DNA from: Prosopocoilus inquinatus
Lineage: Eukaryota > Arthropoda > Insecta > Coleoptera > Lucanidae
Direction: 5' to 3'
NCBI GenBank assembly: GCA_036172665.1
Contig: CM069871.1
Location: 1,302,001 to 1,366,000 of the forward strand
Length of the DNA stretch: 64,000 bases
This document shows, piece after piece, positions 1 to 64,000 of the stretch; within the stretch, counting starts at the first letter, position 1; every line of letters starts with the position of its first letter. Below the pieces are notes generated by a model. That model had not been told where the DNA came from, searched no databases, and saw only the letters and a list, made by a program, of their open reading frames with translations. The translations under genes and the position numbers were made by a program.

Positions 1-560
1 GATTACGATGACTTTGAGGCCTAATTTTAAACGATTTTGGAACTTTCGGGCTTAATTTCCGTTGACTTCAAATTTTTAATTGTTTTTTCTTTTTTAATTT
101 CTAAATGTTTCCTTGGGTTAAGTAGAAGTTGACTTCACTTGGGTTAGGTAGATCTTGAACTTGATTTTAATCGACTTTTAACACTCTTAATTTTCTTACT
201 TGGATCGAATGGAGTTGGATTGAATTTAACTTAGGTTGGATCAACCTTGAAATTTGTTCTGGACTTTGGATTTTTAGTTTTTATTTAACTTTCACATTTT
301 TTAATTTTTAGTTTTGAGTTTAACTGGATTACGTTACATTTTCTTTTAGGTTGGTCTTAATTTCCATTCTCACATTCCTATTTCAATATTTCATTTTTTA
401 TTTCTTTGCTACGGTTAGGCAGGAATCTAATTTTCATACAAATTCTAATTCCTTCTTGGGCTTAGTTAGGTTGATTACAGTTGCGTTGTGTTGACCTTGA
501 GACGGGCTGAATTTTTATTTCTGAGTTTCAGTGTTTTTTAAATTTTAATTTTTTGTTTTT
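1..560. repeat. T-rich degenerate repeat, no gene
   Basis: Very T-rich DNA with recurring words such as TTGGGTTA and GTAGAAGTTGACTT. The same vocabulary (GAGTTGGGCTTG, TTGAGTTGGG) returns at 7.7-9.4 kb, and on the opposite strand at 23.8-25.8 kb, so this is probably an eroded edge of that repeat family. I see no coding signal. Confidence 0.35.
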
Positions 561-2119
561 TTTTTATTTACTTCATGATTTTTTTAAAATTCTCCCGTTA
601 GTCGAAATTGTTACATACATCTAATCGATCATATCAGAAACAGAATTTTTATTTAAATACCCGAACACAAAAAAAAAATTAAACATGCGCTTTCTGTTCT
701 ACAGGAGACTTTCTTTCAAAAACTTAGACCTTATACCTACGTTGTGTTGTTTTACATTTTAATATCTAACGTTATAATCATTTTCATTATTAATTTCTTG
801 AATTGTTTAATCATTATCAACACAAATGTATTATAAAGTTTAACATAAATTTCGACGCGTTTCGAACGTTTTTTTTTTTTTATTTTTAACGAACTTGATT
901 ACCGGTTGTAAATCGTTTCTCGTTTCACTGTTTTTCAAGTTTTTTTTTCTTCTTTCTTCTGTACGACTTTGAATGACAATATGGCTCAGCTGGAGGTTTG
1001 CATTGAACTTTGCTCTACACAAAAGCCAATGGAACATCTTCTTGATTTTGCAGGGCCGCAATTTTATTTTGAAATCTCAGAGACACACATAATTATTTTT
1101 ATTATTACTAACCTGTTGATACAATTAAGAGTCATTCATGCTGTAACGTGTTTAACGTAAATTTGAAAATAAAAACAGACGCCATTAAGAAATTTGTTGC
1201 AAACTTCGCTGATAATTTAATAACCAAAATTAGAAACGTAATGGTGTTTTGAAGCTAGCAGCGAAGAAGAAATATTTATGTGTTTAGATACGAACGGGAA
1301 CTTATAAATATTCAGTTTTGGTTTGGTTTTTTTTTTTTATAAACCTTGACGAGTTGAATGTTTTAAATTTTATTTTCGAAAACGTTCCTTTCCTCATTTT
1401 ATCACGTAATTAAAATAAAGGTGAAAACAGCCTGTATTATAAATAATACTAATCAGACTGAAAGATTTTTTTTTTCTTTTCAATCGGCAATAAATAAAAT
1501 TATTTCGATTCGTCGAATTATATTAAGCTTAATAGATAGAGTAATTGAATTGCAATAACGTAACAATATTATCTGATGGTTTTTATTGAATTATGCCCTC
1601 AAGGAAGACGATAATTTTAATCGAATATAAATTCTCCGTCGCTCTTCTACATGCATGATTAATTTACAAGCGAAATAGTCGGCTTGTCTGATTGTTACTA
1701 AACCAGTCCTCCTACTAGCATGACATCACTGTCAATTATTTACAAGTCGGTCTACTTGTATAATAAGTACGTTAGCTGTTATAATAGGAGAAAACATATC
1801 ACTGCGAGTGTTTATGTTGCTACACCAAAGATTAAGCAATTAAATAAGTGCCTGTTTGATAACATGAATTAGCTGCTGCTCCTTGGGGGGGCAAGATTAT
1901 TTTATGAATGATGATACTAGCATAAGTCCGTCGTAAGTACCGGTTTAATGAAATATTTAAAAAAATACTCAAGTAGACATTTACAATTTCATCGAAGATT
2001 AAGGGCAGTAAAAATGAGATTATTTTCCATTACAATTTACAGACTCTCAAACTATCTTTAAATCAGCGAAATGTAGTAGTATACTAACTATAAGGGTACA
2101 TAACTAAAAGATAATGATT
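561..2119. other. AT-rich non-coding stretch
   Basis: No supported gene, RNA or clear repeat. Only short open frames without recognisable motifs occur. Several homopolymer A/T runs are present. Confidence 0.5.
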
Positions 2120-3614
2120 TTAACATTCAGAGCTAGCCTCTACAATTGTTTTTATTAATGTCTTTCTGTTTCGTTTATCTTGCAGTGTTTTTTCCTCAAA
2201 ATTTTCTAAACACCTCAAGCTATCTTTACCATCATCAAAAAGATGAACGCCAATTAAAATTTTCTTTAAAACTTCTCTTTCATTTCCTATAAGTTCAACT
2301 GCTTTATAGTATTCTTTCTGCAGACAATGTTTTTGGGCCTTCTTTGCAGAATTTCGTTCATGCCGCTTTACTTCAATTATAATCGCTGCAGGTTTTGTAA
2401 TAATAATTAAATCAAGCTTGGGTGACCACCCCATTTTCTTCTTTTGTCGTACCAAATAGCAATTTCATCAGGAGCTTCTTTTTGTCGATGACTTTCTGTG
2501 ACAGAGCTTTTAACTAGCTTTTAACTAAAGCGTCCAAATCCAAAGAATTTATAATAATCATGATCATCGTCCAAGAATGTTCCACGTCACACATTGTTAG
2601 CCCCTAATGAAATCAAAGCGCCTAATTCAGCGACAGAAAAAATCATTACTCGTTGAACAAATTCTGCTGACACCTTCTCTTTGCATAAGAGAGGCGTAAG
2701 TCGTCGTAAGAAAATAATGATCCTTTCGTCTGAGTTTTCACTAAATAACGTTTCCATGAAAGGTGCGTCGAACTCGTCAATCAACATAATAATTTTTTTA
2801 TGCTGATAGTGGACTGACAAAACCTCGATCAAATATCTAAAAGCTCTAAATATGTATAGTTCTTTGTCATCATCATTTGCCTTTATCCAATGATCATCAT
2901 CATCAGCATGTTTCAAATAACGCAAGAAACGTTTAACATCCAATTCTCCCAGATTGTTGTTTGACCAGCTACATGTTTCGTCGTCCTTATGAATTAAACA
3001 CATGTATTTTTTAAACTGCATCGTTATCACATCCCTATGGCTTCCCAATAATTTGCTGTACGACTGTGAGGATAATTGCGCGAAATTCAGTGAAATCACT
3101 GGATGCCGTCCGCAATGCTAGCGAAAAAATCTTTTACTTTCACAATCATGATCATCTGTGCATTCTTCAGTGCATTTGTAAATTTTGAGATCCTTGAAAA
3201 GTTTACATTTCTCCAGCTTTTGTCGTTCACTCTTGACAATTTCAAAAAAGCATATTCATCTCAAGCATATTGCAAGCCATAGTCTTGCCAAATCTGGGCG
3301 GCGCAGTCAAAAGTATTCTATGTGCCTTATCCTTCATACTGGATCTAATAAGCATAGACTTGTCCACAAAAGTTAGTGACCATTGGAGAGTCCCGAAATC
3401 CAAGACAGGATTCTGAAAAGACATAACGAATTGTAATTTACATAAATTCCTATTTGATCCAACTAATTGCTATAACAAAAGAGTAACACATGTTACCGTC
3501 CGTGTGATACAATAATATGTCTGGTCTTATTTGGTCTAAATAGACAGGTTTGCTTTCGACTTTTACGCACTTCGATGAGGTTGAAGAGAGCTCCATCAGA
3601 TCTACCTGTAACAA
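2120..3614 (-). pseudogene. Broken AAA-ATPase-like / PD-(D/E)XK nuclease gene
   Basis: Reads right to left as pieces of one protein of the 'predicted AAA-ATPase' plus PD-(D/E)XK nuclease type, common in bacteria and some fungi and scattered in insects. Piece 1 (about 3413-3242, after a TTTTCAG acceptor) holds FVDKSMLI and the P-loop-like APPRFGKT. Piece 2 (3099-2587) holds HPVISLNF and the Walker B-like IIMLIDEFDAP. Piece 3 (2455-2120) has the nuclease signature LDLII...IIIEVKRH, that is D-x(n)-E-x-K. Damage is clear: a one-base frameshift near 3243, an in-frame TAG near 3120, TGA near 2586 and TAA near 2523, and the region joining the two domains seems shortened. An exon-like piece at 3609-3498 (acceptor GTTACAG) could belong upstream, but its reading phase does not join cleanly. 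In this family the ATPase presumably drives or gates the nuclease, but the cellular role is unknown. I infer a dead copy. Confidence 0.8.
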
Positions 3615-3806
3615 AAATGTTATATTCAAAGAAATTTTTGCCCCAATTAATTCTAAGCGCATTTGAATTAAAGTTAATCGTAGAACATGCCCTCCAAAAT
3701 TTATAACGTTTGATCCACTTGTAGCTCTTGTAAATAATTACCTTTTCATCTTTAAATCTGTACGAGTAAAAAAAATGATTAATAAAGTTCCGTTCAAAAT
3801 GATTTA

Positions 3807-4064
3807 GGGCCGTTTTCATAATCGGACTTTAAATTTAAAGTTACTTTAACCTAAAAAAATACAAATTAATTATGAAGGGAAAAGGAAACGTTGAGTGTTT
3901 TCCCTTCATAATTCTGTCCGGTTCGAGATTTAAAAAAACTTTGTACTTACAATTTTCATCGGACAAGAACCAACTTCAACTAAAAAAAAATGCATTTGTT
4001 TCCCTATATTTAAAGTGACTTTAAATTAAAGCTTCCTTAAAGTCCGATTATGAAAATAGCCGTT
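3807..4064. mobile_element. MITE with CATAATCGGACTTTAA ends
   Basis: The left end CGTTTTCATAATCGGACT is matched in inverted orientation by AGTCCGATTATGAAAA at the right, giving terminal inverted repeats of about 25 bp around a roughly 258-bp element with no coding capacity. Its interior contains TGAAGGG...TTGAGTG and CTGTCCGGTT segments that also make up the arms of the perfect palindrome at 21.8 kb, so the two are related. The CATAATCG core of the ends is shared with elements at 7.5, 51.7 and 53.8 kb. Confidence 0.7.
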
Positions 4065-7000
4065 GCAGGATTGATTCAGTTATTTGATTTGCTTTAATTT
4101 CAGACGCAACCGTTGAAAATGAACAGAACGTCAGGGGAATTACATTTTGCTTATAACATTTAATAAATATCAAGACATTTTACTTACCTCGTAAGAACCA
4201 ATAAAAAAAAACACAAAATTAAAACACACACTCCAACGGACTACGCACTGCGTGTCAATGGTGTCAATTATTTTAAAATCCGAGCTGTATTATCGACCGA
4301 AATAGTGTCGCGTGCGCAGCGCACTGCAATACGCGATACGTTTGTCCTGCTCTAGATGGCGCTGTTTGCGTTCCGTAAACTATGTGTATAAACTGGCCCA
4401 ATTTAAAACTTTATTACTTACAAAATATAAAAGAAAAAAACTGTAACGATTTAATATCACAAAATAAAAAAAAATCAATTTTAGTAAGTAGTTGTGTTAC
4501 AAAAACAAATTATAAAAAAAAACTAACTTTATAAAAATAAAAATTAATGCTTTTTGAAGGGTTTTAGGCCCTGATCGAGAAGTAACTTTTTACATCCTAC
4601 TATAAATGACAGTTAATTACTAGGGAGCAAACTTTTAGAGGTTATTTATGAACTGCTTTCGTTTCCAGCAAACTGTTACTTATTTATCACCAGGGAAAAG
4701 AATTTAGGCCGCTTAGTGTTTGACGCTTTTTACGCTGAGCGCACTTTTTACTCCCGCCATCTTTCCGTGGCTCCGATGCATCGCATTGCTATTGAGAGAG
4801 CGGGGAAGTAGTGCAATGCGAGCGTTCGCACTTCGCAGAAACTATTGACGGGTGAGGCTGTTACAGTCAGTATCGTTGGCGCAACGAATGGCCTGAATTC
4901 TTTTCCCTGTTTATCACTTAATAAACTCCTCTATTTAGATAATCTGTTATTTATATTTACATACTCGGAACACGATAGACAACCATACATCCACATTTGG
5001 TACAATTGTTCATTTTCTGTTTTGTAATTTTCTTGAACAAAAACTATTTCAACGAAAGGCAGTTTAAATGCAAAATTTAATTTAAATAAGAAATTCAAAA
5101 TTATTAGACAGCGAATTTGAAAATAGATTAATTAATGACGCGATAAGAAGAAAAAAAATTACATCAAAACAGATTCTTAAAAAATTATTTACAGCAATAT
5201 TTATTTTTTAATTTAAGTGGACGTTCTTAATTATTATTTTCCCGCTAATAACAAGTCGTCAGTCTTTTATTGATCCATATTATTATTGTTATTTCTCTTT
5301 TGTTTTGATTTGATTTTTTAACATTTCTTACTTTTTTACTAAGGGAGTGGTTAATACTGTTTTGAATATATTTTTTTTATTTCTAACGCGACTTTTATTT
5401 ATTTAATTTTTCGTCTGACGAATTAAACTCTTTTTTTTACTTTCGTGGTATTATTTATACGTGTTAAGTCTTACCTGCAAGCAAAAAAGAAAGAAGGGAA
5501 ATGGACCCCCCAACAAAATCGAACACTATTCACGTATTCAACAAAGTTTCGTTTTCAATGTTTTTATTTTTTTTCAATTTAACGTTTTATTTCAGATTTG
5601 ATTTTATTAAAAAAATATATATAATTAAATTCGAGGTACGTTTCATCTAACGAGTTCCCTTTGCTGTTCGCTAGAGTATTTGTTTTCTTTTATATACTAT
5701 GTATATATGTCTTTACTCTTTTAATTCTTTTAAATATGTAATCACATCTTATTTTCTAAGATTAGAAATTACATATTTACCTTTAGTGGAAATATTGTAT
5801 TACAATTTTACCCCGGGACGTTTCGGTCCTTGCCATCTATGGCTACACAAATACACGGACGATGAATGCACACTATTCATTGGAGTTTGTAATACATAAG
5901 GGCGATGAACGCACGCTAATTTTTGGTCTTTGTCTTGCGTAACCATGGCAACGCCCAAACGGATCCCAAATCGAACTGTAACACAAAATTCGGACAGGCA
6001 ATAAAAAAGAAAACACGCTAAGTATGACGTACATAAGTAAAAACTCGGAATAGTTAAACCTGCAGATAATGATAATTCGCAGCCAGAATAAATAATTTGT
6101 AATCTTTAAGGAATTACTTACATTAAAATTAATGCGAAATTTCTCGACTTAATCAGTATTGCCAGATTTTTACATAAATACTAGTAGACGATAGATTTAC
6201 GTTCAGTCTAAAATCTGGGCAAGACGAAAGCGACGCTATTAAAAAGTGAAGATTAAAAAATATTTATATATCCGCAGGTAAGTCCTTTGCATTTATTTCT
6301 TGTGCTGAAATAAAATATATTACCAGAGAACAAGGAGGGGGAAAAACAATGTGAGTTTCGTGGAGGGATTCTCAATGGTAATATGAATTATTATTTTTTT
6401 ATATGTACAGCATGTCTTGCTCAAACGTAGTACTCTCCAAATTAACGATCAATAAAGTCAATAACGCCGATTTTACATTAGTGTATTTATGAATGAATGA
6501 AAGATTAAAAAAAAGTGCAGATGTACTGATGAAGGTAATGTCACTTATTTCAAGTGGCCATAACTTTTTAAAGACACGTTTTCGGACAAGGTTTTTATGA
6601 ATTTTTGCCATTAATTTGATGAATAAAATATGACGCTAAACTTTGGACATAACATTCAGTGACACCCTGTATAGCATATCGTTCAGTTATATTTTGCCAC
6701 TATTATTATTATTATTATTTTCTCCGCCGAATATACCGATGTGACTTCTTTTTTTTTTATAATTTGCGTCTCTTATCTGTTTATTTTCTGAAGCTCTCTG
6801 ATTAATTCGACTTAATGCGCGTAGTACACACACACACACACACACACAAATTTTGCGTCACGTGCCGGACGGCATTCCGTTCCAACTTTGTCAACATAAT
6901 CTTTAAGGCAAACATTAATTTTCAGCATGTTTGATTAATATTAACCGAGACACAACAAAACACAACAGCAAGCAGAAGATAAAAAAAAAACGTAACTACG

Positions 7001-7548
7001 AAAATAAGATAGATAGATACAAATTTTGAACGGAGTTTAACTTTCAATAATAGCAAATAAAAGTATTTTGAAAATAAGAAGGCAATTTTATTAAGTAAAT
7101 TGGCCAAAGTGACAACTCTGAGGCAATTAATCCCCCTGTGCAATTTAACAAAGGCTTTATAAAAGTGTAGGTATGGTTGCCTAACTAAAGGAAGTTTTGA
7201 CGCTTTGAATTTCGCGGGTAGCAAATCAAAAAACAATAACTGGAAGCACCTGGTACAAAACAGTTGCTTGTTAATGATTGATAACTGTCCTCCTTTTTGA
7301 CAGTTACCAGGCCTAACTACATGCTTTTTCAATTTAAGCCGTGCTCAGACTGTGACATCATATGCACGATCAGTAAAATGTCGCCCACATTCTGACAGCA
7401 GACGAGACGCTCAACTTAAATTCCATTTAAATATCGATGAGAATGTGACTCGCATTACGTTATACCTACATAAACTGTCATATTCCAAAGGGGCATTAAA
7501 TTTAAAGGTAGCTTAAGCGTTTGTAATAACAAAGACAATTAGTTAAGT
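4065..7548. other. AT-rich intergenic DNA
   Basis: No gene supported. Items seen: a CpG-richer patch near 4240-4380; a possible exon end CCGCAG|GTAAGT at 6276 with an initiator-like TTCAGT near 6202; a repeat fragment ending GACACCCTGTATAGC near 6660-6676, the same motif seen at the edges of repeats at 42.6, 43.1 and 49.6 kb; and a CA microsatellite at 6826-6848. Confidence 0.45.
6826..6848. repeat. CA dinucleotide microsatellite
   Basis: About eleven uninterrupted CA units. Confidence 0.95.
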
Positions 7549-7692
7549 AAGACACGATTACATAATCGAACTAAATGAGACTTTAAATAAAAGTCACAGT
7601 CATATGTCCAAAAGGATGCGAAAAGGTAGTTATGTACACATCAGATTGTGACTTTTATTTTGAAGTCTCCTTTACTTCGATTATGATATCGA
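7549..7692. mobile_element. Short MITE with CATAATCGAA ends
   Basis: Left part: CATAATCGAACTAAATGAGA, then CTTTAAATAAAAGTCACA. Right part is the inverted counterpart: GTGACTTTTATTTTGAAG, TCTCCTTTACTTCGATTATG. The whole roughly 140-bp unit can fold on itself. It is a diverged sibling of the elements at 51741-51890 and 53755-53900. Confidence 0.75.
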
Positions 7693-8474
7693 CCCTTAAT
7701 TTTTTAAGTTTTAATTTTCTTGTTAATTCCTTGCTTGGTGTAGTAAGTACCGTAAGCTCCGCTTAAATAGGACTTAAAACTACACAAGCTTTGCCTATTT
7801 ATGTTCAGCTTTATTGATTTTAATTTCTTGCTTCAATTTATATTTTTTTAAAGTTCTAATTTATAATTTTAATTTTTCTAATTTCTTTCAGTTTTTTTTC
7901 TTGAGTTGTCTATTTTTTTTGCTTGGATTTAGTGGTGGAGTTAAACGCGTTTGTCTTGCTTAAATTGGCTTGAATTTAAATTTTGAGTTTAAATTTTTAC
8001 GTTTTTAAGTTTTAATATTTTAATCCTTCGGATTTAATTTTTTCTAACACGTATAGCATAAATTGTTAATGTCTTGGTTTATTCTTGTCCCCTGTTTCGT
8101 TTTTTTTTTGATTTCCGGTAGCTTTTGAGTTTTAATTTCGTAGTTTTAATTTTTTCGGTTTGAATGTGTGAATTATTTTCTTCTTTTTTTCAATTTTAAT
8201 CTTTTTGAGTTACTTCAGGTTTTCATATTTTTCCGAGTTGTCTCAATTTCTTGCTTGGGTTGGGTAGAATTAGGTTACTGTGAGTTAGTTTGCCTTCCTT
8301 GCATTGGACTTAGCTCCAATCGAATTTTGATTTTTTGAGTTTTAGCATTATTTTTGATTTTTGAAGTCTGATTTTTTTTTCTCTAATTTTATTCAACTTC
8401 GTTTATTTTCTTTTTAATTTTTGGGAAGTTTAAATTATTTCGTTTGGTTTCAATTTCGCACAATTTTGAATTTT
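7693..8474. repeat. T-rich low-complexity DNA
   Basis: Runs of TTTTAATTTTT with scattered GAGTT/GGTTG words; a degenerate flank of the tandem array that follows. No coding signal. Confidence 0.45.
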
Positions 8475-9440
8475 TTGCGTTGTTTTAATTTTTGTTCAAG
8501 TTGAGTAGAATTGGAATTGACTTGGGCTGCCATGCCTGGATTTGAATTTAATTACATTTTAATTTTTTGAGTTTGATTTTACGCTGTTTTAATTTTTTGT
8601 TCAGGTTCAGCAGAATTGGACAATGAGTTGAGTTGGGCTTGCTATGCCTGAATTAGAATTTAATTCAATTTTAACTTTTTGCGTTTGATTTTACGTTGTT
8701 TTACAATGAGTTGTGTTGAGCTTGTCATGCTTGAATTGGAATTTAATTAAATTTTAATTTTTTGAGTTTGATTTTACGTTATCTTAATTTTTGTTTGGGT
8801 CGAATAGAATTGGACTGAATTGACTTGGGCTTGCCATGCCTGGATTCGACTTTAATTAAATTTTAATTTTTTGAGTTTGACTTTACGTTGTTTTAATTTT
8901 TGTTCGAATTGAGTAGAACTAGACAATGAGTTGAGTTGGGCTTGCCATGCCTTGATCAGAATTTAAATTTTTTGAGTTTGATTTTATGTTGTTTTAATTT
9001 TTGTTCGGGTTGAGTAGATTCAGACAAGGAGTTGAGTTGGGCTTGTCACGCCTGGATTAGAATGTAATTGAGTTTTAATTTTTTGAGTTTGATTTTACGT
9101 TGTTTTAATTTTTGTTCGGGTTGAGTAGAATTGGACAATGAGTTGAGTTAGGTTTGTCATGCTTAAAATGGAATTTAATTGAATTTTAATTTTTTGAGTT
9201 CTGATATTGTGATTTTTTTATATTTTTTTAAGTCTTAATCTTCTGGAGTATAATTTTTTGCGTTTTTTGAATCGAGTTAGGTTGAATTGGGTTGACCTTC
9301 TCTTTGAGTTCTAATTTTGCGATTTTTTATTTCTTCGAGTTTTAATTTTCTCGACGGTAATTTCTCACTTTGGTTGAATCGAGTTGGTTTGAGTTGAGTT
9401 GGCATTGAGTTGGGTTGGGCTTAGATAAAATTAATGAATG
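8475..9440. repeat. Tandem array, unit about 110-130 bp, GAGTTGGGCTTG type
   Basis: At least six diverged units share the order TTTTGAGTTTGATTTTACG, TTTTAATTTTTGTTCGGG, TTGAGTAGAATTGGACAATG, AGTTGAGTTGGGCTTG and CATGCCTGGATTAGAATTTA. Units differ by point changes and small deletions, so this is an old array. The 3' flank to 9440 is a more decayed continuation. An inverted-strand relative seems to lie at 23.8-25.8 kb. Confidence 0.8.
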
Positions 9441-9470
9441 AGTTGAGTTAGGATGGACTTAGATATAACC

Positions 9471-10440
9471 AAATTAATTAATTTTACTTGCGGTCGACGT
9501 TATTAACATTATGAACGGAGCTTAATTTTAGGCTGTGCTCACTTTACGGACATTTTATTAAGGTTCAATAAAATGTCAATCACATTCTAATTAACACTTA
9601 AAATGAACGCCTGATCTCGATTAAAAAGTTACTGAAATTTTGTTGAACCTCGTGAAACATCACATCTAAACACGATTTAAAATTGAAATGTTTGTTGATA
9701 AAACCAGCAGTTAAAAGTTAAAGTTATTTTCTTTAAGTTTTTTAAGTTCTTCATTTTATTTTTTGAATTTCAGAGGTTTTTTTCATTTCTCCCGAGTGTT
9801 AATTTATTGCTCAGATTGAATTGGGTGTGCCTTTTCTAAGACTTAATTCGAATTAAGTTTTGATTTACTCAGTTTCAATTTCTACTTTCTTTTTTATTTA
9901 TTTTTTTCGAATTCGATTTCTGTATTTTTTCAAAGCATCAGTCCTTTCGTTTTAATTTTTGCGGGCGGTCACTGTTTTCTTGAAATTTTAATTTCTTGCT
10001 ACTTGTTTGCAAATTTGAACTATCTCGCAGGTAAGTAGGCATGCAATTTTCAAAGTTAAAAAAAAAAAATAATGCAATTCGCGTAAATTAGCAATATGTG
10101 CTTATTTCATTATAGACAATCGTTTATTATTAGAAACACGTAATGCCAAATTTATTCTAATTTAGTTCAATGAGCAAAACAACGAAGGTTAGAAAACGCA
10201 AAGCGGCCGCTACGATAATGAGGCATTCAGTACACGCAAAATTATTTATTTATAAACAAACAACCTTTTGTAATACTCGTAGTACTTAACACCAAGGTAA
10301 TTAACCCATTTTGACTTGCATACGCTCACCGAAGTGAAACTGTTTTTACACATTTTAATTAACACCGAAATATAAATTTCAATTTTAACTTCAATCTGTT
10401 TTTTTCTTTTTTTGCTTTCAGTTAAAGATTTGATATGTAT
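9471..10440. other. AT-rich intergenic DNA
   Basis: No gene or clear repeat. A donor-like TCGCAG|GTAAGT occurs at about 10025-10036, without a supporting reading frame. Confidence 0.4.
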
Positions 10441-10463
10441 TTTATAGAGATATTGTTAGTGTA

Positions 10464-10664
10464 AGCCCCACGTTGGACGCCAATTTAGTAAAGGCCGCTG
10501 AGAGATGGAGCCTGCACGTTGGGCGCCAATTATGTTATGTAATGGCATTTTACACAATTGGTGCACACCAACGTGGGGCCTTCATAGCACAAGCTGATCC
10601 ACATAATGTAAGGTCTTCACGAATAATATCACTGCGACTTAATTGGCGCCCAACCTGGGGCCTC
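10464..10664. mobile_element. LTR-retroelement primer-site debris
   Basis: Four copies of a TGGCGCCCAACGTGGGGC-like motif lie in 200 bp. Two are inverted (GCCCCACGTTGGACGCCAAT at about 10465, CACGTTGGGCGCCAATTA at about 10515) and two direct (CCAACGTGGGGCC at about 10568, ATTGGCGCCCAACCTGGGG at about 10642). Such a sequence next to a terminal ACA is the usual tRNA primer binding site of LTR retrotransposons; TTTACA-ATTGG at about 10550 has that form. No gag or pol is present. I read it as rearranged LTR-element ends, possibly head-to-head. Confidence 0.5.
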
Positions 10665-10680
10665 TCAAGAGTATAACAAT

Positions 10681-11435
10681 TGCAACATGTATTTCTACTT
10701 TCAGAAAAAAAAAACTAACAAATGATTTATTCATAAAGTTCTAAGACTTTTGTTTAGATTATTAAGATATTAAGACTATTAGATGGAGTATAGTTTTTCA
10801 TACTTGATCAAAACTTCTTTTAATTACACACAAGCAATTCAAATAATTACCTACTCGCAATTATTACTTTTTTTTTTAATTACTGTTTATGTGCCTGCTC
10901 ATTTTTCATTGTAATTAGAGCTACTTTGCATTCTAGGAATTTAAAACAAAAAAAAAGGTATTTCACCATCTACGTGTTAAGTCGCACTTGCGCGCGTTCC
11001 GATTGGAAAGGAAATTAATAATTTCCATTGACTAATCGAATTCCTCTTTCGCCCGCAATTTTTGAATGAAAATCGAGTGAGTCAACCGAAAAAAAAAGCA
11101 CCTCCAGAAATAATATCATCGATTGCGGTTCCTCCACACGTGGTCTTACGTTCGCAACAAGCCGCTTTTAATCTAGGAACGCTTCCGCAAGAAGAGTTTG
11201 CGTCATGTACGTGCGTGATTGACCTTGAGATCGCGTTTGAGGAAGTCCTAAGCGTTCCATTATCTAACCGCACGTTTTCCCTCCTGGTCATTCTCTATTG
11301 TTCGATAAAAAACAAACAGTTTCGTAATCGTAAGATTACTCTAGTTTTTGTTTTTCTTTATTTAGTTACTTTTGTCTTTCTTCTTTCATTCACGCAACAT
11401 GAAAATTTTATAGTTTTGTGCTTTTAATCGTAGTT
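10681..11435. other. Intergenic DNA with an unsupported open frame
   Basis: A 121-codon plus-strand frame (11062-11427) and a 69-codon minus-strand frame overlap here. Local GC content is higher near 11060-11290. Neither shows a known motif, splice context or codon pattern convincing enough to call a gene. Confidence 0.35.
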
Positions 11436-11439
11436 TAAA

Positions 11440-14350
11440 ACACTTGGCTGTGGAGGTTTAGATAAGGCGAAGCTAACATGGAAAACTGCCACTTATTACC
11501 TTTCATCGCTTTCCAAGCATGATTTTTCTTAAAGCACTTCCATGGAAATCTCAAACTACAGCTTTGTCCTATGGCTCTATTTTTCTTTTAATTTATAAAT
11601 ATAAACTGGCGTAGATTATAATTTATCATTCTATGCTCTGACGATTGAGGATATAGCTTTGCTCTATAGATCTCCGTATCTGTAAATCCCCTTCGAAATA
11701 AAGAGATTTTGGAGACCTTGTACCTATAGCTTCATTCTACAGTTTCAGATATGATGAAAGTAATGGTTAACACTAAATCATGAAATGAAACACACAGGGT
11801 ATAGCTTGCCCTATAGATCTGGCTATAGAGCGATTAACAATGAACAACGTAACTTACTGATTGCAATCGATTTTGAGATGTGAATTTCTTTTTCTGTGGC
11901 GTACGGCATTGCGTAGACTTTCCACTAAAACAAACGAGCTTGGAGAACTTAAAATATAGCTTTATGCTGTAGATCTGGACGCGGTGAAGCTAAAGAAAGC
12001 AATTTCCTGTCTCTAACCGTGTTAAGTTTTTTTTATATCATAAGTCCAAGCTCGAGGTATACAACTTTTTATTAAGCTAAATATAGCTCTAGTCAATAGA
12101 TCCGAGCTTGGTGAAACTTCCGATTTATACTTCAAGTTGTTGATCTTAAAGTACAGATTTCTGTAACTTGAAATCCGTTACGGAATTTTTTTTTCTTTTA
12201 ATCAAAATAAACAAATTTAGAAAGCTTAAACTATAGTTTCGCTCTGTAGATCTCTAGGAAATGGTGAAGATTGCAACTAAATTTCTCCTGCTCTTCTCGG
12301 TGTACAAAATTTCTTCTTGTAACGGAGCTATGTTTATTTTTTAGTTGAAACCGAACAAAGCTTAAAACCCAGCCTCACTCTATAGATCTAAGCTTGGCGA
12401 AGCTAACAACAAATTAGCTAAGCTAACGATGAAAATTACACAACTCATTATCTCCAACCGTTCTGGAAACACAGATTTTTTGGTGGCGTGGGCTAGTTTT
12501 TTTTTTATTTTTTTATATAAGCAAACAATCTTACAATGCGTATAGCTTCACCTACAGACCGAAAAAGTAGTGGAAGAACGGATTTAAGGTTTGTAATCGA
12601 CTGTGACGTATCTACAACAGTTTCATCATTGTGATTTAAAATCGCAGATTATTTTATTGAAATAATCGAATTTGGACAGCTTCAACTATAGCTTCGCTTT
12701 ATAGACCTCCGCCAGCGAAGCTAACGATAAAGACTGTAACTAATTTTTTCCAACTGTTCTCGTCGATGCACAGAATTTTTAGTAACGCGGGCTAGTTTCT
12801 GTTTATTAATTTAGTTAATTAATTAAAATAGCAAATTATTTAATGAAATAAACGAATTGGAAGAGCTGTGACTATAGCTTCGCTCTATAAACCTCAGTCT
12901 GCGAAGCTAACGACAAAAATTATCTCCGAGCGTCCTCGATAAAAGCATTTGGTAACGTGAGCTACGATTTATATATATATATATATATTTTTTTTCATTT
13001 AAGCAATCGAGTTTACAGTATAGCTTCATCTATAGACTGAAAAAGCAGTGAAGAACGCATTTAAGGTTTGCAATCGATCTCGACGTGTCTGCAACAGTTT
13101 CTTTGTGACTTAAGATCGCTGATTATTTATTGAAATAATCGAATTTGGAGAGCTTCAACTACAGCTTCGCTCTATAGACCTCGGCCAGCGAAGCTAACGA
13201 TAAACTCATTATTTCCAACTATTATGGTCGATATACAGAATGTTTGATAACGTGGGCTAGTTTCTGTTTATTAATTTAATTAATTAATTAATTAAAAAAG
13301 CAAATATTTATTGAAATAAACGAAGTGGAAGAGCTTCAACTATAGCTGCGTTCTATGAACCTCAACCTGTGAAGCTAACGATAAAAATGATCTCCAACCG
13401 TCCTCGATATAGACCATTTGGTAACGTGGGCTACGATTTTTATGTTTTTTCATTGAAGCGAGCGAGTTTACAATATAGCTTCACCTATAGACTGAATAAT
13501 CAAATGTTAATGATGAAGAGAATTTAGCTTATTTGGCGCCTACACGTTTCTTCTTAATCTCAGATCGTTTATTAAAATAAACGAATTTGGAGAGTTTCAA
13601 GTATAGCTTCGACCTATAGAGCTCTGTCAGTGAAGCTAACGCTGAAGATTGCTAATAATTATCTCCAACCGTCCTTCATGCACGGATTTTTTTGTAACGA
13701 TGGTCACGATTTTTTTGTATTAAAGCAAACTAGTTTACAGTATAGCTTCTTCACGTATAGACTCAATAAGCAAGCAGAAGCTAACTATGAAGGATGAAGT
13801 TGATGGTTTGCAACCGATCTTAAGCAACTTGCGACTTAAAATCGTAGATCGTTTATTGAAATAAACGAATTTGGAGTGTTTTAAATATAGCTTCGCCCTA
13901 TAGACCTCCGTCAGCGAAGCTAACGCTGAAGATTGCTACTCATTATCTCCAACCGTCCTTCATGCACGGATTTTTTTGTAACGATGGTCACGTGTTTGTT
14001 TGTATTAAAGCAAACTAGTTTGCAGTATAGCTTCACCTATAGACTGAATAAGCAAGCAGAAGCTAACTATGAAGGATGAAGTTGATGGTTTGCAACCGAT
14101 CTTAAGCAACTTGCGACTTAAAGTCGCAGACCAATTATTGAAATAAATGATTTTGGGGAGCTTAATCTATAGCTTGACTCTATAGACCTCGACTATCGAA
14201 GCTAACAGTGAAGGTTGCAACTCATTATTTTTCCAATCGATCTCGATACAGATTTATTCATAAAGTTGGCTACATTTTTTTATTGACGCGAGCCAGTTTG
14301 CAAATATAGCTTTGCTCTATAGATCTAAGCAACGCGAAGCTAATGGTGAA
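11440..14350. repeat. Old tandem array with AGCTTCGCT/AGCGAAGCT box
   Basis: Roughly twenty diverged units, spaced mostly 130-180 bp. The core reads TATAGCTTCGCTCTATAGA, then CCTC...CAGCGAAGCTAACG. The two halves AGCTTCGCT and AGCGAAGCT are inverted relative to each other, so each unit can form a short hairpin about 25-30 bp across. Between boxes, phrases such as TTATCTCCAACCGTCCT, GTAACGTGGGCTA and TTTATTGAAATAAACGAATT recur. Units at 13.6-14.1 kb are most alike; those before 12.3 kb are most eroded. Confidence 0.85.
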
Positions 14351-14559
14351 GATCTTAAATTATTATCTCCTAGTTATAACCATAAAAATGTGTGCAAAAA
14401 AGCGAATGAATCCTGCGTATCAGGTCTTTAAATGTTGATGTTTGAGAATTTGACAAAATGAAGCTTAAGCCGCTAAAAATAAACATTAGGCAACGCGAAA
14501 ACTGCATTGCTAATTAAGGAAGCATAAATTATAGATCAGAATTTTGACATTTAGTCGCG

Positions 14560-14876
14560 GCCCTGACGTAACTTCTTCCTTTATATCTATGACCGCAACT
14601 CCATCGTGAGCTCATTCCGCCTTCAAGAAGAGCTCATCCGCTTTCGCCATCCACATCACAGTAAGCAAAATAGTAGCGGACACACGGGAGAAAAATTTCC
14701 AGCTAATACTAACCCCCCCACTAAGCCTGCCCCCCTTCATATTGGCGAGTTTATGCCGCGCTAAGTCCAGCAAAGCTCATTCAGGTGGCCGGGATTGTTG
14801 TTTATTAGTGTACGCGGGAGCTTTCGAGTGCCCTAGTGTTTAATCATTAGAGGACGAGCTTTTCATTGAAAAAAAG
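14560..14876 (+). promoter_or_regulatory. Possible promoter and non-coding first exon
   Basis: Directly after the tandem array the base composition changes to a balanced, unique sequence with TTTATATCT at about 14580 and then a stretch ending GAAAAAAAG|GTAAGT (donor GT at 14877). This is what a 5' untranslated exon looks like. The next plus-strand coding exon with an upstream acceptor is the aquaporin (27721), so a distal first exon for it is possible. Inference only. Confidence 0.25.
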
Positions 14877-15880
14877 GTAAGTGCCATTAACAAAACATAA
14901 ATATATTTCGAGAAAAAAATTAATTTGATTAATGTGAATATTGTTACGCCCCTTCTGGTTTTTTTTTTGTGTAAGTATCACTAAATTAATTTATTTCAAA
15001 TATTTTCGCTCCTAATTAGTTATTGCAAATTACTTTACGTTGCAAATTTTTTCAACAAATTCTTTTAATGTGAATTATTTATTGAGAGAAAAAAAAATCA
15101 GGCGTTCGTTTAACGATCTCAAACGATTAAATTCTTCAAGGGTAACGTGTACGTAATTGCGTAAATAGATCTGTTTAATTGATAAATAAATAAATATTTG
15201 TTAGTATTTGTTTACTGTTAGTTAAGATATTTTTAGCGACAATGCCTTACATGGATGGCTTCTCGTTCAAGTTCCACAGTCAAATTAAACTGAATGAATG
15301 CATCCCCTAATAAGTAACGCTTTATTTTTTTGTTCCTTGTAGCTAAATATTTTTAATTAAATGTTGACGAATTTGACAAAACAAAAGGAGTACGCATTTT
15401 TTTTTTTTTTTTTTAATTAATTTAACACGTTTCAAACATTGAAACCGAAACCAAGAGAAGCAACGTTACGTAAACTTTTTTGTTTGTTTTTTTTTTCTAA
15501 CAATGCCACCGTAGAAAAAATAAAACGCGGGGAACAATAGAGATGTCATCTTAATTACGCGCGTTAATTAGTTTACAAAGTGGCAATCTGCGTAATCAAA
15601 AGCGTGTGCTTTTCTCCTGCGTTGTTTGCTCTATGTTGAACAAACATAGATAAAACGTTAGCACAGAGCAAACACTTTGCAATGTATCGAAAACGCCACC
15701 ATGCACAATAATAAATTAATAATGCAACATGCAATATAACCGATCGCCAATATCTGTATACAAACAAACAAGTGATTTTGAAAAAAAAAACACTTGTAAC
15801 ATCAACGTTTCGGTGCACGTCGTGGGCTTTTTCAACTGCTGTATGTAAGTTTCAAATCAGAGGAATTCTGCTTGAAGATT
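14877..15880. other. AT-rich non-coding DNA
   Basis: No supported feature. The open frame at 15818-15573 (minus) has no recognisable motif. Confidence 0.4.
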
Positions 15881-15881
15881 A

Positions 15882-16410
15882 GGGCGAATTTTACACAGTA
15901 TCAAACCTTTTCCTTTGGGGGTTTGTTGCCCACAAGCTTTCTCAAAAACTTTTATTAAAAAAAAATGCGAATTTATCACAGTATCAAGTCTTTTCGTTTG
16001 GGGGGTTTTGTTTTCCACCAGCTTTCTTAAAAACCCTTATTAAAAAAAATGCGATTTTAACACAGTATCAAACCTTTTCATTCGGGGGGGTTTTTGTTGT
16101 CTACCAGCTTTCTAAAAAAAAAACTCTTATTAAAAAAAAATTGCGAATTTAACACAGTATCAAACCTTTTCATTCGGGGGGGTTTTTATTGTCTACCAGC
16201 TTTCTAAAAAAAAAAACTCTTATTAAAAAAAAATTGCGATTTTAACACAGTATCAAACCTTTTCATTCGGGGGGGTTTTTATTGTCTACCAGCTTTCTAA
16301 AAAAAAAACTCTTATTAAAAAAAAATTGCGAATTTAACACAGTATCAAACCTTTTCGTTTGATGGGGAGGGGGTTTGTTGTCTACCAGCTTCCTCGAAAG
16401 CTTTTATTAA
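15882..16410. repeat. Tandem array, six units, G-run and A-run bearing
   Basis: Six units of about 84-100 bp share GCGAATTTAACACAGTATC, AAACCTTTTCATTCGGGG, a G-run of 4-7, TTTATTGTCTACCAGCTTTC, an A-run and CTCTTATT. Unit length differences come mainly from the homopolymer runs. The three middle units are nearly identical, so this array is younger than those at 8.5 and 11.4 kb. Confidence 0.9.
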
Positions 16411-17890
16411 AAAATAATCGCTTTAGCCGGTGGAAAAAATTATTGTTGTTGATAGTTATCGAAAAGGGAATCATGCTAGAGTGGTCACGATGTTGTTTAC
16501 ATTAATAGATAAAATGTAAATGAAGGCAGCAAGTGTAACGAGAAAATATTTATTTTTCCGTTTTCATTTTAGTAGTTTTCGCTTGTATACCCGAGAAGAA
16601 TGAAGAGGAATGTTATTATTTACTCATCGCGGCTATATTAAAATAAAATTATAATTAGTACATAATATGTTTCCCAAAGCATAACTGCACAGAAGATGAT
16701 CAACGCTTAGACTGGTTGGTTATTAAACTCGAGGAGATTCCAAAAGAACGCCCGAAGCAAGCGCGAATTAAATCTGGATGCGAAGAGAATGTTCTAAAAT
16801 TGTTGTTGTTGTTTGGGTGAGGCGGTCAAGTTTGAGGATTTTAAATGAGGCAAATGCCTTTCATGTTTTCGGGCAAAGCTATAATTATATTTTTTTTTAT
16901 TCCTTCGTTACGAATTAGAAACGTAAGAAACCTCGAAAACTTTGCAAAAAAAATCAATGTCAAAAAAAATGTTATACAGGGTGCCCGGGACTATAGTGCC
17001 GGAATTTCACAGGGTGGTAGCTTGGATCGATTTGATCAAAAAATGCTCGGTATTATGGTATCGTACGAGCAACCATTTTCCAATTACGAAGAAAATAATA
17101 ATAAAGAAAACTGTTTCGGTCACATGCGATATTGAGTAGTGTGATTTTTCAATAAACATAAATCCCTAGCGTTTAACATTTGATAAACGTAAACATTTCT
17201 GAAGTTTTTTCTTTTGTTGTACTTCACACTCCGTTAGTTTTTAAAACTTGTTTCGCTTTATATTGTCTCAGTCAATTAAACATTAATTGCCAAGTCGTTC
17301 TTGAATTTAAAAAAAAAAGAAAAAACATGCTCAGAATTCTCCAAGCGACTTTAATCTTTCGTGCTTTCCAGAAAAAAAAAAAACTTCTAAATTATGCTTC
17401 CGAGCCCATTAATTAATTGATTACAAACAAAATCAAACTGTTTCGTGTCCAACCCCCATGAAATAGAATTAAAGCGACCCGGAAGATCAATTTATAACCC
17501 TCCCCCCCGATTTCAGTTGGCGTTGTTGATTTTGCGTCATTAAATTGATCATTGCTTACATAACTTGACGGCGGGCGGCGGGCGATTTTATTTCACTCGA
17601 TGAAATGCGATCTTTCAAGGATTCCGCACCTTGCTGGAACTCTACTCTGCTTCAAGGTTGTTTTATTTTTCATGCCGTTTATTAATTTACGTTTCTACTA
17701 AATAACTAATAAATACTGTGTCAATTTATAAAATTATACTTATTAAACATTAAAATTATTAATCAAAAGCTGTCCACGTCCAGGATAAGTTGTCCACTAG
17801 AGTGTTTTCAATAAGTTGTACATTGCAGGGTTTTCGTTGACAATTATAGCTCTATAGCGAATCTGTTATTATTTTGATAAAGATAAAATA
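16411..17890. other. Intergenic DNA with a repeat fragment
   Basis: No gene supported. TTATACAGGGTGCCCGGGAC at 16972 starts a fragment of about 150 bp that keeps an open frame (to 17135), but ATACAGGGTG is a repeat-end motif in this window, so I do not call it coding. Confidence 0.4.
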
Positions 17891-18205
17891 CAGTAGAACC
17901 TCGGTAATCCGAACATGCCCTAATCCGAACCTCCAGCGGAGATTCGAAGCCATAATCCATTACAAAACATGTAAAATAAATACACATTGTTGATTTTCTT
18001 TTTGTTTACATTCGTAGTCATATGACGGCCGCTACATTACGGTACCGCTGTCCTAGGAAGTCAAAGCTTTACCGATTGTGAATTCAGTTTCCTTTTAAAT
18101 TCGATTCGACCATCGATTTCTGTCTTTTGTTCGATAATCCGAACATTTCGGAAATTCGAATCAACCTTTGCAATTATATTAGTTCGGATTAAAGAGGTTG
18201 TACTG
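17891..18205. mobile_element. pogo/Tc1-type MITE with TA duplication
   Basis: Terminal inverted repeats CAGTAGAACCTCGGTAATCC (left) and AAAGAGGTTGTACTG (right), continued inward by GAAC / AGTTCGGATT. The element is flanked on each side by TA (17889-17890 and 18206-18207). CAGTnnAACCTC...TCCGAA ends are typical of pogo/Tigger elements. At 315 bp with no transposase, it is a non-autonomous derivative. Confidence 0.9.
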
Positions 18206-18317
18206 TACTGTCCTTTTTGAAAGCTGAACACTGTGTAAATTGGGCGGAAACAAAAAATAGCCGTAAAATAGCCGAAATGAAAAAATATGGGAAAATAAGA
18301 ACAGAAAATTTAAGGAA

Positions 18318-18340
18318 TAGTTTAAACAGCGACATCCTAA
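18318..18340 (+). mobile_element. Head-only fragment of the hammerhead element family
   Basis: GAATAGTTTAAACAGCGACATCCT matches the first 23 bases of the element at 29.0 kb and is then cut off. Flanks AAAATTTAAG and AAAATTTAGAG look like an imperfect target-site duplication, so this may be an extremely short insertion of the family. Confidence 0.5.
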
Positions 18341-18619
18341 AAAAAATTTAGAGAATTCAAGGACAATCAAAAGCTATTATATCGATTGCACGCTGAGGTA
18401 ATTAGAAAAGAAAAACGAAACGAAAACTATTTATGATCGTAGTTCAAACTAAAGGAACACACAACGTTGCTTTAGTAGAACGAGAGTAGTGAGCAGGTGA
18501 TGGAATTTAAATATCTTCCAAGAAAACTGAAGGCAAAATAAAATAACAAGGGTTAAAATATGAAACGACAGTAGAGCGTAACATTTTTTGAAAATAAGAG
18601 AAAAATAACAATAACATTC

Positions 18620-18905
18620 AACGCCTGAACGGTTCAAGCGGTAAGGGGACCTGCCTTACTTGCAATCGCAAGGTCGTAGGTTCGAACTGCACTCCAGATA
18701 TTTCCGGGTGTGGCCGGTATCCACTTCAGGTAACCTTCAGTGTTGGGAATACAATTCGACACTGCTTCCTCTTCAACCGCGAGGAAGTTTGGAAGTAAAA
18801 AAGCCGTGGAACAATTTACACACCCAAAAATACCCTTCCGCCCCTAAGGTCTCGACAAGTCGATGATTTAAGACCCCCTTGGGCACCCACCAGAGTTAAA
18901 AAAAA
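18620..18905 (+). mobile_element. tRNA-derived SINE
   Basis: Begins CGCCTGAACGGTTCAAGCGG, has an A-box-like TTCAAGCGGTAAGG at about 18635 and a B box GGTTCGAACTGC at about 18679, spaced as in a tRNA gene. A tRNA-unrelated body follows (CCGGGTGTGGCCGGTATCC, GAGGAAGTTTGGAAGT) and an A-rich end GTTAAAAAAAATC. No intact cloverleaf with an acceptor stem is seen, so it is a SINE rather than a tRNA gene. Confidence 0.8.
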
Positions 18906-20110
18906 TCAAAGAAAATTAATAAGTAATAAACCCAACACTCTTATATTGGCAGCGAAGCATGAAGGCTCATAGTAAAGAAAAATAAGTAAGAGAGGTGAGG
19001 TTTTTAAGAAAATAGAAGACTAGAAGAGAGAGATCGGCAATGAAGTAAGTGGGATGGCTGGTAAATGTGCATTCATAGGATGACGGATGATAGTCTTACC
19101 AAAAGAATTTACAACACCCCAGTAGAAGAAGAAGGCCAAGAGAAATATAAGAAAGGCGGTTTCATTGGAAAGAAGTTAGAAATTTGACACTCAACTCAAC
19201 TCAACTCAACTCAACCCAACTCAACTTCCTCGTCTTATGCGTCACAGTAGAATAGACTTAAGGATTTATTGAGTAATTCAACAAATCAAATGAAAATGTA
19301 GGAGTATGTTAAAGTAGCCACTACCGAAATAAAAGAAGGCGCTTGCTTCTTCCATCTCATAATATTTTTAGCTTTCCTTCTTTTAGTTTACCTTTCCTTT
19401 TCTTCGAATGCGTTCACTCTTAGAACGTAGCCACTGTCTTTTTCTTTTCGTCTTTCTTCTTCTCACTGTATTATACCTTGAATTGACGTGTTTTGATTTC
19501 TTCTAAGTTTCCTTCAACTTTCTTTTTATGTGTGATTCCTTTATCCTGCTTCAATTTTTCTTTTTTGTTTGGCCTTCTCATCCGTTTTAATTAAAACCAG
19601 TCAGTCGACGTGTTAACGTCTTTTGGCGATGAGTTTTGTGCAATTTTTGTTTTCTATCTTTTATGGCAATTCTAAATTTGTATCTCTTTTAAGTTGCCTC
19701 AATTTTTTTGTGTTTAGATTTATCATCTATTTTTTTTTTTTTAAATTAATTTTCGATTTACTCATGGTCATTTTTCCAAATTTTTATCGCCTGTTTGGTT
19801 TTTTCATTTTGCTACGAAAATCTTCCAAAATTTTGAAGATTTTCTCCTTTTTTCTTTATTACGACTTCTCTTATTATTTTATCGATTTTTCTAATATCTC
19901 TTCTACTTCCTTCTGGTCATACATTCTTTTGGCTTACTCTTATTTCAATGATTACTTGTAATATTTTGCTTCTTAAAATTGTATTTTACTTTTACATTTC
20001 CAGGATTTTTTTTTCATTTCCTCTTTTTTATAGTTTTCACTCATACAGTTTTTTTTTCCTTTCTTGATCGTACATGAACTTCATTTCTGTTTTTTCCTTT
20101 ATTTTCCTTT
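18906..20110. other. Intergenic, T-rich, with a CTCAA microsatellite
   Basis: A run of CTCAA units lies at about 19189-19228. From 19370 on, the plus strand is pyrimidine-rich and gives Phe/Leu-rich open frames (for example 19623-19961) that reflect composition, not coding. Confidence 0.5.
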
Positions 20111-20176
20111 CTCTCTCTATTCCAAAAGTCATACAATACGTGCACGTGTCGTATGACTTTTGGAATAGAGAGAGAG
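20111..20176. repeat. Near-perfect palindrome, 24-26 bp arms
   Basis: CTCTCTCTATTCCAAAAGTC (continued by ATAC) is followed after about 16 bp (AATACGTGCACGTGTC) by its exact inverse GTATGACTTTTGGAATAGAG. The flanks are also directly duplicated: ACTCATACAGTTTTTTTTTC at about 20040 and ACTCATGCAGTTCTTTTTTT at about 20208, each followed by CGTACATGAAC. Confidence 0.9.
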
Positions 20177-21760
20177 GATATCCGGTAGCTCTTTTGTACA
20201 GTTTTCACTCATGCAGTTCTTTTTTTCTTTACTTGTCCGTACATGAACTGTTTCTTCTTTTCATTTCTGTTATTATCTCTGCTAAATGATCGATAGTAAT
20301 CGTTTGAAATTCGTTACTCCAACGTCGCCGTGTTAATGTTATATACAGAATTGGCAAAAGTCTAACTGAACATCCTGAATAATGCGTGTGACAGGGAACG
20401 CACTATAAAAATAAAGAAGAAATGTGACTTGACTAGTCACGCTCATGTACATACATATATTGGAGGCTGGCACGTAGGCTTGCGACATTACGAATTGAAG
20501 AAGTGCCTATGTTTAAAAAGGAACTGGCCAATCCTGTATATTATTCTGTGTTGTTTTTTTTTTGTTTTGATTTTGCATCGAAGTAGTTTTTTACTATGGC
20601 TTTCTTCTTTTTCTGTTCAATATTCAGTTCTTTTATACTATTTCTGTTCACTATATTCGAAGTACCTATTGTTTCTAGTAATATTTCTTTTAATGTCTTC
20701 TCTTTATCGTCTGCGTCTGCTTCTTTTTTTTACTCTCTTTCTTTCTTATTTTATCATCTTTCTCTTGCGGTTTTGTTTTTAGTATAATTTACAATAGGCA
20801 GTGGTCGCCATCAATTTCCGGCTTTCTTGTCACGCCGCGTCGACAATCGTGATCAACCGCTCAAGCCTTTCATTTGATATGTCACACGTTGTATTTTCTT
20901 TCTTCTTTTCACGAACATTATCCATTATTATAAGACGGTCGTGTTGGTGGAAGAATTGGTGACAATCGATACTTGAGTTTATCTGTTTAATATTTACTAA
21001 AAATAACAATAAAAAAATATTAAAAGATTTGGAAGAAAATAAAAGAAAAAAAAGTAGAATAAATTTAAACGATAAAATTGAATTGGAAAAGAAAAACAAA
21101 TCAAAAACTTGATACATTCTACCTGTAATGAAATAACCAAATAAATATAAATCATTGAAAAACCAAACCTAACCTTAAAATTTTAACTTGCGATCTCATT
21201 ACTGCCCAAACTGTTCACGAAAAGAGGGAATTTCATTAAAATCCTAAAGGATTTATGATTTCGTTATCATCCCGCAATATCTATATCCGCTATCAGTCAA
21301 AACAAAACGAAATTCGCGCGTTGATTTCAAGGACGCGGCATACACGCTAACCAGCTGGAACGTTAAACTTATTGGAACATGTGGTTACCCGATATGCTTG
21401 AAAAACCGTTTATTATGGCATCAAGTGCAAACGGGATAAATTTTTATCTCCTCGTCGTTTATGTATACACATAAATTTTTTTTTTAGTACTCGTACACGT
21501 ACGAAACGTCACGGTTTATGACGTCTTGCCATAATTTATGGTGACAACGGTTTGAAGACGCGTTTGCGTAAACGTTAAAGTTCACACGTCCACATTCTTT
21601 TTTTTTTTTGGAATCAACAATAAATTAATTAATTATGCTGTAAGTAAATAACCGAAACCGTCCATCGTGAATCCTTGAGAGCAATAAAAATCCAAATCAA
21701 AATGATCAAGAAGATTAATTTTAATTGAAGTTTGTTCTTGTCCGATGAAAATAGTAAGTA
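20177..21760. other. Intergenic DNA
   Basis: No gene supported. Open frames here are pyrimidine-rich artefacts. The area 20820-21460 is less biased but shows no motif. Confidence 0.4.
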
Positions 21761-21894
21761 CAAAGTTTTTTTAATCTCAAACCGGACAGAAAAATGAAGG
21801 GAAACACACTCAACGTTTCGCTATAGATTTATAGCGAAACGTTGAGTGTGTTTCCCTTCATTTTTCTGTCCGGTTTGAGATTAAAAAAACTTTG
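21761..21894. repeat. Perfect palindrome, about 64-bp arms
   Basis: The arm CAAAGTTTTTTTAATCTC, then AAACCGGACAGAAAAATGAA, then GGGAAACACACTCAACG, ends at TTTCGCTATA. After about 4 bp the exact inverse follows back to AAAAAAACTTTG. The same building blocks appear once in the MITE at 3.8-4.06 kb and as CACTCAACGTTTCG in the hairpin at 27.47 kb, so it is a folded-back member of that family. Confidence 0.95.
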
Positions 21895-23750
21895 ATTAAT
21901 TTTAACTTATTTACATGACGCCTTACGTTTTAATCTACAATTGAAACACTGTCTCGTCCAATGAAAATTATTAACAATTGTTTATTTATAAATTTTCCTG
22001 GACAAGCTGTCAAACACACAGCGAAACGTCGAATTTTTCAAATGTCCTCAACAAATTAATTATACTCCTATATTTTATCCGCGAACCGCGACAGAGACGA
22101 TATTCATTTGGTTTGGATCACGCGGTATAAAAATAAGTAAAGGGGGAAGGCCCCTCTTTACTACTCCTCTGTTTAGTTAGGTTAAATGTTTTTCTTTTCG
22201 TGTGTGTGTGTGTGGGGCAATTATTTTAACCCCCCCGCCCCTCATTGATTCGTTTTCTGAGAAAGCTACGTGTTTTTCAAATTGATTTACTTCGCAGCTT
22301 CGGTTTGTTAATGAAATGAAACGCCGAAGGGAGGAGCAGTTGGCACACCTTTTCGAAGTCATCGTCGCGTATGGCGCACAAGTCTCCGGGGTGTAACCAA
22401 TTTATTTTCCCCCCGCCGTCGTCGTTTTATTAGGGCTAATTAAAAATAAATTTGCAATCGTCATAATAAACGAATGGCAAAATGTTATGTTTGTTATCTT
22501 TTAAGGACATCATCCACATCCAAAGGACTAATGTAATTGATTGGTTAATGTCATTCGCAATAAAACTCTACACGTCTTGACGTGTATTATTCGATTATTA
22601 TGATATACAGGGTGACACGAAACTTGGTCTAAGCCTTCTGAAAAAAAAAAAAAATTAACGATTTAACGTTTTCTTTTTTTTGAAATAAAAAGCAACACTG
22701 AGACTTATAGCTCCATCATATCAACAGAAAGGGAATAATGAACTTCTGGCTTAGGGTGATATGACTAACAGAAAAAAATTTTAAATAAAAAAAATGTATA
22801 ACAAAGAGGGGGAAATCAAATGTGTTTGTTGAAAGCAGCTCTAGAATTTCATTAAATATTAATTTAATTGCAGTTTAACCTTGTCACCGATTATGAAAGA
22901 GCTATTTATAAAGCGCCACGAAACTACCTACGTGCATTTTTGTCCAAAAAAACACGAAATTTGCATACAAATCTCGCACGCCATCTGCTCATGATACTGC
23001 TCTGCAAAATAAAATTTTCGACATCTCGTCCGCGATCATTATCAACAATTTTATGGCGCCCGTTCAACATTTGCGAAGCGAAATTAAATTTTTAAGATTT
23101 TTTCTCCTCTGCATTCCACGTTTTATTTCTTTTCCTTCTTCTTCTTTGCGTTCGAAGGCAGGCACACTTGTTTCTGGACAATTTCTAAACAAAATAACAA
23201 CCAAACAATTTTTTTTAATTATTAGCTACTTAATTATTTTAATTGTTTATATATTAAATTTATTAAATCAACATAAGGTGTTGCTAATGAAACAAAATTC
23301 GTATTGTGCGAATTGCTTGGACGAGTGCTGTTTAATTTATGCTGTAAAACAATAAATAATAAAAAAAAAATTTCACCGGGTTGTTTAACGTTTGTTTCGA
23401 CAGTTTGCACCTGCACGCTAATTGTCAGCGAATGGTTTCTGTTTAACCATCGATGATAACGCAGAAATTCCAATAATTTTGCAATGCCGCTTATGTCGTT
23501 TCTGGAAGGACATTCTGTGAGTCAGTGCAATAAAAATGTAGGCCTTATTTTAATTTGCAGTAATTACTTTAAGTAAACAACAGGAAAATTTCTTATATTC
23601 GTTTGCTGAAAAGATAAAATAAACATTGCGCAAGTTCAAAGAAAGGTAATATTTAAAAACAAGTTTAACTCTTTAAGCAAACACGTTTCGATTTACATGT
23701 ACAGAATCTGCCACTCAGAAATTAAAAATAAATTAAATAAAAATGCCAGA
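21895..23750. other. Intergenic DNA with repeat fragments
   Basis: No gene supported. A GT microsatellite at 22199-22214. CACACAGCGAAACGTCGAAT at 22015 recurs in inverse at 37490 (GACGTTTCGCTGTGTG). ATACAGGGTGACACG at 22608 is another copy of the window-wide ACAGGGTG repeat-edge motif. Confidence 0.4.
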
Positions 23751-23754
23751 AGTA

Positions 23755-25760
23755 AATGAATCAATTAAACGCAAGCGAACTCAACTCAACCTATCTTTGC
23801 GTAGCCGAAGGAAAATGTTACAAATTAAAAATTAAAACTAAATTAAATCCAAAACAGATTTCAAGGTCAAACCAATCCGAAGATTTTAAAAATTATAGAA
23901 AAATTGTTGAAAATAAAAGTATAAAAAATATAATTATAAAACGCAACCGAATTCAACTCAAGTTATCTTTGTCTAGCTCAGCTAAAATGGAATAGAATTT
24001 AAAACAGATTTCAAGGTCAACCCAACCCAAATATTTTAAAGATTATAAAAAATTGAAATATATTTTTAATTTAATTAAATTCTTATTTTATAAAATATTA
24101 AAAATTAAAACTCCCCAAAAATTAAATCTGAAACAGATTTCAGGGTCAACCCAACCAAAATATTTTAAAAATTATAAAAAATTGAAAGTATATTTTTAAT
24201 TTAATTAAATTTTTATTTTATAAGATATTAAAAATTAAAACTCCCCAAAAATTAAATCTGAAACAGATTTCAAGGTCAACCCAACCCAAAGATTTTAAAA
24301 ATTATAAAAAATTGAAAGTATATTTTTAATTTGATTAAATTTTTATTTTATAAGATATTAAAAATTAAAGCTCGCCAAAAATTAAATCCAAAACAAATTT
24401 CAAGGTCAATCCAACCCAAAGATTTTAAAAATTATGGAAAAATGAAAGCAAAAATATAAATAAAACGCAGCCGAATTCAACTCAACCTATCTTTGCCTAG
24501 CTCAGGTAAAATGTAATAGAATTAAAAAATTTAAACTCACCAAAAATTAAATCCAAAATAAATTTCAAGGTCAACCCTACCCAAAGATTTTAAAAATCAT
24601 AAAAAATTGAAAGTATATTTTTAATTTGATTAAATTCTTATTTTATAAGATATTAAAAATTAAAGCTCGCCAAAAATTAAATCCAAAATAAATTTCAAGG
24701 TCAATCCAATCCAAAGATTTTAAAAATTATAGAAAAATGAAAGTACAAATATAAATAAATCGCAGCCGAATTCAACTCAACCTATCTTTGCCTAGTTTAA
24801 AAATTAAAACTCACCAAAAATTAAATTTAAAACAGACTTCAAGGTCAACCCAACCCAAATATTTTAAAAATTATAAAAAATTGAAGGTATATTTTTAATT
24901 TAATTAAATTTTTTATTTTATGAAATATTAAAAATTAAAACTTGCCAAAAATTAAATCCAAAACAGATTTCAAGGTCAACCCAACCCAAAGATTATAAAA
25001 ATTATAGAAAAATGAAAGTACAAATATAAATAAATCGCAGCCGAATACAATTGAACCTATTCTTGCCTAGCCCAAATAATAAAAATTATAAAAAAGTAAA
25101 AATATTATTTAAAACTGAAGTTGGCTCTTGTCTGATTAAAATCGTAAGACAATTGTTTTTAACGTTTAACGAAATACTGTGATATTATTAAAAACATAAG
25201 AAAATTAAATTTACACGTTTAAGTGATGATTGAATCGTTTTTAAATAGGGGTTGCCTTGCGTAAGTTAAGACTAAACAACCAAATTCAAATTCAAATTTA
25301 ATTTCACTCTATACATATGAGATTAGTCAATTAGAATTAATAACAAAATACCTACAATAACATCACAGTTAATATCAAACCACTTAAGTCAGCCTGACCG
25401 AATAAAAATTGAAAAAAATTTATTTTTTTATAATAAAAATAAAAATAATTTTTATTTTTTATTTTTATTCGGTAAAATTTTAAAGTTAAAAATCAATGAA
25501 AATAATTATTAATTTCACGATCAACTCAACTCAACTCAAGCAAAACAACTTAAAAGTAAAAAAATAATCAAAAATCAATTGGAATTGAATCCAATCGACT
25601 TTAAGGTGAACCCGACCATAAGCAAATAATTAAAAAAAAAGCAAATTTAAAACATAATAATTCAGAATTTAAAACGTAAAAAATAAGTCCAGAACAAAAT
25701 TTAAGGTTAGTCTAAGCCAACTGAACTCGACCTAATCGTACCTAACTCAAAGAATGTAAA
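23755..25760. repeat. A-rich tandem array, unit about 120-130 bp
   Basis: Ten or more units share AAATTAAATCCAAAACAGAT, TTCAAGGTCAACCCAACCC, AAAGATTTTAAAAATTAT and AAAAAATTGAAAGTATATTT. Longer variants add CGCAGCCGAATTCAACTCAA and CCTATCTTTGCCTAG. CAACTCAACC...GCCTAG is close to the reverse complement of the GAGTTGGGCTTGCC phrase in the 8.5-9.2 kb array, so the two arrays may be one family in opposite orientations. Confidence 0.85.
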
Positions 25761-27464
25761 GTACAATTTTAAAAATGAAAATAAGTGTTACAAATGAAAA
25801 ATTGTATTCAAAACATAAGAAAATTAAAATTTACAAATAAATAAAACTGTTGCAAATAGACTAAAACCATTGTGTAAAAAGTTTTTTTCTTTTTTAAGTG
25901 ATGATTGTGAAACATTTTTGAATTAGGCTGTCGGCCGTATAAAAGTGCACACAAGCAAATTCTGTAAAACATTTTTCTATGAAATTAACTCAAACTCCGG
26001 CCGTCTGGAATTTTTTTGACACGAGTGTACATAATTTTTTTTTTTTTTTTTAGTTTAAATAATCAACATCTTTCGTCCGTTCGTTTTTATATTTTCTTTA
26101 AATGATCTGCTTCAATTTCTTTCTGTAAGCGACAACTGGCTTTTTCGATGCGTAAAACATCGTTCAAGTCTTTGTGTTTGGGAAGAAACACTCGTCGCAG
26201 AAAGGTGAGTGAGTAAAGACGAGGGGATTTCAACGATTGACTCATCGGATGAGGAAATTAAAAAAAAAAAGAGAGAGAAACGTGAGATGATTACAATATA
26301 ATTAGAGATAACGCATTTTCTTCTTTCGTAAAAGTTGTTTTTGTCAATAAACGAGGATAACTAGTGTATAGTGTCCTTGAGGTGAGTAAAAGAAAGAAAA
26401 GCAAGTGACATATGGACGTCTTTGCAGAAGTCACAGAATTGTGAATCATACTTTATTTATTGCATTTTGCATAATGCATAATCATTCGTACAATTCCACA
26501 ACTTATTTGTTATTTTTCTGTAAATGACATGATCAAGCTGAAGGCAGATTAGCTTGTAGAACGGCTCACCTTCTACTAAAAAAGCTTTTATTGCTCAGAA
26601 AACGTCTCCACCACTTTTCCATGCAAGAAATTACTAAGAGTTTTATTTAATGCTTTAATTAACTATTTATTGCTGCTTTAATTAACTATTCATTACGGCT
26701 TTAATTATGTATGTTGATACCGGTCGTTCAGTCAAACTGAGTTCATTGATTACAACATATACCCACAGATTGAAATTTAATTAAGTCTATATATTTATAT
26801 AGAAACTACTACATACATACATGAAGATGGGAATGAGATTAAACAGTATACATAAAAGTATTAGGTACATAAAATTAACGATTGTTTTAAAAGTTTCAGA
26901 ATTTATAGATATAAACAGGTTTCAAAAGAAAAATCACTGTATTCCTAATTAGAGTGTCATAAAAATCGGGCTTGCATAATCAACATTTAATCGTTTATTA
27001 ATACATCATTTAAAAGCAGTTTTGTTAAAGGCAGCTTTTCGCTAATTAAATAAGTATTTATTAATAGGCGGACTCTGAGTCACTATACTTTTTAGTATTC
27101 CGCAGGTACAACAAACAACAAATGTGTCAACCTCCACTTATAAACATTCAACTGGATTATAAATAGTGTAGCGTTAACGTAATGATTACTTATAAGTTTT
27201 GCGCAAATTTTTGTTTCACCTTCACCACGAACCCAAGTACCTTTCCAATAAAAATAAATGTTCCAAATACAAGAGTTTTTAATAATAATAATGTTGATTC
27301 AAAAAAATTATAAGACAATTTAAAAAAATAAAATTTAACTTAACGTGTAAGGGTTACTTGGAAAAATAAGCTAAAGTCATACTTAAATTTGGTAGGTAAT
27401 TAAATCGATAAACAAAAAAAAAAAGATAAAAATCTTTATAACTTTTCACGGGTAGTTTAAAACT
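25761..27464 (+). promoter_or_regulatory. Region upstream of the aquaporin; candidate 5' exons
   Basis: No coding gene. Two splice donors in less biased sequence could end non-coding first exons of the aquaporin: GCAGAAAG|GTGAGT near 26202 and CCTTGAG|GTGAGT near 26380. The aquaporin ATG exon has its own acceptor (TTTTAG at 27715-27720), so at least one upstream exon must exist. Which site is used cannot be told from sequence. Confidence 0.3.
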
Positions 27465-27525
27465 GCACAATCACTCAACGTTTCGCTACGACGAAGCCAC
27501 GAAACGTTGAGTGATGTGATTGTGC
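27465..27525. repeat. Inverted repeat just upstream of the aquaporin
   Basis: GCACAATCACTCAACGTTTC and GAAACGTTGAGTGATGTGAT-TGTGC form an imperfect hairpin with a loop of about 14 bp. It shares ACTCAACGTTTCG with the palindrome at 21.8 kb. Confidence 0.85.
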
Positions 27526-27730
27526 GATTTGACACGAGGTGACCCCGCTCTCGATTGTATCTATCGCCTTGATCGTATCGGGGAAACGAAAAAGTAAAAC
27601 GGTCGCACTTGTAACGTTTAGCATGATGGGGGAATACACTTCCCCGCTGGTGCCCATCCCTGTTTGAAATATTTTAAACCTTTTAAGTGTAAAAAAAAAT
27701 CAAATAGAAATTTGTTTTAGGTGAATCGCA

Positions 27731-30700
27731 ATGGGTAACTTCAAGGAGACGTTGGGAATCAACGAAATCAAATCCAAGCACAGCACTATCTGGAGGGCGT
27801 TGGTGGCGGAATTCGTGGGAAATCTCCTCCTCAACTTCTTCGTGTGTGCCTCGTGCCTCGTCTCGGCCTCTCACGGAGTCAACTACGTTTTGGTAGCGTT
27901 AACCGCAGGCATTGCCATATTCGTGGTGGTCCAGGTATAAAATCGACGCCTTTGCCTTTTTGAAAAAGCGGATTCTTCTGATTGGGCATTATTATTTCGC
28001 AGGCGTTAGGGCACGTGAGCGGTGCTCACATAAACCCTGCAGTAACCGCTGGTATGTTGGCCACCGGAAACATCTCAATCATCAAAGGTGTTCTGTATAT
28101 AATTGTTCAGTGTGTTGGGTCCATCGCCGGTTCCGCTCTCGTAAGGGTAAGTCACATTATCCATTAGTTCCATTTTGTACTTAGAATTAGTGGCTAAGAT
28201 CTCCTGCAGAAAGCACTTTTCGCTCAAGTAACGTAAACGATTTCTTCGGGAAAGTCCCTACTTAAATGCTTCTGCTACTTTTTTTTTTATTTGACAAAAT
28301 AACTTTGCACCTGCAGGCCTTAAGCGATGAAAACTTGAAGGACAGAGGCGTCACTGCCATAAACTCTCACACCAACATATCTGAAGTCCAGGGCATGGGT
28401 CTCGAATTCTTCCTGGGTTTCGTCTTGGTGCTGACCGTCTTCGGAGTGTGCGATGTTAATAGGCCGGAGGCTAAGCCGGCAGCCGCCCTGGCCATCGGTC
28501 TTGCCGTCACGCTTGGGCATCTTGCGGGGATCTATTTCACCGGGGCCAGCATGAATCCAGCGCGCAGCTTCGGGTCTTCCCTCATCGAAGGAAATTGGAA
28601 CAATCACTGGGTATGTATTAAAATGCACAATCCAATTAAAAACTATTTCCAGAAAGCAAATCACGCTTTTCTAATTTTATTTATTTTATTGTCCTCTGCC
28701 AAATCTTTTTCATAATTTCACTTATCAATCACCTAGATCATAGATAACCCACTGTTATTTATTTTTTAATTCCATTATTATCTGTGAATGACTTTATATT
28801 GATTGATTGACTGGATACCAAAAGCATTACGTTCCATTGCCTTGAGTATTTCAACTTTACGAGTTCCCATTTTATTTTAATGAAAATATTCCGTGACTTT
28901 TCCCAGTTTTCCCTGACTTTAGGTCAAAAAAAACTGATGAAATTGTCTGCGATTACGAAACTTTCTTAAATTTTACGTTTTTAAACAATTTTCTATTTTT
29001 TTCCTGACCTGAGAACAGAAATGATAGAATAGTTTAAACAGCGACATCCTACGATCGAATCGTTTTGGAACTCTTGAGATACGCTTCTGCTGATGAAGCC
29101 CCAAATAGGGCTGAAACGACTGTAAAGAGGCTGCTCAAGGGATTCACTGCAATCAAAAACGATTTGCAAGTTTTTTTTTTTTAGAAATAATAAGACGTGC
29201 AAAAATTAACACCTAATTTAATTTATTTTTAGAATTTCACGTTTATTAAAGGAAACTGCTAGTAAACCTTAAATAATTAACTTTAATAAAGGGCCAATTT
29301 GTCTAAAAATAAAAACATTAGAATTTTTCAGCGAAAAGACTTGGGTATAGGCAAAACAACGAACTCTGTGGTACCTATGGTTGCCTATACTGAAGGCGGT
29401 AAAAATAACTCAAAAATTTTAAATAATTTTGCAATTCTTCCTGATTTAATTTTAATAGACGTCCAAAAAAAATTACTAGTTTATTTTTTTTTAATTTTCA
29501 TCTATATTAATGGAGAGAATTATTGAGTTACCTTCAAAAATCATAAACAATAAATTTTAATAACTAAAGACCGGAAGTTTAGATCGTAAAACAGTTGAAA
29601 AACGCGTGTACCTGTTTTGGGTGTCTTAATTATGATATCAGGTATTTATTTTCTCGTGATAGGTTTTTAAAAAGGCCTAATAAAGTTAAATAAAACATTA
29701 AAGTTAAAGCCATTGTCTATAATTTTGTACAAAATTAAACGAAAGTCGTTGTTTTCATCATCACTTTGCCGAAATTTTGGATAATGACTTTAAATTTATG
29801 GTTTTATTTAACTTTTTTGGACCTTTTTAAGAACCTACACGCGTTTTTCAACTGTTTTACGACGTAAACATCCGACCTTTAATACCTGTTTGAAAATAAT
29901 AAATTGCATTTTCAAACAAGAAAATTCTTAGAATAGGCAATCAAATGAACACAGACGTATGTGTGGTTGCCTACGCTGAAGACCATAAAAACATATTTTT
30001 CTTAAAATTAAAAACGTCTATTTGATCGCGATCTACTGAAATTACTCAACTTTCCTAATTTCTTTTTTTTTAATATTCTATTCAATTCAAAACAATTTTC
30101 TAATTTTTTTCTTCAAATTTGTACTTTTCGTAGATGTACAAAACGTACTCTTTTAAGAAGTCGGCCAAATTAGTGCAGGAAATTATTAAATTACTGTCAA
30201 AATTCGAAAAAATTAGCAATAAAGTGTTAAAATAAAAATAATAATTAACGGAAATTTAAAACAAAAAAAAATTATGCACACAACAAAATAAATCAAATTT
30301 CCAGTTCCTCAATTGTTTTCACTGAATTTACTATTAAAATAGACAAATTCTTTGACTTTTCTCCGATATTCTGAAATCTTTTCTCAATTCCCTGACTTTT
30401 CCCCGTTTTCAAGGCTAGTAGAAACCCTGACCGTACACTGTAAAAAAGCTTTGATTATTTTATTTACACACATAATCATTTACACATGGTTACACAAACA
30501 TGGTTTGTGAAACCATGTTTTCCTCAAACATCTTCGTCTCGTTTTGCTAATGAACGACATTAATTAATTCCAACTCTCTCCGTTCGGTTCATAAACTGCA
30601 AGCGAGTTAAAATGTCAAGGTAAAGGCCAACACATCTGGGATTTACGTTACACTTGACTTTAATCCTATTGTAAGCAGCGTCTGGTTAAAAGATTATGAC

Positions 30701-31506
30701 AGTTATGTTTATCGCTCGTAAACAAAGAAAATCTGGTGCTCTTCAAAACAACGTGAAAATTAACTCCCGAGATTAATTCTTCCATCAAGACTGTACGGCT
30801 GAAATAAAATAAAATCAAGGATGTTTGCAAACGAATTAATAAATTGCAGATTTATTGGGTCGGCCCTACACTAGGAGGCATTGCAGCGGGTTTGTTATAC
30901 AAGCACGTCTTCGCAGCACCATCCCTTGGACCTGTTAAAATAATCGAGAGATACACAACGGTAGTTGCAGATGAAAAAGAGGTATTAAATTTTATTTAGA
31001 AACTACTAATTAGACTTGATACCTTGTTATACTCGATCTTAACTTTCAAGCCAGCTAAGGTTTGGAATGTAGAGACCGATGACAATGTAAGTTGCAGCTA
31101 GAAATAAATAATTAATAGCGTTTTCTCTTATTGGACTGCTCTAGAGCATTCTTGAAGTGTTATCATCTAGTTTGAACCTTGTGTAATAAACAAATAACGG
31201 AATTTGGTACATGTACTGGTGGAAGGGAGGAGTAGGAGCAGGTGGCCGTGGCTTCGCGTCCTGCGTTGATTTGCAATCACAATCTTACTACATTCAAGTC
31301 AACGCAGGACCGCTCCTACTCCTCCCTTCCACCGGTACATGTACCAAGTTCCGTACATTAGTAATAAATAACAAAGGAAAGCAAGCTCACAGTGCTCTGG
31401 AGCAATGAATTGAATCAAATGCGTGAAAATAAAGAGTCAATTGATTACTTATGGAAAAAATATTTTTTAGCTCAAGCGTTTGGATGGAACGAAAAACGAC
31501 GTTTAA
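27731..31506 (+). CDS. Prip: Aquaporin, PRIP-like, six coding exons
   Basis: A six-helix membrane water channel. Exons: 27731-27934, 28003-28146, 28317-28610, 30850-30981, an optional exon 31051-31086, and 31471-31506. All junctions are phase 0 with GT-AG ends, giving 269 aa, or 281 with the optional exon. Two NPA boxes: SGAHINPAV (N79) and TGASMNPARS (N196). The pore arginine is R199, the helix-5 histidine is H184 (TLGHLAG) and the loop-E position is A193. His in helix 5 argues for the water-selective PRIP type rather than insect glycerol porins (Eglp), which lose it. The C-terminus DEKE|LKRLDGTKNDV agrees with the ending of PRIP-type proteins. Odd point: helix 2 reads ALTAGIAIF, so the selectivity-filter position that is normally Phe appears to be Ala (A59). 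The ATG exon starts at an acceptor (27720), so there is an untranslated 5' exon. The 2.2-kb third intron is full of repeats. It converges on the zinc-finger gene. Confidence 0.92.
29020..29180 (+). mobile_element. Hammerhead-bearing short retroelement, copy A
   Basis: Lies in aquaporin intron 3, same strand. Head GAATAGTTTAAACAGCGACA, then TCCTACGATCG, then a long hairpin whose outer arms are AATCGTTTT (29058) and AAAAACGATT (29155), with a hammerhead core at its tip; tail GATTTGCAAG and a T-run. Flanks AGAAATGATAG (left) and AGAAATAATAAG (right) look like an aged target-site duplication. It lacks the segment CTTTTTGACCTGACATTGC present in other copies. Confidence 0.75.
29073..29139 (+). ncRNA. 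Type I hammerhead ribozyme A (intronic)
   Basis: Core CUGAUGA at 29090-29096; stem II AGCCC/GGGCU with loop CAAAUA, a stem-loop close to that of schistosome hammerheads; GAAAC at 29113-29117; stem III of two pairs (A-C/G-U) closed by GACU; predicted cleavage after A29124 (GUA). Outer stem I CTTGAG/CTCAAG (29073-29078 / 29134-29139) is perfect, separated from the core by an internal loop as expected for loop-loop tertiary contacts. The pair next to the cleavage site is G/A, a mismatch, so activity may be reduced. Confidence 0.85.
29569..29882. mobile_element. MITE in aquaporin intron 3
   Basis: Inverted ends of about 45 bp: AAGACCGGAAGTTTAGATCG, then TAAAACAGTTGAAAAACGCG at the left, and CACGCGTTTTTCAACTGTTT, then TACGACGTAAACATCCGACC at the right. 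The interior also pairs partly (AAAGTTAAATAAAACATTAA / TTTATGGTTTTATTTAACTT). No coding capacity. Confidence 0.8.
31051..31086 (+). other. Prip: Candidate 36-bp cassette exon of the aquaporin
   Basis: Acceptor CTTTCAAG at 31043-31050 and donor AAT|GTAAGT at 31087. Exactly twelve codons (PAKVWNVETDDN), phase 0 on both sides, so inclusion or skipping both keep the frame into the final exon at 31471. Skipping gives the familiar DEKELKRLDG ending. If the donor is ignored, translation stops at TAG 31099, giving a third ending. Confidence 0.6.
31204..31347. repeat. Fold-back repeat between the last aquaporin exons
   Basis: TTGGTACATGTACTGGTGGA, then AGGGAGGAGTAGGAGC at the left is matched by GCTCCTACTCCTCCCTTCC, then ACCGGTACATGTACCAA at the right. 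An inner second pair is TCCTGCGTTGA / TCAACGCAGGA, with a single unpaired insert of about 19 bp on the left arm. Higher GC than its surroundings. It separates the optional exon from the final exon. Confidence 0.9.
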
Positions 31507-31947
31507 TCAACCCGGGCATCAATCTCATCGTCAGATTCAAAACTTTGACACTCTTGACGTCACATTCATTATCAAGAAGCAATCGTCAAGATCTCTGTGC
31601 ATTTTATATGTGTAAGCTTTTTACTATAAACGTAATTTATTTTCATGTGATTCCCAGATTTGAATTGCTAACTAAATTCAATCGATGTAAGTGCCTTCCC
31701 TGTTGTTAAGCGAATATGCACAAACCGTTTTGCAGCAACAAAAAAAAATTCCTCGCATAATTGTTCATCGAATTTTTTTTTTTTTTTAAACCAGCGGGAT
31801 TGTACAAAGCCAAATTTTGTTGCTGCAATTCGCGAGTTGAACGCATTTTAATCTTTATGTGTTAGGTTTAGGATTTGAGGAATTTTTAAAATCATTATTA
31901 CATTTAGTACGTGTATATATTTATACAATTATATTGTAAAATGATGT

Positions 31948-31953
31948 AATAAA
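31948..31953 (+). terminator. Poly(A) signal AATAAA, aquaporin
   Basis: AATAAA 440 bp after the aquaporin stop, about 115 bp before the stop codon of the convergent zinc-finger gene. A second AATAAA lies at about 31980. Open sequence between 31507 and here is taken as 3' untranslated region. Confidence 0.5.
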
Positions 31954-32067
31954 CATTATAAAGAATCTGTTTGAAGCGAATAAACAAAATAAAGAATCAA
32001 TTTGCAACTTAAACTTATCCATATGTACACAATAAACACACATGCACATCAGAGTTCAAACCTGTAA

Positions 32068-35000
32068 TTAAACATTGTGCTCTTTTTGGTTCGCCCCCGC
32101 TTGCTCTTCCGTGGTTGCTTCCGGCTTGCTTGTTTCCTGCTGTGAATTATCCAAGTTGATTTTTTTCATGTAGGTCTTCTTAACGACCGGCTTTGGATTC
32201 ACCGTTGGTTTTACGTCGTCTATAATCGATTCCATGGTGTGACGGAATGGGGCTGGCGGCTTATCGGAGACTTTCTTCAAGAGAATCGTGTCCCCTTTCA
32301 TTTCTATTTTGCCTTCCTTTGCCATCGCATCGATCTCAGCTTTCGTCATCATCAACTTCTGCACCCTCACAGTTTTATCACCGATCTTCATGTCCACGAA
32401 CTGCTTATTGGGCAAAGCCTTCACCGCCTGCTTCGACAGATTCAGCCCCAAATTATCCAGCGTGGTGATTCTTTGATTAATCTGCTCGGGCTTCGCGGTT
32501 TGCGGCCTTGATATATTCACGTGCGGGATTATTCTCGGCTTCTCTGTCGTATTCTTCCTCGCGTACACCTTTGTGCCTTCGATTCTAACAATCGGTTTGA
32601 TCGCTTGCTCTTCAGGGTTTATGTCGGGGGTTATTTCTGAAGGCTCTTCTTCTTCTTCCTCTTGGATCAAGTCGTCTTCTACATCGGAGCCGAGCTCTTC
32701 TTTCAGAAACTGGGCGTAGTTTTTTATTTTGGTGGCCCTCCTTGGCCTGCGCACGACTTCTGGATTCTCTGGGTTTGTTATTGTGAATTCTGCCACGTCA
32801 TCCCCTGAATCGTCGCCCTCTTCCTTGTCTAGTGATGAAGAAGCGTTCTGAGTGGCCTCTAGGTGGACTTCTTGTTCGATTTGGTCTTCGTATTCCATCT
32901 CAGCGTGCTTGATTTCATGCTCTTCCAATTGATCTTGCGTATCAAACGAGTAATCACACTTATCACATGGATACGGCAACCCTGATAGGTGTGTTGTGAT
33001 ATGGTTCATTACTTGCTTGGCATTCTCAAAAGCGGTATTACAGATTACGCATTTCAGATTTACCATCGAATGTATAGTGCTGTGATTTATAAGAGAGTCC
33101 TTACGTCTGAAGGACATGCTGCAAATGTCGCACTTGTGTTGACCTATCGGTTGTGATTCCGCATTTTTAGCTGCGTAGTGACTTCGCATGTGCCTCGTCA
33201 GATGATGGCTTAGCAAAAACGTGCGTCCGCAGAGCTTGCATGGATAAGGCCGTAATCCAGCATGAGATGTTATGTGCCTCATCAACTTAATGGGTGACGT
33301 AAAACTTGCCTCGCAATAGTTACACTTGTGTGGCTTCTCCTCGCTATGTGACACTTCGTGTCGTTCTAACCCCTGTTTAAAAACAAAGCTCTTCTTGCAG
33401 ATGCGACATGAAAACGGCCTCTTTTTCTTGTGCTTCTCCGAGTGGGCATCTAAATCAGCTCGGCTCAAGAAAGTTCGATCGCACGAGGAGCATAAATACT
33501 TAGGCACATCGACGTGCGTTTTTTCATGACGATGCAGGAGAGACTCCCTTGCGAACTGCTTTTGGCAAACCACGCAGGTATATGGTCTTGCATCCGAGTG
33601 AGTTTGGATGTGCTTGCCCAGATCATACTTTGTGAAAAATCTCCGGCCACACTGCAAACAACCGTAGCTGCGTTCCCTCGTGTGATTCTTAATGTGCAAT
33701 TCTAGCAGCTGCTTCAGGGGGAAGGACCGCTCGCAGTGCTGACAAGGAAACACATCCGTTTGCACTTGGGGCACCTTCAGTATCGGATTAATCTTCATTT
33801 CATCGTCGTCATCCTCATCCTCCTCGTCATCGTCATCTCGCTCATCAGACATATTCTCGATTATCTCCTCATGGAGATTCTCGACCTCATCTAATTCCAT
33901 GATTTGTCTGGAGTTTTCCTCGTCTTCGAAATGGGCTGCGCTTTCCAGTAGCTTCCCCGCATCGAGGGGCTTTGTGTTATTTAACATGACGACTGTGTTC
34001 TCTGTCTTAATTCTTTTGGCCTCTATTTTCAACGGCTGATCTTTGTCTGAGGCTCTTTTCTGTGAACTTATCTAAATAGAACAAAGAGAAGAAATACAAC
34101 ACTCAAATCAAATTCATCAGCAAGGTAAATCAAATCAAATTAATCAGCAGTATAACGGCGCACAACAGAAAATTGGATTGGTCATGTCTTCAAACTAAAA
34201 GGTCCAAAATCTACAGTTTTAGGCCAAAAAAAAAAATATCTTTTCAATATTTATACATTAAAGAAGTTAATATTTCCACGTATTTATAAAAAATAGTAAT
34301 CATTTTCTCTAATAAAATAACAAATATAAAGGAAAACAAGACACCAGAAGAATGCAAACACAAGAATATCTTTTAAAACAGAATTATTTAAATTTAAATT
34401 TTCATTTCTATAATACTAAAAGGTTCAAAATCTACAGTTTTAGGCCAAAAAAAATTATCTTTTCAATATTTATACATTAAAGAAGTTAATATTTTCACGT
34501 ATTTATAAAAAATAGTAATCATTTTCTCTAATAAAATATCAAATATAAAGGAAAACGAGACACCAGAAGAACGCAAACACAAGAATATTTTTTAAAACAG
34601 AATTACTTTAATTTAAATTTTTATTTCTATAATAGGCATAAAAAAAAATTAAATCCGTTTAATGGAAACATTTCTTTTATTGCGTCAGATCCAAAAATTC
34701 CCTTCAAAGAGGGATTATCTCTCCGATTGACAACACTGCTTGAATTATGTTAAAAAAAATGGTTGACAATTTAATGACATCAGGCTACTTATTTTTTTAA
34801 ACAAAATCATTTTAATTTAAATTTTTATTTTTGTAATACTAAAAATCATTTAATAAAAAACATCCTTTCATTGCGTCAAATCCAGAAAATCCCTGCAAAG
34901 AGGGATTATCTCTCCCATCTGGCAGCACTGCTTGACATTTGTTAATGAAGTTAAGTTACACAATGTTGCCAGCTTTAGGGAAGAATTGCTTGAAATGATG

Positions 35001-36583
35001 TTATTTAATAATAATTATTATTACCATCATTTTATTAAGCCCAAAACAGAAAATAAACAAGTAAATAATTATAAAATAAATTATAGGCCTAATTGTAAGG
35101 TCAGATGATCTAAAAAAAAAAAACTTAGATCCCTGATCTCCTCCTTTATATCAACAATTAATATTTCCAAATTATTTTAAATAACAGAAGGCAATTTCTA
35201 TATTTTTTTTTTCATTAATTTAAAATATAAAAAGATGAAACTTTATGGTTGGGGCAAATCTGTCGAATAAGAGGTTGGCAACACTGGTACTTCATTTCAG
35301 TCGGTATTTGAAGAGATAATGTGCGAATTGTTCCAAACTTTTAATTCAAGTACTGAATACATTCTGCAAAATTAAGAATAAGAGATAAATATTTTTTCAA
35401 AAGTAATGCAAGTAAATAAAGTTGTTGGGGAAAATAATAACTCAACATCTGTCAGAAGTTTCAGTTTGTCAATTATCTCCTAATTTCCTTAGCATCCTCT
35501 CCATACACAAAAACAAGAAGTGACCAAATTTAAAGTTATCCTCAGAAAATTTTGTAATTAAACACTTAATTATGTTATGCATACTCATATTTTGGGGGTG
35601 GGGGGGGGGAAAGGGTGAAAGATCACTCCATCTTCTGATTACTTTTGAAAAAAAAAAAAAATCTGCTTACACTAGTGTGGCGCCCTCTACACAATTTTGC
35701 ATCAAGCTTTCACTGTTGCCATAGTTACCACATTGTGTTACATTTGATGGATTTGATGTTTAATTTCAATTTTGCACAATTTATGTGAATTCGAATAATC
35801 GAATCGCATTCTTGCCACTCCAAAATGCTGCGCTTAACAAATTTTGCACTGATTTACAGCGAATCACTTCTTTGAAAATGGTAACACATCACATGCGCAT
35901 CACTCTAGAGTGACTCCTTCTGTATCTGAACTAAGAATGCAACCGGAATTTTGTTTATGCATCTAGAAAGTCGTGTTTCTGATTTTAAATTTAAACTTGA
36001 TCACTCTCAGAATACTTTCCGAATGCATCCCTCTTTGTCAAATGATTATGAATTTATTTACTTTATTAGTTTTGCACTTACTAAAGCTGCTCGAAGCTCC
36101 TTATTATCCGACCCTTTCAAAATCTGAATGTTCCCGGTAGCGAGGAAGAGCTTGAGCGCATCGTCGGATTTCTTGCATGTAGTTTTGAAGATGTACGCCT
36201 GGTTGGTGTGGCTCCGACACGTGTTGCATATAAGCTGGGGCATTCCATCGTTTTGAAACACCTGAAAATTTACAAGATCACTTTAGCTCAGAATCAAACT
36301 GAAACTGACAGCTGGAAGACAAAAAATTAAAAAAAATTCTTGCTCAAAGGAAAACTAATTTCTGAGCAAGTGGTTTAAAGTTGTAATAATAATGTAATGA
36401 ATTGTATTTATAATAAATACGAACTTCGATTGCGACGCACGCCATAATTTGAAGCGGGAGTGGGACCGATTGTTTCGCATCTCTGCCGCCGTCCCTTTCG
36501 TAGATGTTGGTAAGAGGCCCCTTGTCGTCGAGACAAAATCTGCAAATGTTCATCGCACGCAGGATGTTTGCGCGCTCTTCCAT
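32068..36583 (-). CDS. ZAD C2H2 zinc-finger protein, 780 aa
   Basis: A nuclear DNA-binding regulator of the insect ZAD class. Exons (minus): 36583-36425, 36261-36082, 34071-32068; all junctions phase 0. The first donor is GAA|GTTCGT, weak but the only choice that keeps the domain intact. Residues 12-95 form the zinc-finger-associated (ZAD) dimerisation domain, with zinc ligands C14, C17 (CRFC) and C65, C68 (CNTC). An acidic segment rich in Asp/Glu follows at about 186-205. Ten C2H2 fingers run from about 221 to 502, with TGEKP-like linkers partly replaced, so DNA contact may be irregular. The C-terminal 280 residues are acidic then basic ([15 protein letters not shown]) and without known domain. 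I cannot assign the Drosophila counterpart. Its first intron ends and second intron contain duplicated AT-rich blocks. Confidence 0.93.
34194..34640. repeat. Two-copy tandem duplication, about 226 bp, in a zinc-finger gene intron
   Basis: Both copies contain CTAAAAGGTYCAAAATCTAC, TTTTCAATATTTATACATT, ATTTATAAAAAATAGTAATC and GACACCAGAAGAA, differing by few bases. A looser second pair follows: ATTGCGTCAGATCCAAAAAT at about 34680 and ATTGCGTCAAATCCAGAAAA at about 34873, each followed by AGAGGGATTATCTCTCC. The rest of the intron to 36081 is AT-rich with nothing else recognised. Confidence 0.85.
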
Positions 36584-38891
36584 TTCGATGTTTACGCCCG
36601 CCAGTAAAACTTATTTTACACTATTACACCGAAAATCTACAACGACGCTAGAAAATGGTGGTCGGCTTGGCTTCTGCACGGATTTTTGTTACCGCGTTCT
36701 CCGCTAGGGCATAATCAATACTCATTCAGCGAGTTACCGGCAGATGGCGACAACTGCAACAAAATTAATTTCCGTTTCTAATGATTAATTTTGAAATTTC
36801 AGAAAACCCAGTTCGATAATTTGCTATATTTACGCAATAAACTTCAACCGGAGATTCCCAGACACCCCAAACGTCTTTTTGTGATTAAATTTCTAATTAA
36901 TTCAAGCGAGCGAAGCTCCATCTGCGTTCCAATAATACCAACCGCGGAATACAGGAGCGAATTATAAAAATAATAGAGTTCTGAATTCAAATAATTTATT
37001 CACTATACTTGCAAGCGTAGTTTCTAAATTACGTTGTGCACAAGATTTCTTTCCTTGGAATACTGTAAAATTACTATAAGATGTCTTCGTTTTGAATAGT
37101 CTCTTAAAAATTTTATTTATTTTCTATACGTTTTTAGTAATAATTCTTCATCATTCTTCGATTTCTAGAATTAAAACTGACGTTTTCATTGACAGTGACA
37201 TATTAGTATTAATAAATTAATATTTATTTAAATTTGAAAGCAAAAGATTTCATCTTTTCTTGTTTTAAAATGTAATCTAACGCTGTCAATTGTACTTAGT
37301 AATAATAATGTATACGTGGGTGGCAGCAATGAAAGTAAAATAAAATAAAAATATTAAAAAAATTTAACATTTCCTTAAATTGAAGTTACAGTTTATTTAT
37401 TTTATTTTTTTAATAATGAGGATAGCAGGGTTGCCATATTTAAAAATTACAATATTTGACCGTAGAGTTTGTAAAAGCGGTTTTCTTTAAAACAGACGTT
37501 TCGCTGTGTGTTGACAACATCTTCCGAATGAATAATAATAATAATATTTTACAAAACTGCTATTAAGTAACTTCGATAATTATTTTAAATTGTTTTTTTT
37601 TCCCCCGATTTTTTGTTTTATTAAACTTGTCGGTTTGCTTCCTGGACCGTCATCCGTTTCTCATCGTAAAAACATGCTTCGGATTGTTGTCGGTGTTTGC
37701 AGAAGATGGAAATAATAAACAACGTTTTGCGTAACTTTTATTAAACACAACATTTATTATAAAAGAGAAACAAAGAAACTAAAGATATAAGAAATAAATA
37801 AAACAATACACTGTACAATAAATAAATTAAAAGCACTCTATAAATATGCGTAGTCATCAAAAATGGTCATAAATAAGTTTATACAAAAAAAATAAGCGCT
37901 TTTTGAAATATTCGAAATGTCATTGTTTGGACCTCATTCTAAGATAAAATATTAACAAAATTTCCGAAATTAAAGAGAAGGATGTGTTAATGCTAATTAA
38001 CAAGATTCCATTAATCTTTTATAAACTGTGATGATTATTGATTTTATTTTAATTATATAAGTAAGTTTTAAATCACGTAAACTAAAAATAAAATTAATTA
38101 ATACATAAACAGATATTTATAAATAAAAACCTTTTTCATTGTTTTTTTTTTTTTAATAATTTTTTGTCGCGTCTCTCATTTATTTGTCTTTTTTAATTCA
38201 ATTTCTTCAAATTTTTGTTTAGGCGCCTTTGTGCTTTGACTTGCATCGCCTTATCGTTTCTTTCTCTATTAATATGCATTGCTTATTTCACTCGCTAATT
38301 TAAATTTTGTAAAAGGGTATAATACGATACGATCGAGAAATACAGTTTTCTAGTTTGCCATAAACACCCATAGATAAAAGCCAGTGCTACCAATAAAAGC
38401 ATAAACTTCATAACAGACAGCTTGTTGGTAACAGATTTTCACGTTACAGTAATAGATGTCGCTATCATAATCACGGGTGAGATACTATCCCTGATAAATA
38501 CCAATGAGATATTATATCTCACTTTGCGTAGTGTTTTCCCTAATTGAACAAATTATTTTAAGTTTCTAACGATTGAAATTTTGTCTTAAGTCTCGAGCGG
38601 TTTAGTAAAAAATATTTTCTATTGGCAACAGAAAGTCACCAAACCTAGTACCAAAATCACTAGATTGGCAACATTGAAAACAGCAGTGACGATGACGCCA
38701 ATACAATTTTTAAGTCAATTTAACAGCAAACTAGGAAGTTTTCTCGGTTATTTGTATTTTATGTTGCATTTCTTGCGTCGATTTATTAATATTCCACGGA
38801 TGACGCTTATGTTATCCGCAGCAGGATAAACAAGTTCAACTGATTGGAGTTGATATCAAAAAGTCGCTAGGTTAAAACAAAAAAAAGAAAC
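36584..38891. other. Intergenic DNA upstream of the zinc-finger gene
   Basis: 36584-36770 is CpG-richer and likely holds the zinc-finger promoter (minus strand). No TATA box is obvious. 36780-38890 is AT-rich; only a repeat fragment GACGTTTCGCTGTGTG at about 37490 is recognised. No gene seen. Confidence 0.4.
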
Positions 38892-39159
38892 CTGTATTTT
38901 ATAAACATATAAAATAGCGACATCTTACTATCGCTTTTTGACCTAACATTGCAATGTTATGTCGCTATTTTATATGTTCATCATTCTTACATCGCATTTG
39001 CGAATAAATTGGGCAAGTCGTTTTTGGTCTGCAGTGGGAATGTCGAGCTACGTTTCTGCTGAAGAAGCCCCAAGCAGGGCTGAAACAGCTGTCCAGAGGC
39101 TGCTCGAGGTTCTCACTGCAATCAAAAACGATTTGCACAAAATTTTTCTGTATTTTATA
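38892..39159 (+). mobile_element. Hammerhead-bearing short retroelement, copy B, with 12-bp duplication
   Basis: Flanked by an exact 12-bp duplication CTGTATTTTATA (38892-38903 and 39148-39159). Inside: the head TAAAATAGCGACATCTTA, CTTTTTGACCTAACATTGCA, then an inverted copy of the first 20 bases (ATGTCGCTATTTTATATGTT), then GCGAATAAATTGGGCAAGTC and the hairpin with its hammerhead tip, ending GATTTGCACAAAATTTTT. The inverted 5' segment resembles the inverted 5' ends common in Penelope-like insertions. No protein coding capacity. Confidence 0.85.
39043..39107 (+). ncRNA. Type I hammerhead ribozyme B
   Basis: CUGAAGA at 39059-39065 (U7 changed to A, a position that tolerates change); stem II AGCCC/GGGCU; GAAAC at 39082-39086; stem III A-C/G-U closed by AGCU; cleavage predicted after C39093 (GUC, the preferred triplet). 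Stem I inner TTTCTG (39053-39058) pairs with CAGAGG (39094-39099) with one G-U; outer TCGAG (39043-39047) pairs with CTCGA (39103-39107). All required core bases are present. ACAGCUGU around stem III is palindromic, which favours action as a dimer. Confidence 0.88.
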
Positions 39160-39853
39160 GTTTGCAAGACCAGTTAAACTTTGTAGACGTTTCAAAAATA
39201 AAACATTATGAAGCACTTAAAACACCATTCTCTATTCAACACGACAACCTGTCAAAGGTCGTGCTCGCTAATTTATAATAACATCCACCTGCAGTGTTCC
39301 CAACTTAAAATGTTGAGGAGTCACCTGGAGGTCAATTGAAACCGCTCACTCTGTAAGAATTTAAAATTTCATTTCATTAAACGGAAATAAACAAGTTGTT
39401 TGTAAAAATATTTCAGTTTGAAACCATTCGTGGTGTATAATTTAGTAAAACAAGACTTAAAGTGATTTCAGTCTTCACATTTTTTTTGTTAACATTCTTT
39501 GTTATGCCATTTGAAGTAAGAATTAGGCAAGCCAAAATATTTCTTTGTTAAAATACCTATTTTGAGATCCAATAATTAAATTGACATCCTTAAAATTTTA
39601 ACACAAGGCAGAATACCAACGAGATCAACTGCATCATTTATTATTGGAGTGCGCGCGGTTCTTTTTTTTCCGGAGTTGACAACACTGACGAACATCACAA
39701 ATCAAATTTTAGGTTAGGTCGTAAGTGCTTTTGGCAATTTATTTGGCGTTGCGGAACATCCTCGTTCATTTAATTGTCGTCTCATCAGCATTTTTGCAGT
39801 TATAGTAGAAGTTAAATTATTTTGTAAATTTGACAGCCGATCAAACTGACTTG

Positions 39854-40794
39854 CAGTGATGCCAACTTAGCCCTTTTGGGGCTAGATTTAGCTCTTTTCT
39901 GAGAGATTTAGTCCTGTACATTTTCAAACAGCTCCTGAGGGCTGTTTTAGCCCCAAAATTAATTTTCGTTCAATTAATAATCGTTTTGTTTTATTTTATT
40001 TGTCGCAGATATACAGTGCGCACCAAAAAGTTTTATACAAATGGAGAAAAAGTTTATCTAACATTTCACAGAAAAAAACATATTCTCGATAAAAAGCTCT
40101 GCATGACTTGTAGATCTATAATGAGGTACAAAATTAAAAAAAAAAAGTTGGCTGGAATACAGGGAGAATAAAAAATAATGATTTGGACGGAGAGCAAAAT
40201 ATGTTCAAACTGTATTGGGGAGCAAAATTTTCATTGAAACTGGGATTAAATAGCAAAAAATTATTATAACATATATATATTTTTTTTGTGAAATGTAAGG
40301 TAAACTTTTTCTGCATTTGTATGAAACTTTTTGGTACTCACGTAAATTTAAAAATTGTTAAAAATATATTTTCTCTTATTTATTTTTTACAAGAATTTAT
40401 TTTCAGTTTTCTATATGATACGTGTATTTATATATTTTTGTTTATTTTGTATTTTATTTACAGTATTTAAAATATTTTGAAATAAACTACTGACTAGATG
40501 AGATTCGCAATAACATTTTTATTTATTTTATTTTATTTTATTTATTGCCTAACAAATCAATAAAAATGTTTATTTTTAACTGAACGCAAACTTTTTAATC
40601 CTTTTATCTCAGTTAAACTTAACTTCAAGCTTCGCTTTATTCCCGTGGTAACAATTATAAGGAGTAAGGACAATTGTTTCTGTAGGAATAAAACGGAGTT
40701 TAAAGTTAAACGCCAATTGAAAAACTGGCCCTAAACCATTCAAAAATCTAGCCCCATTTTGGTTTCTTTTCTAAATGTAAAGTTGGCATCACTG
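39854..40794. mobile_element. Non-autonomous hAT-like element, 941 bp
   Basis: Ends CAGTGATGCCAACTT and AAGTTGGCATCACTG are exact inverted repeats. Flanks AACTGACT(TG) and AACTGACG suggest an 8-bp duplication with a small disturbance at the left, as for hAT elements. Inside, TTAGCCC/GGGGCTAG words near both ends form further inverted pairs. A TATATA-rich middle has an imperfect inverted pair (TGAAATGTAAGGTAAAC / GTTTATCTAACATTTCA) and no transposase frame. A shorter relative lies at 52985-53478. Confidence 0.8.
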
Positions 40795-41017
40795 AACTGA
40801 CGTCAATTAATACCACCAACAACCATATTGCGACGATCACTGCCCACTCCGATTGTGAATTCGTTTAATCTCTTGGTATTATTACATTTTGGTTTCGTTT
40901 CGATAAAGATCTCATTGCAAGTTTCATGTGTATGATGATAACAATAAATAAAATAAATTAAAAGCTTCTTCGAATACCAATTACCCTAATCTTTACGTCT
41001 CGCTCCTTTTCAGTTCG

Positions 41018-44000
41018 TTAAAATTTACTTACTTGCTGACTTTTTGTCCTGATTCTATCTCCGTACGCCGAATCAATTTGGTATTGGGCTTGCGCATGCG
41101 CAAGCGCATGCTCGTTAGCCTCACCTTGCAAATCATCTTCGTAATCACCGCGTTCTTGCTTCTTCTCACCACCCTCATCTGCGTTTTCAAGCTCGTCGTG
41201 GTCTTCGCTTTCCTCCTCGTAATTATCGGGGACGTATATCGTCATAGGTGCTTTGGATTCGACAGTCTTGACCTGTTGGGAATTGTTGATCTTCCCCGCT
41301 TCCTGCAAGGACGCGAGGACTTCCGCCGCCTGGCGATTCGGAAGCGTCGAGTAGAAAGCGTCCTTGGGAATTTCATTCGTATCAAAATTATTATTGGTGG
41401 CCTGAGCGTCCGCTTCCACGATGTTTTCGGCGGGGTGCTCAAAATAATGTTGGATGTATTGGGCCTGGGCTAACGCGTCCGCTGAGTTTTCCTTTTCCGG
41501 TTTGACGCCGAAGTCACCCGCCACCCTTGAGGCAATCTGCTTGCCCTGCACGTTCCTTTGGTTCTGTTCTTCGTAGCTGCCGCCGAAATTATGGGGGTTG
41601 GTGGTTAAGATTGCTTGCTGTTGACGTATCAGGTGCTGCTGAAGCTGGGGTTGTTGAGCCACCGGTAATCCGTACGAATCCAGCAGTTGTTGTTGGGGGT
41701 ATAAATTCAGCAGCTTGTATAATTCTTGGGGGGTCAAGGTTTGAGCTTGCTCTGGTTGGGGGGCGACGAGGAACTCGGCGTGGGCCAGGTTGCTCAATTG
41801 TTCCGGCGAAGGGGAAAGTTTGTTGACCTCGCGGATTTCATTGGCCCCAATTGTTGGGCTTGGCTCGTAAAATATGGGCTGAAGTTTGATTTGCTGGTGA
41901 TGTCCTGGGTCGTCCTCGGTTACCTGGTATTGATGAGACTTTTGTATTTCCACTATGGTATGCTGATGTTGGGGTGGTTTCTGCTTGTACACCACATTCT
42001 GCTGTTGAGTCTGTTGAGATAGTTGGTTCTGGTAAACAATCTGCTGGGGTTGATAAATCTGCGGAATTGACGACTGTACTTGTTCGATATTGCTTGGTTT
42101 ATCCGCCAGGCTTAGATTTGGTGCGGGGATGGTGTGGATAGGCCCTTTTTCCCCGACCTGCTTGATCGTGTTGGTGTGCGTCGGGATGTTGTTGGTCTGT
42201 ATGTGGTAATCATATTCGGCCAAGCTGATGGTCGGCGAGGACAAGAAGGGCTTCTCGGTGGCTATCTTAAAACTTTGGGGGGCGTTCTTCCAAATGCTTC
42301 GCACAGGTGTCAAGTGCCTGTTGGTGAGTACCGGTGGGCCTATCGGCTTCTTGAAGGACGGCGGTACTTTCACGGGTATGGGCCTCGGTCTTAGCTGGTT
42401 TCTAGGCGGGGGAGGAGGAGGAGGAGGATGCTGCCACTTTTTTATGTACGGGGGTTGTCTTGGGGGTTGAGGTGGACCTCGGAATATCCTTCGGTAGTTT
42501 CCTTCCGTCACCTTGATGCGCAAGAACCATATCGATATCAAAACTAACACGGTGGTTACCTGAAACATTCAAGTTTCAAGCTTTATAAATTACCATCTTT
42601 AATAAAGTAATCACAATCATGATACAGGGTGTACCAAAGCTTATATAGAATTTTATAAATATATTTTGAACAACCTTTGTAATATTAGGCTAAAATTAAG
42701 TTCTTCCTCAGTACCTTTAAGAAGTTAATTGATTATTATTAATTAATTTTTTTTTAATGCTTTCTGTCCGGCTTTTACTACTTGAACTGCCGTAGCTTCT
42801 TTACAAGTAAGTTTAAATCGTATGAACCGATAAAACAGCGACATCCTACGATCGCTTTTTGACCTGACATCGCAATTGCGAATAAATTGGACAAGTCGTT
42901 TTTGCTTTGCAGTGAGAATGTCGAGTTACGTCTCTGCTGATGAAGCCTCAAACAGGGCTGAAACAGCTGTACAGAGGCTGCTCGAGGTTTTCACTGCAAT
43001 CAAAAACGATTTGCAACTAAAAATCGATTTCGACTAAAAATTACTTAATTAGCACACCCCCGTAACTTATGTCAGTTATGTGTGGAACACCCTGTATGAT
43101 ATAATTTAATTAATTTTGGTTTGCAAACTTAAAATTTAATCTTGTTGGATTTTTTTTTTGTAATTCTGGAAAGTGTAACTCTGATCTCTGAACCTAATTG
43201 TACGTTTACAACTACCTTTAACGAAATTCAAAACTAATATAAAGATCGATTGAAGTTGGAATTTAAAGTCAAAATCATGCAAAAAGTGTTTTGAATTCGC
43301 TCTTACTTTTTTCTTCGGTTTTAAACTTGTTTTTGTGTTTTTTTTTCTGTGTTTTTTACAACAATCTAATTTGATTTATTTTTATTTTTTAATAAATTCC
43401 TTACCGTTTCATTAAAAAAAAAGAAATTAATTTGATCCTAGCCTACATTCTTTTGTAAATACAAATTATTTCGGTGTATTTTTTCTTTAATTAAAAAATA
43501 AAATAAAAATATTCAAAGAAATATTTTGGTTAAAATTTTTAAAAAAATTCCCGTTCCGTTCTGTTTTAAAAATATGTTTAATTAAAAAAAATAAAAATAT
43601 TCAAAGAAATATTTTGGTTAAAATTTTTAAAAAAATTCCCGTTCCGTTCGGTTTTAAAAATATGTTTAATTAAAAAAAATAAAAATATTCAAAGAAATAT
43701 TTGGATAAAATCTTTAAAAAAATTCCCGTTCCGTTCGGTTTTAAAAATATGTTTAATTAAAAAAAATAAAAATATTCAAATATTTTGGTTAAAATTTTAA
43801 AAAAAATTCCCGTTCCGTTCTGTTTTAAAAATATGTTTAATTAAAAAAAATAAAAATATTCAAATATTTTGGTTAAAATTTTAAAAAAAATTCCCGTTCC
43901 GTTCGGTTTTAAAAATATGTTTAATTTAAAAAAAATAAAAATATTCAAAGAAATATTTCAGTTAAAATCCCGTTCTGTCCGGTTTTAATTTAATTTTCTT

Positions 44001-45608
44001 GTTTTGAAGAAAATCTACTTTAATTTTGGTTTATTTTATCGGCAAATTTTTTTTGTTTGAAGTTTGAAGTTTAAATTGAATCGTGGCAAAGTTTCAAAAA
44101 AAAAAGAAAATGTCTAAACAGAGAAAGTAAACGAGACAAATAAAAATAAAAAAATAAAAATAAAAAAGTAATAAATAAATTAAAAATAAATAATTCAGAA
44201 TCTGAGCAAGCACCAGGTTCTTTTTTAATTAAGAAAAATTAATTAATTACACGAAGGCAAGTTGAGATTTTTAAAGGCATTTCATTTTTGAATTTATTTA
44301 AAAAACCCATTTGAATTAAATCATGGCAAAATTTGCAAAAAAAAGTCTAAAATGAGGAAGCAAACAAGACAAGTTAACATAAAAATAAAAAGTAAAAAAT
44401 TAAAAATAAATAATTTAGAAACCGAGCAAGCAGCGACTTCTTTTTTAATTTAAAAATAAGTTAATTACAGGAAGGAAATTAAATGACACGAATTAAACAA
44501 TGACAAACGAACTTCAGAAGAATTCTAGAAACGTGAATGCAAAACTTCAAATACTATTACAGGCTTTCGAAAGAATGTAGGCCAGTGTCACTAATTTCAT
44601 CGAATTATTTATTATTTTTCGTCGAACCGCGTAGTTTTAAACTTTAAACTAAAAGATAAATCAAGATAGAATTATATGTAGAAATAACAAGAAATAAAAT
44701 AAAATAAAATTAGTTAACAAATTAATAAATAATTTCGAAGTGAGAAACAAAGTTTTCCAAAACACATTTCTGTGTATTTGATTGTAATTAATTATTTTTT
44801 TTATTTGCAAAATAATGTAGGAAAAAAAATGAAACTAAACACTAATGAAAAATGAAACTAAACAAATTTGAAATCCGACAAATAAAATTATTTTTCTCTT
44901 AATTTTAATTGTTTATTATTTATTTGTCATTTAGTTACATTAAAAGTAATAACATAATTAAAAATAATTAGGAGAGTATTTTAAAATTTTACAAATTAAA
45001 AATTTACGTTATTTAGGCTGGAAATTTCCACCTACTTATAAATCTATAATTACAGGATAATAACCTTGGAAACGATTTTCTCGACAGTGACAGTTAAACA
45101 AATATAGCGTTCGCATAATTTTGATTTTAATTTTAATTTTAATTTTAATTTTCAAATTTAAAGTAAAATTTCCGGCTCACAAAAGAATCATCATCAACCT
45201 CAACAAATTATTTTTTTTTCTGAAACCACGAAGCTTTTTGAACGTTATTGAAAATGACCAATAATTTTAAAACTTAACCTAGGTTCATAATTTTAATTAA
45301 AAACATTGTTTTACTTAATTTTTTAATTTTTTTTAATTACTTGTAAACGCATCATAGTATTTCACGTTTACAAAAGAATGTGGGCCAGTGTCACTACTCA
45401 CCAACCTCATCAACTTCGAGTCTTCCGGTGTTAAATGACGTAAATAACATACTTCCGAGTAGGTCAATTCAAAATTTTTGAAATTCACTCATCATGTGAC
45501 TAGTATGTTAAAAAAAGGGGAAATATTCAAACAATGCTAACAAACAAAATTTTATGTTATGGTATCTTCTAGAAAAGAATTAACAATTAATGATTTAATT
45601 ACCTTCAT
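41018..45608 (-). CDS. Secreted Pro/Gln-rich protein, about 515 aa
   Basis: Exon 1 (ending at 45603) codes only Met-Lys before donor AAG|GTAATT; exon 2 (42559-41018) starts after TTTCAG. Joined in phase 0 they give a strong signal peptide, MKVTTVLVLISIWFLRI, cleaved near residue 22. A split of the signal peptide after a few residues is typical of insect cuticle-protein genes. The mature protein is low-complexity: Pro-rich with eight Pro in a row at about 48-56, then Gln/His-rich (150-340), Ala-rich, the patch FYSTLPNRQAAEVLASLQ at about 415, and an acidic tail region (EEESEDHDELENADEGG). No folded domain recognised; an extracellular matrix or cuticle role is inferred. The end is uncertain: CAA|GTAAGT at 41033-41027 is a strong donor just before the stop, so a further exon may exist. 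Its 3-kb intron holds repeats, including hammerhead copy C in antisense. Confidence 0.85.
42824..43020 (+). mobile_element. Hammerhead-bearing short retroelement, copy C
   Basis: The most complete copy: GAACCGATAAAACAGCGACA, TCCTACGATCG, CTTTTTGACCTGACATCGCA, ATTGCGAATAAATTGGACAA, then a long hairpin (arms AGTCGTTTTTG and CAAAAACGATT, then GCAGTGAGAA and TTTTCACTGC) carrying the ribozyme, ending GATTTGCAAC. Target duplication is unclear (AAATCG on both sides). It lies in the intron of the minus-strand Pro/Gln-rich gene, antisense to it. Confidence 0.85.
42921..42985 (+). ncRNA. Type I hammerhead ribozyme C
   Basis: CUGAUGA at 42937-42943; stem II AGCCU/GGGCU with one U-G pair; GAAAC at 42960-42964; stem III A-C/G-U closed by AGCU; cleavage after A42971 (GUA). 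Stem I inner CTCTG/CAGAG (42932-42936 / 42972-42976) and outer TCGAG/CTCGA (42921-42925 / 42981-42985) are both perfect. The canonical core is fully intact. Confidence 0.92.
43480..43985. repeat. Tandem array, six units of about 85-105 bp
   Basis: Units read AAAAAAATAAAAATATTCAA, AGAAATATTTTGGTTAAAAT, TTTTAAAAAAATTCCCGTTC, CGTTCGGTTTTAAAAATATG, TTTAATT, with an 8-bp AGAAATAT presence/absence and few substitutions; a young array in an intron. The remaining intron to 45602 is AT-rich, with a TTTTAA microsatellite near 45122-45155 and nothing else recognised. Confidence 0.9.
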
Positions 45609-45731
45609 TTTTTTAAGTTATCCTAGAATGTTGCAACGAGCACATTCACAACTATCACCGCAAGAACTTGATGAGGAAGAAGAAGAAGAGCTGGTCACAT
45701 AGCAAACTAAGCAATTAGGTCAGTGTTTCAA

Positions 45732-45739
45732 CTTATATA
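45732..45739 (-). promoter_or_regulatory. TATA box of the Pro/Gln-rich gene
   Basis: On the minus strand GGTATATAAGT lies about 125 bp before the Met-Lys exon, with the transcript start expected about 30 bp downstream (near 45705). TATA promoters with a tiny first coding exon are usual for cuticle-type genes. Confidence 0.55.
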
Positions 45740-45742
45740 CCT

Positions 45743-46300
45743 CCTTTCCTCTGCTCTTGCTGAAATCTCTACTATCTCTGTGAGTATACAAAATTCTTCT
45801 TTTATTTTATTTTATTTTTTTGTTAATTTTATTTAAACTCTATTTATTCGTTTAATACATCTCACAGAACAATAAATTAATAACTTTCTTTCGTATGTGA
45901 TATTGAAAGTCCGTTTAATTATTCATGATGAACAAATTAATTCTATTCGTTTTATTATTGTTATTGTTTGTTGTTGCTCTTTGTAAAAAACAAGTTTTCA
46001 TTAGAAAATAATTATTTAATTATTTAGTTAATTAACTCGGATTAAATGATCGTGAATATTGATCCAAGTCATGCAATTACTTTGCCAGAATTTATGTTTG
46101 TTTCCGTTTTTGATAATTCAAAAAAAAAATACCTACGCAATTAGAGCAAAGTATGAAGTAAATAAAATAATTAAACAAATAACTTACAAATCTAATATTT
46201 AAAAATTTAATTTATAATTAAGCTAATCAATGTTTTGAAATGAGAATTCCCGTTTTCAATTTAATCGAATTAATTCTGTTTTTGTTTTTTTTTCTAATGT
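45743..46300. other. AT-rich spacer
   Basis: Upstream of the Pro/Gln-rich gene; no motif beyond AT-rich tracts. Confidence 0.4.
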
Positions 46301-49250
46301 TTTGATTTAATTCATTCATTTATTCATCGACCTTCTTTTGTTTTTTTTTTGCTCAAGTTAATCTTCTCGCTTCATTGTTTCATTGTATGTATACATATAT
46401 TTATTTTATTTCTATCAAATCTTTTATTTTTTCTTGTATTCGTAATTCTCTTTTGTTTTTTTTTATTAGTCATTTGGTTTTCAATTTTTTCTTCCCGAAA
46501 GGAATCATCGGTCTTGTTTCGTTTTTTGTTTTGCTTATATTTTATTACCATCGATTTACTTTTGTTCGACTAAATCATTTTCACATTTTTTTAATTTATT
46601 TCTATCGAATCGCTACTCTTTTTTGTATTAATGATTTATTTCGTTTTTTGTTAGTCCGCAGGTTTTCATAAACTTTCCAGGAAAAGCCAGAGCCGTTGGT
46701 CTTTCTTTGTTATTTATTATTTATTTTACTAGCGTTGACTTTTTTGTTTTTTTCTCTCAACTTTTTTTTTTATTCTATGGAACGGTTACTTTTTTTGTAT
46801 TTGTATTCTTTTGTTTTTTATTTTGTATTCTCTTTTGTTTTTTTTGTTTGTTAGTCTTTTGCTTTTCAATTTTTTCCACCCAAATAAAATCGTTAGTCTT
46901 TTTTTGTTTTTCATTCATTATATCATGGTTGATTTCATTTTTTCTTTTTTTCTTTTGTCAACTTGAATTATTGTTTTTTTTTAAATTGTGTAATTTTGTT
47001 TTGTTTTCTTTTATTTCCAAACAATTTCGGTTTTAATTTATTTAATCATTTATTCATCGACGTTCATTTGTTTTTTGTTTTTTTTTTGTCAACTTCTCCT
47101 TTCAATTTTTAATGTATGTATTTTTGAGTTCATTCTTTTTTGTATTTGCAATTCTTCTGTTTTTGTTTTTCTGTTAGTATTTTAGTAGTTCTCGCAGCCG
47201 CGCCTCAGCCCCCCCCCCCCTTCTCATTATTTTTCATTTATTATTTATTTTACTAACGTCATTTTTTTGTTTTTTTTCTCAACTTTTTTTTTGTTTTGTT
47301 TTTTGTCAACTTCTCCCTTCAATTTTTAATGTATATATTTTTTATTTCATTCTTTCTTGTATTTGCAATTCTTTTGCTTTTGTTTTTCTGTTAGTCTTTT
47401 AGTAGTTCTCGCAGCCGAGCCTCATCCCCCCCCCTTCTCATTATTTTTCATTTATTATTTATTTTACTAGCGTCATTTTTTTGTTTTTTTTTTCTCAACT
47501 TTTTTTTTGTTTTGTTTTTTTTTGTCAACTTCTCCCTTCAATTTTAAATGTATGTATTTTTTTTGTTTATACGGAACGATTACTTTTTCGTATTCGCATT
47601 CTTTTGTTTTTTATTTTGTATTCTCTTTTGTTTTTGTTTTTTTTTAGTATTTTGCTTTTCAATTTTTTCCACCCAAATAAAGTCGTTAGTCTTTTTTTTT
47701 GTTCTTCATCCATTATATCTTGATTTCATTTTTTCTTTTTTCTTTTGTCAACTTGAATTATTGTTTTTTTAATTTTGTAATTTACTTTTGTCTTTTTTTT
47801 TTTAATTTTAATAACTTTCCAGAGAAGAGCAGAACTGGTCGCTTCCGGTTGTAATTTATTTAGTCATTTATTCATCGACGTTCTTTTGTTATTTTGTTTT
47901 CTTTTTTTTTGTTAACTTCTCCCTTCAATTTTTAATGTATGTATTTTTATTTCATTCTTTTTTGTATTTGCAATTCTTTTGTTTTTGTTTTACTGTTAGA
48001 CTTTTAGTAGGTCTCGCAGCCGCGGCTCCCCCCCCCCCCTTCTCATTATTTTTCTTTTATTATTTATTTTACTAGCGTTATTTTTTTTTTCTTAACTTTT
48101 TTATTATTTCTATGGAACGGTTACTTTTTTGTATTTGTATTCTATTGTTGTTCATTTTGTATTCTCTTTTGTTTTTTTTTTGTTTGTTAGTCTTTTGCTT
48201 TTCAATTTTTTCCACCCAAATAAAATCGTTAGTCTCTTTTTGTTCTTCATTTATTATATCATGGTTAATTTTCTTTAATTTTTTTTTTGTCAGCTTGAAT
48301 TATTGTTTCTTTTTTATTTTGTAATTTTCTTTTTTTTTCTATTTTCCTACACTTTCCAGAGAAGAGCAGAATTGGTCGCTTCCGGTTTTAATTTATGTAT
48401 TCATTTATTCATCGACGTTCTTTTGTTTTTTGTTCTTTTTTTGTTAACTTCTCCTTTCAATTTTGAATGTATGTATTTTTATTTCATTCTTTTTTGTATT
48501 TGCAATTTTCTTGTTTTTGTTTTTCTTTAGTTTTTTTAGTAATTCTCGCGGCCGCGCCACCCCCCTCCCCCTTCACAGTTTTTTTGAAACATTTTATCAA
48601 CTTCTCATTTCATCCTTTTCGCATTTTTTTAATTGCTATCAGATCGTTATTTTTTTGTATTTGCTATTTATTTCTGTTTCGTTAGTCTTTTTGTTTTTAA
48701 AAACTTTCCAGAAAATGGAAGAAAGCTTAGTCTTCTTTTGTCAGTTATTAATTTTACCAGCGTCAGCTTTTTTGTTTTTTTTTTTGCTCAACTTAATCTT
48801 CTCGCCTTTTTTTATTTCTATGTAACCATTACTTTTTTGGTATTTGAAGTTCTCTTTTTTTTTGTTAGTTTTTGTTAGTCTTTTCATGATTCTTGCCCCC
48901 GCCGCCCACTGTTTTTGTTTTTTCTTTTGCTCAACTTAATCTTCTCGCCTTTTTTTATTTCTATGTAACCATTACTTTTTTGGTATTTGAAATTCTCTTT
49001 TTTTTGTTAATTTTTGTTAGTCTTTTCATGATTCTCGCCCCCCCCCCCCTCCCATTGTTTTTGATTCATTTTATTATCGTCGATTTTTTACCCAACCGAA
49101 TCGTCTCAATTAATTCCTTTCACATTTTTAATTTCTCTCGAGTCGTTATCTTTTTGTATTTGTAATTTATTTTTGTTTTTGTTTTTCTTTTTATAGTATT
49201 AGTGTTTTCAAACACTTCGGTCTTCTCACGACATTCATTCACTCATTTCA
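46300..49250. repeat. Very T-rich composite tandem array
   Basis: Several-hundred-bp units, repeated in full or part, share TTTATTCATCGACGTTCTTT, CAACTTCTCCCTTCAATTTT, AATGTATGTATTTTTATTTC, CTCGCAGCCGCGCC followed by C-runs of 8-11, TTCTATGGAACGGTTAC, TTCCACCCAAATAAAATCGT and TTTCCAGAGAAGAGCAGAA. Related fragments lie at 52.03-52.35 and 54.05-54.39 kb. Open frames here are Phe-rich by composition and not genes. Confidence 0.85.
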
Positions 49251-50980
49251 AAACCGTATTTTCATGAGCCGGAGGAGAAAATTAATTAATTAAATCAATT
49301 AATAGTTTTATTTTATTTTATTCTTTTTTATGTACGAGTCACTTCTTATTTTGCTGTGTTTGACAAGTCAAAAGCCATGTACATCTATTTGCAACGTTGT
49401 ATGGCAATATGACCCAAATATATTTAAAAAAAAAATCCTTGGTCTTTCGTTTTTGCGTTCATTTTATTATCGTCGATTTACTTCAAAACTATGCCGTTTT
49501 TGACGTGAGTTCATATGAACTTTTTTGACGGAAATCGCTCGCAGAATAAGCCCTTGAAATTTCTCGCACATATTTACAATCACCCTGTATATAACTGAAG
49601 CACTGTGTATCGGACAAGATGGTGTTTCGGCTATATTTTCCTGTCACAGAAACAGTGCAACGAAAATTTCGATTTTTCTAAGTATCCGCAACAAATTAAT
49701 TATAAACCCTGTACACAGATAAAAGATGAAAATGAAAAACACTTTAATTGGAGCTAAAAAAAATATTATTTATTATTATTATCGCAGAACCGTTAAGGGT
49801 TAGTAAGGGTTTATTTATTTTATTTTTATTTTACTTAAAGAGAAAAAGAAAAGTTATAATACTATTTTTCAGCTCGAATTGAAGCGTTTTTCTTTTTCAT
49901 ATTCTATCTAAAGCTTTTCGTGTGTTTGCAAACACAAGGTGGAGAGGTTTTCTATTCTTTTTTTTTATTTGTGACGACCATGACCCATTAAGGGCGCGCG
50001 TTCAAGGAAGTCCGTACATCCCAGATGCAGGATGTAACGAACATATAATCAATGTAATGAAGAAAGTGAAAGACGAGAGATTCAAATAACACGCTTGCGC
50101 TTCGCTTCATCCTTGCTGAAAACCAGTGGCAAGGTGAAACCGGCGAGTTAAGAGAAAACGTTCAATTTTTTTTTTCTTTTTTAGCTCCGTCGTAATTGTG
50201 AGATGCACGTAGAAAGTTAGAATGCAGAAAATTAACCGGCGACTATTAGCTTCGCCCTAAATACAAAATGATCATTAAAGAAAATTACCATTTTCCGTTT
50301 GTGTTTAGATATTTTCTTGTTGGAGAATGTAGCGGATGGCGGTGGTTGAAAACCTAAATATTTTTCTCTTGTTTTCGCGCGTGGTATTTATTAAACCGTT
50401 GTTTATTTTGTCAACAAAAGAGAAAACTGGCGACTTAAAAAAAGAACGAACGGACGGATTGGAAATCCACCGCCGCCGTACGCAGAGATACCTTGGGCTG
50501 CTTGGGATGTAGGTTTGTAGATCAGCAAACAGCGCTCGTTTTTAAAGAAATTGTTTACCGGTTTTTATTCTGTCACTCTCTTATAACTATAAAAGTAATA
50601 CAAAGTAGAAACAAAACGCTCAAAGTAGTCCTCGGCGCTGCAAGGAGTTCTTAAATTGCAATATAATTTTTAACCCAAACTTAGAGCTTTTAAAAGAACA
50701 AAAAAAAAATATTAAGCTTACTAGAAACTTTGCACGCTCAAAATAAGAAGATAATCAAAAAGGAAAACGACAATAATAAAAAATACAAATAAAAGAATCT
50801 GATTGACGTTTAAGCCCTTAAATACAAAGTCATCAAGAATGATTGTTTGCTGTTTTGTTTTTAAACGATGCAATTTAACTGACGACTTGACACGCGCGTT
50901 TTAAGCTATAGTTTGCTACTAGAGACTCACCCTGCGTTAAATCAGGTAAGTCGTTCGAATTGCGCTGGAATTTCTCGGGC
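49251..50980. other. Intergenic DNA, partly unique
   Basis: No gene supported. CACCCTGTATATAACTG at 49582 is a repeat edge. 49970-50540 is less AT-biased (GGGCGCGCGTTCAAGG, CACCGCCGCCGTACGC) and unique within the window; it could be regulatory, but no exon can be defended. Confidence 0.4.
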
Positions 50981-50990
50981 TGCTTTTTTG

Positions 50991-51035
50991 GTGATGAGGT
51001 TCCAATTAAGGTCGAAATAGCTGTACAGAGCGGAT
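50991..51035 (+). pseudogene. Decayed hammerhead core D
   Basis: GTGATGAGGTTCCAATTAAG, then GTCGAAATAGCTGTACAGAG keeps the order UGAUGA - stem II region - GAAA - AGCUGUA - CAGAG of copies A-C, but the first core base is G instead of C, stem II no longer pairs well and GAAAC is GAAAU. Likely inactive. Confidence 0.55.
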
Positions 51036-51074
51036 CCTTGAGAGCCCCACTGAAATGTGAGCTGACCCTGCTAC

Positions 51075-51539
51075 CAGTGGTCGCCAGATTAGGCGATTTA
51101 ACCTAAATTGGGCGATTTTAAAGTATAATTTTTGTAAAAATCGCACACCGCAATTTGGGCCATATTTAAAAAAATAAAAATAGGGTTCTCTAAATGCGAC
51201 TCACCGCTTTAAAAAAAGAACCCTTATGTGTCTTATTTGTTTCATCCAGAAATAGGGCACGTAATAATAAAAGGCCGGTAATAACTACAAACTTCAAGTA
51301 TTTTTTATATTGTGTGGTTGGTTACTCTGGCGGAGAAAGGATGGTCGGCGAGGGGTTGTTTTTCGCCAAAATCTAGGAAAATCCGAGCAAAATTCTTCAA
51401 ATAATAAAATATTATTTAAATAAGAGAGATAAGATAAAAAATAAAAAAAAAATTTGGTGATGACTCTATTAGCGCATAACTTACTCATTACTCATTACCC
51501 TTTACAGTTACTTTGCTTTTTGAAAATCTGGCAACACTG
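51075..51539. mobile_element. hAT-like insertion with 8-bp duplication and an empty-site paralogue
   Basis: Ends CAGTGGTCGCCAGATT and AATCTGGCAACACTG are inverted repeats. The 8-bp flanks CCTGCTAC (51067-51074) and CCCGCTAC (51540-51547) differ by one base. The duplicated locus near 53560 has the site once, as ACCCCGCTACAAG, without the element. 465 bp with no transposase; contains a TTTAACCTAAATTGGGCGAT segment near the left end. Confidence 0.85.
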
Positions 51540-51582
51540 CCCGCTACAAATTTTAAATATAAATCGAATAGCCTAAGCTGCT

Positions 51583-52345
51583 ACCGAGTGATGGGCACAA
51601 TCGAATTATTTCTTTCAATAATCGAAATCTACCGATTCGATGATTCAAATAATCGGATGATGATTCGAATTATTTTTAATTCGTTATGTAAACATTCCCA
51701 CGATTACGTAAAATTATGATCATTTCAGTTATTTTCATTCAGGGCCGGTTTCATAATCGAAGTGAACGAGACTTTAAAATAAAAGTCACAGTCAGATGTC
51801 ACAACTAATGTAAGAAACATATTAGTTTACACATCAGAATGTGACTTTTATTTCAAAGTCTCGCTTGGTTCGATTATGACTTTAAGTATCAAATGTTTAT
51901 TTACATTTCAAATTCTTTTTATATTTTGCTAACGATAAACCATAACCGTCTCACTAAATACGAGACTATCAAACTTTATTTTATTTTATTTTTATTTATA
52001 GTCAAAACTCGTTCCTAATTCCTAACGGAATTATCTTGCTAGCGTAATTTTTTGTTTTTTTTTCAACTTTTTTATTATTTCTATGGAACGGTTACTTTTT
52101 TGTATTTGTATTCTTTTGTTTTTTATTTTGCGTTCTCTTTTGTTTTTTTTTTGTTTGTTAGTCTTTTGCTTTTAAATTTTTTCCACCCAAATAAAATCGT
52201 TAGTCTTTTTTTGTTTTTCATTCATTATATCATGGTTGATTTCATTTTTTATTTTTTTCTTTTGACAACTTGAATTATTGTTTTTTTTTTTAATTTTGTA
52301 ATTTTCTTTTGTTTTTTTTTTTATATTTTCAAGTACTTTCAGGAG
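51583..52345. repeat. Segmental duplication, copy 1
   Basis: From GAGTGATGGGCACAATCG to the T-rich unit ending TTTTCTTTTGTTTTTTTTTT, this matches 53580-54360 over about 760 bp with few substitutions. Shared landmarks: GATGATTCAAATAATCGGAT, a MITE, AACGATAAACCATAACCGTC, CTAACGGAATT and TTCTATGGAACGGTTAC. A third partial copy (AACGATAAACCATAACCGTC...CTAGCGGAATT) is at 54391-54487. Homology also extends left to the decayed hammerhead D/E. Confidence 0.9.
51741..51890. mobile_element. MITE, CATAATCGAA ends, inside duplication copy 1
   Basis: GGTTTCATAATCGAAGTGAA, CGAGACTTTAAAATAAAAGT, CAC at the left; GTGACTTTTATTTCAAAGTC, TCGCTTGGTTCGATTATGAC at the right. Arms of about 55 bp. Same family as 7549-7692. 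Confidence 0.9.
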
Positions 52346-52984
52346 AAACAACAAAAACATCAAAAAAAAGAAACCTATAAGTACAGATCGGAATCGCTTA
52401 TTTTGACATCGAGTTATTCATCATGCTATTGTACGATGCACTAAGAAAAAAGGAACTCGTTACTCGCATAAAGCAATTTCAAACTAACTCCTTGAATTAT
52501 CCCGGAAAGGATACAAATTATTTTGTCTTTATTTCACAAACAAATCACACGTTACTTTGACGACGCCAAAATATGTAATAAAAAATTATTGATTCGATTT
52601 AAGACACGAATATTTATTTATAAGAGTCATCGATTAAAATTTGTAGAAAAAAATTATGTTTGATTGATTTGGCCTAACCTAATAATTTTATTGCAAATTG
52701 TTTGTTATTCAAGAAAATATAAACAACGAATACCACCGTTGTACACGACCGCCAAGAAGCATTCAGGATTAGTCTTTAATATACAGGATGTTTCGTAATT
52801 ATATCGACAAACTGTGAAGGGTCATAGAAGACAACAAAGTAAGTATTTTTACCAATAAACTTAATCAATCATTTCAATCAATCAACGTTTGAACGTAAAA
52901 TTTTTAATGCATTTTAGTAGGTAATTTCGTTATTTACAACTTGTCTATTCACTTCATTGACGCTGATAATAATATTCAGAAATG
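52346..52984. other. AT-rich spacer
   Basis: No gene. TATACAGGATGTTTCGTAAT at 52781 is a variant of the ACAGGGTG repeat-edge motif. Confidence 0.4.
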
Positions 52985-53478
52985 TAAATTTTCAAAAAGC
53001 CCTCGAGGGCTATTTTAGTCCCAAAATTAATTTGCAGGACTGTTAGGATTATTAAAATTATTTAATTAATTAATTTTCGTTCAATTAATATTCGTTTTAT
53101 TTATTTATCGCATTTTTTTAAATTTAAAAATTGTTAAAAATATATTCTCTTATTTATTTTTTACGAGAGTTTATTATTTGCAGTTTTTTTTGTATCATAT
53201 ATGTATTTATATATTTTCGTTGGATTTGTATTTTATTTATAGTGAATAGACAAAACAGCGACATCCTACGATCGCTTTTTGACCTGACATTGCAACAATT
53301 TTTTTTTATTTATAGTATTCAAAATATTTTAAAATAAACTAGGCATTGACTAGACGATATTTGCAATAACATTTTTATTTTATTTTATTTATTACTTACT
53401 TCTTAGCCCTAAACCACTCAAATCTAGCCCTATTTTGGTTTCCGTCTAGCTCTTTTCTAAATGTAGAGTTGGCATCAT
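52985..53478. mobile_element. Decayed relative of the 39.9-kb hAT-like element
   Basis: GGGCTATTTTAGTCCCAAAA, TTAATTAATTTTCGTTCAAT, TCTAGCCCTATTTTGG and AGAGTTGGCATCATTG correspond in order to 39940-39980 and 40750-40794. The left terminus is missing or unrecognisable. A hammerhead-family head is inserted in it. Confidence 0.75.
53231..53316 (+). mobile_element. Hammerhead-family insertion without ribozyme, 13-bp duplication
   Basis: GAATAGACAAAACAGCGACA, TCCTACGATCG, CTTTTTGACCTGACATTGCA, ACAATTTTT, flanked by exact TTTTATTTATAGT on both sides (53231-53243 and 53304-53316). The hairpin with the ribozyme is absent. It sits inside the decayed hAT-like element, so it is younger. Confidence 0.85.
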
Positions 53479-53495
53479 TGGTTCGAACTTTTTTC

Positions 53496-53560
53496 GTGAT
53501 GAGGTTCCAATTAAGGCCGAAATAGCTGTACAGCGGATCCACTGCAATCTGAACTTACCC
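53496..53560 (+). pseudogene. Decayed hammerhead core E
   Basis: GTGATGAGGTTCCAATTAAG, GCCGAAATAGCTGTACAGCG, GATCCACTGCAATCTGAA: same changes as core D (paralogous by duplication), but it keeps the CACTGCAATC downstream arm of copies A-C, which confirms descent from the same element. Confidence 0.55.
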
Positions 53561-53579
53561 CGCTACAAGTTTCAGTTTG

Positions 53580-54360
53580 AGTGATGGGCATAATCGAATT
53601 TATTATTATTATTATTATTATTATTTCAATAATCGAATTCAGATTCCGATTCGATGATTCAAATAATCGGATGATGATTCGAATTATTTTTAATTCGTTA
53701 TGTAAACATTTCCACGATTATGTAAAAATATGATCATTTCAGTTATTTTCATTCAGGGTTGGTTTCATAATCGAAGTGAACGAGACTTTAAAATAAAAGT
53801 CACAGTCAGATGTCACAACTAATATAAGAAACATATTAGTTTACACATCAGAATGTGACTTTTATTTCAAAGTCTCGCTTGGTTCGATTATGACTTTAAG
53901 TATCAAAGGTTTATTTACATTTCAAATTCTTTTTATATTTTGCTAACGATAAACCATAACCGTCTCACTAAATACAAGACTATCAAAATTTATTTTATTT
54001 TATTTTTATTTGTAGTCAAAACTCGTTCCTAATTCCTAACGGAATTTTTCATTTATTATTTATCTTGCTAGCGTCATTTTTTTGTTTTTTTTTTCTCAAC
54101 TTTTTTATTATTTCTATGGAACGGTTACTTTTTTGTATTTGTATTCTTTTGTTTTTTATTTTGCGTTCTCTTTTATTTTTTTTTGTTTCTTAGTCTTTTG
54201 CATTTAAATTTTTTCCACCCAAATAAAATCGTCAGTCTTTTTTTGTTTTTCATTCATTATATCATGGTTAATTTTCTTTTATTTTTTTTGTCAGCTTGAA
54301 TTATTGTTTTTTTTTTTAATTTTGTAATTTTCTTTTGTTTTTTTTTTTCTATTTTCCTAC
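53580..54360. repeat. Segmental duplication, copy 2
   Basis: Matches 51583-52345 and differs mainly by an ATT microsatellite (53602-53625), one extra T-rich stretch and scattered substitutions. It carries its own copy of the MITE (53755-53900) and of the T-rich unit. Confidence 0.9.
53755..53900. mobile_element. MITE, CATAATCGAA ends, inside duplication copy 2
   Basis: Near-identical to 51741-51890, present at the same place in both duplication copies, so it inserted before the duplication. Confidence 0.9.
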
Positions 54361-54520
54361 ACTTTCCAGAGAAGAGCAGAATTGATCACTAACGATAAAC
54401 CATAACCGTCTCTATACAAGACTATCAAACTTTATTTTATTTTATTTTTATTTATAGTCAAAACTCGTTCCTAATTCCTAGCGGAATTCTCTACGTTATT
54501 ATTTCTTCAATCCATTAAAC

Positions 54521-54552
<32 letters not shown>

Positions 54553-54838
54553 AATAGTTTTTCAATTTTAAATTATTATCGAATTATGAAATTTTACAAG
54601 TTACTTTAATAATTATTATAATCAGATAACAGGTGAATTTTAATTCACATTATCCCATCACTAATATCAACCATACTTAAGTACGAAATACGATTTAGGG
54701 ATTTTAGTTTTAAGACATTTTCCGTTTTCAAAAAAAAAAAATGTCGTCACAAATTAAAAATATTTCCTCCTTGATCTGTGTTGTCAGATCTACCGCTAAA
54801 GTAGTATTTTTGCCACTTTTCCATTTCTGTTTTATCTA
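54361..54838. other. AT-rich spacer with partial third duplication copy
   Basis: 54391-54487 repeats the AACGATAAACCATAACCGTC to CTAGCGGAATT part of the duplication. An AAT microsatellite follows at 54527-54555. Nothing else seen. Confidence 0.55.
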
Positions 54839-55075
54839 CAGTAGAAAGCAAAAAAAAGTAGTCAAACTACAGTTTCCTGTAATTATTCTTTCTCAAAATG
54901 GCATAGATTAAAGAAGACGAATTCGCAGATTTTATCAAAGTTTTAAGCTTCTTAATTTTGAAAGCCTTTAAATTTCTTAAATGTTATCTGTGAAGTCGTC
55001 TTTAATCAACACCAATTTCAGAAAGAATGATTACAGGAAACTGTAGTTTGTCTATTTTTTTCTTGCTTCCGACTG
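54839..55075. mobile_element. Mariner-type MITE with TA duplication
   Basis: CAGTAGAAAGCAAAAAAAAG, TAGTCAAACTACAGTTTCCT, GTAATTATTCTTTC at the left is inverted at the right (GAAAGAATGATTACAGG, AAACTGTAGTTTG, CTTCCGACTG). TA lies on each side (54837-54838, 55076-55077). 237 bp, no coding capacity. Confidence 0.88.
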
Positions 55076-55532
55076 TACTTATTGCCGCCAAAAGCAAAAG
55101 ACAAGATAATTTTCCTTTCAAATTAACAATACTAAAACTTTTCCTTGGGGATGTAATTATGATCTAATAATAATAATAACTGACTTTTCATTAATTTTCG
55201 GCTTCCGGTTCTTAAAAGTAGAAATCCGAGACACGCGGTTCCAACCGGAAGCCAACAATTCAATCATGGACGACGGCCGCGGAAGCCTTCAAGTTAGAGC
55301 TTTCATTAATTCGCGATAATCAGTAACCAACAGATGGCGCTTTTAATAAGGAAAACAAAGAGCCGTCATCAGTGTTATTCAGCGTAATCTATTCTATTGG
55401 ATTAATCAATGGTTTTGTTAGTTTTATTGTTATGTGTGCGTTATTCTAAAAGTACGAAAACGTCACGGCACTCACAAACAAACGTTTTAAATTAATATTT
55501 TTTAACGGCTTTTTGTAGGTTAACCAAATGTC

Positions 55533-56057
55533 ATTCCAATGGACGCGTTTAGAGACTCTCAACGGCTGAGTTGCTTACTCAGCAGTCGTTTGTGACTGGC
55601 TATTACCTTAATGTGCCAAGCCAATGGACGCGTTCAGAAACGCTCAGCGGCTGAGTTGCTTACTCAGCAATCGTTTGTGATTGGCTCACATTAGGTGTTT
55701 TCTTTCGCTCACAAAATCGTGATCCAAATGTGTTTTGATTCAAAAACAGACCATCTTTTCTTTGAATCTCTCTATTTTTAAAACTTTTTCGAATTGAATT
55801 ATAGTTATTTACAAGTGAACTGTCAATCAAAAATTCAAGTCAGGTGTTTTGGTGCGACAACTACGAAATTCAAGTCCAAAATATTCGAAACACGATTCAA
55901 ACTTTTAAGCGAAAGAAAGCACCTATTAACGTAACGGCCAGTCATAAATGATTGCTGAGTATGTAACTCATCCACTCAGCGTCCACTGAACGCGCCCAAT
56001 CACGAACAAATGCTGAGTAAGCAACTCAGCCTCTGAGCGTCTCTAAACGCGCCCAAT
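55533..56057. mobile_element. Nested pair of long-inverted-repeat MITEs
   Basis: Outer ends CCAATGGACGCGTTTAGAGA...GAGTTGCTTACTCAGCAGTC and GCTGAGTAAGCAACTCAGCC...GTCTCTAAACGCGCCCAATG. Within it a second copy of the same end runs from 55621 (CCAATGGACGCGTTCAG) to about 56000 (CTGAACGCGCCCAATC), with arms near 90 bp that include TTAGGTGTTTTCTTTCGC / GCGAAAGAAAGCACCTATTA. One family member seems to have inserted into another. Confidence 0.85.
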
Positions 56058-56359
56058 GTTATCTTTATTATAGGACCCTTCACAAAACTTCCGCTAGATG
56101 TCGGCCAATCCGTGATTTTCTCGAATTATCCGTCTGTTATCCGCAACGTGAGTTTCATTTCGTAATTACAACCAACCAGCAAAATTCTTAGCGTTATTAT
56201 TAAAGCGCCCAGCTTTTTCTAGTGACAACAGTACCGCTTCCCATTAAACATGAATTTACTAATATTTTTCTGTAACAAAAACACAGAGCACTACAGGTTT
56301 CTAATCACACGTGCTGTCCTCTCTTAGCGTACTGCCAAAGTACTCGTTAAAGAAATCAA

Positions 56360-56523
56360 TGGTCGCGTTCAGCCGCAGCGTGTTACTGAGAGCGCCGGCG
56401 AATTCGGCGCGTTCAGCGGATGCGTTGCTTACTCAGCAATCGATTGTGATTGGCTGACGCGAAGATAATAGCCAATCAGAAACGACTGCTGAGTAAGCAA
56501 CGCATCCGCTGAACGCGCCCAAT
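56360..56523. mobile_element. Compact member of the same MITE family
   Basis: ATGGTCGCGTTCAG at the left and CTGAACGCGCCCAATGA at the right. The inner arms GCGTTCAGCGGATGCGTTGC, TTACTCAGCAATCGATTGTG, ATTGGCT and AGCCAATCAGAAACGACTGC, TGAGTAAGCAACGCATCCGC form a hairpin of more than 50 bp. Confidence 0.85.
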
Positions 56524-58706
56524 GACTGGTGGTATGTTACTTAGAAGATAAATTTAAGTAACTTTAACTCTTTAATACTTTTAAATTAAAGAATCCTCCA
56601 GAATTGCATTTTCGCTTTATTAAAGCCAGCTTCAAATTTTCAGGTTTCTTAAAGCGTTGAATTAAAAGTTACTTAAATTTGCGCCCTGTATAGCAACATA
56701 TGTATAACTCCATCCCTTAAAGTGTCCTCTTAAACTTAAATTCTTAAATTTTTAAATCGTCAACTTCAAATATTTCTGGATAGCGCCATTAGCGTGTCCG
56801 TTCAATTGGCGATTCAAATTAAGTTTTCCCGCCGTCGGTAACCATGGAAACAAGAGTTTGATGACGTAGTAAGTGGGGAAATGTGAGTTTGTGCTTATAC
56901 CATGCGAACAACGGAATTTATAATTAAAGTAGGCTGTGATATTTACCATGAAGTTGGCAACACGGGCTCAGGTCAGGTCAGAATTTCGACATTTCTTGTT
57001 AAGATTGTTTGAATTGCCCGTTGCATTGAAGATGACTGACAAGACTTTGGATATTCTTGTAATTTTAGTAGAAATTTTCAATTTTTTCTTCAAACATATT
57101 TTATTTCTGCATGTAAACAAAATAATATTCACTGTAGTTTATTTTTTAACTAGGAGGAGTAATTTAAATTGGCCCGCCAAAAACTCCGGTATATTATTGG
57201 CCGCTTGTCATCCCGCTTCACACCATCCTTCAATTTAAACGTAAAAATTAATGTTTCTCATGTTAATTCATCTAACAGTTTCAGTGAGTTCTAAACCAGT
57301 AAGCAAATTTGTTGATAAAACTCGTTGCTTTAAGAATTTGTAAACTTTCTAAGCCAGCTTAATTAATTTCTAATTTAGTTTTACAGTGTCATTCTACCTA
57401 GAACAGGGCGACAACTGTCACTCCTCTTAGTTTAAAAACAAACTATATGTCATCATCAAACATCGTACAAAAAGCAAGAACATAACCTCAAATATAACAA
57501 CTGTCAATTTGTTATTTATTTCTCATTGCTTCCAACCACCCAGTATAAAATGGCACCAAGCACAGCCTCCTCTAATTATGAATTCCATTGATCGCCCGGT
57601 ATCTTCATTATGTTTTTCCAAGTGTTATGAATTAGGTGTTTTCAAAATCAGCTCGAATACTTTTAGAGATTATTGTCACTAAAATTCCATGCACAAAATG
57701 TTGTTAATAAAGTTATTTGGCGTGTGGCGGGAAGTTTAAGTTCTTTTTTTTTTAAAAAAGATTCTGTGATGATTCCTAATCGAGACCGCTGCATGCTAAT
57801 TCCGCCCTTTGACAATCAGTGACGACCTAAATTTAATGCCCGTGAGTGTACATGTAAGCTTTCCACTTATTTATTTAGCATCTTTTTATTCAGACACATA
57901 TTTTCGTTAAGAGAATGTGCAGTTTATGATAGCTTCGTTCCAACACAGATTTTTACCGGTTCGAAACTGTCAATTATAGTCGCCCGTCGAATTAATCACC
58001 GCTTTGAAGAGGTGCGTTAAATATGAAACTTTGATTGGCGCGTGTTTCAGACAGTTTCTAACTAATCAGAGGCCGTTGTTGGAACAAGCCTCATATTTAT
58101 TTTTCTCTTTACGATGGACTTTTGACAAATAAGAATTTTTTCTTCTTCAAAAAAAGAAGATTTGTTTAACAGAACCTATTTTTATAACAAAGTATTTTTC
58201 TCAACTTTCGACTGTAGATCATATTTGACCTTGAACTATCGTCTGTGACCTTGTCAAACTTGGTCTTCCCACTTTTAAAAGCCAAACATTTTAAAAGACC
58301 GCCTTCTACTTCTATTTTATGTAAAGTTCTATCGCAAAGAAAAAATCAACTGGCAGCACCTGCTTTAACAAAATCATAACTTCAATAAAAACATGATTTA
58401 CGTAAGTACGCCCAACATGTCAGATTCTTGCCCAAACATTATTGTCCACTGCTGTACACTTTTTATTTTCGATTTTAAATTAGCGTACCAAACTATCAAC
58501 CAAATATTTATTTTTAAAAACTAATTTACAAGGTATCAATTATATTTACAAAAGGTAATAATAGGTGTAATAGGTACGTGGACGGAAACACGATGACAAA
58601 GCAGAGACCGAAAAGTGAAACCGGAAAGGTGGGCGAAAAGGAGTATTCACAAAAGACGACGAGGAGCGGCACGCTCTAAAAAAAAAATTTGGCTCCCGCC
58701 CCCAGC
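56524..58706. other. Intergenic DNA downstream of the obstructor-like gene
   Basis: No gene supported. A 100-codon plus-strand frame (56936-57238) lacks motifs. TATAAAATGGCACC at 57542 resembles a TATA box without a following exon. 58010-58700 probably includes the 3' untranslated region of the obstructor-like gene. Confidence 0.4.
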
Positions 58707-61700
58707 TTATTTCCTCAGGTGGTTGGCGCAGTGCGGCACGATTTCGGAGTCCTCGCAGGTCAGGGTCGACTCGTCGAAGGACTTGCCGTGGCCGCAGGAA
58801 ATCAGGCGTGGAAAACCGTTGACGCAGGTTATCAGACGGCCGCAGTCACCCGGAACGGGGAACCTCGGGAAGGGCCAAAATCTTGCGGCGGCGCTGTGAG
58901 ATGGTATTTTGGTTGGACACTTAAATCCAACGACAGCTAAACAAGAAGAAAAAAAAACATACTTATTATCAGGGAAAAGAATTCGGGCCACTTGTTCTGG
59001 GAACATTTAGTACTCGGACTGTATTAGCCCCTCCCGCAATAATCTCTGATGAAATGAAAACGTACTCCTTCCCCTCCCACTTAACAATAATTCAAGGTGG
59101 TGAGAACAAATAGTATATTCGGCGTCAAAAGTGTCCAACACTTATGCTTATTATTAACAAAATAAATAAGAGAAATTTGCCTCAAGCAACACGACCGGTC
59201 ACAGCCTACGAAAGACAGGCTGTAGTTTGGAGCGGGGAACAACTTCGAAACGAAGCTGCCCCTCCACTCAAATCCTGGCCTGTCTTTTTAGTAGGCACTA
59301 GAACACCATTTTGCATCGTTGCAAATCGAATTTTCTCAAGGATTAAGTTAAACTGAATTTGAAATATTTCAACGCAGATGTTTTGAAAATTAAAAATGTA
59401 CAGTATTACAAAAACAATTGCAAAATGAAACCGTCACAGTTTCTTCGTTTAAAAAAAAAAATTAACACTAATTTATTGATGAACAGATAAAATAGCGACA
59501 TCTTACGATCGCTTTTTGACCTGACATTGCAAAAAAAAACGATTTGCACAAATTTTTTTAAAAACTAATTTATTGGTAATTGAAATAGGTCATTTTGAAA
59601 TTATTGGATAACTGCAACGCAATGAAAAGTTGTTTATTTGGCTTGCAATAAGGAAGTCAAGGAGGTGCAGGGAACTAGGTTTTAAAAAGAACTGTAAGAC
59701 AGATTGGAGAAAAGTTACGAAGAAGTTCTGGAACAAGTTGCTAAGAAGTTGTTGAAAAGTTCTTTGTGGGATTCGATTTACGTGTTTAGTTTTGAAAAAC
59801 ATCTCATGATTAAGCGTAAGTAGTTTGTAAGTGTTTTTTAATATATGTATTTAGTTTTCAATGAAAACATGTTTTCCTGTCCTCGCCCCGCTGTGCTCAA
59901 GGACCCACGGTTTAACTTGATTAATGATTTTCCTGCTCTCACCCCGCTGTGCTCAAGGGCCCACGGTTTAACTTGATTAATGATTTTCCTGCTCTCACCC
60001 CGCTGTGCTCAAAGGCCCACGGTTTAACTTAATGAACAAGCTGCTAAGAAGTTGTTGAAAAGTTCTTTGTAGGATTCGGTTTTCGTGTTTAGTTTTGAAA
60101 AACATCTCATGATTAAGCGTAAGTAGTTTGTAAGTGTTTTTAAATATATGTATTTAGTTTTCAATGAAAACATGTTTTCCTGTCCTCGCCCCGCTGTGCT
60201 CAAGGACCCACGGTTTAACTTGATTAATGATTTTCCTGCTCTCACCCCGCTGTGCTCAAGGACCCACGGTTTAACTTGATTAATGATTTTCCTGCTCTCA
60301 CCCCGCTGTGCTCAAGGGCCCCGGTTTAACTTGATTAATGATTTTCCTGCTCTCACCCCGCTGTGCTCAAAGGCCCACGGTTTAACTTAATTAACAAGCT
60401 GCTAAGAAGTTGTTGAAAAGTTCTTTGTAGGATTCGGTTTTCGTGTTTAGTTTTGAAAGACATCTCATGATTAAGCGTAAGTAGTTTGTAAGTGTTGTTA
60501 AATATATGTATTTAGTTTTCAAAGAAAACATGTTTTCCTGTCCTCGCCCCGCTGTGCTCAAGGACCCACGGTTTAACTTGATTAATGATTTTCCTGCTCT
60601 CACCCCGCTGTGCTCAAGGGCCCACGGTTTAACTTGATTAATGATTTTCCTACTCTCACCCCGCTGTGCTCAAGAACCCACGGTTTAACTTGATTAATGA
60701 TTTTCCTGCTCTCACCCCGCTGTGCTCAAGGGCCCACGGTTTAACTTGATTAATGATTTTCCTGCTCTCACCCCGCTGTGCTCAAAGGCCCACGGTTTAA
60801 CTTAATGAACAAGCTGCTAAGAAGTTGTTGAAAAGTTCTTTGTAGGATTCGGTTTTCGTGTTTAGTTTTGAAAAACATCTCATGATTAAGCGTAAGTAGT
60901 TTGTAAGTGTTTTTAAATATATGTATTTAGTTTTCAATGAAAACATGTTTTCCTGTCCTCGCCCCGCTGTGCTCAAGGACCCACGGTTTAACTTGATTAA
61001 TGATTTTCCTGCTCTCACCCCGCTGTGCTCAAGGGCCCACGGTTTAACTTGATTAATGATTTTCCTCATCTCACTCCGCTGTGCTCAAAGGCCCACGGTT
61101 TAACTTAATGAACAAGCTGCTAAGAAGTTGTTGAAAAGTTCTTTGTAGGATTCGGTTTTCGTGTTTAGTTTTGAAAACATCTCATGATTAAGCGTAAGTA
61201 GTTTGTAAGTGTTTTTAAATATATGTATTTAGTTTTCAATGAAAACATGTTTTCCTGTCCTCGCCCCGCTGTGCTCAAGGACCCACGGTTTAACTTGATT
61301 AATGATTTTCCTGCTCTCACCCCGCTGTGCTCAAGGGCCCACGGTTTAACTTGATTAATGATTTTCCTGCTCTCACCCCGCTGTGCTCAAAGGCCCACGG
61401 TTTAACTTAATGAACAAGTTGCTAAGAAGTTGTTGAAAAGTTCTTTGTAGGATTCGGTTTTCGTGTTTAGTTTTGAAAAACATCTCATGATTAAGCGTAA
61501 GTAGTTTGTAAGTGTTTTTTAATATATGTATTTAGTTTTCAATGAAAACATGTTTTCCTGTCCTCGCCCCGCTGTGCTCAAGGACCCACGGTTTAACTTG
61601 ATTAATGATTTTCCTGCTCTCACCCCGCTGTGCTCAAAGGCCCACGGTTTAACTTAATGAACAAGCTGCTAAGAAGTTGTTGAAAAGTTCTTTGTAGGAT

Positions 61701-64000
61701 TCGGTTTTCGTGTTTAGTTTTGAAAAACATCTCATGATTAAGCGTAAGTAGTTTGTAAGTGTTTTTAAATATATGTATTTAGTTTTCAATGAAAACATGT
61801 TTTCCTGTCCTCGCCCCGCTGTGCTCAAGGACCCACGGTTTAACTTGATTAATGATTTTCCTGCTCTCACCCCGCTGTGCTCAAGGGCCCACGGTTTAAC
61901 TTGATTAATGATTTTCCTCATCTCACTCCGCTGTGCTCAAAGGCCCACGGTTTAACTTAATGAACAAGCTGCTAAGAAGTTGTTGAAAAGTTCTTTGTAG
62001 GATTCGGTTTTCGTGTTTAGTTTTGAAAAACATCTCATGATTAAGCGTAAGTAGTTTGTAAGTGTTTTTAAATATATGTATTTAGTTTTCAATGAAAACA
62101 TGTTTTCCTGTCCTCGCCCCGCTGTGCTCAAGGACCCACGGTTTAACTTGATTAATGATTTTCCTGCTCTCACCCCGCTGTGCTCAAGGGCCCACGGTTT
62201 AACTTGATTAATGATTTTCCTGCTCTCACCCCGCTGTGCTCAAAGGCCCACGGTTTAACTTAATGAACAAGCTGCTAAGAAGTTGTTGAAAAGTTCTTTG
62301 TAGGATTCGGTTTTCGTGTTTAGTTTTGAAAAACATCTCATGATTAAGCGTAAGTAGTTTGTAAGTGTTTTTAAATATATGTATTTAGTTTTCAATGAAA
62401 ACATGTTTTCCTGTCCTCGCCCCGCTGTGCTCAAGGACCCACGGTTTAACTTGATTAATGATTTTCCTGCTCTCACCCCGCTGTGCTCAAAGGCCCACGG
62501 TTTAACTTAATGAACAAGCTGCTAAGAAGTTGTTGAAAAGTTCTTTGTAGGATTCGGTTTTCGTGTTTAGTTTTGAAAAACATCTCATGATTAAGCGTAA
62601 GTAGTTTGTAAGTGTTTTTAAATATATGTATTTAGTTTTCAATGAAAACATGTTTTCCTGTCCTCGCCCCGCTGTGCTCAAGGACCCACGGTTTAACTTG
62701 ATTAATGATTTTCCTGCTCTCACCCCGCTGTGCTCAAGGGCCCACGGTTTAACTTGATTAATGATTTTCCTGCTCTCACCCCGCTGTGCTCAAAGGCCCA
62801 CGGTTTAACTTAATGAACAAGCTGCTAAGAAGTTGTTGAAAAGTTCTTTGTAGGATTCGGTTTTCGTGTTTAGTTTTGAAAAACATCTCATGATTAAGCG
62901 TAAGTAGTTTGTAAGTGTTGTTAAATATATGTATTTAGTTTTCAATGAAAACATGTTTTCCTATCCTCGCCCCGCTGTGCTCAAGGACCCACGGTTTAAC
63001 TTGATTAATGATTTTCCTGCTCTCACCCCGCTGTGCTCAAAGGCCCACGGTTTAACTTAATGAACAAGTTGCTAAGAAGTTGTTGAAAAGTTCTTTGTAG
63101 GATTCGGTTTTCGTGTTTAGTTTTGAAAAACATCTCATGATTAAGCGTAAGTAGTTTGTAAGTGTTTTTAAATATATGTATTTAGTTTTCAATGAAAACA
63201 TGTTTTCCTGTCCTCGCCCCGCTGTGCTCAAGGACCCACGGTTTAACTTGATTAATGATTTTCCTGCTCTCACCCCGCTATGCTCAAGGGCCCACGGTTT
63301 AACTTAATGAACATTTCGTTTTAGGTATGCTCGGCCAATCTACGTGTTAAAAACGCGTAAATCAAGCGGAATTAATAAAGCGCAAGCAAATATTTTATTT
63401 GTTTGCTGTTCATTGCTCCTGGCCTTCAAAGTTTTGTTTTTCCACCGCATTTCCCCCAGTTAATTTCAAGGACAGTTTTGGGCTGACGCGATGCAATCGT
63501 AACACAATTAAAGTCGAGGCTCAAAACAAACTTGAAAATGACTCGAATTTAATTAATAGCAATGGGGGAAAACAATAAATAAAAATATCGTACCTTCTGG
63601 ATTGCAAGTTTTAAGAAGAAGATCCGGCCAATTGCAACCGTGAATTTTCTCGTCGTAGACCAATCCAGGCTCGCACTGTTGAGGATTAGGCTCTCCATGG
63701 GCACACTTAACATAGTGCGTGGAACACTCTGCACTGTATGGGTACAAACCGAATTGATACTCACATCCGGGTGTGCTAATGGGCGTTACTAATAAAAAAA
63801 AAATCCGGGTAAAATTCGAATTTTGATGGTACCAAGCGAAACTTACAGTCGGCTTTGCGGGTACCACAATCGACCGCCCAGTTGTAGTTGCAGTGGTGGT
63901 AAACCGACCCTTTGCCATCGAAGAGTAAGCCGTTTTCGCATTGTTCCACCGTAAGGGTGCCGTTGGTGCACAGGAAGAACAAGTTGCAGGATTCGGGATG
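58707..64000 (-). CDS. obst-E: Obstructor-type chitin-binding protein, 5'-truncated by window edge
   Basis: A secreted cuticle protein with three peritrophin-A (CBM14) chitin-binding domains, class CPAP3. Visible exons on the minus strand: 64000-63847 (domain 1, partial), 63788-63595/4 (domain 2, six Cys from PGCEYQFG to LLKTC) and 58936-58707 (domain 3, six Cys from FKCPTK to VPHC, ending ANHLRK). Junctions: GACT|GTAAGT to TTAG|TAACG and GAAG|GTACGA to TTTAG|CTGTCG, all phase 1. Joined text reads CGTRKADLTPISTPGC and CNPEAVVGFKCP, the normal linkers of this family. Domain 2 CAHGEP and domain 3 VNGFPRL resemble Obstructor-E more than Obstructor-A or Gasp; the assignment is from memory of family patterns. 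The first exon with the signal peptide lies outside. The 4.66-kb intron between domains 2 and 3 contains a satellite array, a ribozyme-family insertion and a hairpin. Confidence 0.88.
59204..59296. ncRNA. 93-nt imperfect hairpin, possible small-RNA precursor
   Basis: GCCTACGAAAGACAGGC at the left pairs with GCCTGTCTTTTTAGTAGGC at the right; inward, TTTGGAGCGGGGAACAACTT, CG faces CGAAGCTGCCCCTCCACTC, AAAT with bulges, around a 3-nt tip AAA. The form (about 40-bp stem with mismatches) resembles a microRNA precursor, but a small fold-back repeat is equally possible. Strand cannot be decided; it is intronic to the obstructor-like gene. Confidence 0.4.
59467..59575 (+). mobile_element. Hammerhead-family insertion, ribozyme deleted, 12-bp duplication
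   Basis: GAACAGATAAAATAGCGACA, TCTTACGATCG, CTTTTTGACCTGACATTGCA joined directly to AAAACGATTTGCACAAATTT. The duplication is ACTAATTTATTG (59467-59478 and 59564-59575). Head and tail are those of copies A-C; the whole hairpin between TTGCA and AAAACG is missing. Confidence 0.85.
59732..63313. repeat. Higher-order satellite, twelve units of 247 + n x 56 bp, intronic
   Basis: Twelve long units start at AACAAG(C/T)TGCTAAGAAG: 59732, 60035, 60393, 60808, 61111, 61413, 61660, 61963, 62266, 62513, 62816 and 63063. Spacings are 303, 358, 415, 303, 302, 247, 303, 303, 247, 303, 247 and 247 bp. The difference is the number (0-3) of a 56-bp subunit, GGTTTAACTTGATTAATGAT, TTTCCTGCTCTCACCCCGCT, GTGCTCAAGGGCCCAC. 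Units are nearly identical, so the array is young or homogenised. Minus-strand open frames of 73-90 codons recur once per unit; these are by-products of the repeat. Confidence 0.97.

Follow-up and report, generated by a model that had tools for sequence, protein, structure and literature searches.

Minimal hammerhead ribozymes of Penelope-like elements were reportedly described by Lunse and colleagues in 2017. Among metazoans, non-LTR retrozymes are characterized as tandem repeats of 150-450 bp that yield circles, and insects are already among the carriers named in that report (Cervera and de la Pena 2020, PMC7229834). In invertebrates, according to PMC7761336, most type I hammerheads cut as monomers and possess a stable helix III. 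The axolotl hammerhead Amex1, with a single-pair helix III and a palindromic tetraloop, is reported to be weak alone and to cut better as dimers (PMC7229834). For a Penelope-like element of the green anole, it is reported that cutting needed the protein, that cutting was dispensable for insertion in vitro, where uncut RNA was the main substrate, that no RNA reads started or ended at the cut site and that changing C3 to G abolished cutting (PMC11167929). These results indicate that self-cutting need not belong to the life cycle of such an element.

Here we describe a hammerhead-bearing element in the beetle Prosopocoilus inquinatus, within a 64-kb stretch of DNA that was analysed as a whole and is called the window below. 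No beetle hammerhead element was apparent in the literature searched, as judged by titles and the beginnings of abstracts. The exact sequence patterns of the element had no match in viral contigs or in prokaryote genome contigs, non-insect collections in which a null result carries little weight.

The motif that an earlier note on this DNA had pointed out belongs to what we call copy C of the element, and is confirmed as a complete type I hammerhead with a minimal stem III, all 11 of 11 core bases being present. Its parts are as follows.

42937 to 42971, plus strand: hammerhead core with stems II and III and cleavage triplet GUA; predicted cut between 42971 and 42972
42963 to 42970, plus strand: stem III (ACAGCUGU), the pair A15.1-U16.1 and one C-G pair around the palindromic tetraloop AGCU; a perfect 8-nt palindrome
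42893 to 43012, plus strand: long hairpin found by folding (z -8.5), with a stem I of 38 bp (12+13+6+7) and the hammerhead core as its cap

CUGAUGA occupies 42937-42943 and GAA 42960-42962 (GAAA, 42960-42963), with U16.1 at 42970 and H17, an A, at 42971. Stem II pairs AGCCU with GGGCU (42944-42948 and 42955-42959; 5 bp, one of them U-G) and is closed by a natural-type loop, CAAACA. The inner helix of stem I, CUCUG/CAGAG, is perfect and grows with a U-G and a G-C pair to GUCUCUG/CAGAGGC (42930-42936 and 42972-42978), seven pairs that are found in copy D as well. The second helix, UCGAG/CUCGA, is also perfect and extends to UCGAGU/GCUCGA (42921-42926 and 42980-42985). The internal loop between the two helices, with UUAC on its 5' side, corresponds to the loop of Rfam HH9 in the alignment. 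CUGAUGA, the paired stem II, GAAAC, the two-pair stem III closed by AGCU and the triplet GUA each stood where the earlier note had placed them, and its description of stem I, two perfect helices around an internal loop with outer arms that lengthen the stem, was borne out up to the 38 bp given above.

Blast and profile searches of the window returned six copies of the element, all dispersed and on the plus strand, together with two divergent relatives of the ribozyme hairpin.

42824 to 43018, plus strand: copy C, with left module, ribozyme hairpin and right end (about 195 bp, bounds approximate)
38904 to 39147, plus strand: copy D, 244 bp, between exact 12-bp duplications at 38892-38903 and 39148-39159 (CTGTATTTTATA)
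39059 to 39093, plus strand: hammerhead of copy D, with CUGAAGA (N7 is A) and cleavage triplet GUC
29027 to 29180, plus strand: copy B, with a shorter 5' arm (about 154 bp, bounds approximate; matched stretches 29036-29057 and 29076-29169)
29090 to 29124, plus strand: hammerhead of copy B, with GUA, a mismatched first stem I pair and a stem III loop, GACU, that is not palindromic
53243 to 53303, plus strand: copy E, with the left module and then a T-rich end but no ribozyme hairpin; flanked by an exact duplication of 12 bp
59479 to 59563, plus strand: copy F, in which the left module runs into the right end close to a TGCAA repeat and there is no ribozyme; flanked by an exact duplication of 12 bp
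18318 to 18339, plus strand: left-end fragment of 22 bp, found by blast
50938 to 51056, plus strand: relative G, a divergent form of the ribozyme hairpin in which G replaces C3 of the core (nhmmer E 4.2e-10)
53489 to 53551, plus strand: relative H, a divergent form of the ribozyme hairpin in which G replaces C3 of the core (nhmmer E 6.7e-06)

The type I arrangement (CUGANGA ... GAAA ... UH, three stems, open end at stem I) is present in copies C, D and B, each with all 11 core bases. Exact 12-bp target-site duplications flank three of the six copies, namely D (CTGTATTTTATA), E and F (TTTTATTTATAG, ACTAATTTATTG), with null fractions of 0.0015, 0.0035 and 0.0035, respectively, among 2,000 random pairs of stretches per copy. 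The best flanking duplications of C (9/12, null fraction 0.23), B (9/12) and the 22-bp fragment (10/12) were not significant. All six copies retain the left end, and C, D, B and F the right end as well; the right end of D and F, CACAAA, is A+C-rich. The ribozyme is missing from E and F and, counting the 22-bp fragment, from three of the six copies. Copy F retains, besides the left module, the final portion of the right end, and the T-rich end of E resembles, by eye, that of D and F. E and F are both broken, again by eye, at TGCA-type repeats on either side of the hairpin, which would fit a copying enzyme that skipped a strong hairpin. Judged from these features, the carrier is a dispersed short retroposon of about 150-245 bp in its three ribozyme-bearing copies, in agreement with the multi-copy dispersed short element that the earlier note had proposed. 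Its description of the family as active or recently active stood to the extent that movement was recent enough to leave three exact duplications, and no further.

Relatives G and H share the right end ACCCYGCTAC. The first pair of stem II is G-C in both, against A-U in C, D and B, so that both sides of the pair have changed. They are apparently an older subfamily, and by analogy with the C3 to G result in the anole their hammerheads are probably dead. A further piece of the element, an inverted insert of its left end, is seen by eye inside copy D at 38957-38991 (weak profile match, E 0.028); the flank of the insert is, by eye, unlike the sequence beside D, and the insert makes a second strong hairpin.

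Several other features of the window were recorded. Copy C is flanked by 18-nt inverted repeats of the ATACAGGGTGT type at 42619-42636 and 43083-43100 (89% complementary), and no second copy of the unit that they bound was matched in the window. The gene adjoining copy C on the minus strand (41021-42568) has 72 relatives at E <= 0.001 among 7,986 candidates scored. An organism name is attached to 25 of these relatives, one of them a caddisfly (E 1.3e-4); the other 24 we take to be beetles. The best named relative is from Trypoxylus dichotomus (38% identity) and the next from Onthophagus taurus (35%). An aquaporin coding stretch (MIP, PF00230, 91.3 bits) lies at 28266-28712, just upstream of copy B. 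At 31209-31342 there is a near-perfect palindromic hairpin with arms of about 30 bp, matched on both strands and with a GC content of 54% in an AT-rich window; its miRNA scores are sub-threshold (37.4 bits versus 90). On the minus strand an AAA-ATPase-like protein fragment (2590-3117; PF09820, 30.7 bits) has a neighbouring open reading frame (2123-2464) with no Pfam match. A tRNA-derived SINE was rejected as the carrier, ARAGORN having found no tRNA in the window, which is a weak test.

We estimated how often such a motif arises by chance with a strict descriptor applied to both strands of the window, which left N7 free and required GAAA, 4-6 pairs in stem II, a stem III and agreement with the NUH rule. 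It found three sites, at 29090, 39059 and 42937, all within copies of the one element, and no antisense hammerhead in the 64 kb. In 2,400 simulated first-order Markov windows there were 26 descriptor matches, none with a stem I of at least 5 bp, and a separate simulation gave three matches in 300 windows, again none with such a stem. Because its first stem I pair is mismatched, copy B taken alone is no rarer than the simulated matches (26/2,400).

The covariance search that the earlier note had proposed as a check fell short of the Rfam gathering score: there was no match at that score in the whole 64-kb window, and the hammerhead clan gave none at E <= 1 over the 16-kb stretch 28000-44000. 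Judged at that curated threshold, the observation would fail by the refutation rule that the earlier note had set. On short stretches the best scores were 23.8 bits for copy D (Hammerhead_1, threshold 34, E 0.0005), 17.9 bits for copy B (Hammerhead_1, threshold 34, E 0.044) and, as the best clan score for copy C, 16.7 bits (HH9, threshold 52), all in the right register; the E-values apply to stretches of 126-141 bases only. In the alignment the stem II loop of copy B, CAAAUA, is the loop of the Rfam type I consensus, and the Rfam type I model likewise has a palindromic stem III at the same place. We judged that the in-register, sub-threshold scores, together with the chance estimate and the substitution pattern described below, outweigh the failed Rfam threshold.

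The motif might instead be a coincidence, a fragment of protein-coding sequence that happens to resemble a hammerhead. A frame, SADEAxxRAETxVxRLL...TAIKNDL, is indeed open in three copies, and four of the six differences between C and D in the ribozyme block fall at its third positions. The proportions in the other pairs are 5/11 and 6/12, however, so that there is no clear codon-position bias, the counts being small; no protein relatives of the frame were found among the candidates scored, the loops match Rfam hammerhead models, and both the simulations (0/2,400 windows with a stem I of at least 5 bp) and the folding of the 38-bp stem I (z -8.5) speak against coincidence. We therefore rejected a coding origin of the motif as very improbable.

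Folded, 42892-43013 reaches -64.0 kcal/mol, whereas its shuffles average -31.3 (z -8.5) and none of 200 did as well. Across the 121 aligned positions of the hairpin, ten differences separate copies C and D. Four of the differences affect bases that are not paired, namely N7 (U to A), H17 (A to C), one in loop II and one in an internal loop. Six are at paired places, where five stay paired through G-U and one (42907) breaks its pair. When the ten changes were placed at random, at most one broken pair occurred in 377 of 200,000 trials (P 0.0019). A pair of the second helix has changed on both sides, from C-G in C and D to U-A in B. In copy B neither the first pair of stem I nor the U-G pair of the second helix is formed, and the outer 5' arm has been rearranged. 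None of the 14 variable sites of the 68-nt block falls in the core (hypergeometric P 0.06, weak on its own). The pairs kept through G-U and the pair changed on both sides indicate pairing of RNA rather than of DNA, and the RNA structure is probably under selection, although few sequences were compared. A DNA-hairpin or terminal-inverted-repeat transposon was rejected: blast of 42600-43110 matched only the element elsewhere in the window, and the passage of differences between copies through G-U states also disfavours it.

The element resembles the animal retrozymes in being short and multi-copy, in carrying a type I hammerhead, in showing no LTR and in having an RNA predicted to be stably self-paired (features described in PMC7229834). 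Copies C (about 195 bp), D (244 bp) and B (about 154 bp) lie within the retrozyme size range of about 150-450 bp, and where target-site duplications of more than 4 bp are reported for retrozymes (PMC7229834), those of D, E and F match at 12/12 positions. The likeness to retrozymes claimed by the earlier note thus held for size, motif and duplications. In contrast to the tandem repeats of that report (PMC7229834), our six copies are dispersed and single within the window, and the stem I that carries the ribozyme measures 38 bp in copy C. No tandem arrangement (0/6 copies) and no repeated ends or pseudo-LTRs at the copies were found in the window, so that the dimeric arrangement and the terminal repeats mentioned in the earlier note had no support there. 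The newt and axolotl hammerheads sit in tandem satellite repeats of 330-350 bp, whereas the beetle copies are dispersed. The Dolichopoda cave cricket repeat pDo500 is also an insect hammerhead repeat, but it is satellite DNA and is likened here by description only (PMC2837043).

With Penelope-like elements, as far as these are described in PMC11167929 and PMC6155905, the beetle element shares a minimal stem III, a retroelement setting, A+T-rich insertion sites and an open frame across the ribozyme. Conceivably, a full Penelope-like element left the copies behind as solo ends (pseudo-LTR plus 'tail'). Such short inserts, with the hammerhead and the first codons, would arise when copying of an RNA that starts in the pseudo-LTR begins internally, about 100 nt inside the open reading frame. 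The anole element has its hammerhead at the start of the frame, is copied from 111-118 nt into it and has A+T-rich sites cut (PMC11167929); in copy C an ATG at 42918-42920 opens a frame that crosses the ribozyme and continues without a stop as far as the right end, some 100 nt away. C, D and B all have an open frame across the ribozyme, and the A+C-rich right end CACAAA of D and F would also suit such an origin. Neither the pseudo-LTR nor the protein was seen in the window, however, and loops resembling natural tertiary-contact loops are present, which Penelope hammerheads are reported usually to lack (PMC6155905). Proteins of about 290-924 aa that begin in this way were sought without success (12 candidates, none at E <= 10), as were short protein relatives (92 candidates, none at E <= 10). 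Third positions, with 4/6 (C-D), 5/11 (C-B) and 6/12 (D-B) of the differences, show no clear excess, and the left end of the copies is constant instead of truncated. We consider both the derivation from solo ends and the internal start of copying unlikely.

A limited motif scan detected no Penelope-like protein (reverse transcriptase plus GIY-YIG) in the window. Among the three open reading frames (at least 45 aa) that passed the motif filter, none appeared by eye to be a reverse transcriptase, and the one of the three that was Pfam-scanned was the aquaporin; the filter would miss short or decayed reverse transcriptase pieces.

Stem III sets the element apart from most invertebrate hammerheads, which are reported to have a stable helix III (PMC7761336). 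ACAGCUGU is its own reverse complement in C and D; the palindrome is perfect in these two, 8/8 with wobble in G and H and 6/8 in B. As in axolotl Amex1 (PMC7229834), stem III of C and D has a single pair beyond A15.1-U16.1 and a palindromic tetraloop. Applied to the three copies, this dimeric-type combination of a single-pair helix III and a palindromic tetraloop is found with AGCU in C and D and is not found with GACU in B. The palindrome of C and D makes action as a dimer plausible. When folded without constraint, C and D pair the core GCUG with CAGC of stem III, which hides the core. This competing fold is favoured over the core-open one by about 5 kcal/mol in C and D and by 0.6 in B, in an energy model that ignores the tertiary contacts of hammerheads. 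Taken together, the competing fold and the palindrome suggest that single RNAs would cut slowly and pairs of RNAs faster.

A hidden core would also suit a decayed, catalytically silent relic of an old element whose hairpin was spread passively. The mismatched first stem I pair of copy B points the same way, as does the C3 to G change of G and H, which in the anole ribozyme ended cutting (PMC11167929). Against a relic, the changes that separate C from D spare the core, and almost all of them preserve pairs; moreover, the whole core and exact duplication of D, with the exact duplications of E and F, indicate that the family moved fairly recently. We regard a silent relic as distinctly unlikely.

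Where the ends can be placed and the cut site is present (C, D and B), no copy ends at the cut site (0/3), and G and H run across it. The linear RNA released by cutting was thus not the template copied in these cases. Candidate templates are then uncut RNA, RNA that was closed again, and the antisense strand. The antisense strand carries no hammerhead; the left end present in all six copies would suit it, but the right end is likewise present in C, D, B and F.

We favour, as a reading of the sequence that is probable though well short of certain, a retrozyme-like, non-autonomous family of beetle retroposons whose ribozyme acts mainly as a dimer and which is moved by the reverse transcriptase of another element. 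The sense RNA of the element would fold into the long hairpin, and the ribozyme would cut between 42971 and 42972 slowly when alone and better when two RNAs pair through ACAGCUGU. The cut ends might stay held by stem I and could then be rejoined. Uncut or re-closed RNA would be copied by the reverse transcriptase of a Penelope-like element or a LINE, and the copy presumably inserted at an A+T-rich site. A more particular and quite doubtful version is a tandem-free, SINE-like element in which the competing fold nearly silences single RNAs, pairing through ACAGCUGU switches the ribozyme on and stem I permits re-joining. If this switch were real, self-cutting would serve dosage-dependent control or the formation of circles from monomer transcripts.

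Our findings add a beetle family to the animal hammerhead elements, as a retrozyme-like addition rather than an established retrozyme. The family lends itself to testing, since a single 64-kb stretch holds copies whose core is whole, relatives in which it is changed and copies free of the ribozyme. It bears on the role of the ribozyme in such elements, and on whether dispersed single copies can yield circles without a tandem template.
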